From an uncultured bacterium (GTDB lineage: Bacteria; Desulfobacterota; GWC2-55-46), in NCBI GenBank assembly GCA_905339405.1, contig CAJPGC010000040.1, positions 1 through 46,548 on the forward strand: DNA of 46,548 nt, read 5' to 3'. Numbering within the stretch: the stretch's first letter is position 1; each line of letters begins with the position of its first letter. The notes under the pieces are model-generated. The model saw only the letters and a list, made by a program, of their open reading frames with translations. It was not told the DNA's origin and made no database searches. Shown piece after piece: positions 1-46,548 of this stretch. The position numbers were made by a program, and so were the translations under genes.

Positions 1-3000
1 GCCACTTCATGGGGCCTCAATATTACCGGCCTTACGGAGGGCGTAAATGCCATCGAGATTTACGCCATCGACGCGGCAGGCAACTATAGCCTTCCTGCTT
101 CATTGAATATTGAACTGGATACTGCTCCTCCAGCCCAGCCGTCCGTCAACCAATATAGTCCCATTGTAAACGCTGCTTCAACCACGCTTACCGGAGTCAA
201 GGAAGCCAATTCTCATCTCGTTGTCAACGGAACGGTTATCTCAGCAGTAGCGTTCGAAAACACTGCCTGGACCCACATTGTCCAGCTCTCGGAAGGGCCC
301 AACAGTTTTGCCATCACAAGCGGAGATGCCCTGGGAAACCAGAGCTCGCCCTTGTCCGTGAGCATTACCCGTGACACGGCAGCCCCATATGTTTTGAGCA
401 CGACCCCGCCTGCGAACTCGCGGCTCAATGGCTTTACCAGTATTGAAGTCACGCTGTCGGATTCTTATTCCGATGTTGATCTGCAGGCCTCTCTCCAGGG
501 CGCTTCCGTTACAGTTTCATCTGGTTTACTGGTCCAGGGCGTCTGGGCCGTTGCAAATGGCAAGCTGGTATTCACCCCCCAAGGCCCCCTTCCCGAGTCC
601 GCATACACGGTAAGGCTGTATCCGAAAGATTCGCTGGGGAACTCAGGCACTGCGTCATTCTCATTTACGCTGGACACTACGGCACCGTCATTGGAAAGTT
701 TCTCCATGTCTCCGGCAAACCCGCACAAGGCTGAAAGCGTCACGTTCGTCATGACCTTTAACGAGGACATGCTGACGTCCGTTCAGCCTGATATATCGTT
801 CAGCAAGGGGTTCCTGTACGGATCTCACCAGGTTTCGGGAATTTGGGTGAACAGCAGGAGATGGCAGGGGAGTTTCAGCTTCACTACAGGCACCGGAGAC
901 GGCGGCTACACGGTTTCGCTAGCATCTGCGAAGGATTTAGCTCAAAACGAAGTTGCAACCCAGGCCATAGGGACGTTCATGCTTGATACGGCCGCGCCTT
1001 CCGTTCCGTCTGTTTCAGCTGTGACGAGCCCGACGAACAGTTCCTTCCAGACCCTTACTGGCTCAAAGGACTCTGACGCCGCCGTCGTCATTAACGGTGT
1101 CCAGCGGGTCTCGAACCTGCCGGCCTCTGCCACATGGAGTTACAATTACCCCCTGATGGAAGGCACAAACAACATCAGCATAGTGGCCAGAGACGAGGCT
1201 GGAAACGATTCGGCGGCTGCAAGCGCGTCCATAACGCTCGATACGACTCCACCGGCTTTCTCTGTAACCTCATACCTGAACCCGTCTACTTCAGCGAGCC
1301 AGACGATCTCCGGTACTAAAGAGCCCGGCTGCACGGTCAGGTTGAACAACAACGTAATTATAGAGCCTACCGATACAACCAGCTCCTGGTCCCATACAGT
1401 AACGCTGACGGAAGGAATTACCAACAGGCTTGTCTTTAGCGCGGCCGATGCGCTCGGCAATGGGATTACAAAGACGATAGATATCCTTTACGATGCGTCG
1501 GCGCCAGCTCCATTGCCAGCGGGAATGGTCACTGCAAGCGGAAGTGGTACAGGGACCGATGTCTTGCTGTCATGGCAGGCATACATGGAGCCGTCTGACC
1601 TTGCTTATTACCGGATCTATTATTCAAGCGCCGACTTCACTACTGTCGCCGGGCTTACCCCCGTAGGCACTGTAAACAAGGGGGCCAGGAGTTTCGGCGT
1701 TTCCGGTCTTACTCCGGGCAGCACATATTACTTCGCCGTAGTACCAGTGGACGCGAGCGGCAATTCCGACGCGTCGGTCCATGCCGTCTCAGCCGCGCCA
1801 GAGGACGCCGCAGCCCCGGAGGACATCTCCGGTCTGACGGCATTTGCCGGTCACGATGGAAGCGGTAACTTCGTCGTACTATCCTGGACAGCTAGCGCTA
1901 ATACGAGGGGAGACCTCGCTGACCAGGTCATCTACTTTGACGCTGGTGCTGGATATGACGCCGGAACCTCCCTGGGCGCCGCAGCGACGATATATACGAA
2001 GGCGGGCCTTGCGGACGCTGCATGGTACAAGTTCAAGATAACTACGAAAGACGCCGGGAACCATGAAAGCGCAGGAGTCGTGAAGGGCGCCGTTACAAGG
2101 CTCTCAAACCCAGCCGGTCTCACAGGCGCGCCAGGGAACGGCAAGGTGACGCTGTCCTGGACCCCGGTCAATTCGGAGTATGTGAAAGAATACCGGCTCT
2201 ACCGTGTTGAAGCGCCGTCCCAGGCAACCGATATTTCCGCGATGGCGCTCATAAAGGTTACAACAGCCGCCAATTACGTGGACAGCGGTCTCACAAACGG
2301 AACAACCTATCAATACGCCGTGACGGTTGTAAATATCTCGGGTGCAGAGCGGAATTCTATCCAGAGCATCTCGGCGGCACCAAGACAGGACGAGACAGGG
2401 CCCTCCATAGGCTCGGCAACCGTCACAGCGAACCAGGTGATATCAGCCCCGTTCGTCATATCGGCTTCAGCTCAGGATGGCGAAAGCGCAGTGGACAGGA
2501 TGGAGCTTTTCATAGACTCGGCCCTTGTGAAAACTCAGACCGGGGCCGGCTTGTCCCATTACTGGAACATTCTCGATTATGTTGACGGCAATCATTCAAT
2601 CAAGGTGATGGCGTACGACAGCCTCGGAAACTCATCAGCCGTCACCGTGCCGGTGATTGTAAGCGCAGCTCCTCCTGCAACCCCGGCAATTGCTGCGCAT
2701 GTTGTAGAACAAACCTTGCCGGCTTATACGGTCACTATAACCGGCAGCGCCCAAAAGCATTCGAACATTTCCCTGAGAGTGAACGGGGCCGTAACCGGTC
2801 AGGTTTTCACTGAGGCTGATGGCACTTTCAGCTTTACCTCGGTAGAGCTTGCCGAAGGAGATAACCTGGTTTCGGCAAAGGCCGCACACAGGGGCGGAGA
2901 GAGCGCTTTTTCCAGTGACTACAGCATAACTGTTGATACAGGATCCCCTGCCGTCCCAATAGACCTGAACGCCAGGGCTGCGCCAGCAGGCATAGTAAAG

Positions 3001-6000
3001 CTTTCATGGAACAATGGGGAAGGCGAGGTCCCATTCGGGTACAATCTTTACTCAAGCAGTTCGGCTTTTACTTCGAGCTCGGGACCAGGCGTATTGAAAA
3101 TAAATACAAGTACCGTTAAATTCCTGTCTTACGACCACCTTCCGGCTGACGACGCGCTGCGGTACTACGCCGTTGCAGCCGTGGACAGCAGCGGAAATGA
3201 AAGCGGCCTTTCAGGACTTGTTTCCTTGGCCTCAGACAGGTCTGTGCCAACTGCGACTCTGACTTACTCGTATACAGATTTGGCCGGCAATAATACAAAC
3301 CCGGCCTCAGTTGCAGGACCGGGCAGCCTGAATATCAACATGAGCGTCAGCGAACCGCTTTCAGAGCTTCCCTTTTTAAGTCTGGAGGGGCAGACCGGCT
3401 CACCTGTGGTTGTTACTTTGAAGAAAGACTCTGATACAAATTACCAGGGTACCATGGCTGTAAACGGTTTATCCCCGCATGGTCAGACGACCTTTAAGTT
3501 CTCCGGAAAGGACCTGACGGGGAACAGAGGTAACAGTCAGGGGATGGGTTTGGTTTTTGATGTGAAAGGGCCGCAGGGCACAATTACCTCACCCAAAGCG
3601 CTCCAGATATCCTCCGCGGCTCAGGTAAGTATATTGTTTGATGAGCCCCTCGTCTCAACGCCGGAGCTGACTCTGACGGGGGAAACAGGAACGGCCGTCC
3701 AGGTGACTGGGCTCAGTTCGACAAACAACCTTGTTTGGAACGGGACAGTGGACCTTACAACTCTTGCCGAGGGCACAGCTGCATTCTCGCTTGGTGAGGT
3801 TTCTGATGTCCTGGGAAATAAATCCAGCAAGATAATTGACGGAAAGTCTGCAATACTTTATAGCGTCACTACGCCTGCGCCGCCTGTTCCAGCTGGCCTG
3901 GTTGCCGTTGCCCAGAAGGCGAGGGGAGTTTCTTTGTCATGGGACCCTGCGGCAGACGCGCACTCATACAGGGTTTTCAGGCGCGCAGACGGTGAACCCG
4001 AAGCGTCGTTCATAGGAACAGCCCTTGCTGGCGCCAATACTTTCATAGACGCCGCTCCTTTTGACGGAATGTATCATTATTCAGTCAGCTCTGTCGGACT
4101 GCTCGACAGCGAAAGTGAGAAGAGTCAGGAGGCGGGAATAACCTCCGATGGCACCGGCCCGCAGCCCCCTTCGGGACTTGAATTGACTCTGGCAGGGGCT
4201 GGCGCGATATCTTCGTGGACAGCGCCTTCCGGTGAAGCTCCGGCCTCTTATAAGCTGTACAGGTCGAATGCGCAGATAACCAGCGTAACAGGTCTCAGCC
4301 CAGTCGCGGTTTCTGTACTTACTACCGCTACCGACCCATCGCCTGCTTCGGCTTCACGCTTCTATGCGGTGACAGCGCTCGACCAGCTGGGTAACGAGAG
4401 CGCACCGTCAACCACCTTTGAGATATCCTTCACAGTTGCTCCTGTGAAAGACCTGGTGCTCTCAAAAGTGGACAGCGGGAAACCGGCCCTTACCTGGAGT
4501 TCCTCAGAGAGCGGTCTGCAGGGATATCACGTCTACAGGAACGCCGTTAGAATAACCCAGGCCCCGACGGTTACAGCGGCCTATACTGACGGTTATTATT
4601 CCGGCAAGTCTGTTGTTTACGGCGTGTCCCAGGTAAACTCCCTTGGCCAGGAAAGTCCCATCAAAGAAGTTGTCTTCAATGAACTATCAATACGCCTTCC
4701 CGAGGGAACTACCCTGAGGAGAGGCATTCTGGAAACTGTGCCCGTTGTACTTTCGTCAAGCATGGATACGGCTGTTTCGACGATTGAGATGAGCGTCGGC
4801 GGCGGAGCTCAGAGTAACCTTTCGGGACCTTTTGTTTTAACGGCAGGGAACAGTCTTACCCTCCAGAAGGTGGCAGCAACAGATGCAAACGCGCCATCGC
4901 AAACACCCGTGACCCTTACGGCTGTCAGCAACCCCTCTCCGGGCGTGACCATAAGAACAACTCAGACATCCCTGGCGAATGTCGTTGGTTCAGGGACCGC
5001 CCTCGAGATATTCAGCGAACCGCTTACAAAAGGCGGCCTGGCAAAAATTCAGCTCAAGGTAAACAACGTCGGCACGGCAAGGATGGAGTTCCTTACAAGC
5101 CAGAACGGCCCTACGAGCAAGATAACTGTACTTCTTAAAGACCAGGATGGCAATATCCTCGGGCAGGGGAATCTCGACCAGAGGACCGATGGCGTCATTA
5201 ATTCATCTAATTACGCCACGGCCCGTCTGAACCCCGGCGAGACATTCCTGCTGAAGCCGGTCGAGTTTAACGTCCCTGCCTCCGCGCCTTATAAGGTCAG
5301 AATAGAGGCTGAAATACAGAATACCTATTATCAATACAACCAGGCAGGAATGGTTGTAGCACCGGCTCTGAAGCAGTCCTTTGAGACGACAATCTCTGAG
5401 ACCGCATATAGCGGGACCGCTTCAGTGGCGAAGGAAGTGTTCAGAAAGGGCGAAACCGTCGCCATAACCGGGCAGGCGCTTTCAAATAATGGCGAACCGG
5501 CAGCCCTGGTGCCTCTCAAGCTCGGAATATCTATAAAGGGCTTCGACAGGTTCTATACTGTCAATACAGACGAGCAGGGCAACTACAGCTATACGTTCGT
5601 TCCTGGTAGCGGAGAGGCCGGGACCTACAAGGTGTGGGCCGTCCACCCTGACGTAACCACGAGGACAGTGCAGGCCAGCTTTATTGTCACAGGGGTGGAG
5701 ATAACGCCTGGCTTCGCCGAGGTCAGGATGTCGAAGAACTCGTCTTACGATATACCCGTTAGCGTCAAAAATCTCGGAGACACCTCACTGACCGGTATGG
5801 CATTCAATGCTTCCGCTTCAAGCGGGCTTACGGTTAGCGTTCTGAACAGCGGCAGCGACGTTTTGGCCCCCAACGAGATAAGGAGCCTCAAATTACGCGT
5901 CAGTGCGGCTTCCGGTGCGCCTGCGACGGGCTTTGCAATTCTTGAGGTCTCGGCCAATGCCGGTGCAGAAACGGTTTCAGCCAAACTGAACGCCAATGTA

Positions 6001-6927
6001 AGCCTCACGCAGGCGGTCCCTGTCATACAGGCCAGCCCATCTTACATCGATACCGGTATAGTCAAGAACACTCAGAAGATAGAGTCCTTCACCATAATGA
6101 ACACCGGCCTCGATGCTCTCATGAACGCCAGGATAGAGGGCCCGTTCCTTCCGTGGCTTTCCCTTGCGGTCAACAAGAGCATTGGAAATATAAGCCCCGG
6201 CGCGTCCACTTCGGTTGGGCTCATAGTAAAGCCTTCAGAGACGCTCGCTCAGGGCATTTATGAAGACAAGCTCGTAATCTATTCGGACAACCATATCCCC
6301 TATACCTACAATATACAGGTGACTGTCACTAGCAGCTCGGTAGGAAATCTCCTGTTTGACGTCCTTAACGAGCTGATGGAAGACGTGGTTGACGCGAACA
6401 TCCTTCTCCAGCACCAGGCCGTTCCCGACCTGCTGTACACGGCCAGAACAGGCGCGGACGGCACTGTCAGCATTTTCGATATCCCTGAGGGCAGATACAC
6501 CTTCAGCGTTTCCGCGTTGGGCCACAGCTCTTATTCGGGTTCCATCTCGGTTGTGCCAGGCCTCACCGTTGCCGTGCCGGTCGCTCTTGAGGTAAGCCTC
6601 ATTGACGTCGAGTGGAGCGTCGTACCCATAACCATTGAAGACCGTTACGAGATCAGGATCTCTCAGACGTTCCAAACGAACGTCCCCACTTCGGTCATCG
6701 TCGTCGAGCCTGCGTCCGTGACCGTGCCGGACATCAAGCCCGGCGAGGTCTTCAACGGAGAATTCACCATAACTAACTATGGGCTAATCTCCGCGAGCTA
6801 TAAGGGCGTTAAGGTGCCGGCATCGGCCGGCGATTACGATATAGAGGTCCTTGCCTCCTTCCCGGAGACGATCGGAGCCATGCAGAAGGTCACGGTTCCG
6901 TACAGGATCACAAGAAGGCTGCAGTAA
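1..6927 (+). CDS. Giant secreted Ig-like/FN3-repeat surface protein (5' partial)
   Basis: The reading frame is open from base 1, and the first codons already encode an Ig-like repeat ending, so the gene starts upstream; about 2308 residues are visible. From the start to about nt 1490 it is a run of bacterial Ig-like modules, recognisable by LDTTAP/DTAAP linkers and TLTEG...ADALGN strands. About nt 1500-4680 is dominated by fibronectin type III modules (VLLSW, LSWTP, YYFAVVPVD), with two or three more Ig-like modules between. From about nt 4690 the modules change to MG/CARDB-like and immunoglobulin-like folds. Near nt 6340-6590 there is a carboxypeptidase-regulatory-like beta-sandwich (GRYTFSVSALGHSS). 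No membrane anchor or sorting signal is visible at the C-terminus. Modular proteins like this act as extracellular adhesins or scaffolds. It sits 36 bp upstream of a Sec-secreted RHS protein, suggesting joint display, but that is inference. Confidence 0.9.
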   Translation, partial: ATSWGLNITGLTEGVNAIEIYAIDAAGNYSLPASLNIELDTAPPAQPSVNQYSPIVNAASTTLTGVKEANSHLVVNGTVISAVAFENTAWTHIVQLSEGPNSFAITSGDALGNQSSPLSVSITRDTAAPYVLSTTPPANSRLNGFTSIEVTLSDSYSDVDLQASLQGASVTVSSGLLVQGVWAVANGKLVFTPQGPLPESAYTVRLYPKDSLGNSGTASFSFTLDTTAPSLESFSMSPANPHKAESVTFVMTFNEDMLTSVQPDISFSKGFLYGSHQVSGIWVNSRRWQGSFSFTTGTGDGGYTVSLASAKDLAQNEVATQAIGTFMLDTAAPSVPSVSAVTSPTNSSFQTLTGSKDSDAAVVINGVQRVSNLPASATWSYNYPLMEGTNNISIVARDEAGNDSAAASASITLDTTPPAFSVTSYLNPSTSASQTISGTKEPGCTVRLNNNVIIEPTDTTSSWSHTVTLTEGITNRLVFSAADALGNGITKTIDILYDASAPAPLPAGMVTASGSGTGTDVLLSWQAYMEPSDLAYYRIYYSSADFTTVAGLTPVGTVNKGARSFGVSGLTPGSTYYFAVVPVDASGNSDASVHAVSAAPEDAAAPEDISGLTAFAGHDGSGNFVVLSWTASANTRGDLADQVIYFDAGAGYDAGTSLGAAATIYTKAGLADAAWYKFKITTKDAGNHESAGVVKGAVTRLSNPAGLTGAPGNGKVTLSWTPVNSEYVKEYRLYRVEAPSQATDISAMALIKVTTAANYVDSGLTNGTTYQYAVTVVNISGAERNSIQSISAAPRQDETGPSIGSATVTANQVISAPFVISASAQDGESAVDRMELFIDSALVKTQTGAGLSHYWNILDYVDGNHSIKVMAYDSLGNSSAVTVPVIVSAAPPATPAIAAHVVEQTLPAYTVTITGSAQKHSNISLRVNGAVTGQVFTEADGTFSFTSVELAEGDNLVSAKAAHRGGESAFSSDYSITVDTGSPAVPIDLNARAAPAGIVKLSWNNGEGEVPFGYNLYSSSSAFTSSSGPGVLKINTSTVKFLSYDHLPADDALRYYAVAAVDSSGNESGLSGLVSLASDRSVPTATLTYSYTDLAGNNTNPASVAGPGSLNINMSVSEPLSELPFLSLEGQTGSPVVVTLKKDSDTNYQGTMAVNGLSPHGQTTFKFSGKDLTGNRGNSQGMGLVFDVKGPQGTITSPKALQISSAAQVSILFDEPLVSTPELTLTGETGTAVQVTGLSSTNNLVWNGTVDLTTLAEGTAAFSLGEVSDVLGNKSSKIIDGKSAILYSVTTPAPPVPAGLVAVAQKARGVSLSWDPAADAHSYRVFRRADGEPEASFIGTALAGANTFIDAAPFDGMYHYSVSSVGLLDSESEKSQEAGITSDGTGPQPPSGLELTLAGAGAISSWTAPSGEAPASYKLYRSNAQITSVTGLSPVAVSVLTTATDPSPASASRFYAVTALDQLGNESAPSTTFEISFTVAPVKDLVLSKVDSGKPALTWSSSESGLQGYHVYRNAVRITQAPTVTAAYTDGYYSGKSVVYGVSQVNSLGQESPIKEVVFNELSIRLPEGTTLRRGILETVPVVLSSSMDTAVSTIEMSVGGGAQSNLSGPFVLTAGNSLTLQKVAATDANAPSQTPVTLTAVSNPSPGVTIRTTQTSLANVVGSGTALEIFSEPLTKGGLAKIQLKVNNVGTARMEFLTSQNGPTSKITVLLKDQDGNILGQGNLDQRTDGVINSSNYATARLNPGETFLLKPVEFNVPASAPYKVRIEAEIQNTYYQYNQAGMVVAPALKQSFETTISETAYSGTASVAKEVFRKGETVAITGQALSNNGEPAALVPLKLGISIKGFDRFYTVNTDEQGNYSYTFVPGSGEAGTYKVWAVHPDVTTRTVQASFIVTGVEITPGFAEVRMSKNSSYDIPVSVKNLGDTSLTGMAFNASASSGLTVSVLNSGSDVLAPNEIRSLKLRVSAASGAPATGFAILEVSANAGAETVSAKLNANVSLTQAVPVIQASPSYIDTGIVKNTQKIESFTIMNTGLDALMNARIEGPFLPWLSLAVNKSIGNISPGASTSVGLIVKPSETLAQGIYEDKLVIYSDNHIPYTYNIQVTVTSSSVGNLLFDVLNELMEDVVDANILLQHQAVPDLLYTARTGADGTVSIFDIPEGRYTFSVSALGHSSYSGSISVVPGLTVAVPVALEVSLIDVEWSVVPITIEDRYEIRISQTFQTNVPTSVIVVEPASVTVPDIKPGEVFNGEFTITNYGLISASYKGVKVPASAGDYDIEVLASFPETIGAMQKVTVPYRITRRLQ

Positions 6928-6963
6928 GAAGTCAAAAAGCTTGAGTGGAGCGCAGGAAGAGAC

Positions 6964-9900
6964 GTGACTATGAAGAAGCTTGTATTGAGTGCAGCCTTAC
7001 TGGCCGTTATGGTCCTGGCGAATTACGCCGGGGCTGAAGAGACGGCGCCGAGAAAATGCCTGACCACGGTCCCGATGACTACATACTGGACCCAGGTCAT
7101 TTGCCCTAACACGGCCAACCAGGCCGAAGTTGAAAAACGCGGCACCTTCACGCTCACGCTTGCAGCTGACTGCCCTCCCACCGGGGCGGCAGGTTCTATT
7201 GTGACGTATGGCGGCTGGTTGGGCGGCAGCCAGTCAAGCGGCGGCGGAGTGCCGGGAAAAAGCCCGACTCCTATCGCGACCCAGGAATGCTTTGGCCCGA
7301 ACTGCACGGGGCAGGTTTGCGAGCTTAACAAACACTGTTCCGGCAGCAGCGTAATCCTGTCGAACGGAACATATGAATTCACCGAGACCGACCTTAAGGT
7401 ACCGGCGCGCTCGATCCCTGTAGAGTGGAAGAGAACATATCGTTCCAACAGGGTCCTGCATTCCGGCAGCGGCCTTGTTTTCGGTGAACTTTTGGACACC
7501 CCCCTCGGGTTCGGCTGGACTAACGATTATTTTTCTAATATCGCAAACGGCGATACATATATCGACGGCGAGGGCAGGTATTTTACATTTAAAAAAGACG
7601 CGTCGGGGAATTACATTTCAGACGCGGAAAACAATCTCACATTTAAGAAGACCGCTACAGGTTTTGAGGTTAACGAAAGAGGCGGCCTCACCCGCGTATT
7701 CGATTCTGCCGGAAAACTTAAGGAAATCAAAAACCAGATCGGCAAGACGGTGACGTTGGCCTATGGCTTGGACGGCAAGCTTACCTCCATAAAAGATGTC
7801 TCCAACAGACAGGTGCTGTCATTCAGCTATGAGAACAACCGGATAAGCGCTGTGACCGACCTCGCTGGGCGCAGCGTGAACTATTCGTATGACGGTTTCG
7901 GCAATCTCGTCACAGCGTCCGATCCGGCCAGCAACACCCGTAATTATACCTACAACGCATACCACGGGATTACCACGAAGTCGAACCAACTCGGGGAGAC
8001 TTACACAGTAGAATATCTGCATCAGGACAAGGGCGTCACCGGCAGGGTTTTAGACCCTGTAGGGACATCCAAACTTCTGCAAGGATTGCCAACCGCAGGT
8101 TATGAATCCGTCTATCAATACGATTTCGCAAATAAGACTTCATATATTACCGGTAAGAACGGCAGTCAAATAATCAGGACCATCAACGAAGCAGGCAAGA
8201 TTACCTCTGAGACAGAGGCTTCTACCGGCACCGTGCTCAGAAATGTCGAATATCTCCCCAACCGTACCGAAATCCATACCGACCGGGCCGGGAACAAGAT
8301 TACCTTTCAGAAAGACGACTGGGGAAACGTCATCAGGCAGTCAGACGGTGAGGGGAACGAGACTGTAACATCTTATAACCCCCAGAACAAGCCAGCTGCA
8401 GTTACGGATCCTGCCGGGGTTGTCACAAACTTTGAATATGACACTACTGGAATTTACCTTACGAAGGAAATCCAGGCATCCGGGAAGCCTGAGCAAGTCA
8501 TAATTGATTACTCTTATACCCCTTTCGGAGAGCTCCAGAGCAAAACATCAGGCGGCGCGACAACCTCTTATACTTACAACGACTTTGGCCTGCCAGCGAC
8601 CATAACCGACCCGCTCGGCAATGTGACTTCGTTCGAGTACGACCAGTATGGACACGTTGCGGCCTCTATTGACGCCTCAGGCAACAGGTCAGAGTTTACG
8701 TACGACATACTCGGGAACCTGCTTGAGTCAAAGGACCCGCTCGGTAACAGGACAACCTACACTTACAATGCACTCGGCAGGCTCACGAGCATTAAAGACG
8801 CACTAAACAGGACGACACAATATGAGACAGACTTCAAGGGCAGGCTTACTGCAATAATAGACCCTCTGAATAACAGAAAGGAATACGACTACGACGGCAG
8901 TGGCAACCTGATTAAAATGACCGAGGGCACTGCTGTAACTGAATTCACTTACGATACTTCAGACCGCCTTACTTTTCTCAAGGATGCTGAAGGAAATATT
9001 ACCACTTATGAATATACAGTAGCTTCTTCTGGCTGCACATCTTGCGGCGGTGGCAATTCGTCAAGTCCGTCCAAAATAATTGACCCTTTCAACAACCAGA
9101 CGCAATATCTTTTCGACAAAAACGGAAGAGTTAAAAGCATCACTGACCCGCTCGGGAAACTTACAAGTCTGGCCTATGATGCCGGCGGACGGATTTCGCG
9201 CAGAACAGACGCTAATGGAAATATTATCAATTATGAATATGATGCGCTCGGAAGGGTGAAGAAAGAGATATATGTCAACACTGTAAACCAAAACAAGGAA
9301 ATTCTGTTTTCTTACGACAACAGGGGCAACCTCATGTCCCTTACAGACCCAAGGGGATATACGACCAATTTCGAATACGACCTTGCAGACCGTAAGACAA
9401 AAGAAATAAATCCGCTTCAGCAGTTTACTGAATATACCTATTACCCCAACAATCTCCTGAAAACGGTCAAGGACGCCAAGGGTCAGATAAGCACTTATAA
9501 CTTCGATGACTCTGGGAGGCTTATCAAGATAGTTTATGGTGATTTAAAAGAGGATAATTTTGAATATGATAAAGTTGGAAATCTCAAAATCTATCGCAAT
9601 GAACATGAAGTCGGGTCAATCGATTATGATGACCTCAATAGGAAGCTTTCAGAGACAATAAACTATGGTTCGTTCTCAAAAACTTACCAGTATAAGTACG
9701 ATGATAGGGGAAATAAGGCAACCTACACCAGCCCAGAGGGGTTAGTGTACTCCTATGCCTACCGCCTGAATAATCAGCTTTCAAATATCTCATTCGGTAC
9801 AAATACAGTCCAATTCGAGTATCTTAAAAACAGGCATATCAAGACCAATTTCCCAAACGGTTTCACGACCGATTACGGGTATAATGACAATTCCTGGCTA

Positions 9901-11094
9901 ACTGGCATTACAACAAAGCAGGGCGTGACCACGATTACAGATTACCAGTACGGTTTCGATGAAATTGGAAATATCACATCGAAGAGCACTGAATATGAAA
10001 ATTACTCGTATTCTTATGATACTTCTTATCAGCTGACAAATGCGGTAAATTCCTCATTGCAGGAATCTTTTAGTTTTGACCACTCAGGCAACCGTTCTTC
10101 GGATTCAACAATCACTACAAATTTGTCTTTTGGGACGACTGAGTATCATTACAATACCAGAAACAGGCTCGAGACTGTTTCACTTCCAGACGGCAGAACC
10201 GCGACTTACGCCTATGACCCATTCGGCAGGAGGATTAAAAAGGAAGTAGCCGGGCAGGTGACTTATTATGCCTACAGCGATGAGGGTCTGATAGGCGAAT
10301 ATGACCAGTTAGGCAATCCGCAAAAAGCATACGTATGGAAACCGAACGGCATGTGGGGCACGGATCCTATATTCATGGTCGAGTCCGGCAATTATTACTT
10401 CTACCATAATGACCAACTTGGCACTCCACAGATGCTCACTGATATAAATGGCAATACGGTCTGGAGTGCGGATTATACGGTTTTCGGCAAGGCACAAATA
10501 CAGACCGCAATAATCGAAAACAACTTGCGATTCCCTGGTCAGTACTATGATGAGGAAACTGGCCTTCATTATAACTGGAATAGGTACTACGACCCTAATA
10601 CAGGAAGGTATACACAGGAAGACCCTATTGGGTTTAATTCGGGAGATATAAATCATTATTTTTACACCAGAAATAATTCGCTTAATAAAATAGATCCTTA
10701 CGGCCTAATGGCCAGAGTACCAATTACTCCTTTTACTCCTTATCCACCTAAACCAATACCAGGATTGCCTGATAATTGCGTTCTGCTTAATTTCGAAATG
10801 TTCGAAAAAGATTTAGGTCGTAGAATAGAAATAGTGGATACGTTAGGTAAAAATTTGTGGAATGTATTTCGATTTGCCGTAGGCGTGGGTACGGAGGCCA
10901 AATACGAGATAAATGTATGGAGAACTTTTTATAGGCTGCTTTTTGAATGTACTAAACCTTGTGGTGAAAAATATAGATTTTCGACTGAACTTGATACAAA
11001 TATTGACAGATTTGAACAGATACACATGTGGATAAGAACATACCATTCTGTTTTAACTATACGATTTTACACAAAATGGGAGAAGATTTTTTAA
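6964..11094 (+). CDS. Secreted RHS/YD-repeat protein with polymorphic C-terminal tip
   Basis: This 1376-residue protein has an N-terminal Sec signal peptide (KKLVLSAALLAVMVLANYAGA), then a DUF6531-like RHS entry domain (about residues 120-190), then dozens of YD repeats forming the RHS beta-cage. A Cys-rich insert GCTSCGGG lies near residue 695. The core ends with the conserved NRYYDPNTGRYTQEDPIG block and an IDPYGL boundary (about nt 10580-10710). The last 125 or so residues are a tip of unknown fold in much more AT-rich DNA, as expected for exchangeable RHS toxin domains. There is no PAAR domain, so delivery is probably Sec-dependent and not by T6SS. GTG at 6964 follows AGGA by 6 nt; ATG at 6970 is an alternative start. 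The tip's toxic activity is inferred from architecture and from the coupled gene at 11096. Confidence 0.92.
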   Translation: MTMKKLVLSAALLAVMVLANYAGAEETAPRKCLTTVPMTTYWTQVICPNTANQAEVEKRGTFTLTLAADCPPTGAAGSIVTYGGWLGGSQSSGGGVPGKSPTPIATQECFGPNCTGQVCELNKHCSGSSVILSNGTYEFTETDLKVPARSIPVEWKRTYRSNRVLHSGSGLVFGELLDTPLGFGWTNDYFSNIANGDTYIDGEGRYFTFKKDASGNYISDAENNLTFKKTATGFEVNERGGLTRVFDSAGKLKEIKNQIGKTVTLAYGLDGKLTSIKDVSNRQVLSFSYENNRISAVTDLAGRSVNYSYDGFGNLVTASDPASNTRNYTYNAYHGITTKSNQLGETYTVEYLHQDKGVTGRVLDPVGTSKLLQGLPTAGYESVYQYDFANKTSYITGKNGSQIIRTINEAGKITSETEASTGTVLRNVEYLPNRTEIHTDRAGNKITFQKDDWGNVIRQSDGEGNETVTSYNPQNKPAAVTDPAGVVTNFEYDTTGIYLTKEIQASGKPEQVIIDYSYTPFGELQSKTSGGATTSYTYNDFGLPATITDPLGNVTSFEYDQYGHVAASIDASGNRSEFTYDILGNLLESKDPLGNRTTYTYNALGRLTSIKDALNRTTQYETDFKGRLTAIIDPLNNRKEYDYDGSGNLIKMTEGTAVTEFTYDTSDRLTFLKDAEGNITTYEYTVASSGCTSCGGGNSSSPSKIIDPFNNQTQYLFDKNGRVKSITDPLGKLTSLAYDAGGRISRRTDANGNIINYEYDALGRVKKEIYVNTVNQNKEILFSYDNRGNLMSLTDPRGYTTNFEYDLADRKTKEINPLQQFTEYTYYPNNLLKTVKDAKGQISTYNFDDSGRLIKIVYGDLKEDNFEYDKVGNLKIYRNEHEVGSIDYDDLNRKLSETINYGSFSKTYQYKYDDRGNKATYTSPEGLVYSYAYRLNNQLSNISFGTNTVQFEYLKNRHIKTNFPNGFTTDYGYNDNSWLTGITTKQGVTTITDYQYGFDEIGNITSKSTEYENYSYSYDTSYQLTNAVNSSLQESFSFDHSGNRSSDSTITTNLSFGTTEYHYNTRNRLETVSLPDGRTATYAYDPFGRRIKKEVAGQVTYYAYSDEGLIGEYDQLGNPQKAYVWKPNGMWGTDPIFMVESGNYYFYHNDQLGTPQMLTDINGNTVWSADYTVFGKAQIQTAIIENNLRFPGQYYDEETGLHYNWNRYYDPNTGRYTQEDPIGFNSGDINHYFYTRNNSLNKIDPYGLMARVPITPFTPYPPKPIPGLPDNCVLLNFEMFEKDLGRRIEIVDTLGKNLWNVFRFAVGVGTEAKYEINVWRTFYRLLFECTKPCGEKYRFSTELDTNIDRFEQIHMWIRTYHSVLTIRFYTKWEKIF

Positions 11095-11095
11095 A

Positions 11096-11551
11096 ATGAA
11101 AATAGCCAGACTTTTAGTGCTTTCCATTTGTATATATCTATGTTTCGAATTAATAGATGGTTTGTTACATTTTTTTATTACAGATAAATACATGAAAAAT
11201 TATATAAGTTTTTTTGTTAATAATAATATCGTTAGAAGTCCTGAAGAGATCACTAAACAAGCCGAATTGTTTTCTCCCCCCATTATTGTAAAGGTTTTAA
11301 GTATATTATTACAGTTTGCGTTAATATATTCGGTTTTGGCATGGTTTTATTTTAAAAACAGAATTCTAAAAAAAATTAATTTACAATTTTATATATTGTT
11401 AATAGTGCAATTGATCTATAATTTGCAAAATTCAAATTTATATCATCCAAATGCATTTTTTTTCTCTTTTACAATAGTAATGGCTACTTTGATTAACATT
11501 TCAGTTTTTTTTGTCATTTCTAGAATTGTTTTATCAAGGCCTGTGCAGTGA
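11096..11551 (+). CDS. Putative membrane immunity protein for the RHS tip
   Basis: A 151-residue protein starts one base after the RHS stop codon (TAA 11092-11094, ATG 11096), so it is translationally coupled. It has about four hydrophobic segments (near residues 5-25, 58-82, 90-110 and 120-145) and would sit in the inner membrane. The DNA is strikingly AT-rich, like the RHS tip and unlike the flanking genes, so tip and partner probably moved as one cassette. I do not recognise a family. The immunity role comes from the position rule for polymorphic toxin systems. A membrane immunity protein would fit a toxin that acts on the membrane or in the periplasm. Confidence 0.65.
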   Translation: MKIARLLVLSICIYLCFELIDGLLHFFITDKYMKNYISFFVNNNIVRSPEEITKQAELFSPPIIVKVLSILLQFALIYSVLAWFYFKNRILKKINLQFYILLIVQLIYNLQNSNLYHPNAFFFSFTIVMATLINISVFFVISRIVLSRPVQ

Positions 11552-11631
11552 TTTCAGGGTAGTCAGCCTTCCATCTATATTGCGAGGTCGACCATACTGA
11601 AAATACTACTCCCATTTCTCTAATCAACTCC

Positions 11632-11718
11632 AGCCGGGTAGGGTGGGCACCGCCCACCAACTCATAATACTTTTACCTCCACGTTCTTTGATAACTGATC
11701 CCTCGCCAGCGGCCAATC
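11632..11718. repeat. Palindromic repeat copy 1 with type-A tail
   Basis: An AGCCGGGTAG lead-in is followed by a perfect 7-bp inverted repeat GGTGGGC/GCCCACC (11642-11648 and 11652-11658) around a 3-nt ACC loop. About 60 nt of tail follows, containing a TCATAAT...ACG TTCTTTGA block and ending CCAATCT. RHS coding sequence begins at the very end of the tail. The same palindrome plus tail occurs at 13491 and 17759, each time directly before an RHS fragment. Confidence 0.85.
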
Positions 11719-12537
11719 TATGACGCAAGGGGAAACAAGGCCAAGTACACCAGCCCCGAGGGGGTGGTGTATTCATACACATACAACCTGAATAACCAAC
11801 CAACTGGTATAAGCTATGCAGGCAACACGATAGCCTTTAATTATCAATGGAACAGACTCGTAAGCTCGACGCTGCCGAACGGCATAACGACCGACTACCA
11901 GTACAACGCGAACTCCTGGCTCACATATATTACAGCGGAGCAGGGTGCCGCCACGCTTTCGGAATACAACTATAGCTTTGACAATGTCGGCAACATCACG
12001 AATAAGAACACTGAGCACGGGAATTACTCATATTCATACGACACGACCTATCAGATTACGAATTCCATTAGCCCCTCACAGCAGGAGCCGTTTACCTACG
12101 ACAACACAGGCAACCGTCTGACCGATTCCTTAACTTCCACGAATTTATCTTTCGGGACGACAGAGTATATTTATAACTCCCGTAAGAGGCTTGAGAGAGT
12201 TAATCTGCATGATGGCAGAACTGCGATTTATACCTATGACCCGTTTGGCAGGAGGATAAAGAAGGATGTAGCCGAGCAGGTCACATATTATGCTTACAGT
12301 GACGAAGGACTTATTGGAGAGTATGATTCAATAGGAAACATTTCAAAAGCATACGGCTGGAAACCCGACTCTTTATGGAGCACTGACCCAGTGTTCTTGG
12401 TCGAGAACGGCCAGTATTATTTTTACCATAACAACCACCTCGGTACGCCACAGAGCCTAACTGTATTACCGGCAACATTGTCTGGAATGCTTTTTATGCC
12501 GCATTTGGAAATGCCGAGGTTCAGGACGTTTCAGTAA
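11719..12537 (+). pseudogene. Orphan RHS core fragment A, 5'-truncated and frameshifted
   Basis: The in-frame sequence from 11719 (YDARGNKAKYTSPEG) aligns with the main RHS protein from about nt 9697 to 10440, so this is an RHS core missing its N-terminus. The first ATG-like start is the GTG at 11764. Alignment to the intact copy shows that a single base is missing in the LTDITGN codons at about 12463 (ACTGATATT became ACTGTATT). The reading frame therefore shifts and stops at 12537, while the original sequence continues in another frame into the tip at 12546-13136. There is no start signal, so it is unlikely to be expressed as a protein unless it recombines with a full-length RHS gene. The 1-bp deletion could also be an assembly error. 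Confidence 0.85.
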
Positions 12538-13136
12538 TAAACAATTTGAGATCTCCAGGCCAGTATTATGATTTAGAAACTGGTTTGCAGTATAATTTGA
12601 ATAGATACTACGATCCATTAATAGGCAGATATACGCAGGAAGATCCGATAAGGCTTAAAGGCAATGATTTGAACCTCTATAGATTTGTTGAGAATAATCC
12701 AATTATTAGAATTGACCCACTGGGTTTGTGGTTTGTCGCTGGCAATTATGGATATGGACTTGCCTTTCATGCTGGTATTGCTGGAGTAAATGGATCTTGT
12801 GGTGGGGCTGCTGGAATAAATTCTGGTTTGACTGTATGTTCCTATTGTCAAGCCTGCTTAAGACTTGGTCCGGGAATCTATGGCGGCGCTGGTCAGGTAG
12901 CAGGCGTATCATTCGGTAAAGGTTCGGTTTCAAATTCTGGGGGCTTATCTGTCGGCGCGGGATTCGATATTGGAACAGGGACCAGCATTGGTGGTTCAGT
13001 TGGAATTGGAATTGATGAAAATGGAGCAAATTCTGGTTCGGCAGGAAAAGGCAGAGGTGGTTTTGGCGGTGGCTTATCAGCTGGGGTAGAAATTTGCTGG
13101 ACAAAACTCTGGTGTCGGGAATTCTGTGGGATTTGA
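12465..13136 (+). pseudogene. Orphan RHS tip A: core end plus Gly-rich C-terminal domain
   Basis: This continues fragment A in the shifted frame: ITGNIVWNAFYAAFGNAEVQ, the RYYDPLIGRYTQEDPI block and the IDPLGL boundary (about nt 12715-12728). The first possible start in this frame is TTG at 12546. After the boundary come about 135 residues rich in Gly and Ser (repeated GGSVGIGI/GGLSVGAG patterns), with several Cys near both ends of the domain. It shares nothing visible with the tip of the intact RHS gene. Gly-rich sheets of this type occur in toxin tips and linkers, but I do not recognise a catalytic motif. The tip frame itself is open to its stop at 13136, where a small downstream gene begins. 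Confidence 0.75.
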
Positions 13137-13137
13137 T

Positions 13138-13341
13138 ATGAGAGATCAAAATATTAAGAAACTTGTGTGGGCATTAATAAGCATTGTACCTATAATCGTG
13201 CTAATTATATTTAATGCATTTGACATTAAATCAGATTTGTTAACTATTGTTCTATTTTTTTTATTTTTTCTAGCATTTATAGGAACTGTAAAATACATTA
13301 TTCGAATTTGGATACGATATTTTAAAGAATTAAAGAAATAG
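13138..13341 (+). CDS. Small two-TM protein, putative immunity partner of tip A
   Basis: A 67-residue protein starts with ATG at 13138, one base after the TGA of tip A (13134-13136); this is the same spacing as at 11094/11096. A GTG at 13126 gives four more residues. It has two hydrophobic helices (residues about 8-26 and 33-55) and a basic C-terminus (IRYFKELKK). The DNA is AT-rich. Position, size and coupling suggest an immunity or orphan-immunity protein. The gene remains open although its upstream RHS copy is broken, so it could still protect against siblings carrying an active version. No family is recognised. Confidence 0.6.
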   Translation: MRDQNIKKLVWALISIVPIIVLIIFNAFDIKSDLLTIVLFFLFFLAFIGTVKYIIRIWIRYFKELKK

Positions 13342-13490
13342 CCTTGTAGATACCGTTTTGCCCGTCAAGCTCTTTATAATGCTAATTGAGGGTTGAAGGG
13401 TTTTCCGGTCTTGAGTACGCCATAGATTATGTGAACGAGTTTTCTCATTGCCGCGCAGACGATGACCTTGCCGTTTTGCCGTTCTTCTTA
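13341..13490 (-). mobile_element. IS110-family transposase C-terminal remnant, copy 1
   Basis: Read on the minus strand, this 150-bp piece encodes GKVIVCAAMRKLVHIIYGVL followed by KTGKPFNPQLAL and a stop (plus-strand 13374-13376). This is the characteristic C-terminus of IS110/IS116/IS902 (Transposase_20) enzymes. Nothing upstream of this tail remains. The fragment abuts palindrome copy 2 on one side and the small membrane gene on the other. It is nearly identical to 15374-15524. Confidence 0.75.
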
Positions 13491-13576
13491 AGCCGGGTAG
13501 GGTAGGCACGCCCACCAAATCATAATGCTTTAACTCCGTTCTTTGACAATCAAGCACCTCGCTATCGGCTAATCTA
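13491..13576. repeat. Palindromic repeat copy 2 with type-A tail
   Basis: This is a variant of the palindrome family (AGCCGGGTAGGGTAGGCACG then CCCACC), with one half-site imperfect and one base lost from the loop. The type-A tail follows (TCATAATGCTTTAACTCCG, TTCTTTGACAA, then CGGCTAATCT). RHS fragment B begins immediately after it. It adjoins IS110 remnant copy 1. Confidence 0.8.
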
Positions 13577-13584
13577 TCCTCTGT

Positions 13585-14286
13585 CAGTACAACGCAAACT
13601 CCTGGCTCACATATATTACAGCGGAGCAGGGTACTGCCTCTCTTTCTGAGTACAACTATAGCTTTGATAATGTCGGCAACATCACGAACAAAAACACTGA
13701 GCACGGGAATTATTCTTATTTTTACGACGAAACTTATCAGCTGACTAATTCCATTAGTCCCTCCCTGCAGGAGCCGTTTACCTACGACAACACAGGCAAC
13801 CGTCTGACCGATTCCTTAACTTCAACGAATTTGTCAATCGGTACAACAGAGTACATTTATAATTCTCAGAACAGGCTTGAAACGGTCAACCTGCCAGACG
13901 GCAGGACGGCGAGTTACACCTATGACCCGTTTAACAGGGGAGTCAAAAAGGAAATAGCCGGTCAGGTCACTTATTATGCTTACAGTGACGAAGGACTTAT
14001 TGGAGAGTATAGCCAGTCAGGCAATCTGCAAAAAGCGTACGGCTGGAAGCCTAGCGGCATGTGGGGCACTGATCCAGTGTACATGGCCGAAAACGGCCAG
14101 TATTACTTCTTCCATAACGACCACCTCGGCACGCCTCAGAGGCTCACGGATATAAATGGCAATACGGTCTGGAGTGCGACGTATAATGCATTCAGCAATG
14201 CTCAGGTCCAAGTCGCGTCAATTGAAAACAACTTAAGATTCCCGGGACAATACTTTGACGAGGAGACAGGGCTTCATTATAACTGA
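13585..14286 (+). pseudogene. Orphan RHS core fragment B, 5'-truncated, interrupted by a stop
   Basis: The frame from 13585 (QYNANSWLTYITAEQG) matches fragment A almost residue for residue and matches the intact RHS gene more distantly. It runs through YAYSDEGLIGEY and HLGTPQRLTDINGNTVWS to ETGLHYN, then meets TGA at 14284-14286. The intact gene has TGG (Trp) at this place in the HYNWNRYYDP motif, so this is a single-base nonsense mutation. The open part with a usable start begins at GTG/ATG-like codons near 13831. Expression is unlikely as it stands. Confidence 0.85.
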
Positions 14287-14859
14287 AACCGGTATTATAA
14301 TCCGGCGTCAGGGAGATACACGCAGACTGACCCGATAGGCGTTAGCGCTGGTGATGAGAACCTTTATAGGTATGCCTATAGTAATCCTTTAATCTATACA
14401 GACCCGGAAGGGTTGCTTGCCGATACGATACTTGATATAACCTTTTTGGGTTATGACCTCTACAGACTGGCAACTGCTGAAAATAAATGTGACTTTGATG
14501 AGCAGCTGACGGCGTTTAAATTTGACCTCATAGGAACTACTCTCCCTTTTGTAACAGGTCTTGGAACTACATATAGGTATAGTAATAGTTTAAAACGTGG
14601 TCTTAAGAATGCTCCTCAGCCAGATATCCATTATCTCGATAATCTAGCAAAAGAACTTCCTGACGAATTATCCGAAGAAGTCAAAAAGATTGAAGATGCT
14701 TTAAAAAAGACCAAAGCGGAAACGAAAGTTCCATCTGATATTTTTATAGGTAAAAAATGGAATCCCAAGGAGCAGATACCAAAGACGAAGCTTGAAATAA
14801 TATTAAAAACATTAGAACTAGCAATTAAGGTTCTAAAACACATGGAAGATTTACTGTAA
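14287..14859 (+). pseudogene. Orphan RHS tip B: core end plus third unrelated C-terminal domain
   Basis: This is in the same frame as fragment B, directly after its TGA. It resumes NRYYNPASGRYTQTDPIG, then YTDPEGLL (boundary near 14400-14418), then a tip of about 145 residues. The tip starts LADTILDITFLGYDLYRLA, resembling the short hydrophobic 'pre-toxin' segment often found just after RHS and other polymorphic-toxin boundaries. It then has a Lys/Glu-rich helical domain. The first start codon is TTG at 14413, so a 148-residue free tip could in principle be made. No catalytic motif is recognised. The DNA is AT-rich compared with the neighbouring chromosome. Confidence 0.75.
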
Positions 14860-14876
14860 TAGGAAAGGTGTCTCGA

Positions 14877-15329
14877 ATGTTTTCAAGAATTAAAAAAATT
14901 TATTTGGCCTTAAGTGCCTCAAAGAGAATAATGAAATCAGAACAGTTGTTTGCTTTTGGTAATTATGATGAAAGCTTAAAAGTGCTTCTTTCGACAGAGA
15001 AGTATTTCTGTCATAAACTTTATAGATATCATCTTAATCTTGGAAAACTTATTGGAGCTGTCAAAAAAGATTATATTTCTGCAATTAAGGAATTGGATAT
15101 TGCTATATCTCTATTAGAAAGTAAAGACTTTGAAGATAGGAATACAAGCGAGTACCTTCTTTGCTGGGCAAAATATTTGAAGGCTGAATACCTATCTCAT
15201 CTAAATAGGACAGAAGATGCTGAAAAAATGCGCAAGGAAAGTGAAAAACATTCATTTCAAGTCTCCAAAGTTTCAAAAGATTTTAGAAAGACTTTTATGA
15301 TGCCTTGGCATCCAGATTTTCATGTTTAA
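14877..15329 (+). CDS. Soluble TPR-like protein, putative immunity partner of tip B
   Basis: This 150-residue protein starts with ATG at 14877, 8 nt after AGGAAAGG, and follows the tip B stop by 17 bp; GTG at 14868 is an upstream alternative. It is all-helical by appearance. Pairs of helices such as SEQLFAFGNYDESLKVLLS and AIKELDIAISLLES resemble tetratricopeptide repeats, and the protein is basic and AT-rich. It has no membrane segment, so this partner would be cytoplasmic, unlike the two membrane partners of the other tips. The immunity role is inferred from position only. Confidence 0.55.
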   Translation: MFSRIKKIYLALSASKRIMKSEQLFAFGNYDESLKVLLSTEKYFCHKLYRYHLNLGKLIGAVKKDYISAIKELDIAISLLESKDFEDRNTSEYLLCWAKYLKAEYLSHLNRTEDAEKMRKESEKHSFQVSKVSKDFRKTFMMPWHPDFHV

Positions 15330-15338
15330 ATCAATAGC

Positions 15339-15365
15339 AGCCGGGTATGGTGAGCACCGCCCACC
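15339..15365. repeat. Palindromic repeat copy 3
   Basis: The copy reads AGCCGGGTATGGTGAGCACC then GCCCACC, degenerate in the left arm. It lies 10 bp after the TPR-like gene and just before IS110 remnant copy 2. Confidence 0.75.
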
Positions 15366-15373
15366 ATAAAAAC

Positions 15374-15524
15374 AAGCCTTGTAGATACCGTTTTGCCCGT
15401 CAAGCTCTTTATAATGTAATTGAGGGTTGAAGGGTTTTCCGGTTTTGAGCACGCCATAGATTATGTGAACGAGTTTTCTCATTGCCGCGCAGACGATGAC
15501 CTTGCCGTTTTGCCGTTCTTCTTA
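15374..15524 (-). mobile_element. IS110-family transposase C-terminal remnant, copy 2
   Basis: This is nearly identical to 13341-13490 and encodes the same AAMRKLVHIIYGVLKTGKPF tail on the minus strand. One base fewer near 15417 changes the end, so the frame reads on through HYKELDGQNGIYK into palindrome copy 3. It is flanked by palindromes on both sides. Only the last 40 or so residues of a transposase of roughly 300-400 residues are present, so it is not mobile by itself. Confidence 0.75.
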
Positions 15525-15654
15525 AGCCGGGTAGGGTGGGCACCGCCCACCATCAGGCCATCTGAAGAAAAGTTGCCTCGTTCGAGATGCACGATTTTTT
15601 GTTTGCTGGCACAGTATACAAAGCACCACTATCCATTTAAAATCGGCTCCAGCC
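15525..15654. repeat. Palindromic repeat copy 4 with type-B tail
   Basis: A perfect palindrome (GGTGGGC-ACC-GCCCACC) is followed by a tail with ATCAGGCCATCTGAAGAAAA, TTCGAGATGCACGATTTTTTG, and ending ATCGGCTCCAGCC. The same palindrome and tail recur at 17994-18122 with few differences. This 130-bp unit differs from the type-A tail that precedes RHS fragments. No gene is seen between it and the start at 15745. Confidence 0.8.
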
Positions 15655-15744
15655 TACGTATTAAGTGCCTTGAAAAAAAAGGCGAAATTCATTATACTTA
15701 TGCATGTTTTTTAAATTGCTTGAACTGGCTTCTCGAAAGCATTA

Positions 15745-17493
15745 ATGAAAAAAAGAATTAATTTCGTCAATATCGCCCTTATCTTAATTGTTGTATTTTC
15801 AATTTTCCTGCAGTTCAAAAATCTCGGAGACAGGACTCTCTGGGAAGATGAGGCTCAGACAGCCGTTCTCGCAAGACAGGTTGTCGCACATGGCCTTCCT
15901 ATGTTTACGGAAGGCGAAACCAACATCCCCACCGACCGTTCCGACCTGTCCGACTTCAATGACAAAAAAATATTCATCTGGAACACCTGGTTCCCACATT
16001 ACATAACAGCGGCTTCCTTCATTTCTTTTGGCGAATCCACCTGGTCTGCGCGCCTTCCTTTCGCTCTTTTCGGAGTCCTCAGTGTCCTTCTCTATGCCGC
16101 GATCTGCTTAAGGCTTTTCGGCCAGAATAAGCGGCTTCTTATTATCTCATTTGTCATGCTGGCCATGTCAGTGCCATTACTGCTGCACGTACGCCAATGT
16201 CGCTATTATTCAATCATAATCTTTGGGACGCTCTGGATGATATGGGGCTATATTTCCGTATTGGAAGGCAAAAAGAGAGGGATGTTTCATCTTGTTGCCG
16301 GTGGTATTCTTTGCTTTTACTCTTTCTATGTGATTCCGGTTTTCAACTTAGGCGCTATTTTTCTCCATTCGCTGATTACTGACAGGCGTAAAGAAAAAAT
16401 TCTGAAAACTCTCGTGTCCTCCTTCCTGGTCGTTTTGGCTGCACTGCCGGCCCTTTTATATATGCGCCTGTGGAACACCCGTCCTGACGATCCACTCTCG
16501 ATACCGGATATGGGAAGGTCGATTTGGGTTTACATTCTATGGATAAATGTGTTCATTTTGCCGTTTGCTTTGCCCGTGCTTTACGCAGTTTTCTCCCGCA
16601 CCAAATGGTGGTTTTTGCTCGCTGCAGCTTATCTGATATTCCTGCTTGGAGCCGTTTTTGACCACCAGCTTTTTCAATGGATAACGCTTGCAGGTCTCGT
16701 TGTTTCTGCTGTGATTTTCAGTCTTAAGGTGGATATGGCTGGTGTTCTATCCGGGGGAGAGTTCAGCGACAGGGATTCCCTGCAGCTCCTGAGGAGATTC
16801 CTAAGTCTGGCCGCTATAATGGTTGGAATATATGTGCTCGGTCTGTCGGTAATATCAAGATATCCCTTCCCGAGATATCTGATGCCGGTAGTTCCCTTGA
16901 TTCTCATTTTCGGCTCCATGCTGATAAATAACATAATTTCAAGAAATAGAGTGGTCGGCTGGGTATTATTTGCGTTAATTCTCGCAACGAATTTGATTGG
17001 CGCGCTGCCACTCAAGGCCGTAAACATTGCCTTTTCGGATGATGAAAAGAAAATGGAGTATTCTGTATTGCCGCGAGAATTATGGTGGTGGACGGAATTG
17101 AGGTCTGACCTTTTCGGGTTTATTTACGAGATAACTCATAATATAAACGATCCGGAAAAAGCACTGGTGTCTTATTTCAAAGAGAACGGCAGGTCTGGAG
17201 AGGGAATTAAAACAACTTACGGTGGAGCATCATTCATGTTCTATTTGCCGGAAATGCGTATCATTTCCGGATGGGACACTCACGGTGAGATCCCTGACTA
17301 CCTGATTTTCAGGAACCCATATCCATTTCCATGGGAACAATCTTTTCCTGGCGTAATTTATGCTCCTGAGGAAATCAGTGCGCCTAATATGGTGTGGACC
17401 AACCGTCCTGATCCTCTATTTCACAAATATAAAATTCTTGCGGGACGCTCCAATCTAAAGGTGTTCAGAAAAATTGATGAGCAGCCCCATTAA
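15745..17493 (+). CDS. GT39/PMT-like integral membrane glycosyltransferase
   Basis: This 582-residue polytopic protein has about ten hydrophobic segments. The first periplasmic loop carries TLWEDEAQTAVLARQ (D35, E36), the acidic catalytic motif of PMT/ArnT-type GT-C enzymes, which use polyprenyl-phosphate sugars as donors. A second conserved loop motif, RQCRYYSI, lies near residue 152. The family transfers a sugar to a lipid, glycan or protein on the outer face of the inner membrane; substrates cannot be read from sequence. ATG 15745 is chosen because the first TM helix starts directly after it. It is monocistronic, flanked on both sides by palindromic repeats and RHS/IS110 remnants, and has no partner gene that would specify its pathway. 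Confidence 0.85.
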   Translation: MKKRINFVNIALILIVVFSIFLQFKNLGDRTLWEDEAQTAVLARQVVAHGLPMFTEGETNIPTDRSDLSDFNDKKIFIWNTWFPHYITAASFISFGESTWSARLPFALFGVLSVLLYAAICLRLFGQNKRLLIISFVMLAMSVPLLLHVRQCRYYSIIIFGTLWMIWGYISVLEGKKRGMFHLVAGGILCFYSFYVIPVFNLGAIFLHSLITDRRKEKILKTLVSSFLVVLAALPALLYMRLWNTRPDDPLSIPDMGRSIWVYILWINVFILPFALPVLYAVFSRTKWWFLLAAAYLIFLLGAVFDHQLFQWITLAGLVVSAVIFSLKVDMAGVLSGGEFSDRDSLQLLRRFLSLAAIMVGIYVLGLSVISRYPFPRYLMPVVPLILIFGSMLINNIISRNRVVGWVLFALILATNLIGALPLKAVNIAFSDDEKKMEYSVLPRELWWWTELRSDLFGFIYEITHNINDPEKALVSYFKENGRSGEGIKTTYGGASFMFYLPEMRIISGWDTHGEIPDYLIFRNPYPFPWEQSFPGVIYAPEEISAPNMVWTNRPDPLFHKYKILAGRSNLKVFRKIDEQPH

Positions 17494-17654
17494 TTGTGCC
17501 CGTTTTGGTGCCCATTAAGAAAAGAATCGGGCCAATTCCAGCCAACTCCAGCCGAATTGAAATTGCAGCTAACCTTTCTTAATACTAGCGTTGCTCCCTA
17601 AGGCAGCGAATCCGTCTATCGGAATTGCACTTTTGACTTTCCGGGCTTCTTATG
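17494..17654. other. Gene-free spacer downstream of the GT39-like gene
   Basis: No ORF or structure is seen that I can name. It contains CCAACTCCAGCCG, a scrap like the end of the type-B repeat tail. It ends with a CTTTTGACTTTC...TATGTTA block that recurs at 20030-20057 next to the second copy of the coding remnant described at 17655-17750. Confidence 0.5.
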
Positions 17655-17750
17655 TTAAAAAACGGATTCCACGTTGAGCACCAGGCCTGTATCCGTGTTG
17701 GAAATGCTTCTTGAGAAGGCGTCAGGGTAGACGATGTTGAATTCTCCACC
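17655..17750 (-). pseudogene. Unidentified C-terminal coding remnant, copy 1
   Basis: On the minus strand this reads GGEFNIVYPDAFSRSISNTD followed by about 12 residues and a TAA at 17655-17657. A diverged copy lies at 20064-20155. Both copies share flanking non-coding sequence as well, so this is a repeat of about 130 bp that includes the end of a gene. I do not recognise the protein. Confidence 0.5.
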
Positions 17751-17758
17751 TCTTTCTA

Positions 17759-17842
17759 AGCCGGGCGGGCACCGCCCACCAAATCATAATGCTTTAACTC
17801 CGTTCTTTGACAAACCAGACCCCTCGCTTGCAGCCAATCTGC
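17759..17842. repeat. Palindromic repeat copy 5 with type-A tail
   Basis: The left arm is shortened (AGCCGGGCGGGCACCGCCCA then CC). It is followed by the type-A tail (AAATCATAATGCTTTAACTC, TTCTTTGACAA, CCTCGCTTGCAGCCAATCT). An RHS scrap begins directly afterwards, as with copies 1 and 2. Confidence 0.8.
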
Positions 17843-17990
17843 ACCTGCAATGCCGTTGAAAGGCTCACGAATATCATCTATGCCGACGGTAAGCAAGACA
17901 GCTTCACCTATGACGCGGTCGACAACCTTCTGACCTACGCGAATGAGAGCGTAAGCGGTACCTTGCCTATGACGCCCTGAATAGGAAACT
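17843..17990 (+). pseudogene. RHS repeat scrap lying between two palindromes
   Basis: One frame encodes RLTNIIYADGKQDSFTYDAV followed by DNLLTYANESVSGT. After a frame slip near 17957 another frame gives YLAYDALNRKLL. This matches the intact RHS protein around nt 9530-9650 (FEYDKVGNL...YDDLNRKL). It is an internal YD-repeat segment of about 50 residues with no start, no tip and a frameshift. It maps to the part of the RHS core immediately upstream of where orphan fragment A begins. Confidence 0.75.
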
Positions 17991-17993
17991 TTT

Positions 17994-18122
17994 AGCCGGG
18001 TAGGCTGGGCACCGCCCACCATCAGGCCATCTGAAGAAAAGTTGCCTCATTCGAGATGCACGATTTTTTGTTTACTGGCACAACCGCAAAGCAACATTTT
18101 CCCGTTTCTATCGGCTCCAGCC
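17994..18122. repeat. Palindromic repeat copy 6 with type-B tail
   Basis: The palindrome AGCCGGGTAGGCTGGGCACC then GCCCACC is followed by the same tail as 15525-15654, including CATCTGAAGAAAAGTTGCCT and the ATCGGCTCCAGCC end. It closes the repeat-rich region; no further copy is seen downstream. Confidence 0.8.
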
Positions 18123-18153
18123 CACTTTCTTTCTGTGCATTTGTGCAAATCCG

Positions 18154-19953
18154 TTACCTTGCCGCCTCAACTCCAGCCCTTTTCATTACCATGATCCCGA
18201 AGGCTTTGCTCTGAAACGGCGTTTCTCCAATCAGCTTGACAGGTTCGTACTCCGATTCTATCCATGAAAGAATATCCTGGGCATAGTCCTTGCCGAAGAA
18301 CCTGTAGCCGTACTCCGAGGTGTCCTTGTGCACGAGCACTATATAATCGGGGCGCGCTGCTCTGAGTTTTTCAAACATCGGCTCTTTGCCGTACATCGTA
18401 ATCTCAGAAGGTACGAAGTTTATATAGCCAGTTGGGTTTTTGCGACGGGACAGGTAATTTAGCATCGCTCCCTCGGGCAGGGCCACAAAGTTGTCAGTCG
18501 GCTTCAATTCGCTGTTTATGTACTCTATCGCCTGCTTGACGTCCGCTCCGTTTGTCGCGAACCGATCGAAGGTTTTAATCTCATCCGGCCACTCGCTTAT
18601 TGAAAAGTCCTTGAACGAGTAGACCTTCGCTGACTCCATGCCAAACCAGACCGTCATGACCGCTACAAAAGCGAGCGCCGCGCCTGAAAAAACAGAGGCG
18701 CTGCCGAGAATTTTTTCGACCTTCGCGGGCAGCCGGTCGAGCGCGAGGTATAGGAATAATAGGGTCGCTGGCATGGCGAGAGCGAACCCGTAATGATAGA
18801 TATGGACGTTGAGCACAATTTTAAGAAGCAGGATGAATGAAAATACACACATCGCGAAAAGTGGAATCTCGCTGGCGGCGGCCTCGAAGGAGGGCTTTGA
18901 GCGGAGGAGCTTGAAGAACAATATTGCTCCGGCAGCAAGCGCGGCAAGCGGCAGAGGCCTGAAGAATTCGAACCAGGGGAGCTTGTTTGAAAAGTACGCA
19001 AGTATGACAGCCGTTACGACGAAGGCGGCCGCGCTGATTATCTTTCTTGAAGGCATCTTCCTGACTGCATAATCAAGCGCTAGCGGCACTAGGAATGCGC
19101 TGAGCCACGCCGACGAGACCAGCATCAGCTTCAGGTTCGTTGCCGGGTCGTCCATGCCCATTTGATGTTTGTAGAACTTCCCTGCGGAAATATCGGTCCC
19201 GGCCAGGATCATCCATGACCCGAACATCCCTTTGACAGCTTCAGACAAAGGCATTTGAAAACCCAGAAATAAGGTAAATGCTAAAAGAGGCAGTATCAGG
19301 CCGCTGGCAAAAAGAACGGCCATCCGCAGAAGGCGGCCAGAGGCCGGGGCTTCAGCCCTGATGATAAGGATGAGCGATAGCGCGACCGAAGAGACTGTAG
19401 CGAGCGTTACCTCTATTTTCGTCAGCAGGGAAAGCCCTGTGAGCACCCCTATCGCCCCTATGATGAGGATGTTTCTGCGGTCGAGGTAGGCCCTCAGCAT
19501 GCATATAGCTGAAAAACCGATGAGTATGCCGTGCGTCAGCTCGTGAGAGTAGGGAGATGCGAAGTTGTAGTTCCCGTAGATGAAAAACTGCGCGAACGCG
19601 AAAAAGACGAAAAAGGCCGTGACAACCACAGGCGCTGAGTTGAACCTGCTGTAGCGGCCGTAAAACCGGTAAATGAGGACGGCAAGAAGGCCGATGATAA
19701 AAAGGTTTGAAAGCTGTACGATGAAGATGGACGGCCCGAAGGCATCGAAAAGAAGCGAGTGGAAATAAGGCGAGAGAGGGCCGTTCCAGTAGGCGATGTC
19801 CTTGTAGAGCACTTCGCCTTCCGAGAGCAGCCATGGCGTGTATATCTCCCGGCCGAAATCGACCAGAACCTCAGGCCAGCGAAGCCAGCTTATATAGAGC
19901 ATCACGGCAGCGGCCGCCGCCGGCAAAAGAATGAAAAACCTGTTGAGTCGCAT
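18154..19953 (-). CDS. GT-C-like polytopic membrane glycosyltransferase
   Basis: This 599-residue protein has about 11-12 TM helices. Just after the first helix it has VDFGREIYTPWLLSEG (D32, E36), a pattern typical of a GT-C clade of dolichyl/polyprenyl-phosphate-sugar transferases. YKDIAYWNGPLSPYF follows. The C-terminal 130 residues form a soluble domain (about residues 450-599). The minus-strand ATG at 19953 gives a proper N-terminal helix. It lies alone between the RHS/repeat region and a divergently oriented TPR/TMTC-like gene. Acceptor and donor are unknown. The repeat-type remnants on both sides suggest the segment was assembled by recombination. Confidence 0.8.
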   Translation of the reverse strand: MRLNRFFILLPAAAAAVMLYISWLRWPEVLVDFGREIYTPWLLSEGEVLYKDIAYWNGPLSPYFHSLLFDAFGPSIFIVQLSNLFIIGLLAVLIYRFYGRYSRFNSAPVVVTAFFVFFAFAQFFIYGNYNFASPYSHELTHGILIGFSAICMLRAYLDRRNILIIGAIGVLTGLSLLTKIEVTLATVSSVALSLILIIRAEAPASGRLLRMAVLFASGLILPLLAFTLFLGFQMPLSEAVKGMFGSWMILAGTDISAGKFYKHQMGMDDPATNLKLMLVSSAWLSAFLVPLALDYAVRKMPSRKIISAAAFVVTAVILAYFSNKLPWFEFFRPLPLAALAAGAILFFKLLRSKPSFEAAASEIPLFAMCVFSFILLLKIVLNVHIYHYGFALAMPATLLFLYLALDRLPAKVEKILGSASVFSGAALAFVAVMTVWFGMESAKVYSFKDFSISEWPDEIKTFDRFATNGADVKQAIEYINSELKPTDNFVALPEGAMLNYLSRRKNPTGYINFVPSEITMYGKEPMFEKLRAARPDYIVLVHKDTSEYGYRFFGKDYAQDILSWIESEYEPVKLIGETPFQSKAFGIMVMKRAGVEAAR

Positions 19954-20063
19954 CGGAAGAATGTATCATTTCTCTATTTTATTTTCAAAGCTTGGCGGAA
20001 GGCGGGCAAAGCGCCATGAAGGGCTTACTCTTTTGACTTTCAGGGCTGTTTATGTTAAACAAT

Positions 20064-20155
20064 TCAGGAATCCCCGTTAAATGCAAGGCCAGTCATCGGG
20101 ATGGAAATGCCTCTCCAGAAGGCGTCAGGATAAACGATGTTGAACTCTCCACTTC
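20064..20155 (-). pseudogene. Unidentified C-terminal coding remnant, copy 2
   Basis: The minus strand encodes SGEFNIVYPDAFWRGISIPM followed by TGLAFNGDS and a TGA at 20064-20066. It is clearly related to 17655-17750 (shared EFNIVYPDAF and TGL), and the flanks CTTTTGACTTTC...TATGTTA and GTTGAA(T/C)TCTCCAC are shared too. The parent protein is not recognised. Confidence 0.5.
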
Positions 20156-20168
20156 TCCCTAAACTCTC

Positions 20169-20187
20169 AGCCGAAAGGCAATCGGCT
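20169..20187 (+). promoter_or_regulatory. Small hairpin in the leader of the TPR/GT-C gene
   Basis: A perfect 6-bp inverted repeat AGCCGA/TCGGCT with a 7-nt loop ends 23 nt before the ATG at 20211. That start has no clear Shine-Dalgarno sequence. The hairpin could modulate translation, but no T-run follows, so it is not a terminator. Confidence 0.3.
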
Positions 20188-20210
20188 CCGCTCGACTACT
20201 CTCTGTCACG

Positions 20211-22052
20211 ATGAAGAACACTGGAACGGAAAAAAGAACGCTCTGGCACTCTCCCGCTGTACATATACTCATAATAGCAGTCGTCGCGGCTGTCGCCTAT
20301 CTGAACAGCCTTGGCAACGGCTTTGTTGGTGACGACAACGGCTTCGTCGCGTATAACGTAAGCATCAGGGACCTCGGGAACCTGCCTGATTTTTTCTTTG
20401 ATTCAGCGAAGACTCTGGCGGGTTATGACCCGAATTGGGGCACTTACATCTACAGGCCTCTGCGGACTGTTTCCTACGCCCTCGACTACGCGGTGTTCGG
20501 GCACTGGGCGCCAGGGTTTCATATAACAAACCTCGTCCTCCATCTCCTTGCCATTGTCACGGTCTATCTTTTTGCCCAGGCCATTATCGGCATTCCGGCG
20601 GTGTCGTTTATTGCGGGAATCATCTTCGCGCTCCATCCGACGCACATCGAGACGGTCTCCTGGATATCCAGCAGGGCGGACATGATAGCCATCATATTCG
20701 CGAACCTGTCCCTGCTTGCCTATATCCGTTTCAAGAAGGGCGGAAGGACGCCGTACCTTCTTCTTGCTCTCCTTTTGGCCTTCGTTTCATATCTCGGCAA
20801 AGAGACGATGGTCTCATTCCCGGGCCTTATTGTGCTCTACGATTACGCCACAAGGGAGAAGAAAGGCTTCAAGGAGTTCATAGGCTCGAACATCCTGAGC
20901 TGGGTCCTCTTTACGGCGGTAACGGTCGGCTATCTGTTCTTCAGGTTCCAGATGACAGGCAGGATGAGCACTGTCCAGGGCTGGTGGGGAGGGACGCCTT
21001 ACACGAACTTCCTCATGATGCTCAAGGCGACTGCGGTCTATCTCAAGCTCCTCGTCTTCCCGTTCGACCTGAACCTGCACTATATCATAGGTGAGACAAG
21101 GACCTTTTTAGATGCGAAGGTCATGGCCTCCGCTGCCTTGATAGTATCAACTTTTGGGCTCGCCGCCTATCTACACGGAAGAAGCAGGGTCTCTTTTTTC
21201 CTTGTCGCCTGGTTCTACATAGGCCTCGTGCCGATAGCCAACATCATCCCCAACTCCTTTTCCATGCTGGCGGAAAGATACCTGTACATGCCTTCTCAGG
21301 GCCCGATAATCGCCGTTGCCTTCGGCTCATATGCGTTATTCCGTAAGATGAAGGCTGGCTCTCCGGCACTTTCAAAGGTTGCGGCAATTGCCTTCGCGGC
21401 TATTATGGCCGCGTACTTTGTCACCATAATCGGCAGAAACGGGGTTTACAAGGACGATTTTTCATTCTATTCGGCCGCGGTGAAAGACTCTCCGGAGTCT
21501 GCCCCGAGCCATAAATGCCTCGCTGACCAGTACCTCAGCCGCGAAGACATTGCGAATGCGCTGGCCCATTACGACAAGGCGCTCGCAATTGACCCTAATT
21601 ACGCCGAGGCGATGGTTAAAAAGGCAGAGATACACGCAGGTGAGGGCTCTTTTGATAAGGCCATCAGCATGGGCGAGAGGGCTGTCGCCTTGAAGCCCAG
21701 GGATGCCGTGTTGAGGTTCACGCTCGGCACTTTTTACAAACACTCCGGGCAGATGCAGCAGGCCTTGGACCAGTGGCAAAAGGCCGTTGAGCTGTACCCG
21801 TACTACGCCGAGGCATATAACAACCTGGGAGCATACTACCAGACTGTCATGGATAATGAAAACGCCCTCAGGATGTACGAAAAGTCGATAGGCGTCAATC
21901 CCTTCAACGCAGAGGCCTACTACAACCTGGCGGTGATTTTAGAGGGGCAGGGTGAATTGGATAAAGCCCGCGCGGGCTACGCCAGGTTCACGGAGCTTGC
22001 CGGGCCCGAGTACGCGGATGTCGTCGAGGAAGTAAAAAACAAGCTTCGCTGA
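20211..22052 (+). CDS. TMTC-like membrane protein with C-terminal TPR repeats
   Basis: The 613 residues fall in two parts. Residues about 15-415 are a polytopic GT-C-like domain with the LNSLGNGFVGDDN motif (D41, D42), YRPLRTVSYALDY, and ALHPTHIETVSWISSRADM. These are all hallmarks of the bacterial relatives of eukaryotic TMTC O-mannosyltransferases. Residues about 425-613 hold four to five tetratricopeptide repeats (ALAHYDKALAIDPNYAEA, AYNNLGAYYQ..., EAYYNLAVILEGQGELDKA). The TPR part is presumably a periplasmic protein-binding module. The family is linked to protein O-glycosylation. Bacterial examples are mostly uncharacterised, so activity is inferred. It is followed 104 bp later by a PAS/zinc protein. 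Confidence 0.85.
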   Translation: MKNTGTEKRTLWHSPAVHILIIAVVAAVAYLNSLGNGFVGDDNGFVAYNVSIRDLGNLPDFFFDSAKTLAGYDPNWGTYIYRPLRTVSYALDYAVFGHWAPGFHITNLVLHLLAIVTVYLFAQAIIGIPAVSFIAGIIFALHPTHIETVSWISSRADMIAIIFANLSLLAYIRFKKGGRTPYLLLALLLAFVSYLGKETMVSFPGLIVLYDYATREKKGFKEFIGSNILSWVLFTAVTVGYLFFRFQMTGRMSTVQGWWGGTPYTNFLMMLKATAVYLKLLVFPFDLNLHYIIGETRTFLDAKVMASAALIVSTFGLAAYLHGRSRVSFFLVAWFYIGLVPIANIIPNSFSMLAERYLYMPSQGPIIAVAFGSYALFRKMKAGSPALSKVAAIAFAAIMAAYFVTIIGRNGVYKDDFSFYSAAVKDSPESAPSHKCLADQYLSREDIANALAHYDKALAIDPNYAEAMVKKAEIHAGEGSFDKAISMGERAVALKPRDAVLRFTLGTFYKHSGQMQQALDQWQKAVELYPYYAEAYNNLGAYYQTVMDNENALRMYEKSIGVNPFNAEAYYNLAVILEGQGELDKARAGYARFTELAGPEYADVVEEVKNKLR

Positions 22053-22156
22053 GTTCTTTCGCAAAGAAGCTGCTGCCCGCCTTCCTTTTAAAAAAATAAC
22101 CTGCTTAATTCCAATCTGACTGAAATTCGTATAGACTTTCTTAAGGAGGTCACGCC

Positions 22157-22717
22157 ATGACTGCTCCTTTAGATGGAAGAGTTTTCATTCACACCGTTGA
22201 CGCCGACGAAAATATTGTCAACGTCAACGGCGAATGGGTCGAGTTCGCCCGAGAGAACGGCGCGCCTGAGCTTGCCAGTGAGCTGGTCGTAGGCAGGGCC
22301 ATCTGGGAGTTCATCACAGGCAGGGAGACCAGACACATCTCCAGGCTCCTGTTGGAGAAGGCCCGCAGAGGAGGCAGGAGCATCTCAATCCGGTACAGGT
22401 GCGACTCCCCGGAATTAAAGCGTTTCATGGAGATGGAGATTGTCCCTATCGAGAGCGGCTCTGTGGACTTCAGGAGCAGGATATTGAGGCTCGAGCACAG
22501 GGAGCCTGTCTTGCTTCTTGACCCTGGAACGCCGAGAGCAGATGAGTTCCTCACAATATGCAGCTGGTGCAGGCGGGCAAGGGTAGCTTCCGTGTGGGTC
22601 GAATTGGATGAAGCGGTTAAAACGCTAGACCTCTTCTCTTCGGTATCCATGCCGCAGCTGACTCACGGCATATGCCAGGACTGCGCCAGGCTCGTCGCCA
22701 GCAAGACAACTGGTTAG
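22157..22717 (+). CDS. PAS-like sensor domain protein with C-terminal CxxC...CxxC module
   Basis: This 186-residue soluble protein has a strong Shine-Dalgarno (TAAGGAGG, 9 nt before ATG). Residues about 8-115 have a PAS-like layout (NIVNVNGEWVEFA, then GRAIWEFI, then SIRYRCDSP). Residues 130-180 form a small module with C135/C138 in ICSWCRR and C173/C176 in GICQDC, a pattern seen after sensor domains (CSWC...HGICPDC) and likely to bind a metal. There is no output domain such as a kinase or DNA-binding fold, so it may act through a partner. It is encoded just before the polysaccharide operon, on the same strand, but that operon has its own promoter at 22758-22785. Confidence 0.75.
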   Translation: MTAPLDGRVFIHTVDADENIVNVNGEWVEFARENGAPELASELVVGRAIWEFITGRETRHISRLLLEKARRGGRSISIRYRCDSPELKRFMEMEIVPIESGSVDFRSRILRLEHREPVLLLDPGTPRADEFLTICSWCRRARVASVWVELDEAVKTLDLFSSVSMPQLTHGICQDCARLVASKTTG

Positions 22718-22757
22718 TTTCATGGGCAAGCTGCAAAAAGATACAGAACCATGAAGC

Positions 22758-22785
22758 TTGACATATTTTTGAAATAGTATATTAT
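22758..22785 (+). promoter_or_regulatory. σ70-type promoter for the polysaccharide operon
   Basis: TTGACA (22758-22763), a 16-bp AT-rich spacer, then TATTAT (22780-22785). A start near 22792 would give a leader of about 68 nt to the GTG at 22860. It is the only good promoter I see ahead of the close-packed genes 22860-34793. Confidence 0.6.
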
Positions 22786-22859
22786 TAGTTTATCTTTCCA
22801 TTCAAGTAAACCCATCTCGTTCCGCAGCCCGTCATAACAATTAAACAAGGCATTTATAC

Positions 22860-24059
22860 GTGAACCTTGCGCGTCTGCGTCTTATTTCGCGTAAAATCGA
22901 GTCGCTTTCTACCTATCTTGCTTCTCATGTCGTGGGAAGGCTTTTTACCAAAGGCGCGCCGCTGCCAGCCGGGCCGCTTAAGGTGATGGTATTCAAGCTC
23001 GACAACGCCGGAGACGTCGTCCTCTCCTCGCTCTTGATGCCGCGCGTATCCGATATGCTTGGCGGGGCAGAGGTCGTATATGTTGTTAAGGAAGGCTTCG
23101 GCGGCCTTCTGAGCCGGGTGGATTGCGTCACAGGTGTAGTAGAGGTGCCCTCCGGCCTGGGCCACTGCAGCAGGGTAGGAACACGAGAGCGGGAAGGAAT
23201 GCGCGAATCCAGAAAGATAATCAGGAAGGCCGTAAAAGACTTCAGGCCGCATATAATGGTAGACCTCAGGCCGACCTCGCTTGGAAATTACGCCGCTTTG
23301 CTTGGGCGCGTTTACGGGACTCGGCGGCGCGTAAGCCTGGAAGGGCAGCGGCTCAGTGAGATTTTCGGGGCTGGTAAGGCCATGAAATGGCGGCGGCATG
23401 AGGTCGAGAGTTTCTGCGAGGCCTTCGAGGACGCAGGTGTTTTTTCCAAATGCGAAGATTACAGGTCGAGGCTGACTTTCTGGAAATGCGACTCTGAAAG
23501 CTGGCCTACTCCGTCCGGCAGATATTTTCTCCTGCAGCCCGGCGCAGTCTGGGAGTACAAGAAGTGGCCCGAGCGCAATTACGCCAGCCTTATCGACTCT
23601 CTAGCCGGGCTTTACCCGGCACACTCTTTTGTCCTCGCCGGAAGCGAGGCGGAAAAAGATGTATGCGCGAGGGTACGAGAGATGACGGGCAGGAGCGCTC
23701 GGGAAAGGGTTTGGAACCTGGCCGGAAAGACGACAATGACCGAGCTCGTCGATATCGTCAGCGGCGCGGATATGGTCATAGCAAACGACTCAGGGGTGGC
23801 GCACATAGCCGGGGCCGCTGGGGCGAGAACAATTGTCTTCTTCGGTCCGTCCTCACCGGAGAGGTTTAAGCCTTTGTCCTCGCGCCAGGAAAGGATCAAG
23901 GTCTTCCACCACAGGCTCTCATGCAACCCCTGCGACCAGGACCAGTGCCGGGAAGGCCCGCACACATATTGTCTTGGCCGCATAAACCCGAGGGAAGTCC
24001 TCGAACACATCAGGTCTTCCCTCGGCGAAAGAAACGCTCAGGCGCATATGTCTTACTGA
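22860..24059 (+). CDS. Glycosyltransferase family 9 (ADP-heptose:LPS heptosyltransferase-like)
   Basis: This 399-residue protein has the GT9 N-terminal signature FKLDNAGDVVLSS (residues 45-57). The C-terminal donor-binding half contains LLQPGAVWEYKKWP and ANDSGVAHIAGAAG followed by FFGPSSPERF. GT9 enzymes such as RfaC/RfaF transfer heptose from ADP-heptose to LPS core or other glycans at the cytoplasmic face of the inner membrane. Here it opens a polysaccharide operon, so the acceptor may be that repeat unit and not LPS core. The start is GTG 22860, without a strong Shine-Dalgarno. A Cys-rich stretch near the end (CNPCDQDQC) is common in this subfamily. Confidence 0.88.
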   Translation: MNLARLRLISRKIESLSTYLASHVVGRLFTKGAPLPAGPLKVMVFKLDNAGDVVLSSLLMPRVSDMLGGAEVVYVVKEGFGGLLSRVDCVTGVVEVPSGLGHCSRVGTREREGMRESRKIIRKAVKDFRPHIMVDLRPTSLGNYAALLGRVYGTRRRVSLEGQRLSEIFGAGKAMKWRRHEVESFCEAFEDAGVFSKCEDYRSRLTFWKCDSESWPTPSGRYFLLQPGAVWEYKKWPERNYASLIDSLAGLYPAHSFVLAGSEAEKDVCARVREMTGRSARERVWNLAGKTTMTELVDIVSGADMVIANDSGVAHIAGAAGARTIVFFGPSSPERFKPLSSRQERIKVFHHRLSCNPCDQDQCREGPHTYCLGRINPREVLEHIRSSLGERNAQAHMSY

Positions 24060-24196
24060 GGGTAGCACTCTTCATTCATAAAGAACTCTTCGCATCTTCC
24101 TCGGCAGTCTCCATCAAGGCACTCACCATTCCGGCTCACGGCCGGCCACAGTAAAATACCTCCTTTAATAGGTCTCTCTTTTTAAAAGGGACAGTA

Positions 24197-25441
24197 ATGG
24201 CTTTTCTTCAAAATGTTAAAAAAACTAGAAATGGCGATAGCAGGATACTCCTCGTGACGCCACGTTTTCCATTTCCTGTAATAGGCGGGGACAAGCTCAG
24301 GGTCTATAACATCGTCAAGTACCTTTCAAATTATTACAGGTTCACCCTGGCTTCGCTCTACTCGACCGACGAGGAGGAGAGTGCTGTGCCGGAGCGCGGC
24401 ATCTTTGACGAGGTGCACCGTTTTCGTCAGCCGCTTCTCGCGTCCTATTGCTACACAGCCGGAAGCCTCATGAAGGGCGGCTCACTGCAGTGCGGTTATT
24501 TTTATAACCCCAGGCTTAAAAAGCTCATCGACCGCTCGCTTTCCGGGCACGACCTCGTGCTGGCGCACCTCATACGCGTTTCCGGGTATCTCAGCGGCAA
24601 GGGTATTCCGAGCATATGCGAGATGACGGACGCGATATCCATGAACTATGAAAGGGCAGGGGCTTCCAAAAGGCGTTCCCTGAAGAAGTTCATCTATAGG
24701 TTCGAGCATAAGCGTTGCCTTGCCGCCGAAAGGAGCTGTCTTTCATCTTTTGACGGCTGCGTTGTCGTATCGCCGAACGACAGGGATTATCTTGCCGCCA
24801 GGTACCCGGAGTATTCGCGGAAAATGCACGTCATACCGAACGGGGTCAGGGTGGAGGATTTTCCATACAACAGAGAGAAGGTCTCCCCGGAGAAGATAGT
24901 CTTCATTGGTAATATGAGGACGATGCAGAACGCGGACGCTGCCTGTTATTTCGCAAGGGAAGTCTTTCCTGCGATAAAGCAGAGCCGTCCGGGCGCTTCC
25001 TTTTGGGTCATCGGGGCTGACCCTGGAAGGGAAGTCCGCTCGCTTTCTTCCATCCCAGGGGTAGTTGTGACTGGAAAGGTGGAAGACGTAAGGGCAATAT
25101 CGCACGACGCGGCCGTGAGCGTGTGCGCGGTCAGGGTCGGAGCAGGCATACAGAACAAGGTCCTCGAGTCGATGGCCATGGGCATCCCTGTCGTGACGAC
25201 GTCAGTCGGTGCGGAAGGGCTGCTGGCGAGAAACGGGGTGCACTTCACCGTGGCGGACTCTCCAGGGGAGTTTTACTCTGGGGTCATGGAGATACTGTCA
25301 GACAGGTCAAAGGCGGCTTTTCTTTCAAAAAACGCCAGGAGCCTCGTGGAAGAACGATATTCTTGGGAAGGAATGCTCCGTTCATACAGGGAGCTCGTCG
25401 AAAGCGTATTGAACGGGGCAGGGGAACGGGCGCGGAAATGA
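24197..25441 (+). CDS. GT4 glycosyltransferase, PEP-CTERM/exosortase-system type
   Basis: This 414-residue GT-B enzyme has an N-terminal VTPRFPFPVIGGDKLRVYNI motif and a C-terminal KVLESMAMGIPVVTTSVGAE motif (E-x7-E region, residues about 320-345), the pattern of TIGR03087-type sugar transferases. These occur with exosortase/PEP-CTERM exopolysaccharide loci. It transfers a nucleotide-activated sugar to a growing lipid-linked repeat at the cytoplasmic membrane; the sugar is unknown. Its ATGA overlap with the flippase gene at 25438 shows translational coupling. A PEP-CTERM protein is encoded at 45343-46371, supporting the association, although no exosortase lies in the window. Confidence 0.85.
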   Translation: MAFLQNVKKTRNGDSRILLVTPRFPFPVIGGDKLRVYNIVKYLSNYYRFTLASLYSTDEEESAVPERGIFDEVHRFRQPLLASYCYTAGSLMKGGSLQCGYFYNPRLKKLIDRSLSGHDLVLAHLIRVSGYLSGKGIPSICEMTDAISMNYERAGASKRRSLKKFIYRFEHKRCLAAERSCLSSFDGCVVVSPNDRDYLAARYPEYSRKMHVIPNGVRVEDFPYNREKVSPEKIVFIGNMRTMQNADAACYFAREVFPAIKQSRPGASFWVIGADPGREVRSLSSIPGVVVTGKVEDVRAISHDAAVSVCAVRVGAGIQNKVLESMAMGIPVVTTSVGAEGLLARNGVHFTVADSPGEFYSGVMEILSDRSKAAFLSKNARSLVEERYSWEGMLRSYRELVESVLNGAGERARK

Positions 25442-26997
25442 CTTTTAACTCGTATGACATAGGCGGCGTGCCAGGCGCTGGCAGGAGGTTCGGCCGTAGG
25501 CTTACCGCCGTGCGGGAGAGTTTTTTTGGAAAGGCCTTCGAGCAGGTCTTCATCCTTTCCGCCACGCACGCTTTAAGCGGCTTTCTCGTGCTCGGCACGT
25601 TCATCCTTCTGGCCAACAAGCTCGGCCCCAGGCTTTACGGAGAATTTACCTTCGCGGATTCGATCGTTTTTATCGGCGTACTCTGCTCTTCGCTCGGCAC
25701 TGAATATGTCGGCAACAGGGAGGTCGCAAGAGCCGGGGATACGACCGAACTCGTAAGCGGGATACTTATCCTCCGCACCCTTGCCTCGATAGTAGCTTTT
25801 TCCGTCCTGCTCGCCTGGACGCTGATATTCGTCGAATCAGAAAGCCTCCGTGCTCTAATGCTCATCTCTGGCGGAGTGTTGCTTTCGGTGCCCGGCATAG
25901 CAGGCTGGTTTTTTCTGGCCAGGCAGAGGGTCGGGCTAGTCGCCCTTGTGACTCTCCTGCGGGAAGCAGCGTTCTTCGTGCCGGTACTTTTCATTCTCGA
26001 CATGATAGAGGATCCTGAGAGAAGGCTTATTTACGCCGCTGTTTTCTATCTCCTGTCGAAAGCCGCGTTCGCCGGTATTTTCCTTTTCAGACTCCTCATG
26101 GAAAACGGCTTCACGTTCAAAGTCAAAGCCGTCACATACAGGTACATACTCAAGGACAGTCTGGCTCTTCTTTACGCGTCCCTGGTGGCGACCGTTATGA
26201 TAAGCGTGCAGATATACATGCTGAAGCTCCTTAACGAGGAGGCCGCTCTCGGCGTGTACGGCGCCCTTTTTAAACAGATATTCTACATCCAGCTTTTGTC
26301 CCTCTCCTTCATAATGGTCTTTTTTCCGCTTCTCTCAAAGGCCTGGGTCGAAGACAGGAAGCGCTACGAGAGGCTTTCATCGGCACTCTCCGAACTTACG
26401 CTCGTCGTCGTTCTGCCGGTAGCCATGACAGGAGTTCTTTATCCGGACTACCTGATCTCGGTTTTTTTCACGGAAGAGTACGCCACTGGCGGCCTTACGC
26501 TCCAGATCCTGAGCCTTTCGCTCATACCGATGAGCTACGTCAGGGTCCTTACAACCGGGATACTCATAAGCATGGACATGACCTCTAAGATGTACTCGCT
26601 CGTGAATATCGCGCTCGCTGGAAGCCTCGTTACGTGCCTTCTCATATTCGCGTTCCCAGCGGCCGACGCTGGAGCCGCCGCATCAAGGCTGGCGGCTGAG
26701 TGCCTTTTTGCCGCAGTTTCCTACGCTGTTGTAGCCAAAAGAGTGCGCGTCTTGTCTGCAAGCGTCCTTAAATGCATCATACCTGCAGCGGCTGCGATGG
26801 TTATGGTCAGGGCGGTCCTTCCCGGTAGATTCGCTTTGACTGGCATCGCATTTTCATATTTTTCTTTTTTTGCCGTGTATCTTCTGCTCTTTTACAGTAC
26901 ACGCCTGGGAGAGTTGAAGGAGCTGTTGAGTGGCAACGGCTTGAGCGCTTGCCCAGGTTCGCATGAACAAATACTCATAGGAAGGGAAGAGAGATGA
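25438..26997 (+). CDS. wzx: Wzx-like lipid-linked oligosaccharide flippase
   Basis: This 519-residue polytopic protein of the MATE/MOP polysaccharide-exporter superfamily has about 12-14 TM segments and starts with the ATG that overlaps the preceding stop (ATGA at 25438-25441). The frame is open further upstream to 25123, but that part lies inside the GT4 gene. Family features are HALSGFLVLGTFILLANKLG, YGEFTFADSIVF and GTEYVGNREVAR in the first two helices. Its role is to move the undecaprenyl-linked repeat unit from the cytoplasmic to the periplasmic face. The gene overlaps the following radical SAM gene by ATGA at 26994-26997. Confidence 0.85.
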   Translation: MTFNSYDIGGVPGAGRRFGRRLTAVRESFFGKAFEQVFILSATHALSGFLVLGTFILLANKLGPRLYGEFTFADSIVFIGVLCSSLGTEYVGNREVARAGDTTELVSGILILRTLASIVAFSVLLAWTLIFVESESLRALMLISGGVLLSVPGIAGWFFLARQRVGLVALVTLLREAAFFVPVLFILDMIEDPERRLIYAAVFYLLSKAAFAGIFLFRLLMENGFTFKVKAVTYRYILKDSLALLYASLVATVMISVQIYMLKLLNEEAALGVYGALFKQIFYIQLLSLSFIMVFFPLLSKAWVEDRKRYERLSSALSELTLVVVLPVAMTGVLYPDYLISVFFTEEYATGGLTLQILSLSLIPMSYVRVLTTGILISMDMTSKMYSLVNIALAGSLVTCLLIFAFPAADAGAAASRLAAECLFAAVSYAVVAKRVRVLSASVLKCIIPAAAAMVMVRAVLPGRFALTGIAFSYFSFFAVYLLLFYSTRLGELKELLSGNGLSACPGSHEQILIGREER

Positions 26998-28145
26998 TAA
27001 AGGCGCTGAAAAACTATTTCCAGATAGACGGTGCTTCGAACGTCGACTGGAGGAAGTTCGCGTACCCGAGAAGGTTCTACAACGCCGTCAAATACGTACA
27101 CTACAGGAAAAGCCTGCCTGTCGAGGTGCCCTATTACCCGCTTACGGTAATGCTCGAGATTAGCACCTTCTGCAATTTCAAGTGCCCGGCCTGCGAAAGG
27201 GAGCTTTACAAGAAGGACACGGCTTCCACAGGGGGCCTTTTCAAGGAGAACGTAAAGCTTGAGGAAGTAAAAAAGCTCGCTCCTCTTCTGCCTTACGTAT
27301 ACAGCATATACCTTGTCGCAGGTCTCGGCGAGCCATTCATAAACAAAGACTTCTGGCCGATAGTGGAATTCCTCAAGTCCTTCGACGTGAAGATCGGGTA
27401 TTTCACGAACGCCTCCCTCCTTGACGAGGAAAAGATAGCCGAGACATTCCGCCGCCGCATAAACACGGTCCTTATCTCGATGGACACGCACGAGCAATCG
27501 AAGTACGAGATGGTAAAGGAAGGTGCTGACTTCGACCATACCGTGAAAATGATAAAGCTCTTCGCCGAGTACAAAAAAAAGCACAGCTCCACGCACCCGT
27601 TCCACCTCGGGCTCAACTACATCTTCAGGGCTGACAACTACGCCGACATACTCCCGTACCTCGACTTCGTTAAAGAACTCGGCGTCGAATACGTGCACTG
27701 TTCCTCTCTCATAGTCCATGTCGACGAGATGAAGGAATCATCGTTTTTCAAGGTGCCTGTTTCCAAAAAAAAGCAGGTCTTCGACCTTGCCAGGGAGAAA
27801 GCCGAGAGGCTCGGGATAGGGCTGCGCCTGCCGAACCTCGACATAGACAGGAAAATACGCTGCTGCTACCCGTGGCACGGCATCTCGGTCTTTAAGGGAG
27901 GCGACGTGGCGACCTGCCCGTACTTCAGGACTGACAGGGACTTCTATTACCACGTCGAAAAGGACGCTGGCCTCATTGAGGATAAAAGACGCGTAAAGAG
28001 CACCGTCATCGGCAATTACCTCAGGGAAAACATCCTCGATATCTGGAACGGGGAACGTATAAAGGAAATAAGAAAGGGCGAGCTCAGCCTCGAGTCCCAC
28101 GCATCTCCATGCGACTCATGCTATTACAAATTCCTGCTGCACTGA
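26994..28145 (+). CDS. Radical SAM/SPASM protein 1
   Basis: The 383 residues include the radical SAM cluster motif CNFKCPAC (C60, C64, C67), which binds the [4Fe-4S] cluster that cleaves S-adenosylmethionine. YLVAGLGEPFINKDF is the GGEP-like strand, and a SPASM-type C-terminus has CCYPWHGI, ATCPYF and PCDSCYY, likely holding auxiliary Fe-S clusters. It starts inside the flippase gene (ATGA). SPASM enzymes modify peptides, but also sugars and other small molecules. There is no small precursor-peptide gene next to it, so a sugar or lipid substrate in this operon is plausible but unproven. It is one of four such genes here. Confidence 0.88.
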   Translation: MIKALKNYFQIDGASNVDWRKFAYPRRFYNAVKYVHYRKSLPVEVPYYPLTVMLEISTFCNFKCPACERELYKKDTASTGGLFKENVKLEEVKKLAPLLPYVYSIYLVAGLGEPFINKDFWPIVEFLKSFDVKIGYFTNASLLDEEKIAETFRRRINTVLISMDTHEQSKYEMVKEGADFDHTVKMIKLFAEYKKKHSSTHPFHLGLNYIFRADNYADILPYLDFVKELGVEYVHCSSLIVHVDEMKESSFFKVPVSKKKQVFDLAREKAERLGIGLRLPNLDIDRKIRCCYPWHGISVFKGGDVATCPYFRTDRDFYYHVEKDAGLIEDKRRVKSTVIGNYLRENILDIWNGERIKEIRKGELSLESHASPCDSCYYKFLLH

Positions 28146-28154
28146 GAATGGAAT

Positions 28155-29279
28155 ATGAAAGATAAGTCCGGTGTCCCGGAAAACCTCATAGTCCACCTGT
28201 CGCTTACCAACGCGTGCAACTTCCTTTGCACCATCTGCCCCTCCATGCGCGAGGACAAAAAGTACGCGCGCCCGAAGATGACAAAAGGCCTCCTTGACAA
28301 GGTGCTGGATGAAGTCCTGCCATTCACCTCCACCATGATACTCGGCGGCAACAGTCTGGGAGAGGTGACGACGCACAAGGAGTTTACGCGCTTTCTGCAC
28401 TCTCGATTCAATGGTGACGGCAGGATGAAGATGCGGCTTACGACCAACGGGTACAGGCTCGGAGAGCTCGCAGGTGAGATAGCGGAAAAGTTATCTTTCG
28501 TGTCGGTCTCTTTCGACGGGGCGACCGCCGCCACCTACGAGGCGATAAGGAAATACCCGTATGAGAAGATAACGGGCAACATCAGAAAGCTTACGTCAGA
28601 GCGCTCGAAGCGCGCCAGCGCACTTAAGGTCGGCCTCGGCATGACGCTCCTTTATGACAACCTCCATGAGCTGCCCGCGCTTGTTGAGCTTGCAGCTGAC
28701 ATGGGCGTCGATATGGTCGCGGGTAGCTACTTCATCCCAAACTTCCAATCTGAAAGGTACCAGTGCCTATACTACCACCAGAAGTACTCTAACGAGGTCG
28801 CGCACCTGGCTGAAGAGCGCGCATCGAGGCTCGGCGTTGAGTTCAGGATGCCGAGGTTCAGGATGCCCGGACAGAGACTTTCAGTGGAGGAGACGAGACC
28901 TGTATACGAGACTTGCCCCCTGCCATACGGGATGGTGAATATCTCTGAGACAGGTATCGTGACGCCATGCTGCGCAAATCCGACAATAATGGGCGACCTT
29001 AAAAGCCATAGCCTCGAGGAGATATGGAACGGAAAAAAATACCTGAAGTTCAGGACTGACGTCGGAGACAACCCGTTCTGCCGCATTTGCCATACTCCTG
29101 TCTATGGAGAGAGGGCGAGTACGGGAGTAATGCTTGACGCCTCCTACCAGATAAAGACAATAGGCACTGAACTGCCGTTGAGCCATGTGCTCCGTTCAGG
29201 GTTGATGAGGAAGTTTTCAGGTACAAAAGCAGGCTTGAGGGTAATAAGCCTGGGTAAGGCTGCGGCAGGCAGAAAGTAG
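28155..29279 (+). CDS. Radical SAM/SPASM protein 2
   Basis: The 374 residues start 9 bp after the previous gene. The cluster motif is CNFLCTIC (C21, C25, C28), almost at the N-terminus, so the N-terminal extension seen in proteins 1 and 3 is missing. MILGGNSLGEVTTHKEF follows as the GGEP-like region. The SPASM part contains ETCPLPYGM, GIVTPCCANPT and CRICHTPVYG, with the usual SLEEIWNGKKY between. Sequence similarity to protein 1 is limited to the motifs, so the two are not simple duplicates and may act on different substrates or positions of one glycan. A function is not assigned. Confidence 0.88.
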   Translation: MKDKSGVPENLIVHLSLTNACNFLCTICPSMREDKKYARPKMTKGLLDKVLDEVLPFTSTMILGGNSLGEVTTHKEFTRFLHSRFNGDGRMKMRLTTNGYRLGELAGEIAEKLSFVSVSFDGATAATYEAIRKYPYEKITGNIRKLTSERSKRASALKVGLGMTLLYDNLHELPALVELAADMGVDMVAGSYFIPNFQSERYQCLYYHQKYSNEVAHLAEERASRLGVEFRMPRFRMPGQRLSVEETRPVYETCPLPYGMVNISETGIVTPCCANPTIMGDLKSHSLEEIWNGKKYLKFRTDVGDNPFCRICHTPVYGERASTGVMLDASYQIKTIGTELPLSHVLRSGLMRKFSGTKAGLRVISLGKAAAGRK

Positions 29280-29409
29280 CTGGCGTGTAAGTTTTCGGGC
29301 GGACATGAGCCGCCCTGACCAGGGATGGAGGAATACAGCGACGTGGAAAAGCACAAGTACAAGCAACCAGGAAAATTCACTCTCGACAGAAATGAAAACC
29401 GGAGAGTGC

Positions 29410-30471
29410 ATGGAAACTGTGTTGCCGTTTTTGATCTCCTTTTTGATGCAGCTGCTGGCTCTTAAATACTTCCGCAGACATTCGATGTGCATGGACAACG
29501 AGAAGATTTTCAAGCCGCAAAGAATACATTCAGTGCCAACGCCGAGGGCCGGAGGGCTCGGCATTTTCGCCGGGTCGCTCATAATCCTCGCGATGGGGCG
29601 GCCCGAGGGCGCCTTGTTCGTCCTCACGGCGCTTCCGGCATTTCTCATCGGTTTCGCGGAAGATTTGAGCTCGAGCGTCAACCCGCTGCAGCGCCTCCTC
29701 ATAATCGCAGGAGGAGCTGGCCTGGGCACCGCTTTCATGGACGCTATCATAACCGATATCGGCCTTTTCACCCTGCCTCTTGCGATAGCGATTCCGTTCA
29801 CGGTCTTCGCTGTCACAGGGGTCGCCAACGCGATAAACATAGTCGACGGGATAAACGGGCTCGCTTCAGGTGTGTCGTTGATAACCTTCTTTTTCCTTGC
29901 GCTCACATCGTATGTTTTCGGCGACCACCTGGTATTCGGTATATCTGTTGCCTTGCTCGCCGCGACCGGCGGTTTTTTCGTAATGAACTTCCCCAAGGGC
30001 AGGATATTCCTAGGTGACGGAGGTGCGTATTTTATCGGTTTCGCCATCGCTGAGCTCTCCGTGATGTTAGTGAAACGCAACCCCGGCATCTCTCCTTGGT
30101 TCCCGCTCGCGCTCATGGCATACCCAGTAACCGAGGTCGCGTTCACGATCTTCAGAAGGAAGTACAAAAAGGGCTGCTCCGCGTTCATGCCGGACAGGGC
30201 GCACCTGCACAGCCTTATCTACAAGCGCGTCACGAAAAGCAACTACCGCACGTCATATGTTTTCTGGCTCATGGTCATCCTATTCGACTCCGTAGCTTTT
30301 TCATTCCTTAAAAGCTCTGTTGCCATGATAGCTGTGCTTTTTTCGTTCGTGCTCCTTTATATTTCGCTTTACTGCCGCCTTGTAAGGTTCAAGTCCTCAG
30401 GCGTTCTTAAGCCAATCCTGGGGTTCGTTAGGCACCAGGGCGCCAGGCCGATTTCCAGGACGAGCCCATGA
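29410..30471 (+). CDS. WecA/MraY-family polyprenyl-phosphate sugar-1-phosphate transferase
   Basis: It is 353 residues long with ATG 29410 (preceded by GGAG at 5 nt spacing); an upstream in-frame ATG at 29305 would add 35 unrelated polar residues. It has about ten TM helices. Motifs are IHSVPTPRAGGLG (residues 39-51), FAEDL (82-86), INIVDGINGLASG (142-154) and RIFLGDGGAYF (198-208), with D85, D146 and D203 as the likely Mg-binding acidic residues, and a C-terminal DRAHLHSL loop. These enzymes start glycan assembly by transferring a HexNAc-1-phosphate from a UDP-sugar to undecaprenyl phosphate. It is thus the likely initiating enzyme of this operon. Confidence 0.87.
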   Translation: METVLPFLISFLMQLLALKYFRRHSMCMDNEKIFKPQRIHSVPTPRAGGLGIFAGSLIILAMGRPEGALFVLTALPAFLIGFAEDLSSSVNPLQRLLIIAGGAGLGTAFMDAIITDIGLFTLPLAIAIPFTVFAVTGVANAINIVDGINGLASGVSLITFFFLALTSYVFGDHLVFGISVALLAATGGFFVMNFPKGRIFLGDGGAYFIGFAIAELSVMLVKRNPGISPWFPLALMAYPVTEVAFTIFRRKYKKGCSAFMPDRAHLHSLIYKRVTKSNYRTSYVFWLMVILFDSVAFSFLKSSVAMIAVLFSFVLLYISLYCRLVRFKSSGVLKPILGFVRHQGARPISRTSP

Positions 30472-30511
30472 CGAAGCGGCGCGGGGATAAACAAAAAACG
30501 GGGGAAGGTCA

Positions 30512-31792
30512 ATGAAAGAATTCGCGAAACATATAGTCTCAAGGGCATCAAAATCGAGGCCCTACGTAAAATGGCTCATGGAGCAGACAACCGGCATTGT
30601 TAGAAAGCGCGGCTTGAAAGCGGGCCTCAATTACCTTTGGACGATAACATTCTCCATAGAAGATGGTGTTGGCCTCCTATATCCCCTCTGGTCGAAAAGG
30701 CCGGGGCTCCTCAGATACCCCGGGCGAATAGAGGTGGAGGTAACGACGAAATGTTTCCTGAAGTGCCTTAAATGCGAGCAGGTCTACTGGAACGAGCCGC
30801 AGAAGAGTCTTTCTGCAAAACAAGTCGAGCAGGTTCTTGACGAGTTCCCCAGCCTCAAGGCTATAAGCCTCTCCGGCATCGGCCACAATTACCAGAACCC
30901 GGAGTACGAGAAGATATTGAAGCTCTGTTGCGACAGGTCTTTGTATGTGCAGTTCTTCGACACGTTCCTTCTCATAACTCCTTCGAGGGCAAAAAACCTC
31001 GTTGACTGGGGCGTGACAAAGGTCTGGATGTCCATAGACGGGGTGGACGAGAAAACGGTCGCTCTTCAGCAGCAGGGGTCGAGTTATAAAAAGGTCGTTG
31101 AGAATGCCAAGTTCCTCACGAAGTACAAGTTGGAGAAAAAATCGAGGTTCCCCGAACTCGGTTTCACGGTCGTCGTGACAAAATACAACATCGACAGGTT
31201 GCCGGAGTTCCTCGACCTTTTTGACGACATAGTCGGGGACTCACAGAGGATGATAATGGTCCAGTTCATAAGGCTTATCGGCTTCGAGGAGAACAAGCAC
31301 CTCATGCCGGACGCGTCTCTCCTGAAAGACGCGAAGGCCGCTGTACTTGAGCGCGCGTCCAGGTTCAAGCGCGAGAGGTTCAGGATGAACTTCACACATT
31401 TCAAATACAACGTCGAGGACAACAAGGAACCCATTGAGTGCTGCGCCTCGTGGGCTGTCCCGTTCATCACCGTTGACGGCGTGGTATACCCGTGCTGCGG
31501 GCTTACCGAAGGAAATCAGAGAAAGCATATCGACAAGTCCGCGTTCGGTAATATCTTCAAGTCGCCGTTCAGGAAGATATGGCACGGTGACGGGTACAAG
31601 GACCTGAAGGCAAGGATCTCAAAAGGCGAATCTCCCGACATTTGCAGGATGTACAGGCCATGCACGGCTTTCAAGACCGGACCCGCGCTCCGGCAGATGC
31701 CTGTTGAACCCAGGCTTGATAACGTTCCAGTTGCCTCAGGAAACACCGCTTACGAAAGACCCGCAAGGACCGCAGAGGGCAATGAGGCTTGA
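30512..31792 (+). CDS. Radical SAM/SPASM protein 3
   Basis: The 426 residues follow GGGGGAAGG, which ends 4 nt before ATG. An N-terminal extension of about 70 residues precedes the cluster motif CFLKCLKC (C81, C85, C88). ISLSGIGHNYQNPEY replaces the usual GGEP strand. The SPASM region carries IECCASW, VYPCCGLTEGN and CRMYRPCTAF, with FRKIWHGDGY between. It is the longest of the four and its spacing pattern differs from 1 and 2. It overlaps the start of the beta-propeller gene by 11 nt (31782-31792), showing coupling. The substrate is unknown. Confidence 0.88.
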   Translation: MKEFAKHIVSRASKSRPYVKWLMEQTTGIVRKRGLKAGLNYLWTITFSIEDGVGLLYPLWSKRPGLLRYPGRIEVEVTTKCFLKCLKCEQVYWNEPQKSLSAKQVEQVLDEFPSLKAISLSGIGHNYQNPEYEKILKLCCDRSLYVQFFDTFLLITPSRAKNLVDWGVTKVWMSIDGVDEKTVALQQQGSSYKKVVENAKFLTKYKLEKKSRFPELGFTVVVTKYNIDRLPEFLDLFDDIVGDSQRMIMVQFIRLIGFEENKHLMPDASLLKDAKAAVLERASRFKRERFRMNFTHFKYNVEDNKEPIECCASWAVPFITVDGVVYPCCGLTEGNQRKHIDKSAFGNIFKSPFRKIWHGDGYKDLKARISKGESPDICRMYRPCTAFKTGPALRQMPVEPRLDNVPVASGNTAYERPARTAEGNEA

Positions 31793-32828
31793 AGAACTGA
31801 AAAAAGGAAGATGGGAAGTGCTGCCCGGCCCCGTGCTGCGGCCTTCCGCGAACGGCTGGGACAACCACTCGAGCATGACGCCGGTCGTCTTCAAAAACGC
31901 AGACATCGGGCTTGCGATGAGCTCCAGGTACGGGATGCTCTACATCGGTTCAGGCAGGGGGTCTAGCGCGTGGGGCGTTGGCTACGCGACCTCAGGCGAC
32001 CTTTTCAGCTGGACGAGGCATCGCGGCAACCCTGTCCTTATGCAGGCCGACGGCGCAGGGCTTCAGCTTGACGCTCCATGCCTCGTGCGCTCGCAGGATG
32101 GTTATACTCTCATATGCGAGGAAAAAATGGTTTCAGGAGGGGCGGCAACAGCCTTGAGGGAGCTTTTGCCGCCAGGCACGAAAAGGGTCTTGCGGCAAAT
32201 ACGCAGAACACTCGGCTTAGAGAGGCCTACTGTCGTAAACCACGCTTCCGGCCGTTATTTCGTCAGCTTCTCCTCGAAGGACATATTCAACTGGGACAGG
32301 CAAAGCAAAAAAGTGGTCTTTGACAAGGGCTCCGAAGGCGCTTTCGACGCTGAAGGCGTCTTTTCACCCCAGGTCTACAGGTTCGGCAGGGATTATCATC
32401 TTTTTTATGGCGGAACGGACGGCCTGAAGGCCTATACAGGGCTTGCGATAAGCCGGTCGTTGGGTTCACGGTGGAACCGCGCTTCCATAAAGCCGGTACT
32501 TTCGCCCGGGGCCAGGGGCGATTGGGACGAAGTCAACGCGCTTATCGTAAGCGTCATGAAGCTTGAAGACGTTTACTGCGCGTTTTACGAAGGCGAGGAC
32601 AATAAAAGAAGATACAGCATCGGCATGGCCTGGTCTGAAGACCTTCTGAACTGGACCAAATGGGAAGGGAACCCGGTCATTATGCCTGGCAGGGCCCCTT
32701 ATTGCGAACACATGGTCTGCGGGCCGAGGGTCTTTGCCGAAGGCAACGATCTTTTCCTGTTCTTTAACGCTCACGGCAGGGACATGCGCGGGGCCTGCGG
32801 CATGGCTGTCTTCAGGAGGGACAGATGA
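31782..32828 (+). CDS. Five-bladed beta-propeller glycoside hydrolase-like protein
   Basis: It is 348 residues from ATG 31782 (inside the end of the previous gene); the frame is open to 31704 but that overlaps the radical SAM coding region. Repeated blades are recognisable by VGYATSGDLFSWTRH, LAISRSLGSRWNRA and IGMAWSEDLLNWTKWEG, with acidic residues at QLDAPCLVRS, FDAEGVFSPQ and WDEVNALIVS. This is the layout of GH32/43/62/68-like and GH130-like folds. No signal peptide is present, so it would be cytoplasmic, unusual for a polymer-degrading hydrolase. It may be a phosphorylase-like or carbohydrate-binding protein acting on precursors. Confidence 0.75.
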   Translation: MRLEELKKGRWEVLPGPVLRPSANGWDNHSSMTPVVFKNADIGLAMSSRYGMLYIGSGRGSSAWGVGYATSGDLFSWTRHRGNPVLMQADGAGLQLDAPCLVRSQDGYTLICEEKMVSGGAATALRELLPPGTKRVLRQIRRTLGLERPTVVNHASGRYFVSFSSKDIFNWDRQSKKVVFDKGSEGAFDAEGVFSPQVYRFGRDYHLFYGGTDGLKAYTGLAISRSLGSRWNRASIKPVLSPGARGDWDEVNALIVSVMKLEDVYCAFYEGEDNKRRYSIGMAWSEDLLNWTKWEGNPVIMPGRAPYCEHMVCGPRVFAEGNDLFLFFNAHGRDMRGACGMAVFRRDR

Positions 32829-33688
32829 ACGGCGGCACTGTTACGGGATGGGAGCTTATGAAGTACAGCGTCTCTCTTGGGCTCGGCTACTACAGGCGGC
32901 GGGCTGGAAAGGTATTCCACCGGGAAGCGTTGAGGAGAATACTTACCCCTATTAACGTCAGCAGGTGTTATGAGTTCAGGAGGACTTATGAACTATTGAT
33001 GCCCAGGAAAAACGAGCTGGTCTTCGACCTCTCGAGCCCGAAGCTTTTGAGCCATTTCCTGAGCGAGAGAAGCGGCTGCAGGGTAGTGACAGCGGACATC
33101 AATAAGCAGGAGGTCTCGGATTGGAAGACCCTTACCGGCAAAAGACGCAAGCTCCCGTCGTGGGTAATAGCTGACGGCGTTAACCTCGGTTTCAAAAACG
33201 ATACTTTTGACAAGGTCTACTCCATCTCTGTCCTCGAGCATATCCCCGGGGAAGGAGACAGCAGGACTATGGCCGAGCTGGCGAGGGTGCTGAAGCCGGG
33301 CGGCAGGCTGGTCATAACTGTGCCTTATGCCGGGAAGTACAGGAGTGAGTGCATCGAAGAAGACGTCTACAACCTGCACAACGGAAAACGTGGGACTTTT
33401 CACTGGTCGCACTTCTATGATGAGCCTTCATTGAGAAAAAAACTTATCGAAAGCTCAGGACTTGCCCTTGAAGGCGTGTACTTCGGTTACGGGCCGGGCT
33501 CTGCGCTCTGGAAAAGCATAGAGCGGATGGGAAGGTACGGCTTCCCGCTGTGGATATTCTCGACGCTTGTCGAAAAATACGGGCTCAGGGAAGCGCGGTT
33601 CCAGCCGGCCCTACTCGAAGACGACCAGTTCCTGGCAGCTGTTGCGGTACTGAAAAAGGAGAAAAAAAATGAACCTTCAGCGGCTTAA
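32825..33688 (+). CDS. SAM-dependent methyltransferase (class I)
   Basis: The 287 residues start in an ATGA overlap with the previous gene. Rossmann-type motifs: LVFDLSSPKLLSHFL...VVTADI (motif I and acidic ribose-binding residue, about residues 62-88), WVIADGVNLGF, DKVYSISVLEHIPGEGD, and LARVLKPGGRLVITVPY. The family methylates many small molecules; in this setting a sugar of the repeat unit or its lipid carrier is the natural guess. Motif I lacks the usual GxGxG (it reads DLSSPK), so it is atypical. It overlaps radical SAM gene 4 by 20 nt. Confidence 0.82.
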   Translation: MNGGTVTGWELMKYSVSLGLGYYRRRAGKVFHREALRRILTPINVSRCYEFRRTYELLMPRKNELVFDLSSPKLLSHFLSERSGCRVVTADINKQEVSDWKTLTGKRRKLPSWVIADGVNLGFKNDTFDKVYSISVLEHIPGEGDSRTMAELARVLKPGGRLVITVPYAGKYRSECIEEDVYNLHNGKRGTFHWSHFYDEPSLRKKLIESSGLALEGVYFGYGPGSALWKSIERMGRYGFPLWIFSTLVEKYGLREARFQPALLEDDQFLAAVAVLKKEKKNEPSAA

Positions 33689-34793
33689 CATCACGAACCT
33701 GAGGCGCGGCCTCTATTCCGTATATAACTGGTTGCCTTACAACGTAAACCGTCTGACCCCCTTTCCGGTCGGCAGTTTCATAATCAACATCTCTCGCGAA
33801 TGCGAGATGCGCTGCATGATGTGCAACATCTGGCAGAACAGGAAAAGCGAGTACACGGGAAGGGCCCTGGACGCTCATACACTTTCTGGAATGCTTGGTA
33901 ACTCCACCTTTCTAAAAAAAATGCCATATGTCGTAATGACAGGTGGAGAGCCGTTCCTGAGAAAGGATTTCGGCGACATACTCGAAACTGTGCTAACTGC
34001 CCCTCACGTCAGGAAAGTCACGATAGGCACGAGCGGTTTTCTCACCAGGAAGATACTCTCGGACGTTTCGAGGTGCCTTGAGAACACAGGCAGAAAAAAG
34101 CAGCTTGCGCTTCAGATATCCCTGCAGGGGGTAGGTGAGGTCCAGGACAGGATAAAAGGCAAACCAGAGGCCTTCGCCAGGGTGCAAAAGACTGTAGCGG
34201 AGCTCAAAAAGCTGTCCGATAAGTTCCCCGGGAGGCTCCACCTGTATATCTACTCGGTGCTTCAGGAGCAGAACAAGGAGACGTTCGAGAAGACGTACGA
34301 GTTCGCCAGAGACAACGGGGTTGGTTACACTTTCGGAATAATCAACAACCTGAGCTACAACATGAACAGTTCGGAAGGGTACACAAAGGCGCTTATAAAC
34401 GATTCAGACTTCAAGAGGCTCGAAAAACTCTACTCGTTTTACGGCGTCCTGAAGAGCTGGTCTAGGAAAGGGTTTACACAGCAGACAACCGGGCTTCGGT
34501 GTTTTGCGGCGTACAGCTCGTTTTTCCTCGATTACGACGGCAGTGTCTTCCCGTGCCTGCACACGTCCACGCTCAAGGGCTTCAAGATGGGTAACATTTT
34601 CGATGCGGATTTCGACGACATCTGGAGAAAAGCTTCCAGGGCGAGGGCGCTCACCAAGACCTGTTCCATAGACGAGTGCCTTCAGGGCTGCGACAGATCG
34701 GTAGTTAAGATGCAGTACTTTGTCCAGGATATGGTCTGCCGGGCGGCAACTCTGAACAGGTACAGCCTTCTTAAAGCGAAGGGCATACTGTAG
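33669..34793 (+). CDS. Radical SAM/SPASM protein 4
   Basis: The 374 residues have AAGGAG 7 nt before ATG, inside the methyltransferase gene. The cluster motif is CEMRCMMC (C45, C49, C52) followed by NIWQNRKSE, then VMTGGEPFLRKDF, a perfect GGEP motif, and LQISLQGVGEVQDRIKG. The SPASM-like end has LRCFAAYSSFFLDYDG, VFPCLHTS and CSIDECLQGC. It is closest to the general MoaA/SPASM consensus of the four. It is the last gene of the operon and meets the convergent polymerase gene 42 bp later, with no clear terminator in between. Confidence 0.88.
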   Translation: MNLQRLNITNLRRGLYSVYNWLPYNVNRLTPFPVGSFIINISRECEMRCMMCNIWQNRKSEYTGRALDAHTLSGMLGNSTFLKKMPYVVMTGGEPFLRKDFGDILETVLTAPHVRKVTIGTSGFLTRKILSDVSRCLENTGRKKQLALQISLQGVGEVQDRIKGKPEAFARVQKTVAELKKLSDKFPGRLHLYIYSVLQEQNKETFEKTYEFARDNGVGYTFGIINNLSYNMNSSEGYTKALINDSDFKRLEKLYSFYGVLKSWSRKGFTQQTTGLRCFAAYSSFFLDYDGSVFPCLHTSTLKGFKMGNIFDADFDDIWRKASRARALTKTCSIDECLQGCDRSVVKMQYFVQDMVCRAATLNRYSLLKAKGIL

Positions 34794-34835
34794 TGAGTTG
34801 CATCTGTCCAGAGTTGCAAGGGAACGGTTTTAGTT

Positions 34836-36155
34836 TTATGGAATTTTAAAGGACAGGGATCCTGCCGGCAGCCTAAGTAAGTGGTAGATTAGAGCGTAGG
34901 CCATGAAAAAAGCCGCTATCGAAACGGCCGTATCGAAGACTGTTATGAGCATAGGTCCGCCGGCGATAAAAGTCTGATACTGCTGGAAAAGAAGAAAATA
35001 GACCGGCGTGCCGATAAGTTTTTTCCTTCCGTTGACCAGAAAATCCCCGAACCTGACGAAATAAAAAAAGAACAGGAACGTGCCTGCCATCGTGACCGGG
35101 AGCCCGAAGTTCGCGTAAAGCTGCCCGAAAAGAGAAGTTGTCGCCTGCATGAGGTACTCGTTATGCCCGAGTATCTTCTCGAATATCATGGCGTCGAAGT
35201 TCATCTCATGCAATTCCATGGGGATTATAGGAGCTAGTCCGAGTTTCAGGAGTATGTTGCTGAAATCGAACCAGAGCCCTTCGCCGTACAAATAAGGCTC
35301 GGTCACTCCGTAGTTGGTGAGTACGTATATGAGCCCTTCCGCAGCCGATGTTGTAGACCTCATGAATATAAAGATAAGCACGTCGGAGAGCCCTTCAGAA
35401 TTCTGGATGACCGACAGGACGAATATTGAAAAGACAGCCCCGGCCGCCATGAAGGGCAGGAGGCTTGTGAATCTTACCCTCGTTGAGAGGCCCACGAAGC
35501 ATGCTGACCAGAGAAAAAACGAGATGACCGTAGCCTTGTAACCCAGAGAGGAGAACAGGACGAGTATGACAAAACCCATCAGCAGCCAGCCTTTACCGCC
35601 GTACCTTATGAGCTCGCGTATGCCGGTTTCCATCCCTCTGCCTCCGGCCGCTTTTATCCTTTCGCGGCCTGCATGGAAGCAATAGAGGATAGAGGAGTAG
35701 AACAGGGTCAGAAGGAAGTACCGTACGAACCTCGTCAGCACCCAGCCGCCCCCCTGTGAAAAGGTCACTTTGGCTATATTCGGCTCTTCGGAGAGGATAG
35801 GCACGCCTTTTTTCAGAAACATCGCGCTGACGCCTGCCAATGCTATGAGTACCGCAAGTTTGAAGGCCAATGCGTGAGTCCTGGCGTTTATGTCGTTTAC
35901 TTCTATTTGATATTGCGGACCAGTGCCGTACTTTTTTTTCCCGAGGATGCTCCCTGCGTAGACCATCAGTAATATCAGACAATAAAGTGGCGTCAATTCC
36001 GCGTTGTCAGATATCGATATCTGAATGCCGAGCAGGAACGGGAAAAGACCCGCAGCCATGGAGATAATGACAGGGTGAAGAATGTTCCTGGACGCGACCA
36101 TGAAAAAAAAGAAAAAAGGCATCGCGATAAGGAGGATGTAGTTTAATTCTGACAT
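34836..36155 (-). CDS. wzy: Wzy-like O-antigen/exopolysaccharide polymerase
   Basis: This 439-residue protein is very hydrophobic, with about 11-12 TM segments and a large periplasmic loop (about residues 265-345, containing TSAAEGLIYVLTNYGVTEPY and FDFSNILLKLGLAPIIP). This is the topology of oligosaccharide repeat-unit polymerases. Sequence identity in the family is low, so the call rests on topology and on the next two genes (SLBB exporter and Wzz-like). It would join undecaprenyl-linked repeat units in the periplasm. It is last in a three-gene minus-strand operon, 46 bp after the SLBB gene. Confidence 0.75.
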   Translation of the reverse strand: MSELNYILLIAMPFFFFFMVASRNILHPVIISMAAGLFPFLLGIQISISDNAELTPLYCLILLMVYAGSILGKKKYGTGPQYQIEVNDINARTHALAFKLAVLIALAGVSAMFLKKGVPILSEEPNIAKVTFSQGGGWVLTRFVRYFLLTLFYSSILYCFHAGRERIKAAGGRGMETGIRELIRYGGKGWLLMGFVILVLFSSLGYKATVISFFLWSACFVGLSTRVRFTSLLPFMAAGAVFSIFVLSVIQNSEGLSDVLIFIFMRSTTSAAEGLIYVLTNYGVTEPYLYGEGLWFDFSNILLKLGLAPIIPMELHEMNFDAMIFEKILGHNEYLMQATTSLFGQLYANFGLPVTMAGTFLFFFYFVRFGDFLVNGRKKLIGTPVYFLLFQQYQTFIAGGPMLITVFDTAVSIAAFFMAYALIYHLLRLPAGSLSFKIP

Positions 36156-36201
36156 AAGCTAATTTGCCGCGTTTAAAGTGGCAGTAATGGTAAAGCGTAC
36201 G

Positions 36202-38970
36202 TTAAAAAGTTACGATAAGAACGCCAGCCGTTACTGCTATCTGGTAGAGTATCTGCGTCAGGTCCTTTACCTCCTTTAGCCACAAACCCTTGTCGAGCTT
36301 TTCCGGCACGACAACGGTATCTCCAGGGTCGAGTTTTGAGGAGACGAAGCTGCCTGTGGTGCCAAGCCATGAGCTGCCCTTGCTCATGGCCGTACCGTCG
36401 GTCTTGAGGACGAAAATCCTTCCCTTGTCTGCCTCTCCGTTATAGCCCCCGGCTTTCCCGATGTAGCTGGAGATGGGCTCTCCGTTTTCGAAAATAAAGG
36501 CAGCGGGGTTCTGGACCGCGCCCATAACCTGGACCTGGGTCGGCCTGAGCGGCACGAAAAGCGTGTCTCCGTTCTCGAGTGCCACGTCATAGTTCGAATA
36601 TTCAAACTTTTTGACCTCTTCGAGCTTCATCGTTATCCTGCCCTGCGCCTCAGCTGCCCTCAGCCGTGTTAGCAGTTCCTTTTTCATCACCAGAAAGGCC
36701 TGTGCCTGTCTTGCCCCTGACTCGTCGATGGAGCCCAAAGCCATGCCGCTGGCGTCTGAAAGGAGCCTCATCTCGAGCCTGTTTATCGATTCTTCGATAT
36801 TTTTTTGCTGCAGCTCCCTCACGGACTCTCTCGTAAAGATGGCCCCCTTAAGGTATGCTTCTTCGGTGAAGCCGCCAGCCCTTTTGATGACGCTGCTAAG
36901 GCGTTCGCCCTTTTTGAAGACATATTTGCCCGGATACCTGACTTCTCCCTTGAGCTCGATGTACTGCTGACTGCGCCAGTCCGTCATCTCCCTCACGAAA
37001 AGACTGTCATAAGGCTTTACCGGCGCGTTATGCTCATTGTCTCCTCCGAGCGCCTTTTCGAGGTCTATAATCCTGTAGCTCACTTTAGAGGTACTGCCGT
37101 CCTCGATCTCGTACGTTGCGAGCTCTGCCTCTTTCATGTATGCCGAGTCCTTCAGCCCGCCGCCGGCGAAGACGAGGTCCCTTACCCTCATGTTTGCGGC
37201 ATAGGTATACTCACCCGGGTTGTTCACCATCCCGTATATCAGGACGCTTTTTTCTGGCCCAGTCTCAAGCGCCGAGTGTATGCGCACCACGTCGGAGTCC
37301 TCAAGCACGGGGTTCTCGGCCGCGTCTCCCCCAAGCGCCTTGTTAAGGTCGTGTCTCGAGAGAGTAACCTCCTGAGTGAGCCTGTCTTTTCTGTAAAGTT
37401 CGTACTCCCCGTAGGACGCTTTTTTGGTGAGGCCTCCGGCCAGCAACACGAGGTCTTTTACGGTAAGGTTCCTGTCCATGTTGAAAAGGCCGGGCTGCCT
37501 GATCTCTCCTTCTATCCGGACGGAGGGGCGTTCCCTGAACGTCCATGTGGAGAAGAGGTAAACGGAATCCAGCGGCAGCAGTTGGCGGTTTTCTTCCTTG
37601 TCACCGCCGATTAGCGCTCCGGGGCTGAACGGTATGACCATCGTGTTGAGTTCCGGCGTGAGCCTTTTTATCGCGCCGTAGGAGAGCTCGGTGTCTTCAA
37701 GGAGGTCAGAAAAGCCTGTTATGAGGTCTCCTAACTTCATGCCTGGCTTCAATTCATACTTGCCGGGCCTCTTGACGTTTCCGTTGAGGTAGACGGCGTT
37801 TGTGTCCTTTCCTGTTATTGAAAGAACTTTTACGAGGTCGCCGTCCTTGAGCATGAACGACTTTGCCTTGCCAGCGTCGCTTGCGTTTATGTCGGCCACC
37901 ACGCGTGTTTTGTTGCCTTCAATCCTCTCGACTTGGACCTGCTGGGTGTAAGCCTCGGGCACTATGCCTCCGGCGAGCGAGAGCGCCTCTGAAAGGCTCG
38001 TCTGGCCCTTCATCTCATACAGTGCAGGCCTTTTCACGTTTCCGGCCACTCCTGCTACAGCCCCTGTTACCGGCACGAATACGACGTCTCCGTTCTTGAG
38101 CCTCAAGTCCCCTGTTTTGTCGCCTTTCAAAAGGAGGTCGTAGAAGTCGATCTGGCGCGGTTTTTCGCCTTCCCGCCTCAGCTCTATTTTCCTGAGAGAA
38201 CCGATTGAAGCCGTCCCCCCGGCGGACATCAGCGCGTTTGAGACGGCAGAGGCCGCGCTTAACTTGTGGGCCCCCGGGCGCGCGACCTCGCCGAGCACGA
38301 AAACCTGTATGCTCCTCAAGCGCCCCATGGTAACGGAGGCCTCGGCGCCGATGACAGTCTCGATTTTTCGTGTTATGAGCTCTCTGACCTGGCCGTAGGT
38401 CAGCCCGTTCACGACGACTGTGCCTATCATCGGGATGCTTATGGTACCTTCGCGAGTGACGGGAAGGATATGTTCGCCGTTGGCCCTGCCCCAGAAGACA
38501 ACTCCTATCTCGTCTCCGTACCCGACAGGGTAATCGGCCGATACGGGAAGGGTTTCCAGAGCGGCCGCTTCTGAGCCGCTGAAAATGCCCTGTCCGAACA
38601 GTTTTAAATTCGCGGAGAGAACAGGGTCGTGGTCTTCAAGTGTAAACCGCTCGAAAAGGCCCGGTTTTATTGACTCCTCGACAGGAACTTCTTTTTTATT
38701 TTCTTCGTCTTTTTCTTCGTCTTTTTCTTCGGCCTGTACGCCATTGCCTGACGCTTTGGTCTCAGGCTGTTTTTTTTCGGTTTGTTTGTTTTCAGGCTTA
38801 TCGCTTTTTACCTCGGGGCAGGGGACGCCGTACTTTTTCGCGGCGTCTTTATAAGGACCTTCACATGGGTCGTCGGCCTCTGTTTTCGAGGCTGAACTGC
38901 CAGCGAGAAAAGCGCTCATGAGTAAAACCAAAAAAAACAGCAGGGCCGGTTTTTGGGTCTTTTTTCTCAT
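36202..38970 (-). CDS. SLBB-repeat polysaccharide export protein (Wza/KpsD-like)
   Basis: This 922-residue protein has a Sec signal peptide (ALLFFLVLLMSAFLAGSSAS; no lipobox Cys). A Lys/Glu-rich linker (about residues 60-105) follows, then a Poly_export domain (YPVGYGDEIGVVFWGRANGE, about 148-220). Seven SLBB-type modules follow, recognisable by G-V/N-x-x-PG-x-Y/H...AGG (e.g. GEVARPGAHKL, GNVKRPGKYEL, GEIRQPGLFNM, GMVNNPGEYTY, GEVRYPGKYVF). A hydrophobic helix ends the protein (LYQIAVTAGVLIVTF). It would form the periplasm-spanning and outer-membrane channel for the polymer. Wza has far fewer SLBB modules, so this one is a long variant. Its start overlaps the Wzz-like gene end by ATGA (38967-38970), with GGAGAG just upstream. 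Confidence 0.9.
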   Translation of the reverse strand: MRKKTQKPALLFFLVLLMSAFLAGSSASKTEADDPCEGPYKDAAKKYGVPCPEVKSDKPENKQTEKKQPETKASGNGVQAEEKDEEKDEENKKEVPVEESIKPGLFERFTLEDHDPVLSANLKLFGQGIFSGSEAAALETLPVSADYPVGYGDEIGVVFWGRANGEHILPVTREGTISIPMIGTVVVNGLTYGQVRELITRKIETVIGAEASVTMGRLRSIQVFVLGEVARPGAHKLSAASAVSNALMSAGGTASIGSLRKIELRREGEKPRQIDFYDLLLKGDKTGDLRLKNGDVVFVPVTGAVAGVAGNVKRPALYEMKGQTSLSEALSLAGGIVPEAYTQQVQVERIEGNKTRVVADINASDAGKAKSFMLKDGDLVKVLSITGKDTNAVYLNGNVKRPGKYELKPGMKLGDLITGFSDLLEDTELSYGAIKRLTPELNTMVIPFSPGALIGGDKEENRQLLPLDSVYLFSTWTFRERPSVRIEGEIRQPGLFNMDRNLTVKDLVLLAGGLTKKASYGEYELYRKDRLTQEVTLSRHDLNKALGGDAAENPVLEDSDVVRIHSALETGPEKSVLIYGMVNNPGEYTYAANMRVRDLVFAGGGLKDSAYMKEAELATYEIEDGSTSKVSYRIIDLEKALGGDNEHNAPVKPYDSLFVREMTDWRSQQYIELKGEVRYPGKYVFKKGERLSSVIKRAGGFTEEAYLKGAIFTRESVRELQQKNIEESINRLEMRLLSDASGMALGSIDESGARQAQAFLVMKKELLTRLRAAEAQGRITMKLEEVKKFEYSNYDVALENGDTLFVPLRPTQVQVMGAVQNPAAFIFENGEPISSYIGKAGGYNGEADKGRIFVLKTDGTAMSKGSSWLGTTGSFVSSKLDPGDTVVVPEKLDKGLWLKEVKDLTQILYQIAVTAGVLIVTF

Positions 38971-39938
38971 TTTCTCTCCAGCTCAGAGCGTATTGGGTTC
39001 CTGTTCCCAGTCTGGTCGCCTCTTAAGCGCCTCGACTTGAAAAATTCGAGCACGAAAGCCAGCAGCGTCCCGCCAACCATTGAAGCAACGAAACCTGCAA
39101 GGGCGATAAGATGCCTTTTAGGCGAGGATCTCCGGTCAGGCGCATCCGGCGGATCTATCACCTTGAAAGCGAAGTTTTCCATGACGCCGGCCATCATCGA
39201 GGCTTCTATCTGCTGTGCTATGAGGGCGTAGATGTTCTGCCTTATGAGCGGGTCTGGGGTGTGCTTCAGCTGGCTTTCGAGATACCGCCTGTTTGAATCC
39301 GCTACCCTTTTTGCCTCTTCTGAAAGGTGTTCGTTCAATACGGTGAGGAGCCTTGAGAGCATCGCCGCCGCCTCCTCCGCCGTTGAGCTTTCCATGGTTA
39401 TCGTTATCGTGTTGTCCTTAGGGCTGTGCTTCACCGACATCGACCGCTCGAGAGCCCTCAAACCGTCGTGAAAGGTCGGGACGCGCTCTCCCGCTCTCCA
39501 GCTTTTCTTCTCCCTGTCCCATCTGTCGCTGAATATGACAGGAAGAAGTCCGTGCCGCTCTATCAGTTTTTTTCTCAGCCTGTTCGAGTTCAGCAGCGCC
39601 AGTATCTCAGGGGCGGATGAAGGGGAAGAAAAGGACATACTCGGGACAGACTCCAGCTGCTGCACGAGAAGGGACAGGCCGACGGGCGGGCCGCCGCCCT
39701 CTTTGACAGGGGAGATGACGGCCTTTGCCTTGAACCTGTCCTCAAGGAGAAGAGAGAACGCGAAGGCAAGGACAAGGCCGGCTATCGACAGGGCTGATAT
39801 CAGGAGGGCCCGCCTTCGAAGGATTAAGAGGTAGTCGATGATGTCTACTTCGTCTGTCCCGCGATGTTGTTCCTGGTACCGTGGTGTGTCCTGCAATAGA
39901 GCTCTCCTGAATTGGATTGAGCCCTTGCCGGAAAGCAT
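38967..39938 (-). CDS. Wzz/GumC-like polysaccharide co-polymerase (chain-length protein)
   Basis: This 323-residue protein has TM1 at about residues 44-65, a periplasmic alpha-helical domain with the pattern ILALLNSNRLRKKLIERHGL, and TM2 at about 279-298 after the conserved VIDPPDAPDRRSSPKRHLI segment. There is no C-terminal tyrosine-kinase domain, so regulation by autophosphorylation is not expected from this protein alone. Its role is to set polymer length together with the Wzy-like polymerase and to contact the SLBB channel. It is the first gene of the minus-strand operon. The Shine-Dalgarno at ATG 39938 is weak, and the transcript leader is about 200 nt. Confidence 0.87.
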   Translation of the reverse strand: MLSGKGSIQFRRALLQDTPRYQEQHRGTDEVDIIDYLLILRRRALLISALSIAGLVLAFAFSLLLEDRFKAKAVISPVKEGGGPPVGLSLLVQQLESVPSMSFSSPSSAPEILALLNSNRLRKKLIERHGLLPVIFSDRWDREKKSWRAGERVPTFHDGLRALERSMSVKHSPKDNTITITMESSTAEEAAAMLSRLLTVLNEHLSEEAKRVADSNRRYLESQLKHTPDPLIRQNIYALIAQQIEASMMAGVMENFAFKVIDPPDAPDRRSSPKRHLIALAGFVASMVGGTLLAFVLEFFKSRRLRGDQTGNRNPIRSELERK

Positions 39939-40142
39939 GATGAGAGTCTCTTGATGAAAGGCAAGGTTATTCCGCAGGCCTGAAAAGGCCGCAGTCTGCC
40001 TCGAAGGTGCTTTGTCGTGATGGGATTAAGTCAAGTTGCCCTGAAAAGCCCCGGCTATGCTGGAAGGCGCGAGGGGAGAGGCTGAGGGCTTTATTGAATA
40101 AAGATGCCTTATAAGCAAGGCTTTCTTCAATTTCAGTTACAT
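39939..40142 (-). promoter_or_regulatory. Long structured leader of the wzz-SLBB-wzy operon
   Basis: From the predicted start near 40135 to the ATG at 39938 the minus-strand leader is about 197 nt. It holds three compact inverted repeats: GCCTT/AAGGC (40106-40121), a 15-bp palindrome CTTTATT-G-AATAAAG (40089-40103), and GGCCT-TTTC-AGGCC (39977-39990). No ops/JUMPstart element (GGCGGTAG) and no riboswitch consensus that I know is seen. The function, if any, is inference. Confidence 0.35.
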
Positions 40143-40169
40143 ATTATAGCGGCACTGATTGTTTGTCAA
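40143..40169 (-). promoter_or_regulatory. σ70-type promoter for the wzz-SLBB-wzy operon
   Basis: On the minus strand TTGACA (40164-40169) and TATAAT (40143-40148) are perfect consensus hexamers separated by 15 bp; using the overlapping TAATAT gives 17 bp. This is the strongest σ70-type promoter seen in the window. Confidence 0.65.
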
Positions 40170-40360
40170 GTTTTTTTAACGAGTCCATGAATTTGATGAA
40201 TTCCTGTTGATTTTGGAAATTATTGGACAAGGGAGCACTTTTCTGATATCTAACTAACAGAATACCTCTTTCAAGAAACCGCGCCATACCTGCCTCTTCG
40301 ACCTTCACCTCGACTCAATGCCTGTAGTTAATCAAGGATTTGTTACAATTCGGAGGTGCC

Positions 40361-41617
40361 ATGGGCAAGTCTGTGAGTGTTCGGAAGGTCGCGTTCGTGA
40401 CCGATTTTTACCCTGAGGTCCATGCCAGGTGGTCGGGCGCGGAGATTGCCTGCCAGAGGCTACGGAGCCTTCTGGCTGAGGACGGCATAGAGGTCGGCGT
40501 CTATACGGCCAGGGCTGAATTCCCAGGCAAGAAGCCGCCTTTTGTAGAGGACGTACGCCTCCTGGAAGACATCTCAGCCACAATCGGAAGCTCTCTGAAA
40601 ACGCTTTTTCCTTTCGACCTCCTGGCATATGGTTTTTTCCTCAAGCGCTTCCGCGAGCAAGCTCCCGACATCGTCCACCTCCACAATTTGAAGTTCATGA
40701 GCTTCGCTCCGCTGGCAGCCGCTCGCAAGCTCGGCATACCTGCCGTTTTTTCGGTATATGACAACTGGGCAATTTGCCCGAGGTACTGCCTCGTGAACGG
40801 CAGGGGCGAGGTATGTGAAGAATTCCACGGGCTCCGGTGCGTCGGATGCGTGCCTTTGAAGAAAAAGCCTTTCGTGGCTTTCCGGCGGCCGGTCTTCGGC
40901 AGGTTTACCGGGAAGCTCGATGCGCTGGCCGTCCTTACAGGTTCTGAGCGGGAAAGGTACGTTAAAAGCGGCGTCAACGCGGAAAAGCTTCACATTCTGC
41001 CGTTGCCCCTTTTCGAGGAAGGTGAAGACAGCAGTGTCGACCCCCTTGCAGTAAAAAGGGAGACTATCCTTTTCGTGGGACGCCTAGAACACGGCAAGGG
41101 TCTTCATGTGCTAGTCGAAGCTATGCCACGGGTTCTGAAGCGTTTCCCGAATGTGCGTGTCCGTGTCGTAGGAGAACACTCGGGAAGCGACAGCTATAAG
41201 AAAGCGGCGTTATTGATGATAAAGGAGCTAGGGCTTGAAAGCGTATTCAGGTTCAACGGGAAGATGAGCAACAAGGAGATAAGGGAACTTCTCCTGAAGT
41301 CGCACGTGGTGGCCGCCCCAGAGCAATGGGCGATAGCCTGGCCCATATTCCTTACAGAGGCGATGAGCATGGGCAAGCGCATAGTTGCCTCAAAGATCGG
41401 CGACATACCTGAGTTTATCAGGGAGGGTGAGACCGGTTTTTTGGCGGCGCATGACAGCCACGAGGAGTTCGCGGCGAAGATTATTTCGGCATTGCAGGCC
41501 CCGGAGCCAGTCAACAAGGAGGCTTCCAGGGTGATAATGGAGCTCTGCGACAGGGCAGCTATTAAGAAAAGGCTACTTGCCATTTACGAGAGCGCCATGA
41601 AAAAGTGCCACCCTTGA
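40361..41617 (+). CDS. GT4-family glycosyltransferase
   Basis: It is 418 residues from ATG 40361 (GGAGG at 40352-40356); the frame extends 7 codons upstream to a TTG that overlaps the Shine-Dalgarno. The N-terminal half begins KVAFVTDFYPEVHARWSGAEIAC. It contains NWAICPRYCLVNGRGEVC with a Cys pair-rich insertion (about residues 140-170) typical of some GT4 enzymes. The C-terminal half has ILFVGRLEHGKGLHVLVEAM and WPIFLTEAMSMGKRIVASKIGD for nucleotide-sugar binding. It lies divergently from the Wzz-like operon, about 190 bp from that promoter, and may add a side sugar or belong to another glycan. Donor and acceptor are not known. Confidence 0.85.
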   Translation: MGKSVSVRKVAFVTDFYPEVHARWSGAEIACQRLRSLLAEDGIEVGVYTARAEFPGKKPPFVEDVRLLEDISATIGSSLKTLFPFDLLAYGFFLKRFREQAPDIVHLHNLKFMSFAPLAAARKLGIPAVFSVYDNWAICPRYCLVNGRGEVCEEFHGLRCVGCVPLKKKPFVAFRRPVFGRFTGKLDALAVLTGSERERYVKSGVNAEKLHILPLPLFEEGEDSSVDPLAVKRETILFVGRLEHGKGLHVLVEAMPRVLKRFPNVRVRVVGEHSGSDSYKKAALLMIKELGLESVFRFNGKMSNKEIRELLLKSHVVAAPEQWAIAWPIFLTEAMSMGKRIVASKIGDIPEFIREGETGFLAAHDSHEEFAAKIISALQAPEPVNKEASRVIMELCDRAAIKKRLLAIYESAMKKCHP

Positions 41618-41670
41618 CAGGTCCCCCCGCAGGGACGATAATCCAGAGGCGTACTTAGGAGGAGTTGGAT

Positions 41671-42489
41671 ATGCTCGAAGTCCTTGTCTGGTTGGCCAGG
41701 GTCGAGAAGGCCCTTGCCGCGTCTCTGTCAAAAAAGAGCGCAGGCGATATCGAGAGCACCCGGAGACTAAGGAAAGTCACCAGGGGGAAGCGTCTGTTCG
41801 CGGGGTCTTTGCTTTCCTCCGCTTCGAGGATAAGAGCAGGCTCGAATAGAGCGCCAGTGCTCCCGGGACTTAAAGGCTTAAGGGAGGATGTCGACGATTC
41901 GATCTCTTTTCTGTCGGCGGCGGTCGAAGCTGGCATAGACGGGGTTGAGCTTGCCGAACTGCTCGCTTTTCATGAGAGCCTTAAATGGAACAACCTCGTT
42001 CTGGCAATCGGCGGCCACGTGAAAGACAGGTTTCCCGAAGCCGTTCCGATGTTGGTCGCGGCGCAGCGGAACAAGAGGGCAATTGAACGCTACCTCGAGA
42101 TCTCGAGCCGGCCCCAGGGTTTTTTCACTCTGAGGGCGGCTGAACCGGTCTGGCGTGAAAGGCTTCTTTTAATCGGGGAGTTCTGTCCGGACGTAAAGCG
42201 GGGTATAAATGGAGACTGCCTGGTCGAGGAGGCCTCCGGCAAGGACGCCATAGAGCGGCTGAGGGAGAGGTACTACGGAGCTGTGCTTGCCGACGAAGAC
42301 CTCGCCGGAATAAAGGCAGCTGAGCTTTGCAGGAAGGCAACCCGGATGTTCCCGGGAATCGAGGAGAGGTTTCTGTTCCTTTACGGCGGCATCGAAAAAA
42401 ATGAAAAGGGCAAGGGGGTAAGGCGCCTCCATAAGTCAGCTCCCGCAGGCAGGGTTCTCGAGGAGATAAGCCGCATACTCGACAGGTGA
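41671..42489 (+). CDS. Conserved hypothetical soluble protein
   Basis: The 272 residues start at ATG 41671 with AGGAGGAG 6 nt upstream; TTG 41665 is an unlikely alternative. It has no signal peptide or TM helix. The sequence is mostly helical and rich in Arg/Lys/Glu. Notable stretches are AFHESLKWNNLVLAIGGH and QRNKRAIERYLEISSRP in the middle and CRKATRMFPGIEERF near the C-terminus. I do not recognise a family. It follows the GT4 gene by 53 bp and precedes a stand-alone RAM-domain gene that has its own promoter. Confidence 0.6.
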   Translation: MLEVLVWLARVEKALAASLSKKSAGDIESTRRLRKVTRGKRLFAGSLLSSASRIRAGSNRAPVLPGLKGLREDVDDSISFLSAAVEAGIDGVELAELLAFHESLKWNNLVLAIGGHVKDRFPEAVPMLVAAQRNKRAIERYLEISSRPQGFFTLRAAEPVWRERLLLIGEFCPDVKRGINGDCLVEEASGKDAIERLRERYYGAVLADEDLAGIKAAELCRKATRMFPGIEERFLFLYGGIEKNEKGKGVRRLHKSAPAGRVLEEISRILDR

Positions 42490-42515
42490 GGCGACAGGCG
42501 GCCGGCCCTGGTCTG

Positions 42516-42524
42516 TGGTATAAT
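42516..42524 (+). promoter_or_regulatory. Extended -10 promoter element before the RAM-domain gene
   Basis: TGGTATAAT (TGnTATAAT) lies 29 nt before the ATG at 42553, with no good -35 hexamer; extended -10 promoters do not need one. An equivalent TGCTATAAT is found before the DUF362 gene at 42870-42878. Confidence 0.5.
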
Positions 42525-42552
42525 TCATGAGAAAAAGCGCAAGGAGTGGGGA

Positions 42553-42786
42553 ATGTCAGTCGAGGCCTATGTCTTCATCGAATGCGAACACGCCAGGTCA
42601 AAGGAAGTCCTCGATAAGCTCGTCAAGATAGGCGGAGTGAAAGAGGCCAGGATTGTGACCGGCCCGTACGACCTCATAGCGCTTGTGGCTGCCTCGAACT
42701 TCAAGGTGCTCGGGGACGTCGTAATAAGCAAGATACAGCTCATAAACCACGTCAAGCGCACGCTTACCAACGTGGTCATAGAATGA
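42553..42786 (+). CDS. Stand-alone Lrp/AsnC ligand-binding (RAM) domain protein
   Basis: The 77 residues match the C-terminal ligand-binding half of Lrp/AsnC regulators: AYVFIECEHARSKEVLDKLV, VKEARIVTGPYDLIALV, LINHVKRTLTNVVIE. The DNA-binding helix-turn-helix is absent, so it is a free RAM domain. Free RAM proteins form rings, bind amino acids or other small effectors, and can modulate partners. It starts after AAGGAG (8 nt), and the domain is complete at both ends. Target and ligand are unknown. Confidence 0.85.
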   Translation: MSVEAYVFIECEHARSKEVLDKLVKIGGVKEARIVTGPYDLIALVAASNFKVLGDVVISKIQLINHVKRTLTNVVIE

Positions 42787-42869
42787 CCAAGCCTTAAGTC
42801 CCTCCTGCCTTCAACTCTCGTAAATCCGCGGAACATTACCGCCCGGCTTACATGATAGCTCTCGCATGG

Positions 42870-42878
42870 TGCTATAAT
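42870..42878 (+). promoter_or_regulatory. Extended -10 promoter element before the DUF362 gene
   Basis: TGCTATAAT ends 31 nt before the ATG at 42910. TTACAT at 42848-42853 is a possible weak -35 (19-bp spacer). A TAAGGAGG (42880-42887) directly follows it, but is too far from the start to serve; the working Shine-Dalgarno is GGAGGG at 42899-42904. Confidence 0.45.
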
Positions 42879-42909
42879 TAAGGAGGTCCGCGTTCCACGG
42901 AGGGCATTG

Positions 42910-43782
42910 ATGAAAAGCAGGGTATCCATAGCGTACAGCTCCGACATAGACTCCGCTATAGCGGGAGCTCTTGATAAGCTAGAGGGTCTCTCCGAGCTTT
43001 TCATCGGAAGGCACGTCGCCGTGAAGCCCAACGAGACATGGGCATCGGCCGAGGATACCAGCGCTTGCACCCAGGCCGACACGGTGCGCTCTCTTATAAG
43101 GTTCATCAAGGGCTACTATCCGAAAAAGATAACCGTGAGCGGCGGGGCAGGGGCAGGGGAGACAGAAGAGGTCTTCAGGCTGCTCGGCATCGATAAGGTG
43201 ATAAAAGAAGAAGGGGTAGAGTTCTTCGACCACAACAGGCCGCCTTTCACGAAGGTGAGCCTTTACCACGGGCCGCAAAGCGAAGTCATGGTCAACGAGC
43301 GCGTGCTCGAGTACGACACCGTGATTTCCCTGGCCCAGCACAAGGTGCACCACATCGCGGACGTGACGCTCGCGATGAAGAACATAGCCATGTCCTTCCC
43401 AGCGGGAGACTACTACGGACATCCGAGGGCAAAGCAGCTCCACGCGCACCGGTCTTTCGAGGACATGCACGGCTTCATAGCAGGTATGTGCCAGAGGTTC
43501 CGCCCGGGCCTCAGCGTAATAGTGGGGCATCCGGCGATGACCGGCACCGGGCCCATCGGCGGGCATACTTTCGAAAGCGGGCTGGTTATAGCGAGCAAGG
43601 ATTTCGTCGCGGCAGACTCGGTAGGCGCGTACATCCTGGGGCGCGAGAAGGTATCTCACATACTTCAGGCTGAAAGCCTGGGCCTCGGCACGGCTGACCG
43701 TTACCTGATTGAAATGACCGGCATCCAGCTGGGCGAGGCTTTGAGAATATTCAACGAGAAGAAGGCCGGGAAAGCCGCTTAG
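42910..43782 (+). CDS. DUF362-family protein
   Basis: The 290 residues start at ATG 42910 (GGAGGG 5 nt upstream; TTG 42907 is an alternative). It has the DUF362 pattern: IGRHVAVKPNETWAS near residue 34, ITVSGGAGAGETEEVFRLLGI near 75, LAQHKVHHIADVTLAMKN near 140, and a C-terminal IASKDFVAADSVGAYILG. DUF362 proteins are widespread in anaerobes and often fused to ferredoxin domains; none is fused here. The biochemical role is not established. The gene ends in a 4-nt overlap with the convergent HDOD gene. Confidence 0.82.
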   Translation: MKSRVSIAYSSDIDSAIAGALDKLEGLSELFIGRHVAVKPNETWASAEDTSACTQADTVRSLIRFIKGYYPKKITVSGGAGAGETEEVFRLLGIDKVIKEEGVEFFDHNRPPFTKVSLYHGPQSEVMVNERVLEYDTVISLAQHKVHHIADVTLAMKNIAMSFPAGDYYGHPRAKQLHAHRSFEDMHGFIAGMCQRFRPGLSVIVGHPAMTGTGPIGGHTFESGLVIASKDFVAADSVGAYILGREKVSHILQAESLGLGTADRYLIEMTGIQLGEALRIFNEKKAGKAA

Positions 43783-44636
43783 GATGACGGCGCGGCGGCT
43801 TTTATCTTCGCGAACTCCGCCGAGACGCTGTCGAAATCGTCCGTTGACATGCCGAGGTCATTCAGGACTTCCTTGAAACACTCGTCAGCTTCAGGTTTCT
43901 CACCACGCGCTATGATATTCGCCAGATAAGTTATCGAGACAAGCACAGGCGCCTTGTTGTTCTCTTTTGGGCAGGCCGAGGGGTCGTGATGGTGCCTTAT
44001 GGCCATCACGCAGTCCGCAGGCAGCTTGCATTTGTCGGCGAACCATGCGCCAGCCTCGGCATGACTGGCCCCAAAGGACTCTTCTTCCTTGTGGCAGGGT
44101 TCGTCTGCCTTGTACGATTCGATGTACAGCACCCCGCAGGTCTGGACCATTATCGGCATGCCTATGTCATGCAGGAGACCGGCCAGAAAAGCCGATTCCT
44201 TCGTGATGAGCCCTGTTTTTCTGGCCAGAAGGATGGAGGCCATCGCGCATTCGAAAGAGTGCCCCCAGAGGGCGGCGAGTTCCCGGGCGAACCCTGGCTG
44301 CCTGATGTTGAAGACCGTCGTAGAGACCGCGAGCCCCTTGACCATGTCGAAGCCGAGGACCAGAATGGCCTGCGATATGGAATTTATCTTCCTTGAAAAG
44401 CCGTAGAAGACCGCATTTGATACGGCGACCACCCTCGAGGCGATCGCGGGGTCCTGCTCGATGAGCTTTTCCAAGTCCGACACCGTCGAGCCCGGGTCTT
44501 CCGCCACATCCATTATCTTCTTCATCATCGAAGGAATTGTGGATATCTTGATGATCTCCAGTATCCTGGAGCGCAATTCTTCCTTCTTGAGCCTGTGCGT
44601 CTCTTCGGGGGTAAAATATTTAACTGTGTTTGCCAT
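43779..44636 (-). CDS. HDOD-domain signalling protein
   Basis: The 285 residues contain an HDOD domain (about residues 25-225): IPSMMKKIMDVAEDPGSTVS, LEKLIEQDPAIASRVVAVSN, ISQAILVLGFDMVKGLAVST, and GLLHDIGM with H156/D157. HDOD is a diverged HD-hydrolase fold that usually lacks phosphodiesterase activity and links chemotaxis, motility, DNA-uptake or biofilm signalling. No GGDEF, EAL or receiver domain is attached. The Shine-Dalgarno AGGA is 4 nt before ATG. A σ28-like promoter lies 30 nt upstream (44666-44692), which points to the flagellar/motility regulon. Confidence 0.87.
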   Translation of the reverse strand: MANTVKYFTPEETHRLKKEELRSRILEIIKISTIPSMMKKIMDVAEDPGSTVSDLEKLIEQDPAIASRVVAVSNAVFYGFSRKINSISQAILVLGFDMVKGLAVSTTVFNIRQPGFARELAALWGHSFECAMASILLARKTGLITKESAFLAGLLHDIGMPIMVQTCGVLYIESYKADEPCHKEEESFGASHAEAGAWFADKCKLPADCVMAIRHHHDPSACPKENNKAPVLVSITYLANIIARGEKPEADECFKEVLNDLGMSTDDFDSVSAEFAKIKAAAPSS

Positions 44637-44665
44637 TAATCCTGTCCGGGGATTGAGATACTTAC

Positions 44666-44692
44666 ATATCGGCAGGGCGGAAGAGAACTTGA
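44666..44692 (-). promoter_or_regulatory. σ28 (FliA)-like promoter upstream of the HDOD gene
   Basis: On the minus strand TCAAGTTC, exactly 11 bp, then GCCGATAT. The enterobacterial consensus is TAAAGTTT-N11-GCCGATAA, so 6 of 8 and 7 of 8 bases match with perfect spacing. A start near 44658 gives a leader of about 22 nt to the ATG at 44636. Confidence 0.55.
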
Positions 44693-44883
44693 CCTGAAAA
44701 TCACCTTTTCTTAGAGTTTTTTTAGTTGCGAGGGAGGGGGCTTTGGAAGGTGAAATTGCTGAAAGTTCCGTTTGAAAATATCGGCAATAAAATCAAAGCA
44801 TTACGCAAATAAAATAAGACTTAGTATTAAGATAGGGCATACTTTCTGGCTATGAAGGCCAGGTGCACTCTCGCAAAAGCCGG
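44693..44883. other. Gene-free AT-rich spacer
   Basis: No convincing ORF, hairpin terminator or riboswitch was recognised. It contains short A/T runs and a GGGAGGGGGC tract. The end nearest the small Cys-rich gene (about 44850-44883) has no T-rich hairpin. Confidence 0.4.
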
Positions 44884-45066
44884 TCAGATTTCAGCAAGGC
44901 GGGTTTTCTTTTCCAGTTCCTGGTAGAACATACAGGCGAATTGCGGGTGTTCTATGTGAATCATAAGCTTCAGGCACCAGGTCGCTGAACTCTCAAGCCT
45001 TATCCTGCTCTTGTGGATGCAGCTGGAGCACGCTTTTTTTGTATGTTCCTCGTACCTGTCTTTCAT
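44884..45066 (-). CDS. Small four-cysteine protein, probably metal-binding
   Basis: The 60 residues start at minus-strand ATG 45066 with GGAGG 5 nt upstream; GTG 45072 would overlap the spacing and is less likely. Cys residues lie in ACSSCIHKSRIRLES, then TWCLKLMI, then FACMFYQEL, i.e. CxxC-x(15)-C-x(14)-C. This resembles small uncharacterised zinc-ribbon-like proteins with CxxC...WC...AC.F. No partner gene is obvious. It lies alone, behind a cluster of TTCGCA/TGCGAA half-sites. The strong ribosome-binding site and ordered Cys pattern support a real gene. Confidence 0.6.
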   Translation of the reverse strand: MKDRYEEHTKKACSSCIHKSRIRLESSATWCLKLMIHIEHPQFACMFYQELEKKTRLAEI

Positions 45067-45142
45067 CGCCACCTCCGGACAATCTTAAGCGGCCTGAAAA
45101 TGTAAGTCTGGTGCATAAGTCACTGACAGAGGTCATGGCTGA

Positions 45143-45198
45143 TTTTCGCGTAAGTTTTCGCAGAGTTGCGAAGATAAAAATATTATGGAGCTTCGCAA
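45143..45198. promoter_or_regulatory. Cluster of TTCGCA/TGCGAA half-sites (possible operator)
   Basis: Two nested inverted repeats are present: TTCGCA-GAGT-TGCGAA (45157-45172), and TTGCGAAG (45166-45173) paired with CTTCGCAA (45191-45198) across a 17-bp AT-rich spacer containing ATATTAT. A further TTTTCGCG lies at 45143-45150. The spacing is like that of a regulator binding around a promoter. It sits 77-132 nt upstream of the small Cys-rich gene. Confidence 0.4.
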
Positions 45199-45282
45199 GT
45201 AATCGGTGAGGGGGCAATGCTGCCTAAATGTGTGAGACTTTCCGACAGATTTAGCTGTTGGAGCAGATATCTTCCTGCAAAA

Positions 45283-45318
45283 AAAGACGCCCATCGATAT
45301 GAACCGATGGGCGTCTTT
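45283..45318 (-). terminator. Rho-independent terminator of the PEP-CTERM gene
   Basis: A perfect 14-bp stem AAAGACGCCCATCG/CGATGGGCGTCTTT with an 8-nt loop is followed on the minus strand by a run of T (TTTTT at 45281-45285, partly within the stem). It lies 25 nt after the stop codon at 45343. The flanking A/T on both sides could make it act bidirectionally. Confidence 0.9.
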
Positions 45319-45342
45319 ACATTTAATGTTTTTTGAATCTTC

Positions 45343-46371
45343 TTATGCGTTCTTTTTGTGCTTCCTTAACCTGCTCGCAACCAACCCTGCTATTCCGCCA
45401 CCAAGAAGCAGGAAGGTAGAGGGCTCCGGAACCGGATTGGCCGGGATAGGCGGGATGAAGCCGCCGCCGCCGATAGCGGCTATGCGTACGACGCTGTTGT
45501 CGCCGGATGTGGTGCCGTTCTCATAACGAGTGCCAGCCTGTGTTATGTACCAGGCGCCGTCCAGGCCGACGGCTGAAAGGTCGCCCCTGAATCCGCCGCT
45601 CGCAAACAGATCGACAATCCCGGTGCTGGTATCTATGATGCTGATGGTTCCGTCAGTGTTGTTGGTAAGCACATAGCCGCCAAGCGTGAATGCTATGCCG
45701 TCCGGTTCGTGGCCGAGTGCGTAGCTGTTCACAAGAGAACCGCTGCGGTTAAAAACATCTACAGTAAAAGAGGACCTGTCAGTCGTGTAGAGGAGGCTTC
45801 CGTCCGGATTCCAGTAAATACCGTCGGTAAATCCGCCGTTGTTAGCGAAAGCTGCGTTAACTACGGTATTGCTGATCGGGTCGAACACGCCGATTGTCTG
45901 AGTTGATTGCACCCAGTACAGGTTTCCTGTCAGCGGGTCCGGGGCGATGCCGAGCGCATTTCCGCTTCCGCCATATGCGCCGCCAACCGTCGCTCCTGTG
46001 TCAGCATTAAGCCTTACCACGCCTGAGCCGGTGTTTGTGTAAAGATACCCGTCCGGGTGGTTTGTCATGCCGCACCCGGCATTTGAGGACATGCTAGTCC
46101 TGCTGTAAAGGTTGCTGCCGTTTACCGAAGTCGTGCCGCCCTGAACATCCCAGCGGTCCAGTGAGCTCCCACCGAACTGGCAGTGGTTTGCAAGTATGTC
46201 GCCATCTGGAGCGAATGCCAGGCCGCCGAGGAAGCTTGGACTCGTACCGACTACTTCCGCTGTGTACCCTGACTGGATGAAGGTAAAAGGAGCTGCCTGA
46301 ACTGTTGGCGCGTACATTGCCGCTGTGCCGAAAAAGGCAAGCGTAAGCGCTCCTAACCGTATTTTATTCAT
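45343..46371 (-). CDS. PEP-CTERM sorted secreted beta-propeller protein
   Basis: It is 342 residues from ATG 46371 (GGAGGG 7 nt upstream); the frame stays open to 46443 but that part covers the σ54 promoter. It has an N-terminal signal peptide (ALTLAFFGTAAMYAPTVQAA). A repeated fold of six or so blades follows (GGLAFAPDGDILANH, MTNHPDGYLYTN, LGIAPDPLTGNLYWV, IYWNPDGSLLYTT, PDGIAFTLGGYVLTN), like NHL/SMP-30 propellers. It ends with the tripartite sorting signal: VPEPST, the hydrophobic FLLLGGGIAGLVAS, and the basic tail RLRKHKK. Exosortase would cleave at PEP and attach or release the protein at the surface with the exopolysaccharide. Confidence 0.92.
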   Translation of the reverse strand: MNKIRLGALTLAFFGTAAMYAPTVQAAPFTFIQSGYTAEVVGTSPSFLGGLAFAPDGDILANHCQFGGSSLDRWDVQGGTTSVNGSNLYSRTSMSSNAGCGMTNHPDGYLYTNTGSGVVRLNADTGATVGGAYGGSGNALGIAPDPLTGNLYWVQSTQTIGVFDPISNTVVNAAFANNGGFTDGIYWNPDGSLLYTTDRSSFTVDVFNRSGSLVNSYALGHEPDGIAFTLGGYVLTNNTDGTISIIDTSTGIVDLFASGGFRGDLSAVGLDGAWYITQAGTRYENGTTSGDNSVVRIAAIGGGGFIPPIPANPVPEPSTFLLLGGGIAGLVASRLRKHKKNA

Positions 46372-46406
46372 ATTGGCCCTCCAAAAATGTATTTGTTTTA
46401 ATAAAG

Positions 46407-46424
46407 AAGCAAGTTTTGTGCCGA
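46407..46424 (-). promoter_or_regulatory. σ54 (RpoN) -24/-12 promoter of the PEP-CTERM gene
   Basis: The minus strand reads CTCGGCACAAAACTTGCTTC. It has GG (46421-46422) and GC (46409-46410) separated by exactly 10 bp, within GGCAC-N5-TTGCT, close to the TGGCAC-N5-TTGCA consensus. The predicted start near 46398 is about 27 nt before the ATG. σ54 control with PrsK/PrsR-type regulators is known for PEP-CTERM genes. Confidence 0.7.
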
Positions 46425-46501
46425 GTCTGGGCCCAGGAAGCAAGTATCTGATTTTATGAGCTTTCCTGCTTTCTAGGTAGAAATAGCCAAATAAACTTTT
46501 G

Positions 46502-46546
46502 TGAAAACTTTACAAAATACGGATATTCTGTAAAGAAATTTTACAG
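46502..46546 (-). promoter_or_regulatory. Candidate activator sites upstream of the σ54 promoter
   Basis: A perfect 7-5-7 inverted repeat CTGTAAA-GAAAT-TTTACAG is at 46528-46546. A looser related site with TGTGAAAACTTTACA lies at about 46500-46514. They are centred roughly 139 and 110 bp upstream of the predicted start, the distance usual for bacterial enhancer-binding proteins such as PrsR. Identity of the activator is inference. Confidence 0.5.
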
Positions 46547-46548
46547 TT

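Follow-up and report, generated by a model that had tools for sequence, protein, structure and literature searches.

Why should four radical SAM enzymes be encoded within a single operon for a surface polysaccharide? The question is raised by a stretch of DNA of 46,548 nucleotides, hereafter the window, from an uncultured bacterium of the Desulfobacterota. The window genome encodes 10 SPASM proteins, and four of these lie inside 7.8 kb (P of about 2e-5 under random placement). A sequence-only reading of this DNA had proposed a multi-step radical modification of a lipid-linked sugar, or the radical addition of an unusual group to the glycan, as a new kind of exopolysaccharide pathway. The glycan side of this proposal is backed by the sugar genes found next to relatives of these enzymes, by natural fusions of glycosyltransferases with radical SAM domains, and by a search that found no conserved peptide; the proposal as a whole is supported in part, and the substrate may be either a lipid-linked sugar or an NDP-sugar. 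The product of the operon is probably an unusual surface polysaccharide modified by radical chemistry, and we think it rather likely that the radical enzymes work in the cytoplasm, tailoring the repeat-unit sugars ahead of flipping.

The forward strand carries a GT9 (heptosyltransferase-like) glycosyltransferase (22860..24059; Pfam PF01075; 64% identity to the copy in the sister species) and a GT4 glycosyltransferase resembling stp1 of PEP-CTERM/XrtA loci (24197..25441; 254 bits with the XrtA-specific model, under the cut-off of 316.65). The Wzx flippase (PF01943, Polysacc_synt; 67% identity to the sister copy) is listed as an ORF at 25123..26997, with its real start probably near 25438. On the same strand follow rSAM1 (26994..28145), rSAM2 (28155..29279), a WecA-like polyprenyl-phosphate sugar-1-phosphate transferase (29410..30471; PF00953, Glycos_transf_4), rSAM3 (30512..31792), a five-bladed propeller protein resembling GH32, GH43, GH130, and GH117 (31782..32828; PF00251, GH32N), a class I SAM-dependent methyltransferase (32825..33688; PF08241), and rSAM4 (33669..34793). 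The ORF of the WecA-like gene opens at 29305, and comparison with the sister species places its start at 29410; that of the propeller gene opens at 31704, with a putative start at 31782. The reverse strand encodes a multi-pass membrane protein whose hydrophobic segments suggest a Wzy-like polymerase (34836..36155; family-profile scans gave no match), a Wza-type outer-membrane polysaccharide export protein (36202..38970; EpsE/XrtA export models, 156 bits against a cut-off of 180), and a Wzz-type chain-length determinant (38967..39938; weak matches). Another GT4 glycosyltransferase is found on the forward strand (40340..41617; 70% identity to the sister copy). Of the components of a Wzx/Wzy locus, the initiating transferase and flippase are recognized by Pfam match and Wza and Wzz through matches below the cut-offs, while the multi-pass protein is a candidate Wzy.

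The neighbors named from the sequence alone, i.e., the flippase, the WecA-like protein, the glycosidase-fold propeller, and the methyltransferase, were each borne out by a Pfam match. The tight coupling ascribed to these genes holds for most of them (4-bp overlaps at 26994 and 32825, a 20-bp overlap at 33669, and a 9-bp gap at 28146), but not upstream of the WecA-like gene, where the gap is about 130 bp if the sister comparison gives the correct start.

The four ORFs recognized as SPASM-type radical SAM enzymes all exceed the curated Pfam cut-offs for the Radical_SAM and SPASM domains, and each contains the CX3CX2C motif. Because rSAM2, rSAM3, and rSAM4 share 18-23% identity with rSAM1, the four represent separate lineages and not recent duplicates, in agreement with the tree and with the strong divergence noted earlier. 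The earlier description of SPASM cysteines in all four was too generous: the seven auxiliary cysteines of two clusters are absent, rSAM1-3 having about four candidate ligands and rSAM4, with a near-complete SPASM set, six. The cysteine pattern of rSAM1-3 fits a single auxiliary cluster in a twitch-like region. In rSAM3 the final cysteine pair is CX5C in place of CX2C, and the window protein is about 28% identical to the rSAM3 of other genomes; for both reasons its function may have shifted. None of the radical SAM proteins reached an NCBIfam equivalog cut-off. The best maturase model was that of a metalloenzyme maturase (W_rSAM_matur, 124 bits versus 380), with the RiPP models scoring lower, and the BlsE model TIGR04466 gave rSAM2 25 bits versus a cut-off of 400.

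Predicted models of rSAM1 (pLDDT 86.6) and rSAM3 (pLDDT 75.2) form the partial TIM-barrel, with Z of 24 against solved radical SAM enzymes; the N-terminal extension of rSAM3 is modeled as helices only. The rSAM1 model matches BlsE (Z 23.4), DesII (Z 23.3), and BtrN (Z 19.1). Within the SPASM region, the aminocyclitol dehydrogenase BtrN is the nearest sequence match of both rSAM1 and rSAM3.

In the sister species the operon is found in the same order, with 63-88% identity, and all four radical SAM genes are present together. A smaller cassette is conserved more widely: rSAM1, rSAM3, the propeller, and Wzx lie within 8 kb of one another in five of five genomes from two phyla, among them the complete genome of Ca. 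Velamenicoccus archaeovorus (Omnitrophota). This cassette is conserved as a module across the two phyla, with rSAM1 at its core. In the tree, rSAM1 groups with sequences from genomes G023 and G058 and from Velamenicoccus (support 0.999), rSAM2 with G023 (0.851), and rSAM4 with G001 (0.995); the support for the rSAM3 clade is 0.971. A search of plasmids with rSAM1 as query returned only proteins with 21-26% identity. A DUF362 protein (42907-43782), whose counterpart adjoins rSAM3 in G023, was considered as electron donor and set aside, no counterpart having been seen at that place in the sister species.

The relatives keep company with sugar genes. In the cassette genomes other than the window genome, a sugar nucleotidyltransferase resembling RmlA/AglF, an SDR of the NDP-sugar dehydratase type, glycosyltransferases, and cobalamin-type radical SAM proteins adjoin the cassette; in G058 the nucleotidyltransferase and SDR are farther off on the same contig and are missed by counts over 8-kb neighborhoods. 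The SDR resembles dTDP-glucose 4,6-dehydratase and is 69-72% identical among Velamenicoccus, G058, and G023. The neighborhoods of the rSAM3 clade in eight genera other than that of the window hold nucleotidyltransferases, SDRs, GT4 enzymes, and cobalamin-type radical SAM proteins, and a relative of rSAM2 elsewhere in the window genome adjoins a nucleotidyltransferase as well as three proteins of the C-methyltransferase type. Neither the window locus nor that of the sister contains the nucleotidyltransferase, SDR, or cobalamin-type genes seen in the relatives; the closest homologue of the SDR in the window genome is just 29% identical. Natural fusions lend further support to a glycan substrate: Velamenicoccus encodes a 702-aa fusion of GT4 and radical SAM, and genome G319 a 3274-aa protein that unites GT2 and methyltransferase domains with radical SAM/SPASM.

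The propeller protein of the window scores 28.7 bits with GH32N (cut-off 22.1), its homologues also pass the GH43 and GH130 cut-offs, and in profile matches its closest solved structures are carbohydrate enzymes. The likeness to GH117, GH130, GH43, and GH32 glycosidases and phosphorylases consists of such sequence-profile matches. The window protein differs from these enzymes in that no hydrophobic segment for export was seen and in being a constant partner of rSAM1. Among 582 sampled genomes (297 + 285), the propeller is confined to the window genome and Velamenicoccus, and exactly these two carry rSAM1 proper; rSAM1 and the propeller are tightly linked.

The majority of characterized SPASM enzymes mature peptides, and the four enzymes could be RiPP maturases whose precursor is encoded elsewhere or was missed, the polysaccharide context being incidental or the peptide being attached to the glycan. 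The models of rSAM1 and rSAM3 have the same overall fold as SuiB, SkfB, PqqE, and AnSME, and SuiB and SkfB are among the best structural matches; they tie with DesII and BlsE, and structure comparison was dropped as a means of choosing the substrate. However, no short intergenic ORF is conserved between the window operon and the sister species, nor, in the locus-level search, across related loci of different genomes, which upholds the earlier statement that a precursor gene is not seen. A small peptide in 29280-29409 was rejected, a 10-base insertion in the sister and another one-base gap breaking the frame; the conserved stretch directly before the start of the WecA-like gene looks regulatory. 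A small-ORF match between loci L025 and L026 was discarded, both being within one genome. Pfam detected no RRE or PqqD domain in the enzymes or their neighbors, the rSAM3 N-terminus offers only helices in their stead, and in other phyla sugar-nucleotide and glycosyltransferase genes take the place of RiPP genes around the relatives. We regard a RiPP pathway as improbable.

It is similarly improbable, and perhaps slightly more so, that the enzymes target not sugar carbons but the lipid carrier, or else a lipid or acyl group borne by the glycan. The window operon does pair a WecA-like enzyme with a lack of sugar-nucleotide genes, and the structural matches include the tetraether synthase GDGT-MAS, but the relatives have nucleotidyltransferase and SDR genes, the propeller that accompanies the enzymes folds like a carbohydrate enzyme, and the radical SAM fusions are with glycosyltransferases. 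Independent tailoring genes, gathered by shuffling and each acting on a different sugar, would be compatible with our preferred explanation as to substrate and in conflict with it as to a shared pathway. Relatives of rSAM2 and rSAM4 do occur singly in other glycan loci, and constant company was seen for rSAM1 and rSAM3 only; on the other hand, the sister keeps all four together, and G023 also clusters four SPASM proteins, including relatives of rSAM1, rSAM2, and rSAM3. We consider such a gathering possible, though on the whole unlikely.

Under the preferred explanation, a radical-tailored surface polysaccharide, the product would be of the Wzx/Wzy type, with repeat-unit sugars altered by radical chemistry. 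The WecA-like protein would start the unit on a polyprenyl carrier, and glycosyltransferases would extend it. The four radical SAM proteins, as soluble cytoplasmic enzymes, would each remove a hydrogen atom from a sugar and then complete an oxidation, dehydration, deoxygenation, or epimerization by means of a single auxiliary cluster, or perhaps two in the case of rSAM4. The methyltransferase would cap the product, and the propeller may bind, trim, or transfer the sugar made by rSAM1 and rSAM3. Wzx would then flip the unit, with Wzy, Wzz, and Wza polymerizing and exporting it. More tentatively, these loci may represent a horizontally spread pathway in which several radical enzymes and a dedicated glycosidase-fold partner, joined in relatives by cobalamin-type radical SAM proteins, remodel sugars while these are being attached to the lipid carrier, or afterwards, and yield residues, branched at carbon or deoxygenated, of a kind not known from bacterial polysaccharides.

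Like the window enzymes, DesII, BlsE, and BtrN combine a radical SAM core with a SPASM/twitch-type C-terminus, and their substrates are a sugar, sugar-nucleoside, or cyclitol. These enzymes work on NDP-sugars or small molecules in secondary metabolism, whereas the window has four radical SAM genes in a surface-polysaccharide operon. The initiator, flippase, glycosyltransferases, Wza, Wzz, and putative Wzy-like gene are shared with exopolysaccharide loci, including the PEP-CTERM/XrtA-associated ones, and a PEP-CTERM protein is encoded nearby; no exosortase was found among the window proteins scanned. Typical Wzx/Wzy loci diversify their sugars via SDRs, aminotransferases, and acyltransferases; in the window operon, radical SAM genes fill the tailoring role. 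A literature search biased towards open-access papers turned up no account of such enzymes tailoring a Wzx/Wzy polysaccharide; given that bias, the absence is weak. Because loci with several radical SAM genes amid glycan genes recur in other lineages, the operon belongs to a larger group that seems not to have been described. Ca. Velamenicoccus archaeovorus has a closed genome, an enrichment culture, and published metaproteomes (PMC12583861), so that the product and expression of the cassette can be sought there. Antibiotic pathways already offer examples of radical SAM chemistry on sugars; were it also employed in a bulk surface polysaccharide, bacterial glycan chemistry would be widened, and many unassigned SPASM proteins would gain a substrate class.

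The four radical SAM/SPASM-type ORFs lie on the (+) strand at 26994..28145 (rSAM1), 28155..29279 (rSAM2), 30512..31792 (rSAM3), and 33669..34793 (rSAM4), which confirms the positions given by the sequence-only reading. Each ORF matched the Pfam Radical_SAM and SPASM families above cut-off (50.5 and 33.8 bits for rSAM1, 46.3 and 48.4 for rSAM2, 37.2 and 41.5 for rSAM3, 55.3 and 40.2 for rSAM4). The sequences are too divergent for recent copies; the identities of rSAM2, rSAM3, and rSAM4 to rSAM1 are 23, 20, and 18%, respectively. The window genome encodes ten SPASM proteins, and random placement, which ignores duplication, would put four of them inside 7.8 kb with P ~2e-5. Past the core motif, the cysteines are C290/C291, C308, C373, and C376 in rSAM1; C254, C272/C273, C309, and C312 in rSAM2; C310/C311, C328/C329, C378, and C384 in rSAM3; and C278, C296, C332, C337, C341, and C357 in rSAM4. 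Because of these residues, rSAM1-3 look like twitch-type enzymes with a single auxiliary cluster, and rSAM4 is closer to a full SPASM.

Pfam bore out the proposed neighbors as well: a Polysacc_synt flippase (Wzx), a Glycos_transf_4 initiator (WecA-like, start inferred at 29410), a GH32N-like five-bladed propeller (31782..32828), and a Methyltransf_11 protein (32825..33688). The opposite strand encodes a Wzy-like multi-pass protein together with Wza-type and Wzz-type proteins, the latter two assigned from matches below curated cut-offs. A PEP-CTERM surface protein (45343-46443) lies near the polysaccharide locus. RHS-repeat proteins lie within 103-15329, including one of 1376 aa (6964-11094) and a 257-aa fragment (11764-12537); a large ORF of 2274 aa precedes them, and several short ORFs that follow may be broken RHS tails.

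The region contains 203 short ORFs. Among those mostly outside genes, none has a counterpart in the sister species, and no short intergenic ORF is common to different genomes across ten related stretches; no precursor-peptide gene was thus seen among the intergenic short ORFs of these stretches. In the 130-bp gap 5' of the WecA-like gene, indels in the sister disrupt every reading frame. The predicted N-terminus of rSAM3 comprises two helices and a short third; the model lacks the strands of a winged helix-turn-helix, and the N-terminus thus bears no evident resemblance to an RRE. The models of rSAM1 and rSAM3 (mean pLDDT 86.6 and 75.2) both have the radical SAM fold. SuiB, SkfB, BlsE, and DesII are among their best structural matches with near-equal Z values, and the predicted fold therefore gives no guide to substrate.

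In the sister species (G002, labeled Deltaproteobacteria SJ296 in GenBank) the gene order is identical, and the radical SAM, WecA, propeller, and methyltransferase genes are 63-88% identical. The locus of G023, from a different genus of the same family, encodes four SPASM and three cobalamin-type radical SAM proteins, a propeller (44%), a flippase, and WecA-like, SDR, nucleotidyltransferase, and DUF362 proteins. In G023 the gene immediately upstream of the rSAM3 relative encodes a DUF362-ferredoxin protein (L025:7819-8949); the window also encodes a DUF362 protein (42907-43782), with none seen at the corresponding place in the sister. G058, from a different family of the same class, has relatives of rSAM1 and rSAM3, two cobalamin-type radical SAM proteins, a flippase, a propeller, a methyltransferase, GT4, an SDR, and a nucleotidyltransferase. 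The complete genome of Ca. Velamenicoccus archaeovorus (Omnitrophota) carries the same gene set in a single run. Its rSAM3 is 74% and one of its cobalamin-type proteins 61% identical to the G058 counterparts, a closeness that speaks for horizontal transfer. For the last cysteine pair of rSAM3, the window and its sister have CX5C, but Velamenicoccus, G058, and G023 have CX2C.

rSAM1, rSAM3, the flippase, and the propeller lie within 8 kb of one another in five of five genomes. The genes, the company they keep, and their joint inheritance are established. A survey of 297 genomes from the window's phylum and 285 Omnitrophota genomes placed the propeller family in just two, the window genome and that of Velamenicoccus. 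rSAM1 occurs in the same two, with weaker, paralogue-level matches in G319 and G363, the latter falling outside the rSAM1 clade. This linkage and shared distribution make the propeller a probable dedicated partner of rSAM1. Its closest solved relatives (anhydrogalactosidases, mannobiose phosphorylases, and GH43 enzymes) place it, as a putative enzyme, in a carbohydrate-enzyme fold class. Support was 0.999 for the rSAM1 clade, 0.971 for the rSAM3 clade (ten genomes), 0.851 for rSAM2 with G023, and 0.995 for rSAM4 with a same-genus relative; deeper nodes were weakly supported, and we claim no relations among rSAM1-4.

Some fusions physically link radical SAM domains with glycosyl transfer, the fused domains being unassigned to the rSAM1-4 clades. 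In a 702-aa Velamenicoccus ORF, GT4 domains are fused to a radical SAM domain, and the ORF does not match SPASM. A 3274-aa ORF in G319 (L079:6496-16320) combines phosphodiesterase, GT2, and TPR domains and a methyltransferase domain with two stretches each of radical SAM and SPASM; four GT2 stretches are present in the ORF that follows it. Around the Velamenicoccus fusion (L081:3640-19448) are about eight radical SAM genes, the fusion included, with Asn-synthase-like, AMP-binding-like, and APH-like proteins. In a second glycan locus of the window genome (L096, G000:C30:84000-101000), a SPASM protein adjoins a nucleotidyltransferase and three C-methyltransferase-type proteins; G005, G026, and G023 have similar arrangements of a SPASM gene with a nucleotidyltransferase or methyltransferases. 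Elsewhere in the window genome (L098, G000:C34:57000-75000), a thiamine-dependent E1/transketolase-like pair has SPASM and cobalamin-type radical SAM proteins as its neighbors, and in G058 (L024) a similar pair adjoins a SPASM gene.

A sugar is the fairly likely substrate of the radical enzymes, which would tailor repeat-unit sugars in the cytoplasm by hydrogen abstraction, followed by redox help from one auxiliary cluster. The eight rSAM3 loci beyond the window's genus recurrently contain GT4 plus nucleotidyltransferase, SDR, or cobalamin-type genes, the low count for G058 at 8 kb reflecting sugar genes further away. In the related loci, the SDR has its best match in dTDP-glucose 4,6-dehydratase, and the nucleotidyltransferase matches AglF/RmlA, both below cut-off. 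This company favors an NDP-sugar, or a product thereof, as substrate of the rSAM3 relatives. Since the window locus lacks the nucleotidyltransferase and SDR genes found beside those relatives and has WecA and Wzx, its gene content favors modification of household-pool sugars at the NDP-sugar or lipid-linked stage, two stages inseparable by sequence. A literature search, mostly outside subscription journals, found no description of a conserved mobile radical SAM-Wzx/Wzy cassette with a dedicated propeller. Radical SAM sugar enzymes and Wzx/Wzy loci are already known separately; the novelty would lie in the combination of these known parts as a conserved, mobile cassette with its probable propeller partner.
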